62,555 bases of DNA from Teichococcus aerophilus (GTDB lineage: Bacteria > Pseudomonadota > Alphaproteobacteria > Acetobacterales > Acetobacteraceae): positions 1 through 62,555 of the forward strand of contig NZ_JACTVA010000030.1 in NCBI RefSeq assembly GCF_014490485.1. Reading direction: 5' to 3'. Below the pieces are notes generated by a model. It saw nothing but the letters and a program-made list of their open reading frames with translations. It was not told the DNA's origin and ran no database searches. Positions 1-62,555 of the stretch are shown in pieces; the stretch's first letter is position 1, and every line of letters starts with the position of its first letter. The position numbers and the translations under genes are program-made.

Positions 1-2
1 CG

Positions 3-116
3 GAAGGGCGCGGTTCCTTCGCCCTGGATGGCAAGATGATCGACATCCCCATCGTCCGCCGGGCCGAGGCGCTGCTGGCCCGGGCCGACGCCATCACCCG
101 CCGCACCGCCGCCTGA
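3..116 (+). CDS. C-terminal fragment of a CitE/malyl-CoA lyase family protein (cut by window start)
   Basis: Only the last 37 codons are in the window, reading to a TGA at 114-116. The peptide contains GSFALDGKMIDIPIVRRAE, the typical C-terminal segment of HpcH/HpaI-CitE aldolases such as L-malyl-CoA/beta-methylmalyl-CoA lyase. That family cleaves (3S)-malyl-CoA to acetyl-CoA and glyoxylate in the ethylmalonyl-CoA and serine pathways. The family call rests on this tail alone. A malyl-CoA lyase is likelier than a citrate lyase beta subunit because of the ALDGKMID-type motif, but the substrate cannot be fixed. The gene is convergent with the NRPS-like gene ending at 561. Confidence 0.7.
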   Translation, partial: EGRGSFALDGKMIDIPIVRRAEALLARADAITRRTAA

Positions 117-196
117 GTAAGTCCCGGCGCCGCCCCGTTGGCTTTGGGGGGGCGCCGGGCTTTGATGTACGCCTGCTGCTGATGGGCGGGGGAAAG

Positions 197-247
197 GTCA
201 GGGGAAGGAATGCCCCTGAAACCCCATCTTTTTTCTGTCAGTTTGGC
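197..247 (+). terminator. Terminator-like repeat, copy a
   Basis: CAGGGG (199-204) pairs with CCCCTG (213-218). After an ACCCC spacer comes a T-rich tract (about 228-236) and then AGTTTGGCG. The layout matches the copies at 41201 and 43701. It is oriented to stop transcription of the gene ending at 116, about 80 bp upstream. The stem is shorter than in the other copies. Confidence 0.5.
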
Positions 248-395
248 GATGCGCCCGGGGGTCCAGGTTGGCGCTGGGGATGATTTTGGCATTGGGCCAC
301 GCGGGTCGAATTGGCAGGCCCGGAGCTCTTGGAGCGGAATGGCTCGTGGTGGAACACCCGAACATCCCGCATGGCCCGCGCTCAAACAAAGGCGG

Positions 396-434
396 AGAGC
401 ACGGTCATGAACGACCGTGAGCGCATCATGCTCT
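396..434. repeat. Inverted-repeat element bounded by AGAGC / GCTCT
   Basis: AGAGC (396-400) pairs with GCTCT (430-434). Inside is a perfect 7-bp palindrome, CACGGTC (400-406) with GACCGTG (413-419). The right part GCGCATCATGCTCTA is closely matched at 41515-41528, where AGAGCATG and CATGCTCT bound a similar-sized interior. It appears to be a small dispersed structured repeat of unknown function. Confidence 0.45.
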
Positions 435-488
435 ACGCCCACCCAGCCATGTCCCAAACACCCGAGACTCCCCAACAGCCAAGCCCGC

Positions 489-537
489 AAGACTCGAAGA
501 AATAAAAGAAGGGGTCCGGGGAATTCCTTCCCCGGCC
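489..537 (-). terminator. Terminator-like repeat, copy b (3' end of the NRPS-like gene)
   Basis: On the minus strand the hairpin CCGGGGAA-GGAA-TTCCCCGG (516-535) is followed by ACCCC, TTCTTTTATTTCTT and a GAGTCT motif, which is a good intrinsic-terminator layout. It lies about 25 bp past the stop of the minus-strand gene ending at 561. Confidence 0.7.
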
Positions 538-560
538 TTCCTGTCCCCAGCCTGCGGCCC

Positions 561-3500
561 CTACACCGGCCGTGCCGGCGCACCCGCCCACTGCGTATGC
601 GCGGGAATCGCCTCGCCCTTCATGACGATGGTCAGCAGGCCAAGCTCGGCATACTCGCCGATTTTGGTGTCGTAGAGCACGGTGGAGAAGGCGCCGATCG
701 AGACGCCCTTCGCCACGTCGATCCGCCCCACCTTCATCACCCGGTCCTCGAACAGATGGGTCTGCAGGTTCGAGGTGGCGTTGATGGTGGCGTAGTCGCC
801 AATGGAGACGCAGTCGAACTCCGTCATGTCCGTCGTGTCCAGGAACACGCCGCGGCCGATGCGGGCGCCGAACAGCCGCAGCGCCCAGGGCAGGAAGGGC
901 GTGCCGCGGAACGCATCCAGCAGCAGCTTGCCGGCGGTGCCCCAGTACAGCGTCGTCACCGCTTCCGTCCGCAGCGCCCACCAGGACCACAGGCCCCGGT
1001 TGCCGGGGCGGTAGGTGCCCATCACCAGCCACTTCACCGCCAGCACCACCCCTGCGAGGATGAAGGAGCAGGCGACGCAGGTGGCGACGAACACCGGCAG
1101 GAATGCCACCCAGGTCTCCGAGGCCTCCAGCGCCGGGAACAGCACGTAATCGGCGGCGATGGTGCCGAGGGTGATGAACATCATGGTGGGCATGGAGGCG
1201 CTGAACAGCTCGAACACCGCGCGCACCGCGCGCCGCCACAGCGGCGGGCGGAAGGTGTGGGTCACGTCCGCCGCGTCGAAGCGCTGGCGCGATGGCAGGC
1301 GGATCGGCGGGCTGCCGAAGCGGGTCTCGCCCGGCTCCATCGGCTCCTCAGGCGGCTTGGACTTGATGCCGATCAGCGCGCCGGGCGGGATCTCGGCCCC
1401 CGGCGGTAGCACGGAATCATTGCCGATGAAGGCACGGTCGCCGATCCGCACGGGCAGCGACGTCATCCAGCCGCGCCGCACGTCCTCGTCCCCCAGCGTC
1501 ACCTCGTCGGCCAGGAAGCAGCCCTCGCCGACCTCGATCGTGTCGTAGCGGCCGGCGAAGTTGGTGGCGATCTCGGTCCCCTTGCCGACCTTGGCGCCCA
1601 TCAGCCGGTACCAGCCGCGCATATACACGGTGGAGTAGAGCGAGCTCAGGCTGTCCAGCATCACCTCCGCCGCCAGGGCGACAGTCCATTTCCGCATGTA
1701 GAAGCCGGAATGGAGCGAGCAGGTGCCCGCCGGCGCGCGCGGCAGCACGACCCAGCGGATGGCCGTCACCAGCAGCACGGTGCCGGCCATCAGGATCATT
1801 GCCGTCGGCCAGGTGAGGATCGGCAGGTACCACTGCACGCCGAGGAGCTGCTGCAGCACCTCGTCGTAATGGTCGAACACATAGAAGGCGGGGAAGATGG
1901 GCAGCAGGCCCAGCGCGGGCATCAGGAACACCAGGAAGCCGTAATACAGCGCCTGCAGCCCCTGCATCGCGCGGCCTGGCCGCGGGGCGTGCCGCGGCCA
2001 GCTGGTGGGGTCCACATGCCCCACCTTGCGGGCGGGCGAGCCATCCCAGCGCTCCAGCGCCGGGACAATGGTGTTGGGGGGCAGCGCGGTCAGGTCCGCC
2101 AGCTCCGCGCCCGCGCGCACCACGGTGTCGTGCCCCAGGGCACAGCCGGTGCCGATATAGGCATCCTTCTCCAGCACCACGCGGCCGATGATCAGCTCGT
2201 TGCCTACCACCTCCGCATTGCCGAAGGAGGCCTTGGCCCCGATGGTGACGTCGTCGCCGATCTCCAGCAGGTCGATCGCCCCGGCATGCAGGCCGCTGAT
2301 GCAGACGCCCTTGCCCACCTTGGCGCCCAGCAGCCGCATGGCGGCGGCGGCCAGCGGCGTGCCCTGCATCAGCCGCAGCGGCACGAATTCCACCAATTGC
2401 CGCGCCAGCCACCAGCGGAAGAAATAGACCCCCCACAGCGGGTAGCGCCCCGGCGTGGCGCGCCACAGCACCAGCCGCTTGCCCAGGATACCGGCCAGCG
2501 CGACGCCCATGGTGACGAGCATGTAGATGCCCATCAGCGCCAGCACCTCGTAGTAATGGATGACGTCGTCGCTGGTGATCAGCTGGTACATCACGAAGAT
2601 GGTCAGCCACGGCCCGGTCAGTGCCAGCAGCAGCACCGGCATGCAGGCCGCCTGCGCCATGCCGCACAGCACCCGCCGCAGCAGCGGCGGCGGGGTGAAG
2701 GAGAGGTCGAGGCTGCGGCGCGGCCCCTCCGCCTTTTCCCGCTCATCGATGCGGGCGGCAATCGCACGGAGCGTCCGCAGCCCGTACAGATCCTCCAGCG
2801 AGGCGCCGCGCAGCGCCGGCTGTTCCCGCAACGTCGCCAGGAAGGTGGCCGCCAGCAGCGAGTGGCCACCGAGGTCGGTGAAGAAATCCGCCTCGAACGG
2901 AATCGGCTGGCCGGGGAAGAGCGGCCTGGCGGCGGCCAGCAGCGCCGCCTCGGTCGGCGTCTGCGGTTCCTCCTGCGCCTCGGTCGCCGCCGGCAGGCTG
3001 AGCGTCAGCGCCTTCAGCGCCTTGCGGTCCGCCTTGCCGGAGGTCAGCCGCGGCAGGGTGGCCAATACCTCGAAATGCGCCGGCACCATGTAGGGTGGCA
3101 GTGTCTCCCGCAGCGCCGCGCGGGTGGCGGCGGCGTCGAAGCTGGCGCCGGCCGCCGGCACCACATAGGCCACCAGACGGTCGATCCCGTCATCCTGGCG
3201 CACCACCACGGCCGCCTGGGCGATGCCGGGGGAGAGCGAGAGGCGGGATTCGATCTCGCCCAGCTCCACCCGGAAGCCGCGCAGCTTCACCTGGTCGTCG
3301 ATGCGGCCGTGGAACAGCAGCCTGCCATCCTCGCTCATGCTGACCGCGTCGCCGGAACGGTACAGCACCGGGTCGTCCGTGCCGCCGAACGGGTTGGCGA
3401 TGAACTTCTCCGCCGTCAGCTCCGGCCGCCGCAGGTAGCCGCGGGCGATGCCGGGGCCACCGATCAGCAGCTCCCCCTCCACCCCCGCGCCCACCAGCTC

Positions 3501-4547
3501 CATGCCGGCATCGACGACGTAGCAGCTGTAGTTCGGAATGGGCCGGCCGATGGTGACGACGCCGTCCCGCGTCACCTCGTCCACCGTCGCCACCACCGTC
3601 GCCTCGGTGGGGCCGTAGGAGTTGAAGACGTGGCGGCCGGGCTGGCACCAGCGTTCCCGCACCGAGGGCGGGCAGGCCTCGCCACCCAGGATGATGATGC
3701 GGAGGCAGGGTACGTCCTCCGGCATCAGCGCCAGCAGCGTCGGCACGGTGTCCAGCACCGTGATGCCGGCCTCGCGCATCCGCGCCGGCAGTTGCTCCAC
3801 CTCCCCCAGCAGGCGGGATGACGCGACCCACAGCGTGGCGCCGACCAGGTAGGGGACGAAGATCTCCTCCAGCGAGAGGTCGAAGGCGATGGAGGCGCCC
3901 TGGAACACCACGTCCTCCTGCGCCATGCCATAGATGGCATTGGCCGAACGCAGGTAATGGCAGATGTTCCGATGCTCGATGACAATGCCCTTCGGCTTGC
4001 CGGTGGAGCCCGAGGTGTAGATCGCGTAGGCCGGGTGCGACGGCGTCAGGCCACCCTCACGCGCGTCCGGCGCCGGGCCCTCCGCGCCTTCCTCCAGCAG
4101 CGCCGCGCAGGCGATGGCGGCGGCGGGCAGCGGCCGCTCCAGCTTCGCGCCCGTCACCGCGTCGGTGACGAGCAGCGCCGCCTCGCAGTCTTCCAGGCAC
4201 TCGCCGATGCGCTCCGGCGGCGCATCCGCATCGAACGGGATATAGGCGGCGCCGCTCTTCAGGATGCCCAGCAGCGCCACGTGCAGGTCCAGCGAGCGGG
4301 ACATCCACAGCCCGACGAAGCGCCCCGGCCCGGCGCCGCGCGCCAGCAGCGCCCGCGCCACGCGGTCGGACCGCGCATCCAGCTCGGCATAGCTCAGCCG
4401 CCCGGCACCGCAGACCACGGCTGCCGCATCCGGCACCCGGCGGGCGGAGGCGGTGAAGATCTCCGGCAACAGTTCGTCCCGCAGCAGGGACGGGTCGCGC
4501 GGGCCCAGGAGTGCCGCCTTGCGGGGCAGGATGGCGGTCACGTTCAT
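561..4547 (-). CDS. Pls/PosA-type NRPS-like enzyme (adenylation, carrier, membrane/hexapeptide domain)
   Basis: Predicted 1328 residues from ATG at 4547; the ORF extends 52 codons further upstream, but that extension is non-conserved and arginine-rich. An adenylation domain (about 25-515) has YTSGSTGKPKG (177-187), FDLS at 222-225 (the Asp expected for alpha-amino acids), YGPTEA (311-316), a YRSGD/KLRGFRVELGEIE block near 396-433 and SGKADRKAL with the usual Lys. A carrier domain follows with LGGHSL, the phosphopantetheine Ser being S563. The last 690 residues hold about six membrane segments and left-handed-beta-helix hexapeptide stretches, as in the C-terminal domain of poly-epsilon-lysine synthetase-like proteins. 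There is no thioesterase or condensation domain. By family it should activate one amino acid and form isopeptide or peptide bonds at the membrane; the amino acid is unknown. It is the last gene of the export operon, 85 bp after the HlyD-like gene. No phosphopantetheinyl transferase is present. Confidence 0.85.
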   Translation of the reverse strand: MNVTAILPRKAALLGPRDPSLLRDELLPEIFTASARRVPDAAAVVCGAGRLSYAELDARSDRVARALLARGAGPGRFVGLWMSRSLDLHVALLGILKSGAAYIPFDADAPPERIGECLEDCEAALLVTDAVTGAKLERPLPAAAIACAALLEEGAEGPAPDAREGGLTPSHPAYAIYTSGSTGKPKGIVIEHRNICHYLRSANAIYGMAQEDVVFQGASIAFDLSLEEIFVPYLVGATLWVASSRLLGEVEQLPARMREAGITVLDTVPTLLALMPEDVPCLRIIILGGEACPPSVRERWCQPGRHVFNSYGPTEATVVATVDEVTRDGVVTIGRPIPNYSCYVVDAGMELVGAGVEGELLIGGPGIARGYLRRPELTAEKFIANPFGGTDDPVLYRSGDAVSMSEDGRLLFHGRIDDQVKLRGFRVELGEIESRLSLSPGIAQAAVVVRQDDGIDRLVAYVVPAAGASFDAAATRAALRETLPPYMVPAHFEVLATLPRLTSGKADRKALKALTLSLPAATEAQEEPQTPTEAALLAAARPLFPGQPIPFEADFFTDLGGHSLLAATFLATLREQPALRGASLEDLYGLRTLRAIAARIDEREKAEGPRRSLDLSFTPPPLLRRVLCGMAQAACMPVLLLALTGPWLTIFVMYQLITSDDVIHYYEVLALMGIYMLVTMGVALAGILGKRLVLWRATPGRYPLWGVYFFRWWLARQLVEFVPLRLMQGTPLAAAAMRLLGAKVGKGVCISGLHAGAIDLLEIGDDVTIGAKASFGNAEVVGNELIIGRVVLEKDAYIGTGCALGHDTVVRAGAELADLTALPPNTIVPALERWDGSPARKVGHVDPTSWPRHAPRPGRAMQGLQALYYGFLVFLMPALGLLPIFPAFYVFDHYDEVLQQLLGVQWYLPILTWPTAMILMAGTVLLVTAIRWVVLPRAPAGTCSLHSGFYMRKWTVALAAEVMLDSLSSLYSTVYMRGWYRLMGAKVGKGTEIATNFAGRYDTIEVGEGCFLADEVTLGDEDVRRGWMTSLPVRIGDRAFIGNDSVLPPGAEIPPGALIGIKSKPPEEPMEPGETRFGSPPIRLPSRQRFDAADVTHTFRPPLWRRAVRAVFELFSASMPTMMFITLGTIAADYVLFPALEASETWVAFLPVFVATCVACSFILAGVVLAVKWLVMGTYRPGNRGLWSWWALRTEAVTTLYWGTAGKLLLDAFRGTPFLPWALRLFGARIGRGVFLDTTDMTEFDCVSIGDYATINATSNLQTHLFEDRVMKVGRIDVAKGVSIGAFSTVLYDTKIGEYAELGLLTIVMKGEAIPAHTQWAGAPARPV

Positions 4548-4632
4548 GCGTCTGGACCCAAGCTTCTGAAGGACGACCGGCAAGCCACCATGGCATGGCG
4601 ACGATAGCCGGGAAGAGATGAAGGAAACGGCA

Positions 4633-5937
4633 TCAGCGGTGCGGCCCCGGCCCGCGCAGCATCTCCCGCAACGCCGGGATGATGAGGCCGAGGACGGAGA
4701 CACGCTCCGTCTGCACCTTGGCTTCCAGCAGCGTGCCCGCAGTGATCTGCGCGTCCGGCCCGCCCGAGGTGGTCCAGCGGAAGCCGGAGCGGGTCTGCGG
4801 GTCGCGCGTCATCTCCACCGTCATCAGGAACAGCGGCCCCTCCGCCGTCAGCTTGCGGATCAGGTCGTCGTTCCGCAGCATGTGGCGCATCTGCTCCGGG
4901 CTCGCCGCCACGTCGGAGACGCTGGTCACCACGCCGCGGATGGAGCCGAACACGTCCCGCCGCACGGAGGTCGGGTCCACCAGCACCGGCATGCCGGGCT
5001 GCACCTTCTTGCCATCCCGCGCCGGGATCAGCACGGCGGAGACCAGGCGCGTGCCACCGGGCCGGAAGTCGGAAAAACTCTCATCCACCGGCAGCAGCGA
5101 GACCAGCGGCGTGTCGAAGCGGATCAGGTCCCCGGGAAACACCTTGAGTTCGGAGACGATGCCGTGCTCCGTCGCCCGCACCCAACTTTCATTGGCGATG
5201 CGGCTGCGCAGGCGGCCGATCTGCCGTTCCGCCTGCGCACGGCGCGTCTCCAGCGCCTGCAGCTCGCGCTCGTTCTGCGCCTGCTTCTCATGCGTCTCCA
5301 GCGAGAAGCCGAGCAACCGGCCCTGCTCGGTGGAAATGCGTTCCAGCACCTGGGCCAGTTCCTGCCGCACCTGCAGGTAGCGCTCGAAGGTAGTGTGGCC
5401 GCTGCGGCGCAGCGCCTCCATGCCATCGGCGAGTTGCGCCAGCAGCGCGCGGCGCTCCTGCAACAGGCGGATGGTCTCCTGGCTTGTCGCCTCCTGCTGC
5501 CGCCGCACGCCGCCGAACATCTCGATCGTCTCGGCCTGCAGGGTGCGGACGCGCTGTTCCTCCCGGCGGATCAGATCCAGCTCGCTCTCCGCCAGCCGCA
5601 GCTCGGAATCCAGCGCCGGCTGCACGATGCGCGCCACCGGCTGGCCAGGCGCCACGCGCTGGCCGGAATCCACCAGCATTTCCACGATGCGGCCCTCATG
5701 GTCCGCCGTCACGGTGAATTCCAGCACGCCCTTGGAGCTGAGGACGACGCCGGTGCCGGCCACGTTGATCGGCACATGCACCACCACGGCGCCGGCGATC
5801 ATCGCCGCCACGGCCAGGCAGAGCGCCACCAGCGCCGCCAGGTGCCCGGCGCCCACCAGGCGCAACCCGCCGGCCAGGTCCTCCGGCCGGCGCAGCTGCG
5901 CCTCGGCTTCCGCGCGAAACAGGCTGGGGATGCTCAT
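4633..5937 (-). CDS. HlyD-family adaptor of an NHLM-type bacteriocin/peptide exporter
   Basis: 434 residues, starting at ATG 5937, which overlaps the stop of the upstream ABC gene in an ATGA junction; longer ORF starts lie inside that gene. One transmembrane helix (about 28-52) follows a short cytoplasmic N-terminus. Then come a split biotinyl-lipoyl region (GRIVEMLVDSGQRVAPGQPV), a long coiled-coil hairpin (about 110-260) rich in E/R/Q/L, the second half (ATEHGIVSELKVFPGD) and a beta-barrel. This is the periplasmic adaptor layout of type I exporters, and the order ABC, ABC, HlyD is that of NHLM systems. It should link the two ABC subunits to an outer-membrane channel; no TolC homologue is encoded nearby. 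Confidence 0.88.
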   Translation of the reverse strand: MSIPSLFRAEAEAQLRRPEDLAGGLRLVGAGHLAALVALCLAVAAMIAGAVVVHVPINVAGTGVVLSSKGVLEFTVTADHEGRIVEMLVDSGQRVAPGQPVARIVQPALDSELRLAESELDLIRREEQRVRTLQAETIEMFGGVRRQQEATSQETIRLLQERRALLAQLADGMEALRRSGHTTFERYLQVRQELAQVLERISTEQGRLLGFSLETHEKQAQNERELQALETRRAQAERQIGRLRSRIANESWVRATEHGIVSELKVFPGDLIRFDTPLVSLLPVDESFSDFRPGGTRLVSAVLIPARDGKKVQPGMPVLVDPTSVRRDVFGSIRGVVTSVSDVAASPEQMRHMLRNDDLIRKLTAEGPLFLMTVEMTRDPQTRSGFRWTTSGGPDAQITAGTLLEAKVQTERVSVLGLIIPALREMLRGPGPHR

Positions 5938-8495
5938 GGGTGGGCCGCCGGTGACTGGAGAGTGGGGGGCTGGAAGGTGGAGGGCGTGGCCAGCATCGCG
6001 GCGGGCGGGCCGGCAGCGGCCAGCGCGCCATCGCGCAGCATGATGATGCGGTCCGTCTCCCGCCACAGCGCCGGCCGGTGCGCGACGATGATGCGCGTGA
6101 CGGGCAGGCCGCGCAGCGTGCGCATCACCTGGCGCTGCGCCGCGCCATCCAGCGCGCTCATCGCCTCATCCAGGATGAGCACGCTGGGGGACTGGGCCAG
6201 CGCGCGGGCGATGAGGATGCGCTGCACCTGACTGAGCGAGAAGCCCATCCCCGTCTCGCCGACCAGCGTGTGCAGGCCCATCGGCATGGCGCGCAGTTCC
6301 TCCGCCACGCCGGCCTGCGCGGCGAAGCCCCAGGCGGCGTCCATGTCGATGGCGGTGGTGCCGCGGATATTGTCGTAGACCGAGCCGGGGAACAGCCGGC
6401 TGTTCTGCATCACTAGCCCCAGCTTGCGGGTCAGCTGCCGGCGGTTGATGCCGGAGAGGTCATGCCCATCCAGCAGCAGCCTGCCCGCCTGCGGCGGCTG
6501 CAACCCGGCCAGCAGGCTGAGCAGCGTGGACTTGCCGCTGCCCGAAGCACCGGTAATGGCGACGAACTCGCCATCCGCGATGGAGAAGCTGATACGGTCC
6601 AGCGCGCGCCGCGCGCCGAAGAAGAAGCTGACATCCACCACGTCGATGCGGCCGGAGAGCACGGGCACCGGCGGGCCGGAGACGAGCGGCTCCACCGAGA
6701 AATCCAACAGCGGGCGCGCCAGCTTCGCCATCGGCAGCAGCTTCATCGCCCCCATCAGCGCGTGGGAGAGGCCCTTGCCCGCCCGCGTCAGCCGGCCCAG
6801 CACCAGCACGAAGGCCACCGCCTGCCCGGCATTCACCTCCGCCTGCGCGTTGGCGAAGGCCAGGGCGGCGAAGCAGGCGGCCAGCACCAGCGCGTCCCAC
6901 AGATGTTCCAGCACGGGCAGCCGGTCGCCGATGCTGGCGGAGCGCATCAGCCGCGCCTGGAAGGCCAGGAAGTTATCGCCCCATTGGGTGAAGGCCCGCC
7001 GCTCCAGCCGGTTGCCGCGCAGCGCCGGCACCATGCGGACGAGGTCGTAGACGAAGGCGAGGACGATGACATCCATCCGCTCGCCCTCATAGATCGCGCG
7101 GAACTGTAGCCAGCCGATGAGCGCGGTGAGGCCGAGCCGCAGCAGGATGGCGCCGATGGCCAGCAGCCCGGCGGCGGGCGAGATGGTGGCGACCAGCGCC
7201 GCCGCCGCCAAGCCATGGATGAGCGCCAGCAGGCCTGTGCTGCCGAAGCCGATCAACGCGCGGCGGAACTTCTCCACCGTCTCCATCTCGGTCGCCAGGA
7301 TCAGGGTCGTGGAGCCGCGCAGGTCGTTCGGGGAGAGCCGCAGCAGCCGGTCCACCATGGCGGCATGCAGGGCAAGGCCGGCGCGGCCCTGGGCGCGCAG
7401 TTCCGCCAGCTGGCCGATGGCGAAGAAGGCCGTCTCCACCAGCAGCGCCGCCAACAGGGCCGCCAGCAGCTGGAACAGGAAGCGCGTATCGGCGGTATGC
7501 ACGGCGATGTTGGTGATCTGCTGCGAGGCCAGCGGCGGCAGCAGCGCCAACCCCGCGCCGACGACGCCGCACGCCCCCAGCAGCACGAAATCGGCCGTCG
7601 CCGCCTGGAGCCCGAAGCCCAGCAGCGACCGGAAGCTCAGCTTGCCGGCCGGCAGGGTGCGGCAGAACCCGTAGGCCTCCGCCGCCAGTGCCGACCAGTC
7701 GGCCTGCCGCAGGCGCCGCCGCGCGCCGCCGGCGGCGAGGGAAAACATGTCGTAGCCCCCGAAGCGGCGGGGCAGCAGCAACAGCGGCGTATCCCCGGCG
7801 GCGAATACCAGCATCGGCCCCTCGCCTTCCGGCCGCGCGCCGTTATCCAAACGCAGGGCGCGCAGGCGCAGGCCATGCGCGGCGGCGAAGCGCTCCAGGA
7901 AGTCCTCGCGGCCTTCCTCCGGGTCTTCCGGCACCGCCACCGGCCGGGCGCCCATCTGCCGTGCCAGTTCCGCCGCGGCTTCGGCCAACGGGCCGCCGGC
8001 GCTTTTCGGGGCGCGGCGGAAGCGGCGCTGCAACAGGCGGGGGAAGCCGGCCAGCGTGGCCTGATACGCCGCATCCTCCCGCCTCTCCGCCTCCGGCGCG
8101 GGCGCGGCCAGGGCTGCGGCGATGGCGGTGAGCAGTTGGTCGCTGCGGCCCTGCGCCTGCGGGTGCAACGAAGCCGCATCCAACACCGTGCCGAGCGTGG
8201 CGGCGGCTTGGTGCAATGCCTGCAACCAGGGGCGCAACCCGGCCTCATCCTCCTCCCGCGCCGGCTGCAACAGCAGGCGGCGGCGGGCCCGCAGCAGCCA
8301 TTCCGTCCCCGGCGGGCCGGGCAGCAGCAGCGTCCCGGCTTCCAGCGTCGCGATGAAGCGCAGGCCGCCATCCGGCAGCCGCGCCATCAGGTCCACCGGG
8401 CCGCCGCGCAGCAGCGCCGGGGCGCAGGCGGAGAGCAGCGCGCTTTCCTGCGCGGCCAGCGCCAGGCCCCGTGCGGGTGGGGAGATCTCGTTCAA
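5934..8495 (-). CDS. NHLM-type ABC half-transporter without peptidase (permease/ATPase)
   Basis: 853 residues. It starts with TTG at 8495, overlapping the TGA of the upstream gene (TTGA), so translation is probably coupled. The N-terminal 270 residues are a divergent, arginine-rich soluble domain lacking the C39 Cys/His. A six-helix ABC exporter membrane domain (about 290-560) and a nucleotide-binding domain follow. Walker A is GASGSGKST (K655), Walker B LILDEAMSALD and the H-loop IIVAHRP, all canonical, but the signature is SLSQVQ instead of LSGGQ. This matches the ABC2 type of NHLM exporters. It probably pairs with the product of 8492-10618, whose defects are complementary. Confidence 0.88.
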   Translation of the reverse strand: MNEISPPARGLALAAQESALLSACAPALLRGGPVDLMARLPDGGLRFIATLEAGTLLLPGPPGTEWLLRARRRLLLQPAREEDEAGLRPWLQALHQAAATLGTVLDAASLHPQAQGRSDQLLTAIAAALAAPAPEAERREDAAYQATLAGFPRLLQRRFRRAPKSAGGPLAEAAAELARQMGARPVAVPEDPEEGREDFLERFAAAHGLRLRALRLDNGARPEGEGPMLVFAAGDTPLLLLPRRFGGYDMFSLAAGGARRRLRQADWSALAAEAYGFCRTLPAGKLSFRSLLGFGLQAATADFVLLGACGVVGAGLALLPPLASQQITNIAVHTADTRFLFQLLAALLAALLVETAFFAIGQLAELRAQGRAGLALHAAMVDRLLRLSPNDLRGSTTLILATEMETVEKFRRALIGFGSTGLLALIHGLAAAALVATISPAAGLLAIGAILLRLGLTALIGWLQFRAIYEGERMDVIVLAFVYDLVRMVPALRGNRLERRAFTQWGDNFLAFQARLMRSASIGDRLPVLEHLWDALVLAACFAALAFANAQAEVNAGQAVAFVLVLGRLTRAGKGLSHALMGAMKLLPMAKLARPLLDFSVEPLVSGPPVPVLSGRIDVVDVSFFFGARRALDRISFSIADGEFVAITGASGSGKSTLLSLLAGLQPPQAGRLLLDGHDLSGINRRQLTRKLGLVMQNSRLFPGSVYDNIRGTTAIDMDAAWGFAAQAGVAEELRAMPMGLHTLVGETGMGFSLSQVQRILIARALAQSPSVLILDEAMSALDGAAQRQVMRTLRGLPVTRIIVAHRPALWRETDRIIMLRDGALAAAGPPAAMLATPSTFQPPTLQSPAAHP

Positions 8496-10618
8496 GTGCG
8501 CGGGTCCGGGCTCGCGGCCTGGTAGGCCGCCTCCACGTCCAGCGGCAGCAGCCGGTCCTTCTGCAGGAAGCAGGCACGGTCCAGGTGGCGGATGGCGCTG
8601 GCGCGGTTGGTCAGCAGGATCAGGGTGATGCCGCGCCGCCGCAGGTTCTGCAGCACCAGCGCCTCGGCCTCCTCATCCAGGTGGCTGGTGGCGTCGTCCA
8701 GCACCAGCAGGCGCGGGTTGCCGGCCAGGGCACGGGCGATGCCCAGCCGCTGCCGCTCCCCACCGCTGAGACCGGTGCCGCCCTCGCCGATCGGGCCATC
8801 CAGCCCGCCGGGGCGGGCATCGATCACCTCCGCCAGCCCGGCATCCCCTACGGCGCGGGCGATATCGGCGGCCGGGGTGGCGTTGCCCCAGACGGTGATG
8901 GCGGCGCGCAGGGTACCGTTGGGGAAGAAGGGCTGCTGGTCGACGAAGCCGATGCCCTCGCAATCCCGCACCCAGCCGGCGCCTGCCGTGCCGAACAGGA
9001 TCTCGCCCCGCACCGGCGTGACGAGGCCGACCAGCAGCCGCGCCAGCGTGCTCTTGCCGCCGGAGGCACCGCCCATGATGCCGATGCTCTCGCCCACCTC
9101 CAGCGTGAGGTCGAGGCCGGAGAAGACCGGCGCGCCATTCGGGTAGGCAAAGCCGACATCCCGCAGCCGCACTGCACCGGTCGTGACGGGCACGGTGACA
9201 GGTACGGGGGCCGCCACTGTAGTGACGGCGCGCGGTTCATCCAGCACATCCCCCAGCCGGCCGAGCGCGGCGCCGGACTGGCCGATGGCGGTGCCGATGC
9301 CGGTGAAGGCCCCCAGCGCCGCGAAGAACAGGCCGGAGAGCGCCAGGAAGCCAACCAGCGTGCCCGCTGTCATCTCGGTATAGATCACCTGCAAGGCGCC
9401 GACGCCCAGCACCGCCAGGGTAGCGAAGCGGCTGCTGGCATAAGGCAGCGCTGCCAGCAGGTGCGTGGTGCGACCACTGCGCTGCTCCGCATTGATCAGG
9501 CGGGCCTCCGCCTGCACCATGCGGTTGAACAGCACCGGCTCGCTGCCGCTGGCGCGGGCCTGCTCCAGCAACGCGGTGCCCTGCACGGCCGCGGCATGCG
9601 CCTGGCCGGCCACCATCTGCAGGTGCACCGCCTGCTCCCGCACCCGGCCGGCGACGACGCGCAGCACCACCAGCTCCACCGCCGCCAGGCCCACCACCAC
9701 GGCGGTCAGCACGGTGTCGTACAGCAGCATGATGCCGGCATAGCCCAGCATGGCCAGGCCATTGACCACCAGTTGCACCACGGGGCCGGAGACGGTGCCG
9801 GCCAGTTGCGTGGCGAATTGCGTGCGGCTGGAGACCTCCACCGCGCTGCGGCGGACGAAGAACTCGTAGGGCAGGTGGAACAGCCGCCACACATAGCGGG
9901 CGGAGATGACCGCGTTCACCTTGGTGCGCAGCAGCCGCAGCCCACGCAGGTAGAGGTAGCTGAGCCCCGCATTGAACGCGCCCAGCGCGACGATGGCGGC
10001 CAGCAGCGGTGCCAGCCAGTCACCGTGATCCTGCACCAGGTAGTCATCGACGAAGATCTGCGTCAGCCCCGGCACCAGCGCGCCGACCAGCACCAGCAGC
10101 CCGCTGATGAGGATGATGGCGGCGAAGGCGGCCCAGGAACCCTGCAACTGTTCCAGCAGCCGCCACAGCGCCGGGCGCGGCGGCGGGGTGCGGCGGAAGG
10201 CTGGCCCGGCGCGGAAGGTCAGGGTGATGCCGGTGAAGCGCGCGCCGAATTCCGCGCGGTTCAGCACGCGCCGGCCATGCGCGGGGTCGTTGATCTGGAA
10301 CGCATCGCCTTGGATGGCTTCCAGCACCACGAAATGGTCGAAGTTCCAGAACAGGATCTGCGGCAGCGGCAGGCCGCGCAGTGCCTCCACCTCCCGGCTG
10401 AAAGCCTCGGCCTCCAGGCCCCGCGCCCGGGCGGCGGCGAGGATATCGGCGGCGGAGGTGCCATCGCGCGAGACGCCGCAGCTATCCCGTACCGCATCCA
10501 GCGATTCCCACCGGCCGAACGAAGCCAGCACCATGGCGAGACACGCGGCGCCGCATTCCGCCGCCTCCATCTGCAGGATGGTGGGCACGCGGCGGCTTCG
10601 GGACCGGCGGAAGAGCAT
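8492..10618 (-). CDS. NHLM-type ABC transporter with N-terminal C39 double-glycine peptidase
   Basis: 708 residues from ATG 10618; the ORF runs on upstream into the preceding gene's sequence without coding character. The C39 peptidase domain (about 10-140) has Cys22 in AAECGAACLAM, His95 in FDHFVVLE and Asp111 in NDPAHG, a complete catalytic triad. An exporter membrane domain (about 165-440) follows, then an ATPase with Walker A GGASGGKST (K522) and signature LSGGERQRLGIARAL. Walker B reads LLVLDDATSHLD, with Asp where the catalytic Glu is expected, and the H-loop His is Asn (LLTNRAS), so one ATP site is probably degenerate. It should cleave double-glycine leaders in the cytosol and export the cargo. 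The likely cargo is the 11661-13673 product. It starts 22 bp after the gene ending at 10641. Confidence 0.9.
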   Translation of the reverse strand: MLFRRSRSRRVPTILQMEAAECGAACLAMVLASFGRWESLDAVRDSCGVSRDGTSAADILAAARARGLEAEAFSREVEALRGLPLPQILFWNFDHFVVLEAIQGDAFQINDPAHGRRVLNRAEFGARFTGITLTFRAGPAFRRTPPPRPALWRLLEQLQGSWAAFAAIILISGLLVLVGALVPGLTQIFVDDYLVQDHGDWLAPLLAAIVALGAFNAGLSYLYLRGLRLLRTKVNAVISARYVWRLFHLPYEFFVRRSAVEVSSRTQFATQLAGTVSGPVVQLVVNGLAMLGYAGIMLLYDTVLTAVVVGLAAVELVVLRVVAGRVREQAVHLQMVAGQAHAAAVQGTALLEQARASGSEPVLFNRMVQAEARLINAEQRSGRTTHLLAALPYASSRFATLAVLGVGALQVIYTEMTAGTLVGFLALSGLFFAALGAFTGIGTAIGQSGAALGRLGDVLDEPRAVTTVAAPVPVTVPVTTGAVRLRDVGFAYPNGAPVFSGLDLTLEVGESIGIMGGASGGKSTLARLLVGLVTPVRGEILFGTAGAGWVRDCEGIGFVDQQPFFPNGTLRAAITVWGNATPAADIARAVGDAGLAEVIDARPGGLDGPIGEGGTGLSGGERQRLGIARALAGNPRLLVLDDATSHLDEEAEALVLQNLRRRGITLILLTNRASAIRHLDRACFLQKDRLLPLDVEAAYQAASPDPRT

Positions 10619-10640
10619 GACGGCGACTCGCGATGCGCCG

Positions 10641-11063
10641 TTACGGCGCCGGGGCGGAAGCCCGCCGCAGGGCGGTGAAGGCGACGGCGATCTGCTCCTC
10701 CACCAGTGCGCCACGGGCGGCGGCGCCTTCCAGCGCCGCATAGGCCGTCTTCAACGCATCGTCGCCATAGGCGGGCGCGGTGCCGCCGGCGCGGGTGATC
10801 ACCTGCTTCTCCAAGTCGATGACGGTCAGGAAAGCGACCAGCCGGCTCTTGCCCTGCTCCACCGCGTTGTTGAAGTAGCCAACGGAAAGCTGGCGCTCCG
10901 CCGCCTTGTACGCCGCTTCCAAGACGGCGGGGGACGCGGCGTTCTGGCCTTGCAGCACCTCCGCCCCCAGCCGGCCGATCCACTGCGCCTGCGAGTCCGA
11001 CCAGCCGCCCGCCTTCGCGCGGGTGGCAAGCTGCGCCTCGAGGCCTTGCTGGGACTGGGTCAT
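10641..11063 (-). CDS. Small protein of unknown family, paralogue of the 11124-11630 product
   Basis: 140 residues if translated from the second ATG at 11063 (MTQSQQGLEAQL), chosen because it aligns with the paralogue's MTQT start and has a GAGTGG-like ribosome site; an ATG at 11096 would add 11 residues. It is predicted mostly helical and soluble, with no signal peptide, membrane segment or double-glycine leader. Conserved with the paralogue are GWSDSQAQW, RQLSVGYFNNAVEQGKSR and AFLTVIDLEKQ, and a GDDALKTAYAALE block. I do not recognise the family. Its place between the candidate cargo and its exporter suggests a cargo chaperone, immunity or maturation role, which is inference only. Confidence 0.75.
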   Translation of the reverse strand: MTQSQQGLEAQLATRAKAGGWSDSQAQWIGRLGAEVLQGQNAASPAVLEAAYKAAERQLSVGYFNNAVEQGKSRLVAFLTVIDLEKQVITRAGGTAPAYGDDALKTAYAALEGAAARGALVEEQIAVAFTALRRASAPAP

Positions 11064-11123
11064 CTGTATCCACTCGATCTGCGGAGGTTGCGGCATCTCA
11101 TCGGCCCGTGCGGCGTTCCCGGC

Positions 11124-11630
11124 TCAGTGCCGGGGGGCGTCGCGTTCCTCCGCCAGCAGGCGCTGGATCTCGGCGAAGCCGGCGGCGACCTGCCGCTCCG
11201 GCGTCTGGCCTGTGGCGGCGGCCTGCTCCACCCGGCCGCAGGCGGCCATCAGCACGTCGTCCCCGTATTCGGGGATGGGCGCGCCACGGCGCCCGGCCAG
11301 CTGCTTCTCCAGGTCGATGACGGTGAGGAAGGCGGCCACGCGGCTCTGGCCCTTTTCCAGCGCGTTCTGGAAATAGCCGACGGTCAGCTGGCGCCGCGCC
11401 TGGCCATAGGCCTCGGGCAAAGCCTGCTCGACCGGCACGCCATCGACCACGTCCTGCAGCAGCTTCTCCTTCGCCAGGATATCCAGCCAGGCTGCCTGGG
11501 ATTCCGACCATCCCTCCAGCTGCGCGCGTTGCAGGATCTGCGCGCGAGCGGCGGCATCGATCTCCCGCAGATTCTCGGCGAGCCGGGCACGCTTCTGGGC
11601 GAATGGGTCGGGGGCGGTGGTCTGCGTCAT
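11124..11630 (-). CDS. Small protein of unknown family, paralogue of the 10641-11063 product
   Basis: 168 residues from ATG 11630, 30 bp after the stop of the large leader protein and 60 bp before the paralogue's start. It is charged and helix-rich with no membrane segment or signal. It shares GWSESQAAW, RQLTVGYFQNALEKGQSR, AFLTVIDLEKQ and the GDDVLMAACGRVEQAA block with its neighbour at matching spacing, so the pair came from a tandem duplication and diverged. Function is unknown. Sitting directly downstream of the candidate exported protein, it could be its immunity protein or export chaperone. No catalytic motif is visible. Confidence 0.8.
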   Translation of the reverse strand: MTQTTAPDPFAQKRARLAENLREIDAAARAQILQRAQLEGWSESQAAWLDILAKEKLLQDVVDGVPVEQALPEAYGQARRQLTVGYFQNALEKGQSRVAAFLTVIDLEKQLAGRRGAPIPEYGDDVLMAACGRVEQAAATGQTPERQVAAGFAEIQRLLAEERDAPRH

Positions 11631-11660
11631 GTCAGGATTCCCGATAAAAGCCGGCGCGCG

Positions 11661-13673
11661 TCAGCTGAAGAAGCCGGAGACAAAGGTCCAGCCATAGATG
11701 TAGGCCGCACCCACCGCGAGGATCGGAGTGTCCGAGATGACCTGCGTCGCCTTGTCGGTATTCTTGCAGGCCTTGTCGAAGTCGCCCTTGATGTTGATGT
11801 CGTAGGTCCCGCCCACGCCCAGATAGCCGCCGATGGTCAGCTTGACGTCGACCTTGCCGTTCTCGATGGAGATGTCCGGCTCGAACTTGACGCCGATGGC
11901 GCCCGCCTTGAAATGCCCGGTGGCGGATGCGCCGTTGCCGTCCTTGGTGAAGGTGCCGACATTGACGTCCGCGCCCACGCCGGCATTGGCCTCGAAGCCG
12001 CCGCCTGCCTTCACCTTCACCTTGCCGGTCTTGGGGTCGAAGCTAACGTCCACCTCGGCCTTGGCCTCCACCCGCGCCTGGACAAAGACGTCGGCGCCGA
12101 CAGTGACCTTGCCTTCCCCCACCTTGATGTCGTGCGTCACCGTCACCGAGGCCGTGACCTCGGCGGAGGCCTTGACCTGCGCGTTGACGCCATCGAACCC
12201 CAGATGCGCGCCGGCCTTGGCGCCGATCTCGCCATGCAGGGCGGCGGAGACCGTCTCCGTATGCTCGAACCCCAGGACGGTGTCGGTGACGGCGTGGCTG
12301 ACCTCGCCATGGAGGGCGAACTGCGCCGACGCATCGGCGTCGAAGGACGTATTGGTCGACGCGAAGCCCGCCTTGGCCTGATAGGATTCGGTGCCGAGCA
12401 CGCGGTCCTTGGTGACCAAGATCGTCTTGCCCTGCTCGTCCTTCAGCGTCGTCACGTCCTCGCCGCCATAGCGCGTGACGGACCCATGGACGACCTTGGC
12501 GCCGACACCGAGATCGGAGCTCCAGCTCTCCGTCCCCGCCGTCACCGTGGTCGCGTCGATGCCCTTGTGCGTCTTGAGCACCCCGCCGGTGTCGGAGACG
12601 ACGATGTCGTCCGTGCCGCTGTCGGCGGTGACCACGGGCTTGATGGTGTTGGTGTAGTGGCCATGCGCCTCGGCATCTTTCTTCGCCGCCTCGGTCAGCG
12701 CCTCGCTCACCAGCTTGTTGCCGAGATGGGTCAGGTTGGTGCGGACCATCTCCGCATTCTTCTGGGCCTGCTCGGCCTTCTTGGCGTCGTCCTGCTTGAT
12801 CTTGGCGGCGGCATCGGCCTTCGCCTTCGCGTCGCTCAGCGCCTTGTCCAGCTGCGCCGCCACCTTGTGGCCGTCGGCGGCGTCGCCGTGGCCGGCGGCA
12901 TCCTGCGCCGCCGGCTTCGGCACGCCGGGCGCGGGCGCGCCGGCCGCGGCAGGGGCGGGCTTGGAAGCCTCGGCCTTGGCCTGCGCCGTCACGGTCTCCA
13001 GCAGCTTGGTGTGCTCGGTGTGCTGCTGCACCGCCTGGTCATAGGCGGACTTGGCGGCGCTGATCTCACTGGCCGGCTTGTTCTGCTGCTGCAGGCTCTG
13101 CAGCCGGTCCTCGTAGGCCTTCACGGTGCCGGCGCTGATGCCGTGCAGCTCCTTCGCCGTATCCACCACGGAGCGCGGCCCCTCCCCGCCATGCGGGGCG
13201 GCGTCCAGCGCCTTCGGGCCGGCGCGGTCGTTATCCTGCTGCTTCTCGGCCGCCTTCTTCTCGGCATCGGCGGCGGTCGATTTGATGGTGACCTTGGTCG
13301 TCCCGGTACCCTGGTAGTCAGGGTTCTCCACTGTGTACTTCCACTCGTTCTTCAGGAACTCGCTGCCGCCCTTGAGCTTGATGCCCGTGACCGCCTTGAA
13401 GTCGTTCGCCACCTCCTTGGAATAGTTGGCGGGCAGGCTGGACTCGGGCTTGGCAGGGGGCTGTTCCGGCCCGCTGGCGGCCTCCGGGCCCGGCTTGGCG
13501 GCCGGGGTGGGCTCGGCGGCGTGCGGGTCTGCCCCCGCGGTCAGCGCGGCGGCGCGGTCCCCGTCCATGGGCTTGGCTTCATCGGCCCGGGCGCCGCCGA
13601 TGATACGGCGAAGCACGTCTTCCGGCAGTGGCAGAACCCGGTCGGCGGGTGAGTGCTCGTTGGGTTCCGTCAC
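11661..13673 (-). CDS. Large candidate exported protein with an N-terminal double-glycine leader
   Basis: 670 residues, first gene of the export operon. The GTG start at 13673 is supported by a strong GGAGG site 6-7 bp upstream. Residues 16-27 read LPEDVLRRIIGG: with the Gly pair at -2/-1 there are Leu at -12, Leu at -7 and Ile at -4, the classic C39 leader pattern, so cleavage after Gly27 is predicted. Residues 28-110 are Pro/Ala-rich. A charged, Ala/Lys/Gln-rich probably coiled-coil region (about 150-320) follows, then about 300 residues of alternating hydrophobic and polar residues rich in Gly/Val/Ala that look like successive amphipathic beta-strands. The C-terminus is hydrophobic (ILAVGAAYIYGW, then a final FFS). 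No RTX nonapeptides, known toxin motif or recognisable family were found. The mature part, about 643 residues, is far larger than a usual double-glycine peptide. It could be a toxin, adhesin or matrix protein. Confidence 0.8.
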   Translation of the reverse strand: MTEPNEHSPADRVLPLPEDVLRRIIGGARADEAKPMDGDRAAALTAGADPHAAEPTPAAKPGPEAASGPEQPPAKPESSLPANYSKEVANDFKAVTGIKLKGGSEFLKNEWKYTVENPDYQGTGTTKVTIKSTAADAEKKAAEKQQDNDRAGPKALDAAPHGGEGPRSVVDTAKELHGISAGTVKAYEDRLQSLQQQNKPASEISAAKSAYDQAVQQHTEHTKLLETVTAQAKAEASKPAPAAAGAPAPGVPKPAAQDAAGHGDAADGHKVAAQLDKALSDAKAKADAAAKIKQDDAKKAEQAQKNAEMVRTNLTHLGNKLVSEALTEAAKKDAEAHGHYTNTIKPVVTADSGTDDIVVSDTGGVLKTHKGIDATTVTAGTESWSSDLGVGAKVVHGSVTRYGGEDVTTLKDEQGKTILVTKDRVLGTESYQAKAGFASTNTSFDADASAQFALHGEVSHAVTDTVLGFEHTETVSAALHGEIGAKAGAHLGFDGVNAQVKASAEVTASVTVTHDIKVGEGKVTVGADVFVQARVEAKAEVDVSFDPKTGKVKVKAGGGFEANAGVGADVNVGTFTKDGNGASATGHFKAGAIGVKFEPDISIENGKVDVKLTIGGYLGVGGTYDINIKGDFDKACKNTDKATQVISDTPILAVGAAYIYGWTFVSGFFS

Positions 13674-13679
13674 GGGCTG

Positions 13680-13684
13680 CCTCC
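13680..13684 (-). promoter_or_regulatory. Strong Shine-Dalgarno deciding the GTG start at 13673
   Basis: The minus strand reads GGAGG here, 6 bp before the GTG. It fixes the start and therefore the N-terminal double-glycine leader. Confidence 0.75.
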
Positions 13685-14012
13685 GGCATAGACGTAAGAA
13701 ATTCTCGCTTTACGAAAATCACTACAGGAGGACTCTCACCTGCTCCAGAAAATTTGTTCGGGGCGGGGGCTCTTTGTGCCGCCCAGCCCTTGATGCCGTG
13801 CTCTGGCAGGCAACCTTGCCCGGTCACGAAGGCCTGAGGTGAAGGAACTGGGCTGGGGGAAAGCGGCGGAGACGTGACGGCAGTGAGCCCAGACCCGGCA
13901 GCCACCGTGGCCAAAGGCCCCTGTGGTCTGTCACAGCCGGCGGTCACCCCGCCCGCACAGGCTGGCGCCTCAAGGGCGCCCGGCCGCGCCAAAGGCGGTG
14001 CCGGTCACTATG

Positions 14013-14044
14013 AGGGCCGGCCATGCCACCGCACGGCCGGCCCT
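14013..14044 (-). terminator. Hairpin downstream of mqo
   Basis: AGGGCCGGCC (14013-14022) is perfectly complementary to GGCCGGCCCT (14035-14044), with a 12-nt loop, 11 bp past the mqo stop. There is no T-tract, so it may be a weak terminator or only an mRNA 3'-end structure. Confidence 0.45.
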
Positions 14045-14055
14045 TCGGCACTTGA

Positions 14056-15765
14056 CTACAGCGCCATGTCAGGCACGCGCCGCACCTCGCCCGCCGGGTT
14101 GGCGGCGGTGCTGGGCTTGGGGAAGGCGGCCGGGTCGATCGCGGGCGGCGCGATGGCCAGCTCCAGCCGCTCGCCCGTGGCGGCCCATTCCGCCGCCACG
14201 CGATCGGGATGCTGGTTCAGCAGCGTGCCGTAGCTCGGCACGATGCGGCGGATCTTCTCCTGCCAGGCCGGCGTCGCCAGCCGGTCGGCGAACACGCGCT
14301 GCAGCAGGTCCAGCATGATCGGCGCAGCGGTCGAGGCCCCGGGCGAGGCACCGAGCAGCGCGGCCAGCGTCCGGTCCCCGGAATGGACGATTTCGGTCCC
14401 CAGCTTCAGCACGCCGCCCTTTTGCGCGTCCCGCTTGATGATCTGCACCCGCTGGCCAGCCTGCCACAGCCGCCAATCCTCGCCCCGCGCCTGCGGGTAG
14501 TATTCCCGCAGCGCCGCCAGCCGGTCGGCGTCCGACATCATCAGCTGCTCGCCCAGGTAGCGGACGAGGTCGAACTCATCCCAGCCCACGCTCAGCATCG
14601 GCCGGATATTGTCCAGCGTCACCGAGGCCGGCAGGTCGAAATACGACCCCTCCTTCAGGAACTTGGTCGAGAAGGTGGCGAAGGGGCCGAACAGGATGAC
14701 GCGCTTGCCGTCCAGCATCCGCGTGTCCAGGTGCGGCACGGACATGGGCGGGGAGCCGACAGAGGCCTTGCCATAGGCCTTGGCCAGGTGCCGGTCCACC
14801 ACCCCCGGTGCCTCGGTGACGAGGAAGGAGCCGCCGACCGGGAAGCCGGCATAATTGTCGCCTTCCGGCACGCCGGACATCTGCAGCAGGTGCAGCGCGC
14901 CGCCGCCGGCGCCAAGGAACACGAACTTCGCGTCCACCGTCCGCTCATCGGCCCCGGTCTTGCGGTTCTTGTAGGTGACGCGCCAGGTGCCATCGGTGTT
15001 CCGGGCGATGGCACTGACCTCGCTGGACGTGTGCAGGCTGAACCCCGCCTGCGCCTTCAGGTGGGAGACGAACTGGCGGGTGATCTCGCCGAAATTCACG
15101 TCCGTGCCCTGCGGCGCCCGCGTGGCCGCGATCTCCTGCCCCTTGTCCCGCCCTTCCATCATCAGCGGCACCCACTCGGCGATCTTCGCGGCGTCGCGCG
15201 AGAACTCCATGCCGGCGAAGAGCGGGCTGGATTGCAGCGCCTCGTGGCGCTTCTGCAGATAGGCGATGTTCTCGGCACCCCAGACGAAGCTCATATGCGG
15301 GGTAGAGTTGATAAAGGAACGCGGGTTCTTCAGCACGCCGGCCTGCACCTGATGCGCCCAGAACTGGCGGGACACCTGGAAGGCCTCGTTGATCTCGACG
15401 GCCTTCGCGGTCTGGATCTTCCCGTCCGCGTCCTCCGGCGTGTAGTTCAGCTCGGCCAGGGCGGAGTGGCCGGTGCCGGCATTGTTCCAGCCATTCGAGC
15501 TTTCGAGCGCGACATCATCCAGCCGCTCGATCATCTCGATCGACCAGCCCGGCTCCAACTCGTGCAGCAGCACGCCGAGCGTCGCGCTCATGATGCCGCC
15601 GCCCACCAGAAGCACGTCCACCGCCCGGACGGCAGGGGCCGCGCGCACCGGCAGCGCCGCGATGGCGCCGGCCGCGACGGCGGTGCCAAGCAGCTGCCTG
15701 CGGTTCAGCGTGAGATGTCGGGGGTTCTCAACGGCATTGCGGCCGTTCTTGTCGTCTTCGCGCAT
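14056..15765 (-). CDS. mqo: Malate:quinone oxidoreductase with an N-terminal Tat-like leader
   Basis: 569 residues from ATG 15765. The enzyme oxidises L-malate to oxaloacetate with FAD and passes electrons to the quinone pool, a membrane-associated TCA-cycle alternative to malate dehydrogenase. Evidence is the FAD-binding start [19 protein letters not shown], the Mqo signature [20 protein letters not shown], the [11 protein letters not shown] block and near-full family length. It begins with about 45 extra residues containing [19 protein letters not shown], a twin-arginine, hydrophobic, Ala-rich segment that looks like a Tat signal, whereas well-studied Mqo proteins are cytoplasmic and peripheral. 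Orientation relative to the membrane is therefore open. It is monocistronic by spacing. Confidence 0.93.
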
Positions 15766-15868
15766 TGATAGAGGTCCTCATTCAAAAACCTCCCTATGCC
15801 GCCTCCTCTAGCCAGAACCCGGCGCGCCATCAACCTGCGCGCGCCTCATGGCAGCGCCGCAGGCCGGC

Positions 15869-15907
15869 GGCGCCGGTGCCAGGACCCGGGCGGGCGGCAC
15901 CGGCGCC
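15869..15907 (-). terminator. Hairpin after the Bug receptor gene
   Basis: GGCGCCGGTGCC (15869-15880) pairs perfectly with GGCACCGGCGCC (15896-15907), giving a 12-bp stem just 6 bp past the stop of the minus-strand gene ending at 15914. No T-run follows. Confidence 0.5.
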
Positions 15908-15913
15908 GGGGCG

Positions 15914-16906
15914 TCAGTTGAGCGTGACCTTCGCCTCGACGATGACCTTGCCCCAGCGGGACAGCTCCTCCCGCAACTGCGCCGCCGTCGCCTCGGGGGT
16001 GGTGGGCTCGGGCAGCACGCCCTGTTGGATCAGGCGGTTGCGCACGTCGTCCTGCGCCAGCGCCGCGCGCAGGTCCCGGTTCAGCCGCGCCAGCACCGGG
16101 CCCGGCGTGGCGGCGGGCGCCAGCACGCCGTAGAGGGAAGAGACCTGGAAGCCGGGCAGGCCCGCCTCCGCCGTGGTCGGCACATCCGGCATGACGCTGC
16201 TGCGCGTCCCGGTGGCGATGGCCAGTACCTTCAGGCCGCTGCCGTTCTGCATCACGTTGGGCAGGGTGGCGAACATCAGATCCACCTGCCCGGCCAGCAC
16301 GTCCGCCAGCGCCGGCGCGCCGCCGCGATACGGCACGTGCAGCATCCGCGTGCCGGTCAGCGTGGCGAAGTACTCGCCGGCCAGATGCTCGGTCGAGCCA
16401 TTGCCGGAGGATGCGTAGCTGAGCGGGCGGTCCGCCTTCCGCAGCAGCGCGATCAGCTCCGCCAGGCTGGACGCCCGCACCCCGGCCCCGGCCACGACGA
16501 CGATCGGCACGGCGCCGATGGTGCCGACCGGCGCGAAGTCCCGCCCCAGGTCCAGGCCCAGATTATTGCCCGGCATGCCGGCCAGCATGGCGAAGTTGGT
16601 GATGGGCGCCATCATCAGCGTGTGCCCGTCCGCCGGCGCGCGCGCCACGAATTGCGCACCGATGGCCCCGGCGGCGCCGGTGCGGTTCTCCACCACCACC
16701 GACTGGCCGAGATGCGGGCCCATGCCCTGCCCGACCAGCCGCCCGACGAAATCCACCGCGCCGCCGGGCGAGAAAGGCACGATCAGCCGCACCGGCTGGT
16801 TGGGGAAGCCCTGCGCCCGCGCGGGCCGCGCGATGGCGAGGCCGATCCCGGCCGCCAGGATGGAGCGGCGCCGGAGCCGCGATGGGGAGCGAAGATTCAT
16901 GGGCAT
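15914..16906 (-). CDS. Bug/TctC-type tripartite tricarboxylate receptor
   Basis: 330 residues from ATG 16906, chosen for a GGAAGG site 8 bp upstream; an in-frame ATG at 16900 is also possible. It is a periplasmic solute receptor of the Bug family. A twin-Arg-like leader (RLRRRSILAAGIGLAIARPARAQ) is followed by the family hallmarks FPNQPVRLIVPFSPGGAVDF, VVENRTGAAGAIGA and VPYRGGAPAL. The ligand is unknown; Bug proteins bind carboxylates and other small acids. No TctA/TctB membrane partners are in the window. It is separated from the upstream operon by a terminator hairpin at 17000-17023, so it is probably its own unit. Confidence 0.9.
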   Translation of the reverse strand: MPMNLRSPSRLRRRSILAAGIGLAIARPARAQGFPNQPVRLIVPFSPGGAVDFVGRLVGQGMGPHLGQSVVVENRTGAAGAIGAQFVARAPADGHTLMMAPITNFAMLAGMPGNNLGLDLGRDFAPVGTIGAVPIVVVAGAGVRASSLAELIALLRKADRPLSYASSGNGSTEHLAGEYFATLTGTRMLHVPYRGGAPALADVLAGQVDLMFATLPNVMQNGSGLKVLAIATGTRSSVMPDVPTTAEAGLPGFQVSSLYGVLAPAATPGPVLARLNRDLRAALAQDDVRNRLIQQGVLPEPTTPEATAAQLREELSRWGKVIVEAKVTLN

Positions 16907-16999
16907 TCTCGAAGCCTTCCCTGAGAGGCCGGTGACGCGTGGCAATCATCCCGTCTGGCGTGCGGCCTGTTTTCTGCCGCTTGCGCCGAAGCCGTCATC

Positions 17000-17023
17000 G
17001 GCGGGGGCACGGATGCCCCCGCC
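17000..17023 (-). terminator. Terminator hairpin after the acyl-CoA ligase operon
   Basis: GGCGGGGGCA (17000-17009) pairs perfectly with TGCCCCCGCC (17014-17023) around a 4-nt loop, 6 bp past the stop at 17030. The stem is very stable; there is no clear T-tract. Confidence 0.55.
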
Positions 17024-17029
17024 GGGTCG

Positions 17030-18622
17030 TCAGCCGCCCTTCTGGGCGGGGTTCAGTCCCGAACTCTCCAGGTCCCAGCAGTCCTGGATGTCACGCGGCA
17101 GTTCCAGCTTGCGGATGCGCTGGGTCGGCGTGCGCGGGAACTCATCCACGAAGGCGACGAAGCGCGGCAGCTGGAAGCGCGGCATGCGGGGGGCGCACCA
17201 GCGCAACAGGGCATCCGGCTGCAGGTCGCTGCCCTGGGCGCGGCGGATGAAGATCTTGATCTCCTCCTCCCCCAGCGCGCTCGGCACGCCGATCAGCGCG
17301 GCCTCCTCCACCTCCGGGTGGTCCAGCAGCACGCGCTCCACCTCCCAGGCGGAGATGTTGATGCCGCGGCGACGGATGGAGTCCTTGGCGCGGCCGGCGA
17401 AGAACAGGTCGCCATCCTCGTCCTGCCGCGCCAGGTCCCCGGTGCGGAACCAGCCGTCGCGCATGGCGTCCGCCGTGGCGGCATCGTTGCGGAAATAGCC
17501 GAGGAAACCGAGGCCCGGCGCCAGCGCCCGGAAGCACAGCTCGCCCACCGCGCCCGGCGGCAGCGCGCGCCCCTCCGCATCCATCACCGCCGCCTCGAAC
17601 CAGGAGAGCGGGCGGCCGATGGAGCCGGTCTTGCCGGTCATGTTGACGGTGCAGAAGGTGATCAGCTCGGACAGGCCGTATCCCTCGCGGATCTCGACGC
17701 CGAAGCGCTCCTCCACCGGGCGCCACAACTCCGGCGGGCAGCCGCCGCCCCAGGCGATGCGCACGCCGTGGCTGCGGTCCGCCGGGCCTTCCGGCTGCTT
17801 CAGCACCATGGGCAGCACGCTGCCGAGATAATGCACCCGCGCCGCACCCACCTGCGCCGCCTGCTGCCAGAAGCGGGAAGCGCTGAAGCGCTCCACCATG
17901 CCCAGCTGCAGCCGCCCCAGCACGGCGGCGATCAGCACGGCGACGCCGGCGCCATGGTGCATGGCTTCCCAGAACAGCAGCGTCTCTCCGGGCTGCGCCT
18001 CGGTCAGGCGCAGGATGGCCATGGGGCCGGCCCGCAGCGTGCGGTCGGATTTCAGCACGCCCTTGGGCGCGCCGGTGGTGCCGGAACTGGGCGTGATGGC
18101 GATGATGTCGTCCGGCCCCGGCTGCACCGCCGGCGGCGCGGCATCGGGATGCGCCAGCAGCGCCGCGAAGCCGTCCTCCGCCCCGCCGCGCCAGATCAGC
18201 GCGCGCAGCGGGCGCTGCGCCAGGACCGGCGCCAGCGCCTCGGCATAGCTCGCATCCGCGATCAGTGCATCCACCGCGAAGGCCTCGAACGGATAATCCA
18301 GCGAGGGGCCGACGAGGCTGGTATTCACCGGCACGCGCACCAATCCCACCTTGGCCAGTGCGAAGATGGAGACGATGTGGTCCGGGTGGCTGGGCAGCAT
18401 CAGCGCCACCCGGTCCCCCGGCCGCAGCCCGCGCGCCAGCAGCGCGTTGGCCACGCGGTTGACCGCCGCGTCCAGCGCGCCGAAGCGCAGCACCTGGTCG
18501 CCGAAGGTGCAGTAGATGCGGTCTGGATCGCTGATGGCCTGCGCGTCCATCACTTGGCGCAGCGTCGTATCGGCCACGCCGGGCATGGCGACGGCGGCGG
18601 CTTCCAGCAGGTCAGCCGACAT
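17030..18622 (-). CDS. AMP-dependent acyl-CoA synthetase (CaiC-like)
   Basis: 530 residues from ATG 18622, overlapping the end of the aldehyde dehydrogenase gene by 11 bp. It activates a carboxylic acid to its CoA thioester through an acyl-adenylate. Evidence: ITPSSGTTGAPKGVLKS (P-loop), the YGLSE motif at the AMP site, WFRTGDLARQDEDGDLFFAGRAKDSIRRRG and the C-terminal Lys region TPTQRIRKLEL. By overall resemblance it is nearest to CaiC/crotonobetaine-CoA ligase-type enzymes, but the substrate is not determined. It is the last gene of the 20932-17030 unit, with a hydratase and an ALDH upstream, consistent with activating the acid that the dehydrogenase makes. Confidence 0.85.
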   Translation of the reverse strand: MSADLLEAAAVAMPGVADTTLRQVMDAQAISDPDRIYCTFGDQVLRFGALDAAVNRVANALLARGLRPGDRVALMLPSHPDHIVSIFALAKVGLVRVPVNTSLVGPSLDYPFEAFAVDALIADASYAEALAPVLAQRPLRALIWRGGAEDGFAALLAHPDAAPPAVQPGPDDIIAITPSSGTTGAPKGVLKSDRTLRAGPMAILRLTEAQPGETLLFWEAMHHGAGVAVLIAAVLGRLQLGMVERFSASRFWQQAAQVGAARVHYLGSVLPMVLKQPEGPADRSHGVRIAWGGGCPPELWRPVEERFGVEIREGYGLSELITFCTVNMTGKTGSIGRPLSWFEAAVMDAEGRALPPGAVGELCFRALAPGLGFLGYFRNDAATADAMRDGWFRTGDLARQDEDGDLFFAGRAKDSIRRRGINISAWEVERVLLDHPEVEEAALIGVPSALGEEEIKIFIRRAQGSDLQPDALLRWCAPRMPRFQLPRFVAFVDEFPRTPTQRIRKLELPRDIQDCWDLESSGLNPAQKGG

Positions 18623-20138
18623 CGAAGCTGACCCCCTGCGCCAGCGGCAGCTCGCGCCCGTAATTGATGGTGTTGGTGGCGCGGCGCATATAGGCCTTCC
18701 AGGCGTCGGAGCCGCTTTCGCGTCCGCCGCCGGTTTCCTTCTCGCCGCCGAAGGCACCGCCGATCTCGGCGCCCGAGGGGCCGATATTGACGTTGGCGAT
18801 GCCGCAATCGGACCCGCTGGCGGAGAGGAAGCGCTCCGCCTCCCGCAGGTCGTTGGTGAAGATGGAGGAGGAGAGGCCCTGCGGCACGTCGTTATGCAGG
18901 GCGATGGCCTCGTCCAGCGTCTCGTAGCGCAGCACGTACAGGATGGGCGCGAAGGTCTCGTGGCGGACGATCTCGCTCTGCCCTGGCATCTCCGCCAGCG
19001 CCGGGCGGCGGTAATGGCCGCCGCCGGAGACCGCCACCGCCTCGCCACCGGAGATGGTGCCGCCATCCTGGCGCGCGGCCTCCAGCGCGGCGGTCATGCC
19101 GGCATCGGCGCCGGCATCGATCAGCGGGCCGACTAGCGTGCCCGGGCGGCGCGGGTCCCCCACCGTGACGGAGGCATAGGCCTGCTTCAGCCGCGGCAGC
19201 AGCGCATCATACTGGCTGGCGTGCACGATCAGCCGGCGCAGCGTCGTGCAACGCTGCCCGGCGGTGCCCATGGCGGCGAAGGCGACGGCGCGCACCACCA
19301 GGTCGAGATCGGCTGTCGGCGTGACGATGGCGGCGTTGTTGCCGCCGAGTTCCAGGATGGCGCGGCCGAAGCGCGCGGCGACGCGCGGCGCCACGGCACG
19401 GCCCATGGCGGTGGAGCCGGTGGCGGAGAGCACCGGCACCAGCTTGCTGTCCACCAGCAATTCGCCCAGCTCACGGCCACCGACCAGCAAGGCGCACAGC
19501 CCGTCCGGCACGCCGCCGAAGCGGGCGGCGGCGCGGTTGAACAGCGCGTGGGTCGCCAGCGCGGTCAGCGGCGTCTTCTCGGACGGCTTCCACACCACGG
19601 CATCGCCGCAGACCAGCGCCAGCGCGGCGTTCCAGGCCCACACGGCAACAGGGAAGTTGAAGGCGGTGACGACGCCGACGACGCCGGAGGGATGCCAGCT
19701 TTCCATCATGCGGTGGCTCGGCCGCTCGGTGGCGATGGTCAGGCCGTAGAGCTGGCGGGAAAGGCCGACGGCGAAGTCGCAGATGTCGATCATCTCCTGC
19801 ACCTCGCCGAGGCCTTCGGAGAGGATCTTGCCGGCCTCCAGCGTCACCAGCCGGCCGAGATCCTCCTTGGCGGCGCGCAGCTCCTCGCCCAGCAGGCGGA
19901 CCAGTTCGCCGCGCCGGGGTGCGGGCACGTCGCGCCAGGCCAGGAAGGCGGCGTGGGCGGCGCCGATCGCCGTCTCGGCCTCGGCCGCGCCGGTCTCGGG
20001 CAGGCGGCCGATCTCGGCGCCGGAGAGCGGGGAGCGCGCCGGCAGGGTGCCGCCGGTCCAGGCCGCGCGGGGCACGCCCAGGCGGTCCAGCAGCGCGGCG
20101 GCTTCATCGGCGACGGAGGGCAGGGTCTGGATGGTCAT
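18612..20138 (-). CDS. ALDH7-type aldehyde dehydrogenase (alpha-aminoadipic semialdehyde dehydrogenase-like)
   Basis: 508 residues from ATG 20138. It oxidises an aldehyde to the acid with NAD(P)+. Catalytic residues are visible: Cys297 in GTAGQRCTTL, Glu263 in LELGGNNA, Asn161 in TAFNFPVA and Lys184 in WKPSEKTP. The C-terminal block FGGEKETGGGRESGSDAWK is characteristic of ALDH7A/AmaB enzymes, which act on alpha-aminoadipate semialdehyde (piperideine-6-carboxylate) in lysine breakdown. The HglS gene next door strengthens a lysine/2-oxoadipate link, although other semialdehydes are possible. It starts 14 bp after the hydratase gene and overlaps the ligase gene. Confidence 0.9.
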   Translation of the reverse strand: MTIQTLPSVADEAAALLDRLGVPRAAWTGGTLPARSPLSGAEIGRLPETGAAEAETAIGAAHAAFLAWRDVPAPRRGELVRLLGEELRAAKEDLGRLVTLEAGKILSEGLGEVQEMIDICDFAVGLSRQLYGLTIATERPSHRMMESWHPSGVVGVVTAFNFPVAVWAWNAALALVCGDAVVWKPSEKTPLTALATHALFNRAAARFGGVPDGLCALLVGGRELGELLVDSKLVPVLSATGSTAMGRAVAPRVAARFGRAILELGGNNAAIVTPTADLDLVVRAVAFAAMGTAGQRCTTLRRLIVHASQYDALLPRLKQAYASVTVGDPRRPGTLVGPLIDAGADAGMTAALEAARQDGGTISGGEAVAVSGGGHYRRPALAEMPGQSEIVRHETFAPILYVLRYETLDEAIALHNDVPQGLSSSIFTNDLREAERFLSASGSDCGIANVNIGPSGAEIGGAFGGEKETGGGRESGSDAWKAYMRRATNTINYGRELPLAQGVSFDVG

Positions 20139-20152
20139 GTCGCGCTCCCCCT

Positions 20153-20932
20153 TCACGCATTCGCCTTGCGGCGGGCACGCTCGGCCAGGAACTGCTCCAT
20201 CATGCGGGCGGGCTCGCCGGTGCCGTAGGCTTCGCGCTGGTTGCGCACGCCGGCGGCCAGGCAGTCGCGGAAGCCAGCCTCCGTCACCTCGCGGAAGCGG
20301 GCCTTGTTCAGCCGCATCGCCACCGGCGGCTTGGCGGCCAGCTCGGCGGCCAGGGCCAGGGCGGCGGGCATCACCTCCTCCTTCGCCACCACGCGGTTGA
20401 TCAGGCCCATGCCCTGTGCCTCGGCCGCGTCCATCATCCGGCCGGTCAGCGTCAGGTCGATGGTGCGGGCCAGGCCGATCATCTCCCGCATGATCCACGG
20501 GCCGGTGGTGCTGGCGATGCCGGAATTGATCTCCGGCTGGCCCATGGTGACGCCGGGGTGGCCGATGCGGATATCGCCCAGCAGCGCCACCTGGAAGGCG
20601 GAGCCGGCGGCGGTGCCGTTCAGCGCCACCACCAGCGGCTTGGAGAGGGAGCGGATGCGGTCATAGAGCCGCTCCCACTCGCCGATCCACAGTTCGGCGC
20701 GGTCGGGGTCGAAGGTCTTGGTCTCGTTCAGGTCCTGGCCGGCGCCGAAGGCGCGGTCCCCGGCGCCGGTCAGCACGATGGAGCGCAGGTCCGGGTCGGC
20801 CTCCACGGCATCCAGCGCCTGCACCAGCTCGGCCCGCATCGGGGCGTGCCAGGCGTTCAGCACCTCGGGGCGGTTCAGCGTCAGCACGGCGACGGCGCCC
20901 TGGGTGGCGCGAAGGATGAACGGAGCGGTCAT
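20153..20932 (-). CDS. Enoyl-CoA hydratase/isomerase family protein (first gene of unit A)
   Basis: 259 residues. A crotonase-fold enzyme: LTGAGDRAFGAGQDLNE and ALNGTAAGSAFQVAL form the oxyanion-hole region, followed by MGQPEINSGIAS with the Glu expected for hydratases, and TGRMMDAAEAQGMGLINRVV. It probably hydrates or isomerises an unsaturated CoA ester. It is the first gene of a unit with the ALDH7 and CoA ligase genes; the operator at 20977-21002 lies about 45 bp upstream. A second crotonase is encoded at 24863, only distantly similar, so the two likely act on different intermediates. Confidence 0.88.
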   Translation of the reverse strand: MTAPFILRATQGAVAVLTLNRPEVLNAWHAPMRAELVQALDAVEADPDLRSIVLTGAGDRAFGAGQDLNETKTFDPDRAELWIGEWERLYDRIRSLSKPLVVALNGTAAGSAFQVALLGDIRIGHPGVTMGQPEINSGIASTTGPWIMREMIGLARTIDLTLTGRMMDAAEAQGMGLINRVVAKEEVMPAALALAAELAAKPPVAMRLNKARFREVTEAGFRDCLAAGVRNQREAYGTGEPARMMEQFLAERARRKANA

Positions 20933-20976
20933 CTGGGCTCTTCCGTGGAGGGCCGGATCGCATCTGCGGCCCGGAC

Positions 20977-21002
20977 TTATCGTTATACGATATTGAATAT
21001 CG
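20977..21002 (-). promoter_or_regulatory. Three-half-site operator upstream of unit A
   Basis: On the plus strand the site reads TATCG-N5-CGATA-N5-TATCG: three 5-bp half-sites spaced by one helical turn, so two overlapping palindromes share the middle half-site. CGATATTGAATATCG (20988-21002) is a perfect palindrome around one base. The same arrangement is at 27308-27333 (22 of 26 positions identical). It lies 45-70 bp upstream of the hydratase start in a promoter position. Triple 10-bp motifs are known for IclR regulators such as PcaU, so the IclR at 22483 is the probable binder. Confidence 0.65.
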
Positions 21003-21021
21003 AAATCATGTTGGATGGCGC

Positions 21022-21052
21022 CCGGCCGCGTGTCAACGCGAATCCGGCCGGT
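21022..21052 (-). terminator. Possible hairpin after hglS
   Basis: CCGGCCGCG and CGCG...CCGGCCGG, just past the hglS stop at 21057, can fold with a small internal bulge. There is no T-tract. It could separate the two units. Confidence 0.3.
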
Positions 21053-21056
21053 TGAT

Positions 21057-22430
21057 TCAGGCGGGTTGGGGTTGCCCGCTCAGGGCCAGCATCGCCGCCC
21101 GCAGGGATGCGGCCTCGATCTCCGCATACAGCGCCATCTCGTCCCGCACCGTGGCGCCCAGCGCGGCCTCGAAGCCTGGCCGGTCGCCGCCCGGGGCGAA
21201 GGCGGCGCGGGCGGTGTCCCCCAGGTTGGATTGGAAGATGCCGGCGGCACTGACCGGCAGGAAATCCTCGTAGGTGACCGGGTCGGCCCGCAACGCGCCT
21301 TGCCGCAACAGCGCCTCCTGCCCGCCTTCCGCCTGCATGCCGGGGGTGGCGCTGTAGCGGAAATAGGCCAGGCCCTGCTGGCGCATGGTGTCCAGGTCGT
21401 CCGGGAAGGATGCGAAGGCAGCCTCCAGCGCCGCCATCTGGGCGGCCGGTCCCTGCCCGGCCGATGCGGCCCGCGCCTCGGCCAGCAACCGGTCGTACAG
21501 GGCGCGGCCCTTCGGCGTCAGGGCGGCGCCGCGTTGCTCGATCTCGCCGAAGCGGGCGGTGTGGGTGCCGGGCATCGCCGTGCCGCCCGGGATGGGAAAC
21601 AGGATCGGCTCCTCCAGCGCCTTGAAGCTGGTCTGGCGCAGCAGGATGGGGCAGGCGCGGCGCGGCGGGCCCTCGATCGTGGCCTTGGCGGCGATGCCGC
21701 GCGCCGGCATGGCCCGCTGGGCGGCATCGATATCCAGCGTGCGCGGGGTCAGGTGGTTGATGTGCGGGCCGTGGAAACAGACGATATCGGCCAGCAGCCG
21801 GTGGGCGCCGTGCATGCGGTGGTAGGTCTCGGCATCCACGCTGGCCGTGCTGTGCCAGCGGAAGGTCTCCAGCGCTTCCCGTACGAAGGCGGCGGCATCG
21901 GCCTCGGCCAGGCCACCCTGCGCCTCGTGCCGTTCCAGCCATCGCAGCAAGCCGGGGGTGAAGATGCGCCGGGCGGCCAGGATCGCCTCGGCCTGCCGGC
22001 GCAGCGCCGCGTCCTCGATCAGTTCCAGCCGCAGCAGGGAGGTGAAGACGCGGAACGGATTGTGCCGCAGCGCCGCCTCGCCCACCGGGCGGAAGGCGGT
22101 GGAATGCACCGGCACCCCAGCGGCGGAGAGGTCGTAATACCCCACCGCTTCCATCCCCATCGCGGCGAAGACGCGGCCCATGATGCGCAACTCGGCGGCG
22201 GTGCCGAGGCGAATGGCGCCGTGTCGCTCCACCACCAGCCGCTCCAGCTCCCCCTCCCTGCGCAGGCGGTCGGCCAGGGCGGGGTCTCGCGCCATGGCCT
22301 GCTCGTTGGTCTCGGCCACGAGGTCCAGCAGCGCGCCGTATTGCGGCACCTCCGCCCGGTACATGTCGGACATGGCGCGCGAGAACATGGTCCTCAGCGC
22401 ATCGGCGCTGACGAAGCGGGGAGCGGTCAT
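21057..22430 (-). CDS. hglS: 2-oxoadipate dioxygenase/decarboxylase (D-2-hydroxyglutarate synthase, DUF1338)
   Basis: 457 residues from ATG 22430. By family this non-haem Fe(II) enzyme of the VOC fold converts 2-oxoadipate with O2 to D-2-hydroxyglutarate and CO2, the step that ends D-lysine/2-aminoadipate degradation. Key residues fall at the published P. putida positions: His70 in VERHGAIRLGT, substrate Arg74 in the same motif, His226 in HGPHINHLTPRTLDI, and a metal Glu in RFGEIEQRG (296 or 298). PVSAAGIFQSNL (392-403) corresponds to the substrate-contacting Val-Ser segment. It is the last gene of unit B, 52 bp after the IclR gene. No D-2-hydroxyglutarate dehydrogenase is in the window. Confidence 0.92.
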   Translation of the reverse strand: MTAPRFVSADALRTMFSRAMSDMYRAEVPQYGALLDLVAETNEQAMARDPALADRLRREGELERLVVERHGAIRLGTAAELRIMGRVFAAMGMEAVGYYDLSAAGVPVHSTAFRPVGEAALRHNPFRVFTSLLRLELIEDAALRRQAEAILAARRIFTPGLLRWLERHEAQGGLAEADAAAFVREALETFRWHSTASVDAETYHRMHGAHRLLADIVCFHGPHINHLTPRTLDIDAAQRAMPARGIAAKATIEGPPRRACPILLRQTSFKALEEPILFPIPGGTAMPGTHTARFGEIEQRGAALTPKGRALYDRLLAEARAASAGQGPAAQMAALEAAFASFPDDLDTMRQQGLAYFRYSATPGMQAEGGQEALLRQGALRADPVTYEDFLPVSAAGIFQSNLGDTARAAFAPGGDRPGFEAALGATVRDEMALYAEIEAASLRAAMLALSGQPQPA

Positions 22431-22482
22431 GGAGAGGTCCTGTCTTCGTGGCGGCCGGCCAGGGCCGGCGCGGCCGCCCCCG

Positions 22483-23277
22483 TCAGCGGCAGGCGCGGGC
22501 GGCGGCCACCACGGCCGGCACCAGGTTCGCCAGGGCCTCGGCCCGGCTGAAGCGGCTGCTGAGGGCGGAAAGGTTCACCGCGCCTACCGGCCGCCCCTGG
22601 GCGTCCAGCACGGGGGCGGAGATGGAGAGGCTGTCCTGGTCGAAGGCCTTGCTGGTCATCGCGTAGCCCTGCTGCCGGACCTGGACCAACAGCGCCTGGA
22701 AGGCGCCGAGGTCGGGCGCCGCCGCGCGTTCCCGCGCCAGCGGGCTGGCACCGGAGAAGGCGCGCTGCACCGCCTCCGGCGCCGAGTGGCTGAGCAGCAC
22801 CTGGCCGGAGGAAGCCGAGACCGCCTCGAACCGCATGCCCGGCACCAGGGCCACGGCGGTCACGTGCGGGCTGGGCAGGTTCTCGACGATGACGATCTCC
22901 TCCTCCAGCAACTCGCTCCAGGAGACGCATTCGCCGGTGGCGCGGTTCAGCTCCAGCATCGCGTGCTGGGCCCGTTGCAGGACGGAACGGCTGCCGAGGT
23001 AGCCGCGGTACAGCCCCAGCACCTTCGGCCCCAGGGCGAAGCGCTTGTTGTCCGGGTTGCGGCTGAGGTAGCCCAGCCGGTGCAGCGTGTAGACGAAGCG
23101 CTGCGCGGCGCTGCGGCCGATGCCGGCGCGCGCCATGATGTCGGTCAGCGAGAGCTCCTGGCGCGAGGTCTCGAACAGCTCGAGGACGATCATCCCCTTC
23201 TCGATGGCATTGACGAACAGGCGGGGATCGGTGTCCTCCGCCGTGGCCTGCCGGGGCGGCCTGGGCTCTGCGGTCAT
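22483..23277 (-). CDS. IclR-family transcriptional regulator of the HglS/ALDH7 cluster
   Basis: 264 residues. The N-terminal winged helix (about 20-85) has the recognition segment LTDIMARAGIGRSAAQRFVYTL, followed by the IclR effector domain (about 95-260) with the usual SAPVLDAQGRPVGAVNLS motif. It is encoded inside the unit it probably controls, 51 bp after the CoA ligase gene and 52 bp before hglS. The repeated operator at 20977 and 27308 makes a two-unit regulon plausible. IclR proteins may activate or repress; which applies here cannot be read from the sequence. Confidence 0.9.
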   Translation of the reverse strand: MTAEPRPPRQATAEDTDPRLFVNAIEKGMIVLELFETSRQELSLTDIMARAGIGRSAAQRFVYTLHRLGYLSRNPDNKRFALGPKVLGLYRGYLGSRSVLQRAQHAMLELNRATGECVSWSELLEEEIVIVENLPSPHVTAVALVPGMRFEAVSASSGQVLLSHSAPEAVQRAFSGASPLARERAAAPDLGAFQALLVQVRQQGYAMTSKAFDQDSLSISAPVLDAQGRPVGAVNLSALSSRFSRAEALANLVPAVVAAARACR

Positions 23278-23328
23278 CTGGCTGCCTATCTCTACGAGCC
23301 CGCCTCATAGGCCGTATCCCGCCCCGCC

Positions 23329-24861
23329 TCAAACCGCGCCGGGCGCGAACAGCCCGGCCAGGCGCTGCTGCAGCAGGTTCTTGCGGATCTTGCCCAGGGT
23401 GTTGCGCGGCATCTCCTCCACCGGGACGATCCGCTTCGGCACCTTGTAGCGCGCCAGGCCGGTGGCCAGGGCGGCACGCACCGCCGCCTCGTCGAACCCC
23501 GCACCGGGGGCGAGTTGCACGGCGGCCGTCACCGCCTCCCCGAAATCGGGGTGGGGCAAGCCGATGACGGCGGCTTCCACCACGCCGGGCAGGGCGTTCA
23601 GCGCTGCCTCCACTTCCTTCGGGTAGACGTTCAGCCCGCCGGTGATGATCAGCTCCGTCCCGCGCCCGAGCACGGAGAGCGCGCCATCCGGCGCCAGACG
23701 GCCGAAATCGCCGGTGATGAACCAGCCGTTGCGGAAGGCGCCCTGCGTCTTCTCCGCCGCGCGCCAGTAGCCGGCGAAGGGGAAGGGCTGCCGCAGCTCG
23801 ATCGACCCCACCTCCCCCGGCGCCACCGCCTGCCCCGCCGCATCCACCACCCGCAGGGCGGAGCCCGGCAGCGGGTAGCCGGAGGCATCCGGCCGGCGCG
23901 GTGCGTCCAGCTTCATGGAGGCGATGATCAGCGCCTCCGTCATGCCGTAGCGGTCCAGCAACTGGTGGCCGGTGCGGGCGGCGAAGGCATCGAACACATC
24001 GGCACGCATGGGGGCGGAGCCAGTGAGGAACAGCCGCATGCCGGCGCAGAGCTCCCGCGTGAAGCCGGGATGCTCCAGCAGCCTGGCATAGTAGGTCGGC
24101 ACCCCCGCCAGCATGGTGCAGCCGGGCAGCGCCCGCACCACCTGGTGCACCTGGAATTTCGGCAGCAGCCGCAGCTGGCCGCCGGCGGCCAGCATGGGCG
24201 TGGTGGTGCCGAACAGCCCGAAGGCCATCGGGTTGGCGTGCAGCAGCACGTCGTCGGCCGTGATGCCCCAGCAATCGGCCAGCGCCATGGCGTTCCAGAC
24301 CACCAGCCCGTTGGTCATCACCGCGCCCTTGGGCCGCCCGGTGGTACCGGAGGTATACACGATGGCATTGGCATCCTGCCCGCTGCCCGGGTGGCACGGT
24401 GCATCCTCGGCCATGCCTTCCAGCGCCGCCGGCAGGCTGCCGCCACCGCTGGCATCCAGCGTCAGCAGCTTGCGCCGCCCGGCATCGGCCCAGGCCTGCA
24501 GGCGCGGCGCGAGGTCGGGCCGGCAGACCAGCAGGGCGGGTTCCGCATCCTGCAGCACGTAGTCCACCTCGGGCGCCGTCAGCTCCACATGGATGGGCAG
24601 GTACACCGCCCCGGCGCGGCAGCAGGCGAGGTAGAGCAGGATGCCTTCGGGCGACTTGTCCAGCAGCCCCGCCACCCGGTCCCCCGGCCCGATGCCGAGG
24701 TGGCGGAGCAGGTTGGCCATGCGGGCGGTCTGCTTCTCCACCTCGCCGTAGGTGACGGTGCGGCCGTCATGGTTCTCGATGAACAGGCGGTCCGGCGCCG
24801 GGAAGCCGGCGGCGAAGGCGGCATAGGCGTTGCGGTCGGCGGCGGCGCGCATCGCATCCAT
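23329..24861 (-). CDS. AMP-dependent acyl-CoA ligase (malonyl-CoA synthetase-like)
   Basis: 510 residues from ATG 24861, one base after the stop of the hydratase gene; the ORF extends 25 codons upstream into that gene. Motifs: IVYTSGTTGRPKGAVMTN, RYGMTEALI, ELRQPFPFAGYW, WFITGDFGRLAPDGALSVLGRG and the catalytic Lys region MPRNTLGKIRKNLL. The layout resembles MatB-like dicarboxylate-CoA ligases, but a dicarboxylate preference is an inference. It may activate the imported substrate or a pathway acid. Third gene of unit B. Confidence 0.85.
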   Translation of the reverse strand: MDAMRAAADRNAYAAFAAGFPAPDRLFIENHDGRTVTYGEVEKQTARMANLLRHLGIGPGDRVAGLLDKSPEGILLYLACCRAGAVYLPIHVELTAPEVDYVLQDAEPALLVCRPDLAPRLQAWADAGRRKLLTLDASGGGSLPAALEGMAEDAPCHPGSGQDANAIVYTSGTTGRPKGAVMTNGLVVWNAMALADCWGITADDVLLHANPMAFGLFGTTTPMLAAGGQLRLLPKFQVHQVVRALPGCTMLAGVPTYYARLLEHPGFTRELCAGMRLFLTGSAPMRADVFDAFAARTGHQLLDRYGMTEALIIASMKLDAPRRPDASGYPLPGSALRVVDAAGQAVAPGEVGSIELRQPFPFAGYWRAAEKTQGAFRNGWFITGDFGRLAPDGALSVLGRGTELIITGGLNVYPKEVEAALNALPGVVEAAVIGLPHPDFGEAVTAAVQLAPGAGFDEAAVRAALATGLARYKVPKRIVPVEEMPRNTLGKIRKNLLQQRLAGLFAPGAV

Positions 24862-24862
24862 C

Positions 24863-25654
24863 TCAGCGGCCCTGGAACACGGGCGGACGCTTCTCGGCGA
24901 AGGCGCGGGCGCCCTCCCGGTAATCCTCGCTGGCATCGGCGCGGTCGGACAATGCGGCGACCTGTGGCGCCACCTCGGCCAGCCGGCCGGTCATGGCGGC
25001 ATCGCAGGCCAGCTTGGCGGCGGCGACGGAAAGCGGGGCGGCCTGCAGCATCGGCGCGGCGAACTCGATGGCGGCGGCCAGCGCATCCCCGGCCACCTCG
25101 GTAACGAGGCCGCATTGGCGCGCTTCCTCCGCCCCGATCAGCGCGCCGGTATAGAGCAGGCGGCGCGCCATGGAGACACCGGCCGTCGCCACCAGCAGCT
25201 GCGTGCTCTCCGCCGGGTAGACCAGGCCGAGCTTGGCCGGCGGCACGCCGAAGCGCGCGGTGGCATCGGCGATGCGGAAATCGCACCGCAGCGCCAGCGT
25301 GCAGCCGCCGCCGACGCAAGGCCCGCTAACGGCGGCGATGACCGGCACGGACGAGGCCGAGACCGCCGCGTAGCACGCCATGATGCCATCCCAGTAATGC
25401 TGGCGCGCCGGCGGGTCGTCCCGCACCGCGGCGAAGGCGCCGATATCGTCCCCGGCGCAGAAGGCACCGCCCGCGCCGGTCAGGATGATGGCGCGCAGCG
25501 CCGGGTCCTGGCGCAGCGCCACGAAGGCCTGGCCGAGATCCCGCCACGCCTGCCCGTTCAAGGCATTGCGGCGCGCGGGGCGGTCGATGGTGACAATGGC
25601 CAGCCGGGGGCCGGCGTGGCGGAGATGGATGTCGGGCATATCGGGTGTCTTCAC
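24863..25654 (-). CDS. Enoyl-CoA hydratase/isomerase family protein (unit B)
   Basis: 263 residues from GTG 25654, overlapping the receptor gene's stop (GTGA); an ATG at 25639 would shorten it by five residues. Crotonase motifs: IILTGAGGAFCAGDDIGAF, AVSGPCVGGGCTLAL and FGVPPAKLGLVYPAEST, where the Glu is retained, plus TGALIGAEEARQCGLVTEV. The substrate is not known. Tight packing with the ABC receptor and acyl-CoA ligase suggests a role just after uptake and CoA activation. Confidence 0.87.
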   Translation of the reverse strand: MKTPDMPDIHLRHAGPRLAIVTIDRPARRNALNGQAWRDLGQAFVALRQDPALRAIILTGAGGAFCAGDDIGAFAAVRDDPPARQHYWDGIMACYAAVSASSVPVIAAVSGPCVGGGCTLALRCDFRIADATARFGVPPAKLGLVYPAESTQLLVATAGVSMARRLLYTGALIGAEEARQCGLVTEVAGDALAAAIEFAAPMLQAAPLSVAAAKLACDAAMTGRLAEVAPQVAALSDRADASEDYREGARAFAEKRPPVFQGR

Positions 25655-27240
25655 TGCGGCGTGGCGTGGGCGCCGGTGGCGAGGGTCAGCTCATCCGCCC
25701 GTGCCTCGAAGCCAATGCCCTTGCGGGCGGCCCAGATGTTCTGGAACTGGTAGAGCGGGATGAAGGCGACATCGTCCAGCGCCTGGTGCGCCGCCTGGCG
25801 CAGCAGTTGCTCCCGCCGCGTGTCATCCAGCGTGGAAATGGCGCGGGCGCTGAGCGCGTCCAGCGACGGGTTGGAGTAGCGGCTCCAGTTGTAGGTGCCG
25901 GTGCCCTTGGTGGCGTCCACCGTCATCAACAGGTTCCGCAGCAACAGGCCCGCTTCCATCGACGGATTGTTGAGGCTGCCGAAATAGGCGCTGAACTGCT
26001 GCCGCGCGCCGCGGGCCGAGTAGACGGAGAAGGGCACCGCCTCCACCGCCGTCTGCACGCCGATGCGCGTCCACATCTGCGCCACCGCCTGGGTGATCTC
26101 GGCGGCATAGGGCGTGCGGTCGTTGGCGGTGCTCAGCGTCATGCGGAAGCCGTCCGGGAAGCCGGCCTCGGCCAGCAGCGCCTTGGCCCGGACGGGGTCG
26201 TAGGCCGGCAGGCCGAGCTCCGGCAGGGCGGAGAAGGAGCCGGGCGGCAACCACTGGCCGGTGGCGCTGCCAGTGCCCATCATCACCCGCTCCGTGATGG
26301 CGGGACGGTTGATGGCCATGGAGAGCGCCTGCCGCACCTTCAACAGGCGCAGCGGCGTCGGCTCGATCGGCTTGCCGCTGCTGTCGGTGATGCGCGGCGC
26401 CTCGGCCGCCGGGGCGTAGATGGGGTTGATGTAGCCGACCCGGCTGCCCGGCACGGCAAAGATGCCGATCTGGCTTTCCTGCCGCAGCCTTGGCAGGTCC
26501 GCCGCCGACGGGGCCTCGATGATATCCAGGTCGCCGGCGAGCAGGGAGGCGGTGCGGGCGCCGATATTGCTGACCATGCGCAGCGTCACCTGCTCCCACT
26601 CCGGCCGGCCGCCCCCCCAGGCCTCGTTGCGGGCGAGCACGAGACGGTCGCCAGAGGTGTAGCTGGTGAAGCGGAAGGGGCCGGTGCCGACCATCGCCTT
26701 GCCGGAATTGTAGTCCGCCGTGCTGGCGCCCTTCCCCACATGCTCGGACACGATGGCGATGAAGGAGAGGTCGCTCGGCAGGCTTGGCACCGCGCCGGCG
26801 GTGGTGACGCGCAGCACCGTGGGCGAGACCACCTGCATGTCCTGGATGGGCCGCACCAGGTTCTCGAAGCCACCCAGGCTGTTCGGCACGTTGCGGGCGC
26901 GCTGCAGGCTGAAGGCGACATCGGCGGCGGTGAAGGGCTGGCCATCATGCCAGCGCACGTCCGGGCGCAGGCGGAATTCCCACTCCGTCTCCGACACCGG
27001 GGCCCAGGACAGGGCGAGGCCCGGCTGCAGCCGGCCATCGGCGCCGCGATGGACCAGCCGGTCGAAGATGCTGAAGGCGGCGGTGTTGTTGGGCGAGGTG
27101 CTATAGAAATGCGGGTCCAGCGTGCTGACCGGGCTGCTCATGCCGATGCGGAGGACCTGGGGCGTTTGGGCCTGGGTGCGGGCCGGGCCCAGCAGGGCGG
27201 CGCAGCCGATGGCGCAGGACAGCAGCAATCGCATCATCAT
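25651..27240 (-). CDS. ABC transporter substrate-binding protein, family 5 (Dpp/Opp type)
   Basis: 529 residues, starting within MMM at 27240. A Sec signal (LLLSCAIGCAALLGPARTQA) is followed by the SBP_bac_5 hallmarks FSIFDRLVHRG, WEFRLRPDVRWHDGQPFTAADVAFS and VGTGPFRFTSY, and a C-terminal lobe. It should bind a peptide or other small molecule in the periplasm. It leads unit B, with the repeated operator about 70 bp upstream. No permease or ATPase genes accompany it; the only complete Dpp-type permease set in the window is at 37665-41196 with its own receptor. Confidence 0.9.
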   Translation of the reverse strand: MMMRLLLSCAIGCAALLGPARTQAQTPQVLRIGMSSPVSTLDPHFYSTSPNNTAAFSIFDRLVHRGADGRLQPGLALSWAPVSETEWEFRLRPDVRWHDGQPFTAADVAFSLQRARNVPNSLGGFENLVRPIQDMQVVSPTVLRVTTAGAVPSLPSDLSFIAIVSEHVGKGASTADYNSGKAMVGTGPFRFTSYTSGDRLVLARNEAWGGGRPEWEQVTLRMVSNIGARTASLLAGDLDIIEAPSAADLPRLRQESQIGIFAVPGSRVGYINPIYAPAAEAPRITDSSGKPIEPTPLRLLKVRQALSMAINRPAITERVMMGTGSATGQWLPPGSFSALPELGLPAYDPVRAKALLAEAGFPDGFRMTLSTANDRTPYAAEITQAVAQMWTRIGVQTAVEAVPFSVYSARGARQQFSAYFGSLNNPSMEAGLLLRNLLMTVDATKGTGTYNWSRYSNPSLDALSARAISTLDDTRREQLLRQAAHQALDDVAFIPLYQFQNIWAARKGIGFEARADELTLATGAHATPQ

Positions 27241-27653
27241 GGTGTTGCTCCTCCGGCGCTTCCCCCCGTGGGTGGAAGCCCGCTTTTGTTTGGTGCCGTC
27301 GGCGTTTTTATCGTTCTTCGATATTCAATATTGATATTGGGGCATGGCTGCACGGCCGCGTCAATGGCGTTGTTCGCGCCGCCCGGCCGTATGGCCGCAT
27401 CCGCCGCCGCCCGACATGGCGGATATCCGCCCGCGCCCGGCTGCATCGTTGCCGGCATGCGCGCGGGTGCGGACCCGCCAGTGGTGGCCGTCCAGCCCAG
27501 GCCTTGGCTAACGCTTGCTGAGCGCCTTTGGCACGTCTCGACCGGGGCTGGCTGCGGGGCCTGAACCGCCGAAATTGGGGCAGCCACCGGCCCGGTGCCT
27601 CGCGGGTCCGTGTTCCGCATTGACTTCCGGCCAAGGGTGAGGAATGTGCTGCC
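27241..27653. other. Divergent intergenic region with promoters for unit B and the histidine kinase
   Basis: This 413-bp gap separates divergent genes. Next to the unit B side it holds the three-half-site operator (27308-27333) within an AT-richer stretch (27300-27340). The remaining roughly 300 bp towards the kinase is GC-rich, and I see no gene, RNA or palindrome there that I can support. Confidence 0.5.
27308..27333 (-). promoter_or_regulatory. Three-half-site operator upstream of unit B
   Basis: The plus strand reads TATCG-N5-CGATA-N5-TATTG, matching the site at 20977-21002 in 22 of 26 positions, including spacing and the flanking TT. The last half-site has one deviation. It lies 68-93 bp upstream of the ABC receptor start. 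Sharing between two same-strand units, with an IclR gene inside one, points to co-regulation. Confidence 0.65.
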
Positions 27654-30600
27654 ATGTCCCCTTGCCAGCCCGATGCCCGCTCCCTCCTCGCCGAGCTTCA
27701 GCAGATGCTGGCCCACGCCGCGTCGTCGGGGCAGGAGGCGCCGGCGGTGCGGGAGGCGCTGAGCCTGCTGCGGCAGCATGCGCCCCAGGCAGCCGGCGGA
27801 ACCCCCCTGCCCTGGCCGGCCGGCGGCGGCGAATGCGGCGCCTTGATCCGTGAGCGGGACTGGAGCGGCACCTGCCTGGGCCCGATGTCCGGCTGGTCCC
27901 CGGCGCTGCTGGCGACCGTCTCCAACGTAGTGAACTCGCCGGTGCCGAAGGTGCTGATGTGGGGCGAGAACCACGTCATGCTCTACAACGATGCGTATCG
28001 GGAGATCGCGGGCGGCTACCACCCGGCGGCGCTGGGCCGCACCGTGCCGGCGGTATGGCCGGAGATCTGGGACTGGAACCGCGCCATCCTGCAACGCGGC
28101 TTCGCCGGCGAGGTCTGCTCCTACCGCGACCAGCCGATGACCCTGCTGCGCCACGGCGTGCCGGAGGACGTGACGCTCGACCTGTTCTACACCCCTGTCT
28201 ACGAGGTCGGCGGCCTGGTGGGCGGCGTGATGTGCACGGTGCTGGAGACGACCGGGCGCATCGCCATGGAACGCGGGCTGGCGGCGCGGGAGCAGGAATT
28301 GCGCTCCCTGGCCGATGCGCTGCCCATGCTGGTCTGCAAGCTGGACCGGGACTACGTCTACCGCTTCGCCAACAGCTTCTACGAGCCGTGGTTCGGCCAA
28401 GCGCCGGCGGCGGTGATCGGCCGCCACATGCGGGACGTGGTGGGGGAGGCCTTCTTCGCCCAGCGCCAGCCGCTGCTGGACCGTGCCCTGGCCGGCGAGA
28501 GCATCACCGGCGAGGTGGACATCCCCACCATCGGCGGCGGCAGCCGGCGCTGCGAACTGAGCTACCTGCCCAGCCGCGACGGCCACGGCGTGGTGGATGG
28601 CGTGCAGATCCTGGCCATCGACATCGACGAGCGCGCCCGCCGGCAGGCGGCGCTGGACCTCAGCAACCGGCGCTTCCGCACGGCGGTGGATGCGGTCCAT
28701 GGCGTGTTGTGGACCAACAGCCCCGATGGCCGCATGGTGGGCGAGCAGCCCGGCTGGGCCGCGCTGACCGGCCAGGCCTTCGAGGAATACCAGGACTACG
28801 GCTGGGCCAACGCCGTGCACCCGGACGACATGCAGCCGACGCTGGATGCCTGGAACGCCGCCGTCGCCAGCCGTGGCATGTTCGTATTCGAGCACCGGGT
28901 GATGCACCACAGCGGCGCCTGGCGCCACTTCGCCATCCGCGGCCTGCCGATGCTGGACGAGGCCGGCGAGATCCGTGAATGGGTCGGCGTCCATACCGAC
29001 ATCACCGAGCAGCGCGCGGCCGAGGCAGCGCTGCGCCAGCACTCCCAGGCCCTGGCCTCCCAGATCCGCCACCGGGAGCAGGCGGAGGAGCAACTGCGCA
29101 GCCTGAACGAGACGCTGGAGGCGCGCGTCATCGCCGAGATCGGCGAGCGGCGGCAGGCGGAAGCCAAGCTGGCGCAGGCGCAGAAGCTGGAGACCGTCGG
29201 CAAGCTGACCGGCGGCGTGGCGCATGACTTCAACAACCTGCTGCAAGTGGTCTCCGGCAGCCTGCAGCTCCTCTCCCGCGACATCGCCGGCAATCCGCGC
29301 GCGGAGCGGCACGCGGCGAATGCCATGGCCGGCGTCTCCCGCGGTTCCCGCCTGGCGTCGCAGCTTCTGGCCTTCGGGCGGCGGCAGGCGCTGGAGCCCA
29401 AGGTGGTCAACGTCACCCGCTTCGTGCAGGGCATGGACGACATGCTGCGCCGGGCGCTGGGCGAGGCCATCGAGGTGGAGACGGTGCTGGGCGGCGGGCT
29501 GTGGAACACCTTCATCGACCCGACGCAGATCGAGAACGCGCTGCTCAACCTCGCCATCAATGCGCGGGACGCCATGGGCGGCACCGGGCAGTTGACGGTG
29601 GAGCTGGCGAACGCGCATCTGGACGATGCCTACGCGCTGACGCATGACGAGGTGACGCCCGGCCAGTACGTGATGCTCGCCGTCTCGGACACCGGCTGCG
29701 GCATGCCGCCGGAGGTGATCGAACGGGTGTTCGAGCCGTTCTTCTCCACCAAGGAGGAAGGCAAGGGCTCCGGCCTCGGCCTGTCCATGGTGTATGGCTT
29801 CGTCAAGCAATCCGGTGGCCACATCAAGATCTATTCGGAAGTCGGCCACGGCACCACCATCAAGCTGTACCTGCCCCGCGCGATGCAGGCGGAGGATGTG
29901 GTGGTGCAGGTGGATGCCGGCCCGACCGTCGGCGGCACCGAGACCATCCTGGTGGTGGAGGACGATGCGGAGGTGCGGGAGGTGGTGGTCGCCATGCTCA
30001 CCGACCTCGGCTATCGCGTGCTGAAGGCGGTGGACGCCGGCAGTGCGCTGGTGGTGATCGAGAGCGGTATCCCGATCGACCTGCTGTTCACCGACGTGGT
30101 GATGCCCGGCAAGCTCAAGAGCCCGGAACTGGCCCGCAAGGCGCGCGAGCGGCTGCCTAACGTCGCGGTGCTGTTCACCTCCGGCTACACGGAGAATTCC
30201 ATCGTCCATGGCGGCCGGCTGGATGCGGGGGTCGAGCTGCTCTCCAAGCCCTATCCGCGCGAGGCATTGGCGCGGAAGGTGCGCCATGTGCTGGCCAACC
30301 AGGCGCAGCGCCGGCAGGCACAGCCCAGGCCGGGCATGCCGCGCCCGGCCGCGCCCCCTGCCCCCATGCCTGCCCTGGCGCCGCAGCCGGTGGCGGCCGC
30401 GCGCGCCATGGTGCTGTTGGTGGAGGACGATGCGCTGATCCGCGGCAACTCGGCCGAGATGCTGCGCGATGCCGGCTTCACCGTCATCGAGGCCGGCAGC
30501 GCGGAAGAAGGCGCGAAGGCGCTGAAGGATGCGGCGATCGACGTCATCGTCACCGACATCAACCTGCCCGGCGCCTCGGGGGCGGAGCTTGTCGCGCATG

Positions 30601-30779
30601 CGCGGGCCGCGCGTTCCGATATCGGCATCGTCTTCGCCAGCGGCGATGCCGCGCCGCTGCTGCGCGGCGAGCTGGCGGGCAGCGTATCCCTGACCAAGCC
30701 GTATGACGGTGCGTCCCTGGTGGCGGCGGTGCTGGCCTGCCTGCAGCCGCCGGCGGCGGAGACGGCGGAGGAAGCCTGA
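27654..30779 (+). CDS. Hybrid sensor histidine kinase with PAS domains and two receiver domains
   Basis: 1041 residues. Probably cytosolic, as no membrane segment is seen. Order: an N-terminal PAS-like region (about 60-205) with DWSGTCLGPMSGWSPALL and MLYNDAYREIAGGYHPAALG; two further PAS domains (about 215-335 and 340-460); a short coiled coil; HisKA with His524 in GVAHDFNNLL; HATPase_c with NALLNLAINARDAM, DTGCGMPPE and GSGLGLSMVYGF; then two receiver domains with Asp814 (LFTDVVMPG) and Asp968 (IVTDINLPG), joined by a Pro/Ala-rich linker. The signal is probably small-molecule, redox or light, but no cofactor residue such as the LOV NCRFL motif is present. No separate response regulator is adjacent. 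It is convergent with the receptor gene ending at 30862. Confidence 0.9.
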   Translation: MSPCQPDARSLLAELQQMLAHAASSGQEAPAVREALSLLRQHAPQAAGGTPLPWPAGGGECGALIRERDWSGTCLGPMSGWSPALLATVSNVVNSPVPKVLMWGENHVMLYNDAYREIAGGYHPAALGRTVPAVWPEIWDWNRAILQRGFAGEVCSYRDQPMTLLRHGVPEDVTLDLFYTPVYEVGGLVGGVMCTVLETTGRIAMERGLAAREQELRSLADALPMLVCKLDRDYVYRFANSFYEPWFGQAPAAVIGRHMRDVVGEAFFAQRQPLLDRALAGESITGEVDIPTIGGGSRRCELSYLPSRDGHGVVDGVQILAIDIDERARRQAALDLSNRRFRTAVDAVHGVLWTNSPDGRMVGEQPGWAALTGQAFEEYQDYGWANAVHPDDMQPTLDAWNAAVASRGMFVFEHRVMHHSGAWRHFAIRGLPMLDEAGEIREWVGVHTDITEQRAAEAALRQHSQALASQIRHREQAEEQLRSLNETLEARVIAEIGERRQAEAKLAQAQKLETVGKLTGGVAHDFNNLLQVVSGSLQLLSRDIAGNPRAERHAANAMAGVSRGSRLASQLLAFGRRQALEPKVVNVTRFVQGMDDMLRRALGEAIEVETVLGGGLWNTFIDPTQIENALLNLAINARDAMGGTGQLTVELANAHLDDAYALTHDEVTPGQYVMLAVSDTGCGMPPEVIERVFEPFFSTKEEGKGSGLGLSMVYGFVKQSGGHIKIYSEVGHGTTIKLYLPRAMQAEDVVVQVDAGPTVGGTETILVVEDDAEVREVVVAMLTDLGYRVLKAVDAGSALVVIESGIPIDLLFTDVVMPGKLKSPELARKARERLPNVAVLFTSGYTENSIVHGGRLDAGVELLSKPYPREALARKVRHVLANQAQRRQAQPRPGMPRPAAPPAPMPALAPQPVAAARAMVLLVEDDALIRGNSAEMLRDAGFTVIEAGSAEEGAKALKDAAIDVIVTDINLPGASGAELVAHARAARSDIGIVFASGDAAPLLRGELAGSVSLTKPYDGASLVAAVLACLQPPAAETAEEA

Positions 30780-30825
30780 CCGGCGCTGGCTTCGGCAAGG
30801 ACGCTGCCACCCGCAACGATGAAGC

Positions 30826-30855
30826 GAAGGGCCGGGGATAGCACCCCGGCCCTTC
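30826..30855. terminator. Bidirectional terminator between convergent genes
   Basis: GAAGGGCCGGGG (30826-30837) pairs perfectly with CCCCGGCCCTTC (30844-30855) around a 6-nt loop, between the kinase stop (30779) and the minus-strand receptor stop (30862). This is a 12-bp stem with only short T/A flanks. It is unrelated to the repeat family at other convergent ends. Confidence 0.7.
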
Positions 30856-30861
30856 TTGCGT

Positions 30862-32451
30862 TCAGGCCGGGCGGACGTTCCAGAAGGTCGGGATGCCGCC
30901 GCCGATGCCGGTGATGGATTTGCGGTACGCCGTCGGCTGCACGTACTGGCCGAGCGGGTAGTACGGCACGTCGATCATCGCCTGCTTCTGCATGTCGACG
31001 CAGATGGCCTTCTGCGCGGCTTCGTCCGGTGCGCGGAACCAGGCGGTGCGCAACTCCTCCAGCCGGGGGCTGGTGGACCAGCCGGCATAGGCGGCCTCCC
31101 CATTGCCGCGCAGGGCGATGTGCCCGGCCGGGTTCAGCCAGTCCATGCCGGCCCAGCTGGTGACGAAGGCGTTCCAGCCGCCGGCCTCCGCGCTGTCCTT
31201 GCGGTTGCGCCGCGTCAGCATGGTGCCCCAGTCCAGCGCCATGTAGTCGACGTTCAGGCCGGCCTGCTGGAACATGTCCGCCGCCACGTCGCCCTGCGAT
31301 TTCAGCGTGGGGCTGTCGGCCGGCACCATCAGCACCACCTTCTCCCCCTTGTAGCCGGCGGCCTTGATCTCGGCGCGCACCTTGGCGAAGTCGCGCGGGC
31401 CGGTCAGCGGGCCCAGCCCTTCCTCGCTCGCCATCGGCGTCCCCGGCGCGAAGAAGCCAAGGGGCACGTGGTAGAGCGAGGGGTCGGAACCGGCCAGCGC
31501 TTCCATGAAGGAGGTCTGGTCGATGGCGCCGAACAGCGCGCGGCGGATGGCGGGATTGTCGAAGGGCGGTTGCAGGTGGTTGACGCGCAGCATGGTCACC
31601 ATGCCCGTCGGGTCCAGCACCTTGACCTCGACATTCGGTGCCTTGCGCAGCAGCGGCAGCATGTCGTGGTAGGCGTATTCCATCCAGTCCTGCTCGCCGG
31701 CCTGCAGGGCGGAGGTGGCGGTGCCGATATCCGGCATGGTGTTCCAGACGACGCGGTCGTAGTGCACGACCTTCGGGCCCGCCGTCCAATCCGGCCGGCC
31801 GGTCTCGCGCGGCTTATAGCCGGCGAATTTCTCATAGACGTTGCGGGCGCCTGGCACGCGCTCATCCGGCACGAAGCGGAACGGGCCGCTGCCGACGATC
31901 TCCCGCACCTGCTGGAACGGGTCGGTCTGCGCCAGCCGCTCCGGCATCATGGCGCACATGGGGGACGGGATCTTGCCCAGCGCTTCCGGCAGCAACGGGA
32001 AGGGATATTTCAGCCGGAAGCGAATGGTGCGGTCATCGGCGGCGGAGAGTTCGTCCGTCGCCTGCATCAGCGTGGCGCCGAAGGGGTCGCGCTTCGCCCA
32101 GCGCTGGATGCTGGCGACGCAATCCCGCGCCAGCACCTTCTCCCCATCATGCCACAGCAGGCCGGGCCGCAGGGTCAGGTTCCACAGCTTCCCGTCATTC
32201 TCGATGCTGTGGCCTTCCAGCATCTGCGGCTGCATCTTGAAGTTGCTGTCCATGCCGTACAGCGTGTCGAACACCAGGTAGCCGTGGTTCCGGCTGACAT
32301 AGGGCGTGGTGTAGACCGGATCGAGATAGACCAGATCGATCTGCGGGATGAAGCGCAGCGTCGTCATCGACTGCGCCCTGAGCTTCGCGGGCGCGGCGAG
32401 CGTGGCCAGGGAGGCCGCGCCTGCGCCCTTGAGTAACGTGCGTCGTTCCAT
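30862..32451 (-). CDS. ABC transporter substrate-binding protein, family 5, Tat-like leader (orphan)
   Basis: 529 residues from ATG 32451, preceded by GAGGAG; the ORF's 37-codon extension upstream is not supported. The leader MERRTLLKGAGAASLATLAAP is Tat-like. Family-5 receptor features include LVFDTLYGMD, WNLTLRPGLLWHDGEKV and EIVGSGPFRF. It probably binds peptides or related solutes. No transporter genes are adjacent; it is divergent from the 32773-41196 importer operon, which has its own receptor, so it may feed that permease or a distant one. Confidence 0.9.
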   Translation of the reverse strand: MERRTLLKGAGAASLATLAAPAKLRAQSMTTLRFIPQIDLVYLDPVYTTPYVSRNHGYLVFDTLYGMDSNFKMQPQMLEGHSIENDGKLWNLTLRPGLLWHDGEKVLARDCVASIQRWAKRDPFGATLMQATDELSAADDRTIRFRLKYPFPLLPEALGKIPSPMCAMMPERLAQTDPFQQVREIVGSGPFRFVPDERVPGARNVYEKFAGYKPRETGRPDWTAGPKVVHYDRVVWNTMPDIGTATSALQAGEQDWMEYAYHDMLPLLRKAPNVEVKVLDPTGMVTMLRVNHLQPPFDNPAIRRALFGAIDQTSFMEALAGSDPSLYHVPLGFFAPGTPMASEEGLGPLTGPRDFAKVRAEIKAAGYKGEKVVLMVPADSPTLKSQGDVAADMFQQAGLNVDYMALDWGTMLTRRNRKDSAEAGGWNAFVTSWAGMDWLNPAGHIALRGNGEAAYAGWSTSPRLEELRTAWFRAPDEAAQKAICVDMQKQAMIDVPYYPLGQYVQPTAYRKSITGIGGGIPTFWNVRPA

Positions 32452-32772
32452 GCGGGAAACTCCTCGGTCTCGGCCGGGCCAGGCGTGGGCGCGCTGCCCG
32501 TGCCGTCCATCGTGGCACGGCCATGCACGATCCATGCCGGGAATCTCTCGGCGAGCCGCCACCAGGGCACGGGCCGTCAGTCGGCGAGACTGCGTGGTAC
32601 CAGCCCTTTCCCTGCGCCTGCTGCCTCCAAGGCAGGCATCCTGCCTCGCCGAATGTGGTGATATCCCTGGACTGCCTGCACAGCGTGCATTTCCGCGGTT
32701 TTACCTGGTTGCCGCATGCGGCCAGATGCTCTCATCATCGCCGCACGGACCAGCAGGCAGGGAATTCCACCG
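32452..32772. other. Divergent promoter region between the orphan receptor and the importer operon
   Basis: This 321-bp gap has no gene. A palindrome TGCAC-AGC-GTGCA lies at 32677-32689, about 85 bp upstream of the epimerase start, and could be an operator, perhaps for the GntR encoded at 41611. Nothing else stands out. Confidence 0.35.
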
Positions 32773-33777
32773 ATGGCTGAACGTGACGATGTCCGGCCCC
32801 TGCGCGTCGCGCTGCTCGGCGGCAGTGGCTTTGTCGGGCTGAACATCGCCGAGGCGCTGCTGCGCCAGGGGCACCATGTGTTGTGCCTGGACCGCAACCC
32901 CTTCCCCGCCGCCGCGCGCACCGCCTTCGCCACGCTGCCGGGCCAGCTGCGCACCGAGATCTTCGACGTGACGCAACCCGGCCAGCTGGAGAGCGGCACG
33001 GATGCGCTGGTGCTGGGCGCCGCCATCACCGCCGGCACGGCGCGGGAGGCGGCGGACCCCGAGAGCATCCTCGCCGTCAACCTGGGCGCGCTGCCGGGGC
33101 TGTTGCGGGCAGCGCGGCAGGCGGGGGTGAAGCGGGTGTTGAACCTCAGCTCCGCCTCCGCCTACGGCGCCGGGCCGGGCGAGACGCCGCTGGCCGAGAC
33201 GGACCCGGCCCGCCCGGCGCAGCTCTACGGCATCACCAAGCTGGCCAGCGAGCAGGTGGGCGCGCGGCTGGCGGCGCTGTGGGGGATGGAATTCCTCAGC
33301 GTGCGGCTCAGCGCCGTGTTCGGCCCGTGGGAATACGCCACGGGGTTGCGGGACACGCTGAGCCCGCCCTTCCAGGTCATGCGGGCCGCCGCCCAGGGTG
33401 CGCCCGCGCTGCTGGCCCGCCCCGGGCTGCGGGACTGGGTCTACGCCCCGGATGTGGCGGAGGCCGTGGCGCTGCTGCTGCAGGCACGCAGGCCCGGCCA
33501 CGCCCTGTACAACATCACCCATCCCGGCCGCTGGCCGCTGCTGGATTGGGGCGGCGCCCTGGCCCGGGTGCCACGGGACGGCTTCGCCTGCCGGCTGGCC
33601 ACGGCGGGCGAGCACCCCGGCATCGACCTGCACGGCGCCGCCGACCGCGCGCCGCTGGACCCCGGCCGGATGGAAAGCGAATTCGGCTGGCGTGCGCGCT
33701 TCGGCGCGGCGGAATCGGCAGCGCATTACGAAGAATGGTGGCTGGCGCATGCCGCCGCCCTGATGGAGACGGCATGA
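32773..33777 (+). CDS. NAD-dependent epimerase/dehydratase family protein (extended SDR)
   Basis: 334 residues from ATG 32773 (an upstream ATG at 32716 lacks coding character). It has an NAD-binding Rossmann motif, LLGGSGFVGLNIAEALL, the catalytic Ser region NLSSASAYG and the YGITK Tyr/Lys pair, so the active site is complete. Substrate is unknown; relatives act on nucleotide sugars, lactones or other polyols. It is the first gene of a plus-strand operon and joins the next SDR by an ATGA overlap, suggesting that the two dehydrogenases act in one pathway on a compound brought in by the downstream importer. Confidence 0.85.
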   Translation: MAERDDVRPLRVALLGGSGFVGLNIAEALLRQGHHVLCLDRNPFPAAARTAFATLPGQLRTEIFDVTQPGQLESGTDALVLGAAITAGTAREAADPESILAVNLGALPGLLRAARQAGVKRVLNLSSASAYGAGPGETPLAETDPARPAQLYGITKLASEQVGARLAALWGMEFLSVRLSAVFGPWEYATGLRDTLSPPFQVMRAAAQGAPALLARPGLRDWVYAPDVAEAVALLLQARRPGHALYNITHPGRWPLLDWGGALARVPRDGFACRLATAGEHPGIDLHGAADRAPLDPGRMESEFGWRARFGAAESAAHYEEWWLAHAAALMETA

Positions 33778-34535
33778 AGCTCGACGGACGTATCGCCATC
33801 ATCACCGGCGGCGGCTCCGGCATCGGCGCCGCCACCGCCCGCCTGTTCGCCGCCGAGGGCGCCAGGGTCTGCGTGGTGGACCGCGACGCCGCCGCCGCCG
33901 ACGCCATCGTGGCGGAGATCGCCGCCGCCGGGGGCACGGCGATGGCCCGTGCTTCCGATGTCGGCGAGCCCGGCACGGCAGAGGCCGATGCGGCGGCAGT
34001 GCTGGCGGCCTGGGGGCGGATCGACGCCCTGGTCTGCGCCGCCGGCTTCTCCTCCGGCGGCACCGTGCTGACGACGACGCCGGAGGCGTGGGACGCGGTG
34101 CTGCGCGCCAATCTGGGCGGCACCTGGCTGTGGGCGCGCGCGGTGATCCCGGCGATGCAGGCGCAGGGGGGCGGTGCCATCGTCACCCTGGCCTCGCAGC
34201 TCGCCCGGGCCGGCGGGCGCGGCAACACGGCCTATATCGCCGCCAAGGGCGCCATCCTCAGCCTGACCAAGACGATGGCACTGGATTTCGTCGCGGACGG
34301 TATCCGCGTGAACGCCATCCTGCCCGGCGCGATCGATACGCCGCTGCTGGCGCGCAGCTTCGCCCGCCACGCGGACCCCGAGACACCGCGCGCGGCGTCC
34401 CGCGCCCGGCACCCGATGGGCCGCTTCGGCCGGGCGGAGGAAGTGGCGCAGGCCGCCCTCTACCTTGCCAGCGACGCCGCCAGCTTCACCACCGGGATCG
34501 AGCTGCCTGTCGATGGCGGCTGGCTCGCCGGCTGA
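33774..34535 (+). CDS. Short-chain dehydrogenase/reductase
   Basis: 253 residues from ATG 33774, overlapping the upstream stop by 4 bp. It has a classical SDR cofactor motif (ITGGGSGIGAATARLF), NxAG-like CAAG, a Ser in TLASQLA, YIAAK as the catalytic Tyr/Lys, and a C-terminal TGIELPVDGGW. It interconverts an alcohol and a ketone with NAD(P)H; substrate unknown. Second gene of the operon. Confidence 0.88.
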   Translation: MKLDGRIAIITGGGSGIGAATARLFAAEGARVCVVDRDAAAADAIVAEIAAAGGTAMARASDVGEPGTAEADAAAVLAAWGRIDALVCAAGFSSGGTVLTTTPEAWDAVLRANLGGTWLWARAVIPAMQAQGGGAIVTLASQLARAGGRGNTAYIAAKGAILSLTKTMALDFVADGIRVNAILPGAIDTPLLARSFARHADPETPRAASRARHPMGRFGRAEEVAQAALYLASDAASFTTGIELPVDGGWLAG

Positions 34536-34548
34536 CAGGTACGCAACG

Positions 34549-35970
34549 ATGGACAGCCTGACGACCCTGACTGCCCGTGCGCGGGACGACCTGGCGCGCA
34601 TCGCCCATCCGGCCCGCCCCTGGGTGCCGCCGCGGCAGGGGCCGGACGGCCAGAAGGTGCTGGATGTGCTGGTGGTCGGCGCCGGGCAGTGCGGCCTGGC
34701 CACCGGCTTCGGCCTGATGCGCGCGCAGGTGCGCAACATCCTGCTGGTGGACCAGGCGGAGCGCGGCCTGGAAGGCCCCTGGCTGACCTATGCCCGCATG
34801 CCGACGCTGCGCAGCCCCAAGGACTACACCGGCCCGGACCTCGACATCCCCAGCCTGACCTATCAATCCTGGCACGAGGCCCGTTACGGCACCGCGCACT
34901 GGCAGGCGTTGGACCGGATTCCGCGCGCCGACTGGGCTGCCTACCTGCTGTGGCTGCGCGATACGGTGCAGGTGCCGGTGCGGAACGACACACGCGTCAC
35001 CGGCATCGTGCCGGAGGGTGCCTTCCTCGCCGTCCGCCTGCAGCAGGCGGATGGCACATGCAGCACCCGCCTGGCCCGCCGCGTCGTGCTGGCGACGGGG
35101 CAGGACAGCCTGGGCCGCTGGGCGATGCCACCCTTCATCGAGGCACTGCCCGCCGCGCTGCGCGCCCATACCGCCGATGCGATCGACTTCGCCGCGTTGC
35201 GCGGCAAGTGCGTGGCCGTGCTGGGCGCCGGTGCCTCGGCGCTGGACAATGCCGCGATGGCGCTGGAGGCCGGCGCGGCGGAGGTGCACCTGTTCTGCCG
35301 GCGGGCGGAGCCGCAACTGGTGCAGCCCTATCTGTGGCTGACCTTCGCCGGCTTCCTGCGCCACCTCTCCGACCTGGACGATGCGTGGCGCTGGCGGATG
35401 ATGCGCTACATCCTCGGCCTGCGCGAGGGCTTCCCGCAGCCGACCTGGGACCGCTGCGCCCGCCACGAAGGCTTCGTGCTGCATACCGGCGCCCCCTGGC
35501 AGGATGCCCGCGCCCTGCCCGGCGGCGGCGTGGAGATCGATACGCCGCAGGGCCCCTTCCAGGCCGATTTCGCCATCTGCGGCACCGGCATCGACATCGA
35601 CCCCGCCGGGCGGCCGGAACTGGCGGCATGCGCCGGCAACATCGCCAGCTGGGCGGATCGCTACGCGCCGCCGGAGGCGGAGCGGGACGACCGGCTGGGG
35701 CGCTTCCCCTATCTCGGCCCCGACTATGCCTTGCAGGAGAAGCGGGCGGGCGAGACGCCGTGGATCGGCCGCCTGCATCTGTTCTCGATTGCCTCGACCA
35801 TGAGCTTCGGTGCCTCCGGTTCTTCCATCAACGCCATGACCACGGCGGTGCCGAAGCTGGTCTCCGGCCTCACCCGTGCGCTGTTCACCGAGGATGTGGA
35901 GCAGCACTGGGCGGCGTTGCAGGCCTGGAACCAGCCGCAGGCCATGTTGCGCCGGCCCGTACCGGCGTGA
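34549..35970 (+). CDS. FAD/NAD(P)-dependent flavoprotein, monooxygenase-like
   Basis: 473 residues from ATG 34549. Two dinucleotide-binding motifs are present: VLVVGAGQCGLATGFGL (FAD) and VAVLGAGASALDNAAMAL (NAD(P)H), with an ATG-type motif LATGQDSLG between them and ICGTGIDID near the end. This is the layout of flavin-containing or N-hydroxylating monooxygenases, but the BVMO fingerprint FxGxxxHxxxW is absent. It probably oxygenates the substrate handled by this operon. It lies 13 bp after the SDR gene and 79 bp before the ABC receptor gene. Confidence 0.75.
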   Translation: MDSLTTLTARARDDLARIAHPARPWVPPRQGPDGQKVLDVLVVGAGQCGLATGFGLMRAQVRNILLVDQAERGLEGPWLTYARMPTLRSPKDYTGPDLDIPSLTYQSWHEARYGTAHWQALDRIPRADWAAYLLWLRDTVQVPVRNDTRVTGIVPEGAFLAVRLQQADGTCSTRLARRVVLATGQDSLGRWAMPPFIEALPAALRAHTADAIDFAALRGKCVAVLGAGASALDNAAMALEAGAAEVHLFCRRAEPQLVQPYLWLTFAGFLRHLSDLDDAWRWRMMRYILGLREGFPQPTWDRCARHEGFVLHTGAPWQDARALPGGGVEIDTPQGPFQADFAICGTGIDIDPAGRPELAACAGNIASWADRYAPPEAERDDRLGRFPYLGPDYALQEKRAGETPWIGRLHLFSIASTMSFGASGSSINAMTTAVPKLVSGLTRALFTEDVEQHWAALQAWNQPQAMLRRPVPA

Positions 35971-36049
35971 TGGCACGAAGCTTGCTGTAGCCAGCGACAG
36001 ATTTCGCGCACCGCCATCGGGCGGGCGCCATCCCGGAAGGAGTGTGAGC

Positions 36050-37654
36050 ATGCACGTCACCCGACGCCAGGGCCTGATGGGCCTCGCCGCCATCGCCGCC
36101 GCCCCTGCCGGCTTCATCACGCCAGCCCAGGCGCAAAGCCGGGCGGAAACGATGCGGCAGGTCACCGGCGGCGCCGTCAACACGCTCGACCCCACCATGC
36201 CGGGCTCGACGCGCGAAGCCTTCGGCATCAGCATGAATGTCTATGACCGCCTGGTGGCCTTCGGGCGCAAGCAGGTCGATGGCAACTGGCTGTTCGACCA
36301 CACCCAGATCCGCGGCGAGTTGGCCGAGCGCTACGAGATCAGCCCGGATGGGTTGAAGATCACCCTGCATCTGCGCCCGGGCGCCCTGTGGCACGACGGT
36401 ACGCCGGTGACGGCGGAGGATGTGAAGTGGTCGCTGGACCGCGCGGTCAGCGCCAAGTCCCTCGCCGTGTCCCAGTTTCAGACCGGATCGTTGACCAGCA
36501 CGGAGCAGTTCCGCATCGCCGGCGCTGGTGTGATCGAGGTACTGCTGGAGAAGCCGGACCGGCTGGCGCTCTCCAACCTCGCCGTGCCCTACGCCATCAT
36601 GATCAACAGCAAGTTGGCGAAGCAGCACGCCACCGCCGAGGACCCCTGGGCGCAGAAATGGCTGCAGGCCAACACCGCCGCCAGCGGCGCCTACAAGGTC
36701 GAGAGCTTCCGCCCCGGTGTGCAGGTGGTGCTGACGCGCAACGAGGAGTGGAAGAACGGCCCGCTGCCCTTCTTCAAGCGCGTCATCTCCCAAACGGTGC
36801 CGGAGGCGGCGACGCGCGCCAACCTGATCGAGAAAGGCGACGCCGATCTTTCGATCGACCTGCAGGCCAGCGACATCGCGACGCTGCAGAGCCGCGGGCA
36901 GGTGAAGGTCGCCTCCATTCCGCAGAGCAACGGCTTCACGCATATCTCCTTCAACACCCGCATGGCGCCGTTCGACAACGTGAAGGTGCGCCAGGCCATC
37001 GCCGCCGCGCTGCCTTACGAGGACATGTTCAAGGCGTCCCTGTTCAGCCGTGGCCGCACCCTCTACGGCGCCGACTGGACGACGCCGCCAAATGCCGACT
37101 TCCCGCAGCCCTTGCCGCTGAAGCAGGACCTGGCGAAGGCGCGGGCGCTGCTGGCGGAGGCGGGCCTCGCCAACGGATTCAGCACCAGCTTCTCCTTCGG
37201 CACCAGCACCGCCTCCACCTCCGAGCCACTGGCGGCGCTGGTGCAGGAGGCGCTGGGCAAGGTGGGCATCAGGATCGAGATCCAGAAGCTGCCGGACGCG
37301 CAGCTGAACACCATGCAGGCGGAAAAGAAGCTGGCCTTCTACACCGATTCCGGCACGGCCTGGCTGCCCGCCACCTACTACTTCTTCTACCTGTACTTCA
37401 CGCGTGACCAGCGCTGGAACTTCGCCAACTGGGAGAACCCGCGCATCGTCGAGCTCTCCAACGCCGCGCGGTTCGAGCGCGACGGCGCCGCCTACGAGAC
37501 GCAGTGCAAGGAGATGATCTCCATCCTGGCGGACCAGCTGCCGCTGCTGATGCTGTGGCAGCCGAACATGGACGCGGTGATGGGCAAGGCCATCGAGGGC
37601 TTCACCTACCAGTTCTACCGGCAGGTGGATTTCCGCGACCTGAAGCGGGCCTGA
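36050..37654 (+). CDS. ABC transporter substrate-binding protein, family 5
   Basis: 534 residues from ATG 36050, preceded by AGGAG at good spacing. A Tat-like leader (TRRQGLMGLAAIAAAPAGF) is followed by the family-5 features AFGISMNVYDRLVAFG, ITLHLRPGALWHDGTPVTAEDVKWSLDRA-type region and ASGAYKVESF. It is the periplasmic receptor for the importer encoded by the next three genes. Ligand unknown. Confidence 0.92.
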   Translation: MHVTRRQGLMGLAAIAAAPAGFITPAQAQSRAETMRQVTGGAVNTLDPTMPGSTREAFGISMNVYDRLVAFGRKQVDGNWLFDHTQIRGELAERYEISPDGLKITLHLRPGALWHDGTPVTAEDVKWSLDRAVSAKSLAVSQFQTGSLTSTEQFRIAGAGVIEVLLEKPDRLALSNLAVPYAIMINSKLAKQHATAEDPWAQKWLQANTAASGAYKVESFRPGVQVVLTRNEEWKNGPLPFFKRVISQTVPEAATRANLIEKGDADLSIDLQASDIATLQSRGQVKVASIPQSNGFTHISFNTRMAPFDNVKVRQAIAAALPYEDMFKASLFSRGRTLYGADWTTPPNADFPQPLPLKQDLAKARALLAEAGLANGFSTSFSFGTSTASTSEPLAALVQEALGKVGIRIEIQKLPDAQLNTMQAEKKLAFYTDSGTAWLPATYYFFYLYFTRDQRWNFANWENPRIVELSNAARFERDGAAYETQCKEMISILADQLPLLMLWQPNMDAVMGKAIEGFTYQFYRQVDFRDLKRA

Positions 37655-37664
37655 GGCGGTGCGG

Positions 37665-38690
37665 ATGCTGGCGGCGGCCGGGCGGCGGGTGGGCGGGCGG
37701 TTGCTCGCCGCCATTCCCGCCGTGTTCGGCGTGGTGGTGCTGACCTTCCTGGTGATGCGCGTGCTGCCGGGGGACCCGGCGGTGTACTTCGCCGGCGGCC
37801 CCAGCGCCGGGCAGGCCGAGATCGACGCCCTGCGCGCCGAGATGGGGCTGGACCGGCCGGTGCCGGTGCAACTGATGTACTACCTGCGCGATGTCGCCAC
37901 CGGGGATCTCGGCCGTTCGCTGACCACCGGCCAGCCGGTGATGACCGATATCCGCCAGCGCCTGCCGGCTTCGCTGGAACTGACTTTCACGGCGCTGCTG
38001 CTGGCGCTGGTCGCCGCCATCCCGCTCGGCATCCTGGCCGCGCTGCGGCCGGGCTCGGCGGTGGACCATGTGGTGCGGTTCCTGTGCACCATGGGCGTCT
38101 GCATGCCAACCTTCGTCACCGGCCTGCTGCTGATCTATGTGTTCTACTACCTGCTCGGCTGGTCGCCTGATCCCACAGGCCGCATCGACATCTTCGCCAG
38201 CACGCCGCCGGAGATCACCGGCTTCCTGCTGCTGGATTTCGCCCTGACCGGCGACTGGGATGGCTGGCGCGCCGCCTTCACGCAATTAATCCTGCCCGCC
38301 GCCACCATGGCGCTGTTCGTGCTGGCGCCGCTGGCGCGGATGACGCGCGCCTCCATGCTGGCGGTGCTGGGCGGGGATTTCATCCGTACCGCCCGCGCCA
38401 TGGGCCTGCCGGGCTGGCGCATCATCGTGGTCTACGCGCTGCGCAATGCCTTGCTGCCGGTGCTGACCATCGCCGGCATCGTCTTCTCCACCATGCTCGG
38501 CGCCAATGTGCTGGTGGAGAAGGTGTTCTCCTGGCCCGGCGTCGCCTCCTACGCGCTGGATGCGCTGCAGGCCTCGGACTACGCGCCGGTGCAGGGCTTC
38601 GTGCTGCTGATGGCCAGCATCTTCGTCGTGGTGAACCTGGTGATCGACCTGCTCTACGGCCTCGCCGATCCGCGCGCGGTGGCGGAATGA
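37665..38690 (+). CDS. ABC transporter permease, DppB type
   Basis: 341 residues from ATG 37665 (GAGG 8 bp upstream; a GTG at 37659 would add two residues). Six predicted membrane helices, the N-terminal TFLVMRVLPGDPAVYF motif of DppB/OppB permeases, and the EAA-like cytoplasmic loop around DFIRTARAMGLPGWRIIVVYALRNALLPVLT. It forms the inner-membrane channel with the next permease; the stop overlaps that start in ATGA. Confidence 0.92.
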   Translation: MLAAAGRRVGGRLLAAIPAVFGVVVLTFLVMRVLPGDPAVYFAGGPSAGQAEIDALRAEMGLDRPVPVQLMYYLRDVATGDLGRSLTTGQPVMTDIRQRLPASLELTFTALLLALVAAIPLGILAALRPGSAVDHVVRFLCTMGVCMPTFVTGLLLIYVFYYLLGWSPDPTGRIDIFASTPPEITGFLLLDFALTGDWDGWRAAFTQLILPAATMALFVLAPLARMTRASMLAVLGGDFIRTARAMGLPGWRIIVVYALRNALLPVLTIAGIVFSTMLGANVLVEKVFSWPGVASYALDALQASDYAPVQGFVLLMASIFVVVNLVIDLLYGLADPRAVAE

Positions 38691-39550
38691 GCGCCGCCCT
38701 GGGCCGCCCATCCTTGCTGCGGCATGCGGGCTGGGTGCTGCGCGGCAACCTCGTCACCGCCTTCGCCCTCGGCGGTACCGCGTTGCTGGTGTTGGTGGCG
38801 CTGCTGGCGCCGTGGCTGGCGGCCTACGACCCCATCGCCACCAACGTGGCCAACGCCATGCGGCCGCCTTCCGCCGCACATTGGTTCGGAACCGACCAGC
38901 TGGGGCGGGACATCCTCTCCCGCCTGCTCTACGGCGCGCGGCTGGACCTGGCCATCGCCGCCGCCGCCGTCAGCCTCTCCTTCGTGCTGGGCGCGATGAT
39001 CGGCGCCTTCTGCGGCTACCATGGCGGGCGGCTGGACCGCGCGGTGGGCCGCTTCGTGGACGTGCTGATGGCCTTCCCGCTGTTCGTGCTGGCCATGGCC
39101 ATGGTGGCGGCACTGGGCAACCAGGTGCAGAACATCGTCTACGCCACGGCGGTGATCAACCTGCCCTTCTACATCCGCTTCGCCCGTACAGAGGTCGCGG
39201 TCCGGCGGCAGGCCGGGTGGGTGGAGGCCGCGCGCGCTTCCGGCAATGGCGGCGCGCGCATCGTGCTGGGCTTCCTGCTGCCGAACATCCTGCCCAACGT
39301 CGCCGTGCAGATCTCGCTCAATCTCGGATGGGCCATCCTGAACGCGGCGGGGCTGTCCTTCCTCGGCCTCGGCGTCACCGCGCCCACGCCTGAATGGGGC
39401 ATCATGGTGGCCGAGGGCGCCCGCTTCATCTCCGCCGGACATTGGTGGCTGGTGGCCTTCCCCGGCCTGGCGCTGATGCTGGCGGTGCTCTGCTTCAACC
39501 TGCTGGGGGATGGGCTGCGCGACATCCTGGACCCGAGGATGCGCACATGA
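38687..39550 (+). CDS. ABC transporter permease, DppC type
   Basis: 287 residues. Typical DppC features: a single N-terminal helix, HWFGTDQLGRDILSRLLYGAR, five further helices, and the EAA-type loop VEAARASGNGGARIVLGFLLPN, ending with GLRDILDPRMR. Translationally coupled on both sides by 4-bp overlaps. Confidence 0.92.
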   Translation: MSAALGRPSLLRHAGWVLRGNLVTAFALGGTALLVLVALLAPWLAAYDPIATNVANAMRPPSAAHWFGTDQLGRDILSRLLYGARLDLAIAAAAVSLSFVLGAMIGAFCGYHGGRLDRAVGRFVDVLMAFPLFVLAMAMVAALGNQVQNIVYATAVINLPFYIRFARTEVAVRRQAGWVEAARASGNGGARIVLGFLLPNILPNVAVQISLNLGWAILNAAGLSFLGLGVTAPTPEWGIMVAEGARFISAGHWWLVAFPGLALMLAVLCFNLLGDGLRDILDPRMRT

Positions 39551-41196
39551 CCGCGAAGTTGCTGGAGGTCGAGGACCTCCGCGTCGCCTTCGACACCCGC
39601 CGCGGCACGGTGGAGGCGTTGCGCGGCATCTCCTTCGCCGTGCCGGCGGGCGGCGTGCTGGGCATCGTGGGTGAGAGCGGCTCGGGGAAGTCGGTTGCCT
39701 CGCTGGCGGTGATGGGGTTGCTGGACCGGGCCGGCAGCGTCACTGGCGGCCGCATCCGCTTCGATGGGCAGGACATCACCCATGCCGGCGGGGCGGAGCT
39801 GCGGCGGCTGCGCGGTGCCGCGTTGTCCATGATCTTCCAGAACCCACGCGCCGCGTTGAACCCGATCCGCGGCATCGGCCGGCAGATCGCCGACGTGCTG
39901 CGCGCGCACCGGCCGCTGACCCGTGCCCAGGCGCGCGACAAGGCCGTGGCGTTGCTGGAGGCCGTGCGCATCCGCGATGCCGCGCGCCGTGCCGATGCCT
40001 TCCCGCACGAGCTCTCCGGCGGCATGTGCCAGCGCGTGATGATCGCCATGGCCATGGCGTGCGAGCCCCGCCTGATCATCGCCGACGAACCCACCACCGG
40101 CCTCGACGTCACGACGCAGAAGGCGGTGATGGATCTGCTCGCTGGGCTGACGCGGGAGCGGGGCATGGCGATGGTGCTGATCACCCACGACCTCGGCCTC
40201 GCCGCGCAGTATTGCGACGAGGTGACGGTGATGGAGCAGGGCCGCGTGGTGGAATCCGCGCCGCCCGGGCGGTTGTTCGGCGCACCGCGCGAGGCCTATA
40301 CGCGCCGCCTCGTCGCCGCCTGCCCTACCCCGAGCTCGACCATCGCCGGGCTGACGCCGGATGCGCCGCCCCTGCCCGCCGCGCCCGTGCCGGCCACGCT
40401 GCCGCCCGGTACGCCGCTGCTGCTGGAGGTGCAGGGGCTGAAGAAGCGCTTCCCGGACGGCACCCTGGCGGTGGACGACGTCTCCTTCACCATGCGCCCG
40501 GGCGAGAGCCTGGGGCTGGTGGGCGAAAGCGGCTCCGGCAAGAGCACCATCTCTCGCATGGTGACCCGGCTGATCGATGCCAGCGAGGGCGAGATCATCT
40601 TTGAGGGCGAATCCATCGGCGCCATCCCGGCACGGGACTTCCACCGCGCACCGCAGCGCAGTCAGGTGCAGATCGTCTTCCAGGATGCCGGGGAAAGCCT
40701 CAACCCGCGCTTCTCCGCCTTCGACAGCATTGCCGACCCGCTGCGCCGCCTGGCGGGGTTGCGTGACTCTGCCTCGCTGCGCCGTGCCGTCGAGGACGCG
40801 GCCGATGGCGTCGGCCTGCCCCGCGCCTTGCTGGACCGCTACCCGCACCAGCTCTCCGGCGGGCAGCGCGCCCGCGTCGGCATCGCCCGCGCCATTTCCG
40901 TCCAGCCCCGCCTGCTGGTGCTGGACGAGCCGACGGCGGCGCTGGACGTCTCCGTCCAGGCCGTGGTGCTGCAGTTGCTGGAGAAGCTGCGGCGGGAGAA
41001 AGGCCTGGCCTACCTGTTCGTCAGTCACGACCTGAACGTGGTGCGCATGCTGTGCGACCGGCTGATCGTGCTGCGCCAGGGCCGCATTGTGGAGGAAGGC
41101 GACAGCGCGCGCGTGTTCCGCTCCCCCGCCGCTGAGTATACGGCTCAGTTGATCGCCGCCATTCCGCATTTTCGGCCGGAGGTGGTGGAGGCGTGA
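39547..41196 (+). CDS. Fused double ATPase of a Dpp/Opp-type ABC importer (DppD-DppF fusion)
   Basis: 549 residues from ATG 39547. Two complete nucleotide-binding domains are fused. The first (about 1-260) has [22 protein letters not shown] and [12 protein letters not shown]; the second (about 295-545) has [23 protein letters not shown] and [12 protein letters not shown], each with an H-loop His (ITHDL, VSHDL). Fused DppDF proteins are common in alphaproteobacteria. It powers import through the two permeases and ends the operon, 4 bp before the repeat terminator at 41201. Confidence 0.93.
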
Positions 41197-41200
41197 AGAA

Positions 41201-41251
41201 GGCCGGGGAAGGAATTCCCCGGACCCCTTCTTTTCTTTTTTTTGAGTTTGG
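41201..41251 (+). terminator. Terminator-like repeat, copy c
   Basis: CCGGGGAA-GGAA-TTCCCCGG (41203-41222) is followed by ACCCC, a strong T-rich tract (41228-41243) and GAGTTTGG. It starts 4 bp after the ATPase stop, an ideal intrinsic terminator position. Confidence 0.8.
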
Positions 41252-41487
41252 GATACGGCGCTGCTGGGCCGTAAAGCTCCAGATGTGATGGCCGCAATTT
41301 GCGTTAGCCGGAAGCGTGAATCGCATAGTCCCGGCAGGGGCCTGGACCGGGCTCTGTCGATGCATTCGCTCCAGGAGCTCCAGCGGCTGCGGGTCCATCT
41401 TAAATCGTCAGAAGCGTATGCCCTTAGAGCGTGACGGTTTGAGGCGGAATCGTGCAAAACCTGAATCACACGACCTGACAAAGGCCC

Positions 41488-41527
41488 AGAGCATGGTGTC
41501 TGAACGGATGTGAACGCATCATGCTCT
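41488..41527. repeat. Inverted-repeat element AGAGCATG / CATGCTCT
   Basis: AGAGCATG (41488-41495) pairs with CATGCTCT (41520-41527). The interior contains GAACGGATGTGAACGCAT. It is a related copy of the element at 396-434, which shares the GCATCATGCTCTA end. Confidence 0.45.
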
Positions 41528-41547
41528 AAGCCCGAGCACCACGCCCA

Positions 41548-41600
41548 CCTCGCAGAGAAAGGATGGGGTCCGGGGGAATGCTTTCCCCCCGGCCTTCCCT
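41548..41600 (-). terminator. Terminator-like repeat, copy d (after gntR)
   Basis: On the minus strand CCGGGGGGAAA...TTCCCCCGG (41570-41592) forms the hairpin, followed by ACCCCATCCTTTCTCTGCGAGG. It lies just past the stop at 41611 of the minus-strand regulator gene. Confidence 0.65.
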
Positions 41601-41610
41601 TCCACAATGC

Positions 41611-42267
41611 TCAGCGCAGCCCCGGCTGCCGCAACACGCTGGCACGGAAATCCTCGATGTGACGGCGCATCGCGGCTTCCGCCCCGGCTCGGTCTCCAGC
41701 GGCGATGGCGCCGAGGATGTCGGCATGTTGGGCGACAACCGATTGCCGCTGCGGCTGTTGGCCGGAGGCGACGAACCAGAAGCGGATGGCGCGGTCCTGC
41801 AGGTTACGCAGAATGCCGGCCAGCACGGTGTTGCCGGCGATCTGCGCCAGCAGGCCATGGAACTCCCGTTCCAGGCGCATCAGCGTCTCGGTTTCCTCCA
41901 CCGGAGTGGCGGCGGTGCTGCGGAGCAGGATGTCTTCCAGCGCGGCGATATCGCGGGGCGTGGCGCGCAGCGCGGCCAGGCCGGCGGCGTGGCATTCGTT
42001 GACCAGACGGGCCTCGACGATTTCCAGCAACTCACCGGCTTCGAAGCCACGCACTTCCACGCCGCGGCGGGGGTGGACGATGACCAGCCCTTCCATCCGC
42101 AGGCGGTCGAACGCCTGGCGTACCGGCGTGCGACCGAGGCCCAGCAGGGTGGCCACCTCCGCCTCGTTCAGCCTGGAGCCGGGGCGGAAGCGGCAGCTGA
42201 CGATGCGGGAGCGGATGTCGCGATAGGCCTGCTCCTGCAGGGAAGGTGGCGCGGGCTGGGTCTCCAT
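41611..42267 (-). CDS. GntR-family regulator, FadR/FCD subfamily
   Basis: 218 residues. Winged helix-turn-helix at about 10-75 (YRDIRSRIVSCRFRPGSRLNEAEVATLLGLGRTPVRQAFDRL region) and an all-helical FCD ligand domain (about 85-210) with metal-binding candidates in ECHAAGL, EREFHGLLA and RRHIEDF. Such regulators usually repress transport and catabolic genes until a carboxylate binds. Convergent with the importer operon and divergent from the YncE-like gene; its target is not shown by the sequence. Confidence 0.9.
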   Translation of the reverse strand: METQPAPPSLQEQAYRDIRSRIVSCRFRPGSRLNEAEVATLLGLGRTPVRQAFDRLRMEGLVIVHPRRGVEVRGFEAGELLEIVEARLVNECHAAGLAALRATPRDIAALEDILLRSTAATPVEETETLMRLEREFHGLLAQIAGNTVLAGILRNLQDRAIRFWFVASGQQPQRQSVVAQHADILGAIAAGDRAGAEAAMRRHIEDFRASVLRQPGLR

Positions 42268-42416
42268 AGGCGTCCTTGCTGTCTGCGCGATGGCTGCGCG
42301 CTTGCAGGATTGTCGGCCTGCGGCGTGGCGTCCAGTGGCGCGCCCTGCGGTGTGGACACGCCGGAGAGTGCCGGGCGGCGGCGGCAGGCACGTTTCGCCA
42401 AGCGGGCGTCGTGCAT

Positions 42417-42437
42417 TTGCAAGTAATTATCAATTTC
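42417..42437. promoter_or_regulatory. Fur-box-like sequence upstream of the YncE-like gene
   Basis: GCAAGTAATTATCAATT (42419-42435) lies in an AT-rich island about 45 bp upstream of the YncE-like start and resembles Fur/Irr-type iron boxes (TGCAAATAATTATCA-like). The TonB receptor next door has its own Fur-like site, and E. coli yncE is Fur-responsive. Confidence 0.4.
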
Positions 42438-42481
42438 ACTACATACGGGGCCATCCGGATAGCAAGAGGAGCAATCCCGTC

Positions 42482-43636
42482 ATGCCGCATCCCCGCCCCA
42501 CCGCCCTGCCCCTGACCCGCCGGCAATCGCTGGCCCTGGCCAGCGCCGCGCTGCTGGCGCTGCACGGGCCGCGCACCGCCCGTGCTCAATCAGCGCGGGG
42601 TTTGGCCGTCCAGGCCCGCCAGGACCTCGCCCCGCATCTGTACGAGGTCGTCTACAGCACGGCGCAGAAGGCGGTGTTCGTCGTCTCCGCCGGTGGCTTC
42701 ACGCCGGAAGCGCCGCAGAGCAAGGTGTTCCGCCTGGACCCCGCCACCCTCGCCGTGCAGGCCGAGATCGGGCTGCCGCTGAAGGGCTTCGGCCTGGCGC
42801 TGGATGATGCGGCGGGGCGGCTCTATGTCGGCCACGCGTTGGATGCCTCCGTTACCGCCATCGACATCGCCAGCAACCGCGTCGTCACCACGCTGCGGCT
42901 GGCGGAGATGGTGCAGAAGCCGGATGGCAAGCAGGAAGCGCCCTACGGCCTGCGCCGCCTGGCGGTGGACCCGGCCCGCGGCCGCCTCTACTTGCCAGGG
43001 CTCAGCCTGAAGGACGGCGTGCTCTACACCGTCGACACCAAGGCGATGAAGCTGGAGAAGACGGTGCCCGGCATCGGCCCCGGTGCCAGCGGCATCGCGC
43101 TCGACGCCTCCGGCCAGCGCATCTTCGTCTCCACCCTGGCCGGCCATCTGGTGACGGTGGATGCGGACCAGTTGGCCGTCAGCCGCCAGTTCGCCGCCGG
43201 CGGCGCCGAGCAGCCGCTGAAGCTGGCCTGGGACCCGGCCGGCAACCGCCTGCTGGCGATCGACCAGGGGCTGGAAGGCATCCGCCGCCTGCAAGAAAAG
43301 AACATCCCCGGCTTCACCTCCAGCAACCCCGGCAACCGCGTCGTGGCGCTGGAGCCGGAGACGGGCCGCCTGCTGGCCGAAGCCCCCGTGGCCGCCGGGC
43401 CGGTGACACTGTTGCCGGACGCCGCCAAGGGCCAGCTCTACGTCGCCAGCCGTGGCGGCGGGGCGCTGACCGTGCTGGCGCTGGACAGCCTGGCGAAGCG
43501 CGGCGAATTGTCGCTGCCCGCGCACCCCAACAGCCTGGCGATCGACGCCGCCAGCTCCGCCCTGTTCGTCACGGTGAAGGCGGAACCCAAGGCCGGTGCG
43601 CTGGACCCGGAAGCCGTGGCGCGCATCGCCCTCTGA
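42482..43636 (+). CDS. YncE-like seven-bladed beta-propeller protein, exported
   Basis: 384 residues from ATG 42482, with AGAGGAG upstream; the longer ORF start at 42290 is not supported. The leader LTRRQSLALASAALLALHG is Tat-like. The rest is repeated WD/NHL-like strands (AVDPARGRLYLPGL, ALDASGQRIFVSTLAGHLVTVDA, AIDAASSALFVTVK). E. coli YncE is a periplasmic DNA-binding propeller encoded beside the TonB receptor gene yncD; here the neighbour, convergent rather than divergent, is also a TonB receptor. Function is likely linked to that receptor or to iron limitation. Confidence 0.8.
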   Translation: MPHPRPTALPLTRRQSLALASAALLALHGPRTARAQSARGLAVQARQDLAPHLYEVVYSTAQKAVFVVSAGGFTPEAPQSKVFRLDPATLAVQAEIGLPLKGFGLALDDAAGRLYVGHALDASVTAIDIASNRVVTTLRLAEMVQKPDGKQEAPYGLRRLAVDPARGRLYLPGLSLKDGVLYTVDTKAMKLEKTVPGIGPGASGIALDASGQRIFVSTLAGHLVTVDADQLAVSRQFAAGGAEQPLKLAWDPAGNRLLAIDQGLEGIRRLQEKNIPGFTSSNPGNRVVALEPETGRLLAEAPVAAGPVTLLPDAAKGQLYVASRGGGALTVLALDSLAKRGELSLPAHPNSLAIDAASSALFVTVKAEPKAGALDPEAVARIAL

Positions 43637-43700
43637 GGCGCTATCGGACGAGGCCGGAGCGTTTGCCCTGGCCTCGTTTCCGTGCTGGTGGCGTAGGGAA

Positions 43701-43748
43701 GGCCGGGGAAGGAATTCCCCGGACCCCATCTTTTTTCTGCGAGTTTGG
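43701..43748 (+). terminator. Terminator-like repeat, copy e
   Basis: The hairpin CCGGGGAA-GGAA-TTCCCCGG (43703-43722) is identical to copies b and c, followed by ACCCCATCTTTTTTCTGCG and AGTTTGGCG. It lies about 65 bp past the YncE-like stop. Confidence 0.75.
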
Positions 43749-43893
43749 CGTCACGCCTTAGGACTGGGAGCGGACGCTCTTTGATGATTTTAAAAATGGA
43801 CCACGTGGGCTGAACCCTCAGTCGCCGAAGGTCATAGACCTCCGGCGCATCCAGCAGTCTCTCAAGACCGCGCTCTCAACAGCCACACCAGCA

Positions 43894-43941
43894 AAACTCG
43901 AAAAAAGAAAAGAAGAGGTCCGGAGAATTCTTTCTCCGGCC
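43894..43941 (-). terminator. Terminator-like repeat, copy f (after the TonB receptor)
   Basis: On the minus strand CCGGAGAA-AGAA-TTCTCCGG (43920-43939) carries paired changes relative to copies b, c and e (G to A on one side, C to T on the other), so the stem is conserved by compensation. It is followed by ACCTCTTCTTTTCTTTT and CGAGTTTT. Confidence 0.72.
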
Positions 43942-43982
43942 TTCTTCCCCCGCCCGCACGCGCGAGCGGAGGTAACGCGCCC

Positions 43983-46196
43983 TCACCAACGATAGGCCAG
44001 CGTCGCATACACCGCCCGGCCCACGCCGTAGGAGCAGGAGGAAGCGTAGCACGCGGCGAAGTACTCCTTGTCCGTCAGGTTCGTGCCGGTCACGGTCAGG
44101 CGCCAATTCCGGTAGTCGGCGCGGATCATCGCGTCGAACAAAGTATAGGACGGTGCGTGGAAGATCGGCACTGAGGCTGACGGGGCGTTGTTGCCCACCG
44201 TGTTGCCGTAGTAGCGGATGCCGCCACCGAACCCGAGCGTCAGGTCTTCCGTCACCTTGTGGCTGAAGTCCGCCCAGGCGGAGGCCATGTGGTTCGGTAC
44301 CGTGCCCAGGCGGCGGCCAAGATTGTTGGTATTGCTGCGCGTCACCTCCGTCTCCTGCGCCGTGTAGGCGGCGATGACGTTCAGGCCTTCGGCCAGGTTG
44401 ACGCGGCCTTCCAACTCGATACCGCGGACCTGGGCCTGGCCGGTCTGTACCGAGTAGGTGGGGAAGGTCGGGTCGGCTGTCGTCACGTTATCCTGCGTCA
44501 GCTCGAACACCGCGGCGGAGAGCAGGCTATTGCTGCCGGGCGGCTGGTACTTCACGCCGGCTTCGTATTGCCGGCCGGTGGTGGGCTCGAACGCGCCGCC
44601 GCCGCGTTGGGGCGCCACGGTTCCTGTCAGCGGCAGGAAGGATGTGGCGTAGCTGACATAGGGGGAAAGGCCGATGGAGGAGGCGTAGAGCAGGGCGACA
44701 CGGCCGGTGAAGGCGTCGTCCTGCTGCCCGGTGCCGTTGCCGGTCAGGTTGTTGCGCGTATCCAGCGTCGCCCAGTCCTGCCGGGCGGAGAGGGTGAGGA
44801 TCCAGTTATCCAGCCTGATCTGGTCCTGCGCGTAGACGCCGTACTGGTGCTGCATCTGGTCGGTCGCGGTGACGCTGCTGGCGCCGGCGGGCAGGCGTGG
44901 CACGGTGCCGTAGGCGGGGCTGTAGACATCCAGCACCGTCGTGGCCGCGTTCCAGACGCGGGCGCTGACGCGCTGCAGGCGGTAGTCGAAGCCGAACAGG
45001 GCGGTGTGCTGCAGCAGCCCCGTCTCGAACCGCAACTCTGCCTGGTTGTCCACCGCGAGGGAGGCGGCGCTGGGCCGGTTGATGGAGGCGACGCGGTTGA
45101 CGTTGCGCCACTGGCCCGGCACCAGCCCGCTGGCGTAGATCGAGTTATAGTCGATCTGCTGGTAGGTGTAGCGCAGGTTCTGCCGCAGGGTCAGCGCCGT
45201 GCTGGCCTCATGCTCCAGCAGATAGCCCAGGCTGTACTGGCTCTTGCGGTAGGTGTCCCAACCCGGCTCGCCGGTGATGCGGCCGCGTGGCACGGTGCCG
45301 TTGGGGTTGTAGAGCGCGGTGCCCTGCACCGGCAGCCACTGGCCGGTGATGCCGTTATCGTCCCGCAGGTAGCTGCCCAGCAGGGTCAGCGTCGTATCCG
45401 CATTCGGCCGCCAGCGGAGCGAGGGGGCGAGGTAGATGCGGTTATCCGTCGTCGCGTCGAATTCCGTGTCGGCATCGCGCGCCAGGCCGACGAAGCGCCA
45501 TAGCAGGCTGTCATCCTCGCTGAGGCGGCCGCCCAGGTCCCACATGCCCTGGATGCGGTCGAAGCTGCCGGCCTGCAACGCCAGTTGGTTGAGCTGGTCC
45601 TCATGCGGCATCTTGCTGACCGAGTTGACCAGCCCGCCCAGATTGGCCTGGCCGTAGAGGGCGGAATTGGTGCCGCGCAGCAGCTCCATCCGCTCCATCC
45701 CCCAGGGCTCAATGCGGAAGGACTGCGCCGGCACCGGCGTCGGCACACGCAGGCCATCGAGGAAGATGTCAGCGGCGAAGCCGCGCACCGTGAAATACTC
45801 GCCCCGGTAATCCGTGCCCGGGGTGAAGGCGCCGGGGCTGTAGCGCAGCGCCTCGACCACCGAGCCGACGTTCAGCGCCTCGATCTGGTCGCTGGTGATG
45901 ACGGAGACGGATTGCGGCGTCTCCACCAGCGGCGTGTCGGTCTTGGTGCCGGAGGCGCTGCGGGTGGCGACGTAGCCCTGCACGGGGCCCCTCGCCCGCT
46001 CCGCCTGCGATTCCACGTTGACGGTGGGCAGCACCACCGGCTGCTCGGCTGGCTGCACCGGTGCGGCCTGGGCTGGTGCGGCCGGGGTTGACGCGGTTTG
46101 GGCCATGGATGCTGGCGAGAGCGCCAGGATCATCGCACTGGCCAGGCCGGTTGCGGCCGGCCGTGGGTAGCGGCGCGCCGGGGCCTGTGGGGTCAT
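43983..46196 (-). CDS. TonB-dependent siderophore-type outer-membrane receptor
   Basis: 737 residues from ATG 46196, which has GGAGG 8 bp upstream; the ORF can be read from 46265, but that would put the Fur-like box inside the gene. A signal peptide is followed by the plug domain (about 80-220: ETPQSVSVITSDQIEALNVGSVVEAL region, VRGFAADIFLDGL, LYGQANLGGLVN), then a roughly 500-residue beta-barrel ending in the aromatic strand VYATLAYRW. It imports an iron chelate or similar ligand using TonB energy. No siderophore genes are near. Confidence 0.92.
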   Translation of the reverse strand: MTPQAPARRYPRPAATGLASAMILALSPASMAQTASTPAAPAQAAPVQPAEQPVVLPTVNVESQAERARGPVQGYVATRSASGTKTDTPLVETPQSVSVITSDQIEALNVGSVVEALRYSPGAFTPGTDYRGEYFTVRGFAADIFLDGLRVPTPVPAQSFRIEPWGMERMELLRGTNSALYGQANLGGLVNSVSKMPHEDQLNQLALQAGSFDRIQGMWDLGGRLSEDDSLLWRFVGLARDADTEFDATTDNRIYLAPSLRWRPNADTTLTLLGSYLRDDNGITGQWLPVQGTALYNPNGTVPRGRITGEPGWDTYRKSQYSLGYLLEHEASTALTLRQNLRYTYQQIDYNSIYASGLVPGQWRNVNRVASINRPSAASLAVDNQAELRFETGLLQHTALFGFDYRLQRVSARVWNAATTVLDVYSPAYGTVPRLPAGASSVTATDQMQHQYGVYAQDQIRLDNWILTLSARQDWATLDTRNNLTGNGTGQQDDAFTGRVALLYASSIGLSPYVSYATSFLPLTGTVAPQRGGGAFEPTTGRQYEAGVKYQPPGSNSLLSAAVFELTQDNVTTADPTFPTYSVQTGQAQVRGIELEGRVNLAEGLNVIAAYTAQETEVTRSNTNNLGRRLGTVPNHMASAWADFSHKVTEDLTLGFGGGIRYYGNTVGNNAPSASVPIFHAPSYTLFDAMIRADYRNWRLTVTGTNLTDKEYFAACYASSCSYGVGRAVYATLAYRW

Positions 46197-46241
46197 CGCT
46201 TGGTCCTCCATCCTTGGGCTTGAAACCCTGCGGACGGTGTA

Positions 46242-46265
46242 GATGATAATAGCTCTCATTCGCAA
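46242..46265 (-). promoter_or_regulatory. Fur-box-like sequence upstream of the TonB receptor
   Basis: The plus strand reads GATGATAATAGCTCTCATT followed by CGCAA; the minus strand therefore carries TTGCGAATGAGAG...ATTATCATC, close to the common Fur pattern (GCAAATGAGAAT-N-ATTATCATT). It lies 46-69 bp upstream of the chosen start. Confidence 0.6.
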
Positions 46266-46381
46266 TACAGCTTGAGCGCGACCTTCCGCCCGGCGGCCGC
46301 TGCCGCCACGGCGACATGCCGCGCCGGAGGCCTGCAGGAGGCTTCCGGCCGGCTTCCGCGAGTTGTGGGAGGAGATGCGAA

Positions 46382-46412
46382 GGCGCCCCCGGGGGCGCGG
46401 CGGCCCCCGGGG
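46382..46412 (-). terminator. GC-only hairpin after livF
   Basis: CGCCCCCGGGGGCG and CGGCCCCCGGGGCG can pair through their CCCCCGGGG cores just past the livF stop at 46418. There is no T-tract. Confidence 0.35.
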
Positions 46413-46417
46413 CGGGA

Positions 46418-47830
<1,413 letters not shown>

Positions 47831-47834
<4 letters not shown>

Positions 47835-48772
47835 GCGGCTTTCCTCCGGCGCAGCAGGCCCTGCGCGATGCCGAACAATCCGCCGGGGGCGAACAGGATG
47901 ACCAGCAGCAGTACCGAGCCGAGGATCAGCTGCCACGCATCGGCCAAGTTGGCGGCGGCGTAGACGCGCGTCAGCTCATACACAACGGCGCCGAGGAAGG
48001 CGCCGAGCACGCTGCCGGCACCGCCGAGGATGGCGATGAACACCAGCTCGCCCGAAGCGGTCCAGTAGGCCAGTGCCGGCGTGACGTGCCGGCTGGTCAG
48101 GGCGATGATGGTGCCGCCGCAGCCCGCCATCAGCGCCGAGAGCACATACGCGGCCAGCAGCACGAAGCGGCCCGGCACGCCCATGAATTCCAGCCGCGCT
48201 TCCCGCGTCTTGATGCCCGCCAGCGCCTGCCCGAGCGGCGCGGCGAGATAGATGCGCACCACCACCGCGAAGCAGGCCGCCAGCACCAGCGCCAGGGCGA
48301 ACACCGCCCATTCGTAGGAGGCGCCGGCCAGCTCCCGCCCCAGGAAGGTCGGCACCGGCAGGCGGATGCCATCGGTGCCGTGCGTGACCGTGTAGAGCTT
48401 CTCCAGCAGCGAGTAGAACACCATGCTGAGCGCCAGGTTCAGCATGCCGAAGAAGATCTCGCGGTAGCGCATGACGAACAGGCCGATCAGCAACCCGGCC
48501 GCCGCCGAGATGACCGCCGCCAGCGGCAACAACAGCAAGGCTTCCCGCATGTGTGGCGCGATGAACGCGACCGAGTAGGCAGCGATGGCGACATACATGG
48601 CGTGGCCGAAGCTGACCTGCCCGGCCCGCAGCAGCAGCAGGATGCCCAGCACCATGATGCCCTTCGCCAGCGCGATGGTCAGCACGAAGCGCAGCCAGGG
48701 CGCCGCATAGGCCAGCAGCACCAGCACGGCGGCGCCAAGGATTCCGGCGAGGATTTCCAGGCGCGCGTTCAT
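47831..48772 (-). CDS. livM: Branched-chain amino-acid-type ABC permease LivM
   Basis: 313 residues from ATG 48772. About nine predicted membrane helices; LivM features LLLLRAGQVSFGHAMYVAIAAY, RLEFMGVPGRFVLLAAYVLSALMAG and ILGGAGSVLGAFLGAVVYELT. Coupled to livH by an ATGA overlap. Confidence 0.92.
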
Positions 48773-49704
48773 ATGCGCCGCGTCTCCGTCACGCCGAACA
48801 GGCCCTGCGGACGCACCAGCAGCACCAGCACCATGATGAGGTACGGCACCACCACTTCCAGCTCCGGCTCCAGATACACCGCGATGGAGCGGCCAAGGCC
48901 GATCATGACCGCGGCGATGGCCGCGCCCTCCACCTGCCCCAGCCCCGCCGTCGCCACCACGGCGAAGGAGAGCACGATGGTGGAGGCGCCGACGCCCGGG
49001 ACCATCGAGCTCATCGGCGAGGCCAGCGCGCCGCCGAGGGCGGCCAGCATGGCGCCGAAGGTGAAGGTCAGCATGGTGATCTTCGCGGAATCGATGCCCT
49101 GGGAGGTCGCGGCCTCCCGATCCGTCGTCACCGCGACGATGACGCGCCCCGTCAGCGTCCGCCGCATGAACCAGGCGAGGCCGACGAGGGTGAACAGCGC
49201 AATGCCCGGCAGCACGAAGAGTTGGTAGGCGGTGAAGGGAATGACATCCGCGCCGAAGGGCACGTCGATCGTGCCGAGCAGGCGCATCGGCGTGTCGTTG
49301 GAGACCGGCTGCACGCCCCAGATGAGCTTCTGCACGTCCTCCAGGATCATGAACAGCGCGAAGGTGACCAGCAGTTGCAACACCGGCTCCTGCTTCTCCA
49401 CCCGCTTCAGCAGCACACGCTCGATCAACGGGCCGAGGATGACGCCGACCAGCGCCGCCGCCACCACCAGCGCCGGGAAGGACAACCATACAGGCAGGCC
49501 ATGCGATGTCAGGAACAGCGTGATCGACGCCGCGGTGTAGGCGCCGATGGCGTAAAGGCTGCCATGGGCGACGTTCAGGATGCGCAGCACGCCGAACACC
49601 AGGTTCAGCCCGACCGCCACCATGAAGATGGACGCCGCCGAGGCGAGGCCATCCAGCACCGCCAGACCCAGCAGCAGCCCGTTATCGGAGAGCCAGGCCA
49701 TCAT
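48769..49704 (-). CDS. livH: Branched-chain amino-acid-type ABC permease LivH
   Basis: 311 residues from ATG 49704 (the next codon is also ATG). Membrane protein with the LivH motifs GLNLVFGVLRILNVAHGSLY, AVTTDREAATSQGID and VATAGLGQVEGAAIAAVMIG. It is first in the operon H-M-G-F. No LivK-type binding protein is encoded anywhere in the window, so the receptor is elsewhere. Divergent from the SDR gene at 49973. Confidence 0.92.
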   Translation of the reverse strand: MMAWLSDNGLLLGLAVLDGLASAASIFMVAVGLNLVFGVLRILNVAHGSLYAIGAYTAASITLFLTSHGLPVWLSFPALVVAAALVGVILGPLIERVLLKRVEKQEPVLQLLVTFALFMILEDVQKLIWGVQPVSNDTPMRLLGTIDVPFGADVIPFTAYQLFVLPGIALFTLVGLAWFMRRTLTGRVIVAVTTDREAATSQGIDSAKITMLTFTFGAMLAALGGALASPMSSMVPGVGASTIVLSFAVVATAGLGQVEGAAIAAVMIGLGRSIAVYLEPELEVVVPYLIMVLVLLVRPQGLFGVTETRRI

Positions 49705-49872
49705 GGCGCCGCCCCCGCGTGCCAGCGTGTATCCGTCTCTGCCCACAGGCGCCGCCTGCGCGCGTTAAGCCGCCATTGGGGCCGCATCGATCCCTCCCTC
49801 TGACATCTATGATCAGATTTGCCGGCAGTCTTTCACGCAGCCGGAGGACGGGTCAATCATTTAGCATATTGT

Positions 49873-49883
49873 CAGACGGTCTG
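49873..49883. promoter_or_regulatory. Small palindrome in the livH/SDR divergent promoter region
   Basis: CAGAC-G-GTCTG is a perfect 11-bp palindrome in the 268-bp gap between livH and the SDR gene. It could be a GntR-type operator, but nothing else supports this. Confidence 0.25.
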
Positions 49884-49972
49884 GGCGGGAGAACACTCCG
49901 CATCACCCGGCGCGGACCACGCCATGGCCGCGTCCAGGCTGCCCAAGAAGAAACCATCGGGGGAAACAAAGC

Positions 49973-50722
49973 ATGCGTCTCGCAGGGAAATCCGCGCTCG
50001 TCACCGGCGGCGCCTCGGGCTTCGGGGTCGGCATCGCCCGCCTGTTCGCCGAGCAGGGTGCGAAGGTCACCATCATGGACCTGAACGGCCCGGGCGCCGA
50101 GGAAGTGGCAGGCACGATCGGCCCCGCCGTGGCCGCCATCCGTGGCGACGTCACCTCCCGCAGCGATACGGAGGCGGCGGTGCAGCGCGCCATCGCGCAT
50201 GGCGGCAAGCTCGACATCATCGTCAACAATGCCGGCTGGACGCATCGCAACAAGCCGATCCTGGAGGTGACGGAGGAGGAGTTCGACCGCGTCTACGCCA
50301 TCAATGTGAAGGCGCTGTTCCACATGACGCACGCCGCCGTGCCGGTGCTGCGGGCCCAGGGCGGCGGCGTGATGATCAATATCGGCTCCACCGCCGGCAT
50401 CCGCCCGCGCCCGGGGCTGACCTGGTACAACGGCACCAAGGGGGCGGTGAATCTGCTCTCCCGCTCCATGGCGGTGGAGTTGGCGCCGGACAAGATCCGC
50501 GTCAATTGCGTGGCGCCGGTGATGGGCGCGACGGCACTGCTGGAGGCCTTCATGGGCATGCCGGACACGCCGGAGAACCGCGCGAAGTTCCTGGCCACCA
50601 TCCCGCTCGGCCGTCTGTCCAAGGCCGAGGACATCGCCAGCGCCTGCCTGTACCTCGCCTCCGACGAAGCCAATTTCATCACTGGCGTGGTGTTGGAAGT
50701 GGATGGCGGCCGGACGATCTAG
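49973..50722 (+). CDS. Short-chain dehydrogenase/reductase, FabG-like
   Basis: 249 residues. Complete classical SDR: VTGGASGFGVGIARLF, NNAG, Ser in INIGSTAG, YNGTK and a C-terminal ITGVVLEVDGG. It reduces or oxidises a hydroxy/keto group, perhaps a CoA ester or an amide-derived acid given its place beside liv genes. Monocistronic, with a repeat terminator after it. Confidence 0.88.
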   Translation: MRLAGKSALVTGGASGFGVGIARLFAEQGAKVTIMDLNGPGAEEVAGTIGPAVAAIRGDVTSRSDTEAAVQRAIAHGGKLDIIVNNAGWTHRNKPILEVTEEEFDRVYAINVKALFHMTHAAVPVLRAQGGGVMINIGSTAGIRPRPGLTWYNGTKGAVNLLSRSMAVELAPDKIRVNCVAPVMGATALLEAFMGMPDTPENRAKFLATIPLGRLSKAEDIASACLYLASDEANFITGVVLEVDGGRTI

Positions 50723-50751
50723 CCGGTGGTCCGGCAGGTTTGGTGAAGGCT

Positions 50752-50771
50752 GGGGAGGGCATTCCCCAGGC
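50752..50771 (+). terminator. Degenerate terminator-like repeat, copy g
   Basis: CTGGGGA...TCCCCAG forms a 7-bp stem at 50752-50771, preceded by GGTGAAGG and followed by GGCCCGAGTTATTG. It matches the repeat family core (GAAGGCCGGGGAAGG...TTCCCC) but lacks the long T-tract and has no inverted partner. It lies between convergent genes ending at 50722 and 50854. Confidence 0.45.
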
Positions 50772-50853
50772 CCGAGTTATTGTCGGCGTGGCTCTGGTTC
50801 CGCGATGAGGCCAGGGCGGCCGCGTCACCCACTGTCGTGAGAAGGAACCTGGC

Positions 50854-51645
50854 CTACGCGCCTTCCAGCTTCAGGGAGAGCGCGGCGGCCTGCGCCCGCA
50901 TCGCGGTGCCGATATCTTCCAGCCCCAACCTGCGCAGTTGCTCGGCCACGCCGACGACGACGATGGCGTGGGAGACGCGGCCGCGCGGCATCACCGGCGC
51001 CGCGATGACGGTGACGCCGGTGATATAGCGGCCTTCATCGACGGCGTAGCCGCTCTCCCGCGTCGCCTGCACGTCGTCCCGCCATTGCTGCAGGCTGGGC
51101 GGGTTCTCCCACCGCAAGGTGTGGAAGCGCCGTTCCATCTCCTTCCAGGAATGGTCGCCGAAGGCGGCGATGCAGCGGCCCGTGGCGCTGATCAGCGCCG
51201 GGTAGCGGCTGCCGACATCCACCTGCAGCCGTAGCGCATGACCCGGGCGGGCAATGGCCAGCGCCACGATATGGTCCAGCCCGGTGGCCTCGACGCCGAT
51301 GGCGGTGGTGCCGTACTCGGCCGCCAGCCGGTCCAGCACCGGTTGCGCCAAATTGGCGAAGGGGTCGTTGCGCAACATGCCCCGCGCCAGCGCGACGACG
51401 CCGCTGGCCAGCGCATAGCGCTTGGTGGCCGAGTCCACCGACAACAATTCCTCGGCCACCAGGGCGCGCAGGATGTGCAGGCAGGTGCTGGGCACCATGC
51501 CCAGCGGCCGCGCGATGGCATGCACGCCGAGCGGTGCCTCGCTGCGCGACAGCAGCCGCAGGATGGCCACCGCCCGGGTGACGGCGGGCACGGCGCGGGC
51601 AACGGCGCCGGAATTACCGGCGGCTTCGTCGGGGTCTGGCTTCAT
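50854..51645 (-). CDS. IclR-family regulator of the acyl-CoA carboxylase operon
   Basis: 263 residues from ATG 51645 (the ORF continues upstream through the promoter region). Winged helix near 20-85 (VTRAVAILRLLSRSEAPLGVHAIARPLGMVPSTCLHILRAL region) and an IclR ligand domain with GVTVIAAPVMPRGRVSHAIVV. Divergent from the CoA-ligase operon at 51740. A perfect palindrome overlapping its own start codon suggests autorepression and control of the operon. Confidence 0.9.
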   Translation of the reverse strand: MKPDPDEAAGNSGAVARAVPAVTRAVAILRLLSRSEAPLGVHAIARPLGMVPSTCLHILRALVAEELLSVDSATKRYALASGVVALARGMLRNDPFANLAQPVLDRLAAEYGTTAIGVEATGLDHIVALAIARPGHALRLQVDVGSRYPALISATGRCIAAFGDHSWKEMERRFHTLRWENPPSLQQWRDDVQATRESGYAVDEGRYITGVTVIAAPVMPRGRVSHAIVVVGVAEQLRRLGLEDIGTAMRAQAAALSLKLEGA

Positions 51646-51662
51646 GTTGTATCTGTACAACA
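51645..51662. promoter_or_regulatory. Palindromic operator between the IclR gene and the CoA-ligase operon
   Basis: TGTTGTA-TCTG-TACAACA is a perfect 7-bp-arm palindrome that begins at the IclR start codon and lies 78 bp upstream of the CoA ligase start. A further half-site-like ACAAC occurs at 51677-51681. Position and symmetry suit binding of the IclR dimer. Confidence 0.6.
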
Positions 51663-51739
51663 GATAACTCTCATTGACAACATCCTCCGCCCCTGACTTG
51701 AATGCCCGAAAGGCGCATAGCCGAGGGAGACAACGTCCG

Positions 51740-53299
51740 ATGACACAGCTCACCGATAGCTGTGACTACGCCTTTGCGCAGGCTCACTTCACGCCCGCCC
51801 GGCTGTGGGAGTTCTTCGACGGCGACAGGTCGCATTTCAACATCGCGCATGAATGCATCGACCGCCACGCGGCGGACCCGGCGCGGCTGGCGGTGCGGGT
51901 GGCGCATGCCGATGGGCGGGACGAACTGATCACCTTCCGCGCCATCGCGGACGCATCCTCCCGCATCGCCCATTGGCTGGCCGCGCGCGGCGTCGGGCCC
52001 GGCGACCGGGTCGCCGTCATGCTGGACCCGTCCCTGCCCTTCTATGCGGCGATGTTCGGCGCCATGAAGCGCGGCGCCATCGCGGTGCCGCTGTTCACCC
52101 TGTTCGGGCCGGACGGCATCCGCCTGCGTGTCTCCGACTGCGCGCCGCGCGTGCTGCTGACCAATGCCGAGAAGGCGCCGGCCGCCCAGGGCATCGCGGG
52201 TACCGAGACCGTCATCGTCGACGACGCTTTCATGGCCGCGCTGGCCGCCCTGCCGACGGAGTACGTGCCGGATACCAAGGCGGACGACCTGGCACTGTTC
52301 CAGTATACCTCGGGCACCACGCGGGAACTGCCGGCGGCGGTGAAGCACACGCACCGCTCCGTCGTCGTGCTGATGATGGCGGCGCTGTACGGCACCGGCA
52401 TCCGGCCGGGCGACCAGTTCTTCTGCCCCTCCTCCCCTGCCTGGGGGCATGGGCTGGCGCATGGCACGCTGGCGCCGCTGGCGATGGGCGTCACCACCGG
52501 CACCTATGCCGGCCGCTTCGATGCCGCCCGGCTGATGCGGGCGCTGCAGGATTTCGGCATCACCAACCTCTCCGCCGCTTCCACCCACTACCGGATGATG
52601 CGCACCAATGGCGGTGCCGGCGGCTTCACCTTCGCCATCCGCAAGCTCTCCTATACCGGCGAGCCGATCGACGTGGAGACGCTGCGCTTCATCGACGAGA
52701 CCTTCGGCGTGCCCGCCTGCAGCATGTACGGCACCACCGAGGTCGGCGTGGCGCTGGTGAACTACCCGGGCGCGACCGATTTCCGCGTCAAGCCCGGCTC
52801 CCTGGGCAAGGCCGTGCCGGGGTTGGAGGTGCAGGTGCAGCGGCCGGACGGCACGCCCTGCACACCCGGCGAGATCGGCGAGATCCGCCTGCACCGCCGC
52901 GGCGAGTGGGTGCCGACCAAGGACCTCGGCCGCATCGACGAGGATGGTTACTTCCACCACGCCGGCCGGGCCGACGACGTCATCATCTCCGCCGGCTGGA
53001 CCATGAGCGCGGTGGAGATCGAGGACGTGCTGATGCAGCACGCCGACGTGCGCGAAGCCGCCGCGATCGGCGTGCCGGACCCGGTGCGCGGCCAGGTGGT
53101 GAAGGCCTTCATCGTCAGCCACCGCACGGGCGACGAAGCCTTCACGCGTGAGTTGCAGGACTTCACCCGTGCGCGGCTGAGCCAGCACGAATACCCCCGC
53201 CAGATCGCCTTCGTGGCCGAGTTGCCGAAGACGCCGGCGGGCAAGATCCATCGCAAGGCCATCCGCGACGCCGAAGCCGCGCGCCGCGTGACCGCCTGA
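51740..53299 (+). CDS. AMP-dependent acyl-CoA ligase with an altered P-loop
   Basis: 519 residues from ATG 51740. Acetyl/medium-chain-type CoA ligase fold: the adenylate motif MYGTTEVG, the hinge KDLGRIDEDGYFHHAGRADDVI, SAGWTMSAVEIED and catalytic Lys in KTPAGKIHRKAI. The P-loop reads YTSGTTRELPAAVKH where YTSGTTGxPKG is normal, so the Gly and Lys are missing; this may define a subfamily. It should make the CoA ester that feeds the hydratase and carboxylase downstream. First gene of the operon. Confidence 0.87.
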   Translation: MTQLTDSCDYAFAQAHFTPARLWEFFDGDRSHFNIAHECIDRHAADPARLAVRVAHADGRDELITFRAIADASSRIAHWLAARGVGPGDRVAVMLDPSLPFYAAMFGAMKRGAIAVPLFTLFGPDGIRLRVSDCAPRVLLTNAEKAPAAQGIAGTETVIVDDAFMAALAALPTEYVPDTKADDLALFQYTSGTTRELPAAVKHTHRSVVVLMMAALYGTGIRPGDQFFCPSSPAWGHGLAHGTLAPLAMGVTTGTYAGRFDAARLMRALQDFGITNLSAASTHYRMMRTNGGAGGFTFAIRKLSYTGEPIDVETLRFIDETFGVPACSMYGTTEVGVALVNYPGATDFRVKPGSLGKAVPGLEVQVQRPDGTPCTPGEIGEIRLHRRGEWVPTKDLGRIDEDGYFHHAGRADDVIISAGWTMSAVEIEDVLMQHADVREAAAIGVPDPVRGQVVKAFIVSHRTGDEAFTRELQDFTRARLSQHEYPRQIAFVAELPKTPAGKIHRKAIRDAEAARRVTA

Positions 53300-53334
53300 G
53301 CCAACCAGACGCCAGAACGGACAGAGGAAGCATC

Positions 53335-54489
53335 ATGTCAGCCACCACGCTGGAGCAGCCGGGCACCCGGCTCTTCCCCAAGATCACCGAGGCGGCGCTG
53401 GACGACCTGCGCCAGCGCATCGGCAAGCCGATCGAGAATACCGCGGAGCCCTGGAACTACGAAGCGACGCGCGACAACATCCGCCACTACGCCCACGGCA
53501 TCGGTGACGACAACCCGCTGTGGTGCGACCCGGCCTATGCCGAGCGCAGCGCACATGGCGGCATCCTGGCGCTGCCGAGCTTCCTGTTCACCACCAGCCG
53601 CATCATCTCCGGCTATGTCGGCGGCCTGCCGGGCGTGCATGCCATGTGGTCCGGCGCCGATTGGCGCTGGCACCGCTGGGTCCGCCGCAATGAGGTGATC
53701 CGCACCGAGGCGCATCTGTCCGACCTCGTCGAGCACAATACCGGCTTCGCCGGCCGCGCCATTCGCCAGGTCTATCACGTCGACTTCTACGGCGACGGCG
53801 GCGACAAGGTGGCCGAGGCCGAGAGCTGGTGCTTCCGCACCGACCGCGACGCGGCGCGCGAGCAGGGCACCAAGTATACCGACGTGAAGTCCAAGCCCCC
53901 CCGCGTCTATACCGACGAGGAGCTGGACCGCGTCTACAAGCTGTACGAGGCCGAGGAAGTGCGCGGCGCCACCCCGCGCTACTACGAGGACGTGCAGGTC
54001 GGCGACGCGCTGCCGACCATGGCCAAGGGGCCGATGACGGTGACGGGCTTCGTCGCCTTCGCGCAGGGCTGGGGCGGCCTGTATATCCGCGCCAACAAGC
54101 TGGCCTGGCGGCAGATCCGCAACCATCCCGGCCTCGGCATCAAGAACCGCTTCGGCATCCCCGATTGCCCGGAGCGCGTGCACTGGGAGCCGGAGATGGC
54201 GCTGATGGTCGGCGCGCCGGGTGCCTATGACTACGGGCCGGAGCGCTGTTCCTGGCTGACCCACCACGTCACCAACTGGATGGGCGACGCTGGCTTCCTC
54301 ACCCGTGCCACCAGCAAGCTGCGCCGCCACAACCCCGAGGGCGACCTGCTGTTCATCGACGGCAAGGTGACGGGCAAGCGCGTCGAGGGTGGCCGCAACC
54401 TGGTCGATATCGAGCAGCAGGCGGTCAACCAGGATGGCGAGCTGTCGGTGCTGGGCACCGCGACCGTGGCCCTGCCCAGCCGTGCCTGA
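53335..54489 (+). CDS. FAS1-like/MaoC two-hotdog hydratase
   Basis: 384 residues. The N-terminal half (about 20-170) is a FAS1-like dehydratase hotdog domain (NIRHYAHGIGDDNPLWCDPAYAER, AHGGILALPSFLF); the C-terminal half (about 215-380) is MaoC-like (RYYEDVQVGDALPTMAKGPMTVTGFVAFAQGWGG). Relatives hydrate branched or dicarboxylic enoyl-CoAs such as itaconyl-, mesaconyl- or methylglutaconyl-CoA. Beside a carboxylase, hydration of the carboxylated product is the likely role. Confidence 0.82.
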   Translation: MSATTLEQPGTRLFPKITEAALDDLRQRIGKPIENTAEPWNYEATRDNIRHYAHGIGDDNPLWCDPAYAERSAHGGILALPSFLFTTSRIISGYVGGLPGVHAMWSGADWRWHRWVRRNEVIRTEAHLSDLVEHNTGFAGRAIRQVYHVDFYGDGGDKVAEAESWCFRTDRDAAREQGTKYTDVKSKPPRVYTDEELDRVYKLYEAEEVRGATPRYYEDVQVGDALPTMAKGPMTVTGFVAFAQGWGGLYIRANKLAWRQIRNHPGLGIKNRFGIPDCPERVHWEPEMALMVGAPGAYDYGPERCSWLTHHVTNWMGDAGFLTRATSKLRRHNPEGDLLFIDGKVTGKRVEGGRNLVDIEQQAVNQDGELSVLGTATVALPSRA

Positions 54490-54574
54490 CCTCATGCTAT
54501 GACCGGCGGGGGCGGCACGCCGCCCCCGCCGAGACGGACGTCCAAGCAACAAAACAAAACAGGGAAGACACGTC

Positions 54575-55555
54575 ATGCACAGGAGGACCATGCTGGCAGG
54601 GCCGCTGGCACTGTTGGCGGGCACCGCCGCGCTCCCGGGCGCGCGGGCCCAGGCTCAGGCTGCGAACTATCCCACCCGGCCCGTCCGCATCATGGTGCCC
54701 TATGCCGCCGGCCAGGGGTCCGACCTGTTCGCACGCCGTTTCTCCGAATACTTCCACAAGCGGCTCGGCCAGGTCTTCGTGGTGGAGAACCGCGCCGGTG
54801 CCGGCGGCAATATCGGCACCGCCGCCGCCGCGCGGACCGAGCCGGATGGCTACACGTTGCTATGGGGCACCAACGGCACCCATGCGGGCAACGAGTTCAT
54901 GTATGCGTCACTGGGCTTCGACCCGGTGAAGGATTTCGACCCGATCGCCGGCGTGCTGCGCTTCGGCATGGTGCTCTCCACCGCGAAGAACAGCCGCTTC
55001 CACAGCGTGGCCGAGCTGATCGCGGCGGCGAAGGAGAAGCCGGGGCAGGTTTCCGTCGGCTGCCCCAGCACCACGGCGCGCGTCGTGCTGCAGATGATCC
55101 GGGACAAGACCGGCGCCGACCTGCTGCCGGTGCCCTATAACGGCAGTGGCCAGGCGCTGACGGGGCTGTTGCGGAACGACGTGCAGGCCTCGATCGATAC
55201 CGTCACCGCCGCGCTGGGGCCGATCCGCCAGGGACAGGTGGCGCCCATCGCCATCTCCACCGACAGCCGTACGGAATCCCTGGCCGAGGTGCCGACGCTG
55301 AAGGAATCCGGCGTCGATGTCACGCTGGTGGCGTGGAACGCGCTCTATGCGCCGCGTAGCACCCCGCCGGCCGTGGTGCAGCTGATGAACCGGGTGGTGA
55401 ACGAGGCCCTGGCCGACCCGGCGATCAAGGCGAACATGGTGCAGGATGGCGCGGACCCGCTGGGCGGCACGCCGGCCGATCTCGCCGCGCTGATGCGCCG
55501 GGACCGCGCGATCTGGGAACCCATCGTCCGCAGCCTGGGGCTGACCGCGCAATAG
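54575..55555 (+). CDS. Bug/TctC-type receptor within the acyl-CoA carboxylase operon
   Basis: 326 residues from ATG 54575 with GGGAAG upstream; an in-frame ATG at 54590 has AGGAGG too close (3 bp). Sec-type leader ending near ARAQAQA, then NYPTRPVRIMVPYAAGQGSDLF, VVENRAGAGGNIGTAAAA, and PVPYNGSGQALTGLL in the second lobe. Periplasmic receptor for the acid this operon degrades, by context. No TctA/B partners are nearby. Confidence 0.9.
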   Translation: MHRRTMLAGPLALLAGTAALPGARAQAQAANYPTRPVRIMVPYAAGQGSDLFARRFSEYFHKRLGQVFVVENRAGAGGNIGTAAAARTEPDGYTLLWGTNGTHAGNEFMYASLGFDPVKDFDPIAGVLRFGMVLSTAKNSRFHSVAELIAAAKEKPGQVSVGCPSTTARVVLQMIRDKTGADLLPVPYNGSGQALTGLLRNDVQASIDTVTAALGPIRQGQVAPIAISTDSRTESLAEVPTLKESGVDVTLVAWNALYAPRSTPPAVVQLMNRVVNEALADPAIKANMVQDGADPLGGTPADLAALMRRDRAIWEPIVRSLGLTAQ

Positions 55556-55577
55556 GCGGGGCGAAGGAGGAACAGCC

Positions 55578-56891
55578 ATGGACCAGCCGATGCCGCAGCA
55601 ACAGGCGCCCGCAGCCCCACCCGCCGCCGCCTGGAAGGGCCCGCTGGCGGGACTGCGGGTGCTGGACCTCACCCGCGTGCTGGCCGGCCCGCTCGCCGCC
55701 CAGTTCCTGGCCGATTTGGGCGCCGAGGTGCTGAAGCTGGAAGCGCCGGAGCGGGGTGACGAGACGCGCGGCTTCGCGCCTTTCGTCGAGGGCGAGAGCC
55801 ACTATTTCCTGGCGCTGAATCGTGGCAAGCGCAGCCTGGTGGTGGATCTGCGCGAGCCGGAAGGGGCGGAGATCCTGCGCGGCCTGGTGGCGAAAGCCGA
55901 TGTGCTGATCGAGAATTTCCGGCCAGGGGTGATGGACCGCCTCGGCCTCGGCGCCGCGGCGCTGATGGCGGCGAACCCGCGGCTGATCTACTGCGCCATC
56001 AGCGGCTTCGGCCTGACCGGGCCATTGGCCGGCGCACCGTCCTTCGACATCGTCACCCAGGCCATGACGGGGGTGATGAGCGTCAATGGCGCCGCCGGCG
56101 GTGCGCCGGTGAAGCTGGGCCTGCCGATCGGTGACATGTCCGGCGGCATCTTCGGCGCCATCGGCATCCTCTCCGCCCTGCATGAGCGTTCCGTCACCGG
56201 GCGCGGGCGGCTGATCGATGCCAGCCTGTATGACGGCACGATGTCGCTGCTGGGCTACCTGTCGCAGTTGGCCTTTATCACCGGGCAGAACCCGCAGCCG
56301 GTGGGCTCGGCGCATCCCAGCGTGGTGCCGTATGATGCCTTCCCGGCGATGGATGGCGCCATCGTCATCGCCTGCCTGGCCGACCAGTTCTGGCCGCGCC
56401 TGTGCACGGCGCTGGGCTGCCCCGAGCTGGGCAGCGACCCCGGCCTGGCCACCATGGCGCAGCGGCGCGAACGCAGGGGCGAGATCGAGCCGCGCATCGC
56501 CGCCATCACCCGCACCCGCAGCGTCGCCGAATGGCAGGGCATCCTGGAAGCGCACGACGTACCGCATGCACCCGTGCTGGGCGTGCAGGAAGCGCTGGCC
56601 CACCCGCATGCCCGGGCGCGGGAGATGGTAGTGGAGGTGCAGCACCAGACGCTCGGCACCATGCCGGTACTGGGCCGGCCCTTGAAGTTTCCCGGCGAGA
56701 CGCAGGCGCCGCTGGAGGCGCCGCCTGTACTGGGCCAGCACACCGAGGAAATCCTCCGGCGCGAGCTGAACTATTCCGCCGCGCAGATCCAGGCCCTGCG
56801 CGAGCGCGGCGTGATCGACCGGGGCACACGGCCGCATGCCCCTGCTCCACAGACAGAGAACGGACCCGGGTCCGTGACAGGAAACAGCTGA
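55578..56891 (+). CDS. CaiB/BaiF family CoA-transferase
   Basis: 437 residues with AAGGAGG before the start. Type III CoA-transferase: [57 protein letters not shown] and the catalytic-Asp segment [10 protein letters not shown]. It moves CoA from a donor thioester to a carboxylic acid, giving a second way of activating the substrate besides the ligase. The stop shares a base with the next start (TGATG). Confidence 0.92.
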
Positions 56892-58513
56892 TGCCGGTGC
56901 TGCAAACCGCAGTGGACGTCCGCGCGCCCGACTACGCCGAGAACGCGGCCCGCATGCGCGCGCTAGTCGATGACCTGCGCCAGCGGGCGGAGCGGGTGCG
57001 CGAAGGTGGCGGCGCGGCGGCGCGGGAGAAGCATCTGGCCCGCGGCAAGCTGCTGCCGCGTGACCGGGTGCGCGCCCTGATCGACCCCGCCTCCCCCTTC
57101 CTGGAGATCGGTCAACTGGCCGCGCAGGGACTGTACCAGGACGAGGTGCCCTCGGCCGGGCTGATCGCCGGCATCGGCCGGGTGGCGGGGCGCGAGTGCA
57201 TGATCGTGGCCAACGACGCCACGGTGAAGGGCGGCACCTACTTCCCGCTGACGGTGAAGAAGCACCTCCGCGCACAGGAAATCGCCGAGCAGAACCGCCT
57301 GCCCTGCCTGTACCTGGTGGATTCCGGCGGCGCCAACCTGCCGAATCAGGACGAGGTGTTTCCGGACCGCGACCATTTCGGCCGGATCTTCTTCAACCAG
57401 GCGCAGATGTCGGCCAAGGGCATTCCGCAGATCGCGGTGGTGATGGGAAGTTGCACCGCCGGCGGCGCCTACGTGCCGGCGATGTCCGACCAGAGCATTA
57501 TCGTGCGCAACCAGGGCACCATCTTCCTGGCCGGCCCGCCGCTGGTGAAGGCGGCGACGGGCGAGGTGGTCAGCGCCGAGGATCTGGGCGGCGCGGAGGT
57601 GCATTCCCGCATCTCCGGCGTCACCGACCATCTGGCGGAAAGCGACGCGCATGCGCTGGGAATCGCCCGCCGCATCGTCGGCGGATTGAACACCAGGAAG
57701 CCCGCATCGCTCGACATCGCCGCGCCACGGGCGCCGCTCTATGACGCGCAGAGCCTGCATGGCGTGGTGCCGGCGGACCTGCGCCAGCCCTATGACGTGC
57801 GGGAGGTGATCGCACGGCTGGTCGATGCCTCGGAATTCGATGAGTTCAAGCCGCTCTATGGCCCGACGCTGGTGACCGGCTTCGCGCGGCTGCATGGCTA
57901 CCCCGTCGGCATCATCGCCAATAACGGCGTGCTGTTCTCGGAATCCGCGCAGAAGGGGGCGCATTTCATCGAGCTGTGCTGCCAGCGCGGCATTCCGCTG
58001 GTGTTCCTGCAGAACATCACCGGCTTCATGGTCGGGCGAAAATATGAGAGCGGCGGCATTGCCAAGGACGGCGCCAAGATGGTGACGGCTGTGGCGACGG
58101 CCACGGTGCCGAAATTTACCGTCGTCATCGGCGGCAGTTTCGGCGCCGGCAATTACGGCATGTGCGGCCGCGCCTATTCGCCGCGCTTCCTGTTCATGTG
58201 GCCCAACGCCCGCATCGGCGTCATGGGCGGGGAACAGGCGGCCTCGGTCCTCTCCACCATCCGGCGGGACGCGATGGAGGCCAAGGGCGAAACCTGGCCG
58301 GTGGAGGAGGAGGAGCGCTTCAAGGCGCCGCTGCGCGAGCAGTACGAGACCCAGGGCCATCCCTACTACGCCAGCGCCCGGCTATGGGATGACGGCATCA
58401 TCGACCCGGCGGATACGCGGACCGTCCTGGGGCTGGCCATCTCGGCCGCGCTGAACGCGCCCATCGAATCCTGGGCCGGTCGTGGCCCGGGCTTCGGCCT
58501 GTTCCGGATGTAA
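56891..58513 (+). CDS. Acyl-CoA carboxylase beta subunit (carboxyltransferase; methylcrotonyl/geranyl-CoA type)
   Basis: 540 residues from ATG 56891. Carboxyltransferase of biotin-dependent acyl-CoA carboxylases: [68 protein letters not shown] and [12 protein letters not shown] (oxyanion and biotin sites). Length and motifs match methylcrotonyl-CoA or geranyl-CoA carboxylase beta more than propionyl-CoA carboxylase. It carboxylates the CoA ester, using CO2 carried by the next gene's product. Confidence 0.92.
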
Positions 58514-60489
58514 TGGCGATGTTCAACACCATCCTGGTCGCCAATCGTGGCGAAATCGCCTGCCGCGTGATGCGCACCGCGCAGCGCATGGGCATCCGCG
58601 CCGTCGCGGTGTATTCGGAAGCCGATGCCAGGTCCATGCATGTCGCCATGGCCGACGATGCCCGGCTGCTGGGCCCGGCCCCGGCGCGAGACAGCTATCT
58701 GCGCATCGACGCCATCATCGCCGCCGCCATCGCCTCGGGCGCCGAGGCAATCCATCCGGGCTATGGCTTCCTGTCCGAGAACGCGGAGTTCGCGCAAGCC
58801 TGTGACGCCGCCGGCATCGTCTTCATTGGCCCGCCGCCGGCTTCCATCCGCGCCATGGGGTCCAAATCGGCCGCCAAGGCGCTGATGGAGCGCGCCGGGG
58901 TGCCGTTGGTGTCCGGGTATCACGGTGCCGACCAGGCGCCTGCGGTACTGCAGCGCGAGGCCGACCGCATCGGTTATCCGCTGCTGATCAAAGCCAGCGC
59001 CGGCGGCGGCGGCAAGGGTATGAAGGTGGTGGAGTCCGCAGCGGCATTCCAGGGCTGCCTCGATCTGGCCAAGGGCGAGGCGCGCTCGGCCTTCGGCGAC
59101 GATCATGTGCTGCTGGAGCGCTACCTGACGCAGCCGCGCCATATTGAGATCCAGGTCTTCGCCGATACACACGGCAATGTCGTGCATCTGTTCGAGCGTG
59201 ATTGCTCCATCCAGCGCCGTCACCAGAAGGTGCTGGAGGAAGCGCCCGCGCCCGGCATGGATGCGGCCCGGCGGGACGCCATGGGCCGCGCGGCCTGCGA
59301 TGCGGCGCGAGCCATCGACTATGTCGGCGCAGGCACCGTGGAGTTCATCGCCGAGGGCGACGCCTTCCACTTCATGGAGATGAATACGCGGCTGCAAGTG
59401 GAGCATCCGGTGACGGAAGCCATCACTGGGCAGGACCTGGTGGAGTGGCAGTTGCGCGTAGCGGCGGGGCAGCCCCTGCCCCTGGCGCAGGAAGATCTGC
59501 GGATACGCGGCCACGCCATCGAGGTACGGCTCTACGCCGAGGACCCGGCACGGGAGTTCGCGCCCTCCACCGGGCGGGTCGAGCATCTGCGCCTGCCGGC
59601 GGGGGATGGCATCCGCGTCGATACCGGCATCCGCCAGGGCGATGCTGTGAGCATTCATTATGACCCGATGATCGCCAAGATCATCGCCTATGCGCCGGAC
59701 CGCGATGCCGCGCTTGCGCGGCTGTCCCGCGCCCTGACGGGCACGGAGATCGCCGGGCCCGCCACCAACCTGGCGCTGCTGCGCGGCATCGCAGCCCAGG
59801 CGGAGTTCCGCGCCGGCGGTGTCGACACCGGCTTCATCGGCCGGCATGCCGATACGTTGCTGGCACCGCCCGGCCCGGCGTCCCGCGAGGTCCTGGCCGC
59901 CGCGGTGGTCGAGTGGCTGGAGGGACATGATGCCGTCGCCGATACCGCCGATCCGCATTCGCCCTGGGGCGCCGTCAGTGCCTGGCGGATGAACGGCGAT
60001 GGCTACCAGGACATCCATCTGGCGGATGGCGAGACGACGCAGGTCGTGCGCGCGCATCTGCATCCGCATCGCTGGCGGCTCGATCTTCCCGGTGGCAATG
60101 CCGAAATCGACACGCTGGCCCATGAGGATGGCAGCCGTACCGTCTGGCTGGACGGGCGCGCCTTCAAGGCGCTTGTGCTGCGGCGGCAGGACCGGCTGAC
60201 GGTCTATGCCGATGGCAGCAGCCATACCGTGTACGCGGTCGACCCACTGGCCATGGGCGGCGTGGTGGAGGCAGCGGCGGGCCGCGTGTTGGCCCCGATG
60301 CCCGGCAAGGTGCTGGAGGTACTGGTGACGCCTGGGCAGGTGGTCACGCGCGGAGCCGTGTTGATGATGCTGGAGGCGATGAAGGTGCAGATGCGCATCA
60401 CCGCCCCGGCGGATGGCACCGTGACAGCCATTTCCTGCCAGGCTGGCGACCTGGTCGAGGATGGGGCGGAGCTGGTGCTGCTGGACTGA
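58513..60489 (+). CDS. Acyl-CoA carboxylase alpha subunit (biotin carboxylase and biotin carrier)
   Basis: 658 residues, start overlapping the beta-subunit stop (TAATG). Biotin carboxylase (about 5-450): NTILVANRGEIACRVMRTAQ, LIKASAGGGGKGMKVV (ATP-grasp), FMEMNTRLQVEHPVTE; middle linker domain; biotin carrier at the C-terminus with Lys624 in EAMKVQM. It carboxylates biotin with ATP and bicarbonate. Last gene of the operon; a hairpin follows. Confidence 0.94.
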   Translation: MAMFNTILVANRGEIACRVMRTAQRMGIRAVAVYSEADARSMHVAMADDARLLGPAPARDSYLRIDAIIAAAIASGAEAIHPGYGFLSENAEFAQACDAAGIVFIGPPPASIRAMGSKSAAKALMERAGVPLVSGYHGADQAPAVLQREADRIGYPLLIKASAGGGGKGMKVVESAAAFQGCLDLAKGEARSAFGDDHVLLERYLTQPRHIEIQVFADTHGNVVHLFERDCSIQRRHQKVLEEAPAPGMDAARRDAMGRAACDAARAIDYVGAGTVEFIAEGDAFHFMEMNTRLQVEHPVTEAITGQDLVEWQLRVAAGQPLPLAQEDLRIRGHAIEVRLYAEDPAREFAPSTGRVEHLRLPAGDGIRVDTGIRQGDAVSIHYDPMIAKIIAYAPDRDAALARLSRALTGTEIAGPATNLALLRGIAAQAEFRAGGVDTGFIGRHADTLLAPPGPASREVLAAAVVEWLEGHDAVADTADPHSPWGAVSAWRMNGDGYQDIHLADGETTQVVRAHLHPHRWRLDLPGGNAEIDTLAHEDGSRTVWLDGRAFKALVLRRQDRLTVYADGSSHTVYAVDPLAMGGVVEAAAGRVLAPMPGKVLEVLVTPGQVVTRGAVLMMLEAMKVQMRITAPADGTVTAISCQAGDLVEDGAELVLLD

Positions 60490-60494
60490 GGCTC

Positions 60495-60526
60495 GGCGGC
60501 CGGGAAGTGCGCGCTCCCCAGCCGCC
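60495..60526. terminator. Hairpin between the carboxylase operon and the DUF3313 fragment
   Basis: GGCGGC (60495-60500) pairs with GCCGCC (60521-60526), with an inner GGGA/TCCC stem. It lies between convergent ends at 60489 and 60534. No T-tract. Confidence 0.4.
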
Positions 60527-60533
60527 CGGGTCA

Positions 60534-60896
60534 TCAGCGCGGCTGTTCCAGAAGCTCCTCCGCCCCCTTGTCGATCCCGGTGCGTGCGGCGGCGAGCGAG
60601 CCGATGCCGGCGGGAATGTTGTAAGCGTTCGGGTACTGCTTGGCGACGAAGGCATCCAACAATGTGTTGCTGGCGGCATCGAAGATCTCCACCGCATAGC
60701 TGGCGGAGCTGATGAAGAGGCCCTCGCCGCCACGGGCTGCCTGCACGCCGTTATAGAGACCGCCGCCGATGTCGAACCGCGTGACGGTGCTGAGCACGGG
60801 CGTGGTGGCGGCGCCGGCCAGGGTCAGGCGGATGCGCAGGGTGTTGGGCGCGGCGTCGTTCACCAGCGCGAAGCGCTGGCCGAGCCTGGGGCCCAT
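60534..60896 (-). pseudogene. DUF3313-like fragment lacking its N-terminus
   Basis: 120 residues from ATG 60896. The sequence RLGQRFALVNDAAPNTLRIR, then ASYAVEIFDAASNTLLDAFV and ARTGIDKGAEELL resembles the C-terminal half of DUF3313 lipoproteins, which are normally about 200-220 residues with a lipobox. No signal peptide or N-terminal half is found upstream in any frame, so it is probably a 5'-truncated remnant; a shorter cytosolic protein is possible. Ends 45 bp from the carboxylase operon. Confidence 0.5.
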
Positions 60897-61589
60897 GTCG
60901 GTTCCTTGACGGGCTCGGCGTGAGCGGGGGCGACGCTGTCGCTCGGCCACGCAAGGTTATGGTGGGTGCGAGAAGCCGTGCATCCGCGCCGGGCGGCTCT
61001 GGGCCGTAGCGCGCGTCACACGCCGGCGCGGTGCGGGCCGGGGTCCGCGGTTGCAAGCCTCGTCACGCGACGCCATCGATGTAGTGGCAACAAAGCACGA
61101 TGCCCACTGGCAACTGGCGATGTCTGACACCGGGGTTCGATGCATGTCAGCGTGCAGGGCTGGGTGTGGCGCCTGCATCGGCGACAAAGCAGGCGGTGCA
61201 GGCAGTCACACCGGGCGCGCTCAGGACCCACTCGGCCCAGGCTGTCATCAGCGGGTCGTATCCGGTGCAGGAGACGATGCCGGCATAGACGGAAATCAAT
61301 GCGGCGGCCGCTGGGACCAGCCAGATGAAGGCGCCATAGGGCTCGGGCGTCCAGAGTGCCAACGGCGCGGGCTTGCGACGAAGGTCACAGCTGTCCCCAT
61401 AGGAAGTTTGCTTGCGTAGACTGCGATCATGGCCATCGTGGCCAGACGTGTGCCGCGTGAGGATCGTCCCCCAAAGGCCGCGACGCCGTCGTGCGGGCCT
61501 GGATGCCAAGCCGGCCATGAGGGGTCTCCGTGTCTTGCTTGGCTTCAGCCTAGCGACAGGATGCCCAATTTGCAAACCATCTAGACGGT
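60897..61589. other. Low-coding region between the DUF3313 fragment and the TetR gene
   Basis: About 690 bp without a convincing gene. A minus-strand ORF at 61147-61575 is listed separately with low confidence. Short plus-strand ORFs here have no family features. The area may be decayed coding sequence; a terminator or promoter was not recognised. Confidence 0.4.
61147..61575 (-). CDS. Weak hypothetical ORF with one possible membrane segment
   Basis: Up to 142 residues. The C-terminal half (AFIWLVPAAAALISVYAGIV) contains one plausible membrane segment, while the N-terminal half is Arg-rich and non-descript. It has no family features and no clear ribosome site. Its 3' part overlaps other open frames. 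It may not be a gene; kept because the hydrophobic stretch is clean and this part of the window lacks alternatives. Confidence 0.2.
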   Translation of the reverse strand: MQIGHPVARLKPSKTRRPLMAGLASRPARRRRGLWGTILTRHTSGHDGHDRSLRKQTSYGDSCDLRRKPAPLALWTPEPYGAFIWLVPAAAALISVYAGIVSCTGYDPLMTAWAEWVLSAPGVTACTACFVADAGATPSPAR

Positions 61590-62216
61590 TTATGTCGAAG
61601 AGGACGCCTGCGCACTGGCTTTGCGCTTCCGGCCGGCTGCGGAGTGCGTGGGCCGGGCCAGCGTCGCCCAGCGGGTGTGGTCCATCAACTGGTCGAACAG
61701 GCGGCCACGCTCCTCCTCACCCAGCGGGCAGAGGCCGAGCAGGGACGTGAGGGCCAGGCCACGCGCGGCGGCCCAGCGCAGGGTGGAAAGGTCCTGGTCC
61801 TCGGCCTCGTCCCGAATGGCGGCGACGCGCGTAGCGTCGTGCGCCCGCGTCGGGCCCAGCAGGCTGGGGTCCTGCGCCACGGCGCCCATGACCGCGAAGG
61901 CCACCGAATTGGGATGAGACAAGGTGCTGCGCAGCGTGGCGATTTCGGACGTCAGGACCGGGAGCGGCTGGTCCGCAGCCTGAGCGGCCCTGATCTGCTC
62001 GAACACCGCCGCGAAGTCCTGCATCTGATGTTCCATCAGCGCCTTCAGCACCGCTTCCTTGGTGCGGAAATGGTGCATCAGCGCGCCCTTGCTGATCCCG
62101 CCTTCCTTGGCGATGGCATCGAGGGTCAGCCGCCCGGCACCGTCGCGCGCGATGATAGCCAGGGCAGCCTGGATCACCGTGTTGCGGGTCCGCTCGGAGC
62201 GGGCAGTATTATCCAT
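61590..62216 (-). CDS. TetR/AcrR-family transcriptional regulator
   Basis: 208 residues from ATG 62216; the longer ORF from 62441 is not supported. Helix-turn-helix in residues about 10-55 (VIQAALAIIARDGAGRLTLDAIAKEGGISKGALMHHFRTKEAVL region), followed by a helical ligand domain resembling the TetR_C_37-like group. Target unknown; no efflux genes are adjacent in the window. The nearest neighbour on the right is an IS element. Confidence 0.9.
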   Translation of the reverse strand: MDNTARSERTRNTVIQAALAIIARDGAGRLTLDAIAKEGGISKGALMHHFRTKEAVLKALMEHQMQDFAAVFEQIRAAQAADQPLPVLTSEIATLRSTLSHPNSVAFAVMGAVAQDPSLLGPTRAHDATRVAAIRDEAEDQDLSTLRWAAARGLALTSLLGLCPLGEEERGRLFDQLMDHTRWATLARPTHSAAGRKRKASAQASSST

Positions 62217-62482
62217 CAGGCGTTCCAGAACTGGGCAGGTGCGGCGCCTGGAAGGTAACACCGGTGCCCCTGAAAACAAACCAGGCGGCTTTTTATGGGA
62301 CTGCTTGCCTGTAACGGCCGAGCGGGGCGGGCCTGGGGCAGAAAGCGGAACTGCCCCCGGCATGGCGGGCGTTACCGAGCTGGCGGCCCCCCTCCCCTGC
62401 CCCATCCGGCCCGACCTGAACGAGCTCAAGAACGCGTACAAGCACGTGTTGCCGTCGAGTATCGCGCTCCGCGCCGTACCTA

Positions 62483-62555
62483 GAGGCTGTTATGGACCTG
62501 GGGTGAGTAGAGCGGCCTGTTTGAGCATGAGGCAGACGAAGGCGACGAGGTGGAG
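62483..62555 (-). mobile_element. End of an IS5-like insertion sequence (continues past the window)
   Basis: The element appears to begin at GAGGCTGTTATGGAC (62483 onward), which has the look of an IS5-family terminal repeat, directly after CTA. The transposase C-terminus lies just inside. A TA or CTAG target duplication is possible, but the other end is outside the window. Confidence 0.55.
62490..62555 (-). CDS. C-terminal fragment of an IS5-family transposase (cut by window end)
   Basis: Minus-strand reading gives LHLVAFVCLMLKQAALLTPGP before a TAA at 62490-62492. The stop lies within the terminal repeat, as is usual for these elements, and AFVCLMLK-type tails occur in IS5-group transposases. 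Only 21 residues are available, so the family is provisional. Confidence 0.5.
   Translation of the reverse strand, partial: LHLVAFVCLMLKQAALLTPGP

Follow-up and report, generated by a model that had tools for sequence, protein, structure and literature searches.

A stretch of 62,555 nucleotides from Teichococcus aerophilus (the window) carries an operon in which the gene for a 670-residue protein with a double-glycine (GG) leader precedes the genes for two helical companion proteins and for a type I exporter with an intact C39 peptidase triad. The large protein is probably the unmodified cargo of this dedicated C39 type I secretion system (T1SS), with the companions acting as chaperones and the product forming a surface fiber or an adhesin- or matrix-like structure. 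The leader, the triad, the operon, their conservation, the companions and the exporter clade are established at the level of sequence. From these we infer that the cargo is cleaved and exported, that the companions serve as chaperones and that the product functions at the cell surface; export via the C39 system is the best supported of these steps, while the chaperone role and the surface-fiber function are held more weakly. The first-pass annotation had already proposed the large protein as the cargo of the exporter, and this view gains support from the conserved leader, from similar loci elsewhere and from the lack of any other GG precursor nearby. Leaders of this kind normally occur on tiny antimicrobial peptides; the operon suggests that a bacteriocin-type exporter also sends out large surface proteins.

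In the proposed mechanism, the C39 domain of ABC1 would recognize a leader of the form DVLxx[IV][IV]GG and cut after Gly27. A complex of ABC1, ABC2 and HlyD, joined by a TolC-like protein encoded elsewhere, would then thread the 643-residue, Cys-poor cargo out of the cell with its N-terminus first. The six-helix companions would probably serve in the cytoplasm as export chaperones and hold the cargo in an unfolded state. After export, the coiled-coil and beta-strand regions of the cargo may assemble into a fiber or an adhesin- or matrix-like structure that is held at the surface.

Table 1. Features of the window, and large GG-leader proteins at other NHLM-type loci (positions there are those of each locus).
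Feature	Position	Strand	Evidence or remark
Pls/PosA-type non-ribosomal peptide synthetase, directly after HlyD	561-4703	-	TIGR02353, 563 bits
HlyD-type membrane fusion protein	4633..6066	-	TIGR03794, 235.3 bits (cut-off 156.2)
ABC2, permease/ATPase without peptidase	5934..8495	-	TIGR03797, 474.7 bits (curated cut-off 709.4)
ABC1, C39 peptidase/permease/ATPase, intact triad	8492..10618	-	TIGR03796, 626 bits (curated cut-off 853.3)
Companion B, 151 aa, paralogue of companion A	10641..11096	-	
Companion A, 168 aa, six-helix protein without known family	11124..11630	-	
Putative cargo, 670 aa, GTG start	11661..13673	-	ORF read 13673→11661
C-terminal tail, residues 632-670, ending ...SGFFS	11664..11780	-	
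Beta module (long antiparallel strands), about residues 365-631	11781..12581	-	AlphaFold2 model
Helical/coiled-coil part, about residues 166-336	12666..13178	-	AlphaFold2 model
Segment just past the cleavage site, residues 28-47	13533-13592	-	44% conserved, four cargos
Double-glycine leader motif LPEDVLRRIIGG, residues 16-27	13593..13628	-	Sequence, homologue alignment
Ribosome-binding site GGAGG, 6 nt 5' of the cargo GTG	13680..13684	-	Sequence reading
1181-aa ORF, apparent shadow frame	10107-13652	+	
Large GG-leader proteins, 427 and 449 aa	L107		
Large GG-leader protein, 449 aa	L109		
RTX-repeat GG-leader protein, 349 aa	L108 6310-7386	-	Leader LTNETLESVTGG; Pfam HemolysinCabind
RTX-repeat GG-leader protein, 222 aa	L110 6733-7431	-	Leader LRTEDLNKVTGG; Pfam HemolysinCabind
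RTX-repeat GG-leader protein, 220 aa	L113 462-1139	+	Leader LPLNALDKVVGG; Pfam HemolysinCabind
GG-leader proteins of about 215 aa (214, 220 aa)	L061 6895-7551, L062 1839-2501	+	

The operon, its leader and its companions

The 670-residue frame described earlier is a real gene; the earlier description did not give its strand, which is minus (Table 1). Its codon-position GC (0.66/0.47/0.91) is near that of mqo and the other operon genes and is therefore coding-like. The high GC of the DNA and the overlapping plus-strand ORF of 1181 residues would suit a motif that arose by chance, be the frame ordinary or spurious; this reading was rejected as hardly credible, in view of the protein-level homologues of the minus-strand frame, the ribosome-binding site, the codon-position GC, the low motif background and a leader that is kept in all four known loci. 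The plus-strand ORF runs opposite to the cargo and companion genes and to the first part of ABC1, and gene finders may pick the wrong strand there, as a simple GC3-based caller did.

After the predicted cut before A28, the mature cargo (A28-S670) would be a protein of 66.0 kDa with a pI of 5.7 and one Cys. The claim that it lacks RTX repeats agrees with the domain searches, which matched no RTX or other Pfam or NCBIfam domain and no NHLP or Nif11 leader model (NCBIfam at E 0.01). Export by the Sec route was rejected because none of the four cargos has a Sec-like hydrophobic stretch within its first 60 residues (maximal 19-residue hydropathy 0.23-0.70).

The leader reads as it was first described, with Leu at -12, Leu at -7, Ile at -4 and Gly-Gly at its end. 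No other segment of the cargo is as well conserved: the mean pairwise identity among four cargos is 58% in the leader, 12% in the part that precedes it and 20-46% in the parts that follow, a pattern that is expected if a conserved machine reads the leader. Among 387 genes predicted in 38 loci with products of 150 aa or more (L047-L084; the gene list is the output of a crude GC3-based caller), one has a strict form of the motif in its first 45 residues, with 0.39 genes expected from shuffles, and that one gene itself adjoins an NHLM exporter. Shuffling of the cargo N-terminus yields the motif with a frequency of 0.00027. The segment just past the cleavage site, also well conserved in the four cargos, ends in A.A[LM]T.G or similar.

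The cargo gene was said to stand first in an export operon, and the gene order bears this out: cargo, companion A, companion B, ABC1, ABC2 and HlyD follow one another on one strand, with gaps of 30, 27 and 22 bp up to ABC1 and a 4-bp overlap between ABC1 and ABC2, and mqo lies about 380 bp upstream of the cargo. The catalytic triad reported for ABC1 (Cys22/His95/Asp111, numbered from the likely ATG at 10618) is likewise present, its peptidase domain matches PF03412 at 7e-32, and inspection by eye shows the catalytic Cys, His and Asp in each of the four family loci. The label NHLM-type needs qualification. The NHLM models are the best NCBIfam matches of ABC1 and ABC2 over nearly their whole length, and HlyD scores above its cut-off, but both ABC proteins fall below the curated cut-offs, so that the exporter represents a divergent, NHLM-like branch and no textbook member. 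A TolC-like gene elsewhere in the genome scores 122 bits, below its cut-off.

One might suppose that the exporter serves another substrate, be it a short peptide or whatever is made by the Pls/PosA-type synthetase whose gene directly follows HlyD, and that the GG segment of the large protein is only a docking tag for an intracellular regulator or chaperone. We regard this as quite improbable. The neighbor of the exporter is exonuclease VII in a genus-mate and a peptidase S58 gene in Bosea, so that Pls/PosA is absent beside both of the other exporters with readable flanks (the contig of the Rhizobiales locus, L010, ends too near), and a role for it was rejected. Among ORFs of at least 30 aa in window positions 1-17000 there is no other plausible GG precursor, the sole other motif being of Rossmann type and located in mqo. 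Unrelated large GG proteins also recur at NHLM-type exporters, as described below.

The predicted structure of the companion, a bundle of six helices, is confident (pLDDT 91, pTM 0.79). The companions are all-helical with no membrane-like segment (highest 19-residue hydropathy 1.18). Since their fold gave no telling match in structural comparison, the chaperone role is proposed from their position, their size and this lack of a membrane segment.

Related loci and large GG-leader proteins elsewhere

Three further loci of the family were found, in a genus-mate (G014), in Bosea sp. WAO (L011) and in a Rhizobiales bacterium (L010). All four, the window included, have the leader, one or more companions and the exporter on the same strand, and the gene order is of two types; in the Rhizobiales locus the exporter genes precede the others. 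The Rhizobiales and Bosea loci emerged from a companion-alignment search of genome_contigs (2 of 70 candidate stretches), and in each, ABC1, ABC2 and HlyD are accompanied by two companions and by a cargo whose leader reads DVL..[IV][IV]GG. Homologues that keep the locus and lack the GG motif, which the first-pass annotation would have counted against its view, were not found among the four loci; a GG leader with hydrophobic residues at -12, -7 and -4 is present on the exporter-linked gene in each of the four members. In the Bosea locus (4912-6974, minus strand) a response regulator recognized by Pfam lies divergently upstream of the cargo operon, perhaps with a sensor kinase gene as judged from position and size.

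By these sequence searches the cargo family is rare. Homologues were detected in two of 58 relatives and in two of 17 genomes of the genus, own genome included in both counts. Only the own genome was found among 249 genomes of the taxonomic family in a coarse search that scored four candidates per genome, and the own genome plus one match judged to be chance among 289 genomes of the class. A companion profile run against 385 class genomes at E 0.001 found only the own genome and one other (G623, E 7e-8). The contig in the latter, located blind through the companion profile alone, carries the end of an NHLM-type ABC1, an ABC2 (TIGR03797, 627 bits), a 382-aa protein and a companion, in that order. 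The 382-aa protein has no detectable homology to the window cargo, and it has a GG leader, LNEELLQGITGG, at residues 15-26. The C39 domain of this ABC1 is not seen because the gene is cut by the contig end.

The first-pass annotation had called for a survey of genomes for large GG-leader proteins next to NHLM exporters, and such proteins do occur: eight further ones were found in 7 of 38 NHLM-type loci (Table 1). TIGR03796 at E 1e-100 matches 86 of 289 class genomes, 13 of them above the cut-off, and the window ABC1 as query finds matches in 16 of 249 genomes of the taxonomic family. The 38 loci comprised 20 of the 22 best other TIGR03796 matches (all but G516:1619049 and G419:2099064), G309:C4 and all 17 other loci found with the ABC1 query; a further 17 lower-scoring C39/ABC loci (L067, L068, L070-L084) were scanned separately, outside the survey and the tree described below. 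On inspection by eye, six other ORFs with cores of at least 150 aa (in L049, L052, L061 at 742-1569, L102, L104 and L113 at 1400-2965) were discounted, being judged Rossmann/FAD motifs, membrane proteins or frames of doubtful standing; the same holds for several ORFs with shorter cores. In the other surveyed loci GG ORFs were absent, in doubtful frames or short, with cores of 15-77 aa.

A paralogue of the L109 protein lies on another contig of its genome (G267) in an open frame of 620 aa; it keeps the leader, LEDASLASVVGG, and is 70% identical over the leader and the beta part. All eight large non-RTX cargos compared have a Cys count of 0-1. The proteins at L061 and L062 form a family whose genes immediately precede HlyD-ABC1-ABC2; the two loci belong to different families of the class, and the proteins have no Pfam match above the gathering cut-off. 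Just upstream of the L109 cargo (4938-5781, plus strand) are ORFs that by eye resemble STAS-type proteins and anti-sigma kinases, and a similar STAS-like ORF lies near 3053-3388 in L047, which suggests shared regulation of some NHLM loci.

A tree of ABC1 from 41 loci, which leaves out L069 (incomplete ABC1) and L045 (ABC1 truncated at the contig end), groups the four main loci in one clade (100/100). The exporters of L109, L061/L062 and the RTX-repeat proteins form another (100/99) together with that of L101, which has no such cargo at its locus, and L107 stands apart on a long branch. The C39 cysteine is kept in 39 of the 41 loci; the exceptions, L056 and L057, are both without a large cargo.

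Architecture and possible surface roles of the cargo

The cargo was described as having a helical/coiled-coil half and a beta-strand half. Both appear in the AlphaFold2 model, which is weak overall (mean pLDDT 54, pTM 0.40) and of low confidence at the N-terminus. The beta module, with block means of pLDDT mostly at 70-88 up to about residue 540, comprises in the model eleven antiparallel strands of long or medium length, of which nine have 21-26 residues. Seven of the eleven are strongly two-faced, with Val and Ala on one face and Lys, Glu, Asp, Thr, Ser and Gly on the other, and strands 1-3 and 9 are weakly so; the face composition is similar in three homologues, the non-polar face having been chosen as the more hydrophobic one. 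In structural comparison of the model, outer-membrane proteins fill 49 of the 50 rows shown. Taken at face value, these matches would point to a beta half that forms a membrane barrel or pore after export, as an outer-membrane channel or a secreted pore-former. They may reflect long antiparallel strands alone, and we judge the pore improbable.

A fiber or adhesin-like role draws on relatives of the beta module. A profile of the L107, L109 and L045 cargos matches, with E 1.2e-8, a 309-aa frame at an open contig end in G402 that carries a Peptidase_S74 domain, and relatives of this protein occur in six IMG/VR loci, with matches that span the entire query in four. On viral contigs L124-L127 (about 2203-4017, plus strand), open frames of 601-605 aa encode proteins whose beta module is related to the cargo. 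S74 was found in L123, L124 and L126, and in the last two (601 and 605 aa) the order is coiled-coil-like helices, beta module, helices, S74. The profile of the four family cargos matches the viral-contig proteins over residues 477-631 at 96% with a score of 81.8 (hhalign), as compared to 49% and 43.1 for the reversed control and scores of at most 25.8 for 20 parity-keeping shuffles (columns after 480). Its match to the L107 pair is weaker (43%, score 41.2; reversed 25.4), homology to the L109 cargo is not claimed, since that match lies hardly above its reversed control (85%, score 52.5 versus 68%, score 46.1), and there was no match to the L045 cargo (6%). The window cargo resembles the viral-contig proteins in its helices and part of its beta module, but it lacks Peptidase_S74 (Pfam), and L124 and L126 have no GG leader. 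S74 domains help trimeric fibers to assemble, and a fiber or adhesin-like role for the cargo is therefore the most natural reading.

C39 exporters mostly carry antagonistic peptides, and this usual cargo favors a different possibility, namely a surface-held, contact-dependent bacteriocin of the Cdz kind. Such a protein would aggregate on the producer and damage the membranes of neighbors through its C-terminal tail or beta module, with the companions as immunity proteins. The tail contains the most hydrophobic stretch of the cargo in the window and the genus-mate, though not in the Rhizobiales and Bosea loci (the other members end in GFFS, SIFG and GLFS), and the paralogous companions adjoin the cargo as immunity genes might. 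However, the cargo is far larger than CdzC/D and no known toxin domain was found in it (Pfam). The all-helical companions have no membrane segment, and companion A (48-61% identical to that of the window across the family loci) is better conserved than the cargo (29-41%), unlike typical immunity proteins. Even though Cdz is described as alphaproteobacterial, type-I-secreted, surface-retained and rich in Gly, Ala, Val and Ile (PMC5380434), we consider the bacteriocin unlikely and favor the surface fiber or adhesin.

Relation to known export systems

The NHLM exporter was defined by Haft et al. 2010 with short cores, the LanM-linked NHLPs averaging 26 aa, and was expected by them to reveal more families of modified peptides (PMC2887384). 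The window resembles that system in having a peptidase ABC protein, a second ABC protein and HlyD in one operon and a Gly-Gly leader on the cargo. It differs in the ABC scores below the cut-offs, in the lack of an NHLP or Nif11 match, in the extra helical companions and in a core of 643 aa as against that 26-aa average, and there is no RiPP-modifying enzyme among the annotated genes of the locus.

HlyA-type systems also pass a large, Cys-poor protein through a type I exporter, RTX proteins being Cys-poor in general, but the window has a catalytic C39 domain with its Cys present, an N-terminal leader and no RTX repeats. Microcin V/CvaB and PCAT1, C39 exporters with one ABC gene, share the active triad and the L-12/L-7/I-4/GG type of leader; their cargo is smaller than about 10 kDa, whereas that of the window would be 66 kDa after the predicted cleavage. 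A review places the cargo limit of active-C39 exporters near 10 kDa and assigns large RTX cargo to those with a dead C39 domain (PMC8277102). The size of the present cargo would exceed this limit; the system as such is of a known secretion kind. Export by the C39 system of MccV is reported to fall off at a cargo of 116 aa (PMC10231218), which counts against a large cargo here.

Some proteins with a GG leader or a type I export route come to lie on the surface, in the envelope or in the matrix, as the window cargo would. These include MAM of Faecalibacterium, a GG-leader envelope protein of 135 aa (PMC12184118), the small matrix proteins EbfG of the GG/type I system EbfG/PteB in Synechococcus (PMC9981879), and the surface-held Cdz of Caulobacter (PMC5380434). 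MAM and EbfG are smaller than the window cargo, and no relationship between the three and this cargo was seen. Cdz consists of two glycine-zipper proteins with an inner-membrane immunity protein; the window has one large cargo with all-helical companions. In open-access literature, screened by titles and the starts of abstracts and with subscription journals largely absent, none of the papers listed described GG leaders on cargos this large at NHLM-type exporters.

Together, these loci may well represent a further T1SS class of the Alphaproteobacteria, in which active-C39 exporters cleave a short GG leader from proteins of about 20-80 kDa, including RTX-repeat proteins and coiled-coil/beta-module proteins related to viral ones of fiber type; the branch of the window would add one or two helical chaperones. 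If so, the accepted split between C39 exporters for small peptides and dead-C39 exporters for large RTX proteins fails, and large GG-leader proteins at NHLM-type exporters in several genera would break the rule of about 10 kDa as the review states it (PMC8277102). There would then be natural C39 exporters capable of transporting cargo of 66 kDa by a short tag that can be removed, and the leader-exporter pair would provide a simple genome signature for unrecognized surface or secreted proteins in Alphaproteobacteria. The RTX-repeat proteins with GG leaders at L108, L110 and L113, near exporters that keep the C39 cysteine, fall outside the usual T1SS classes.
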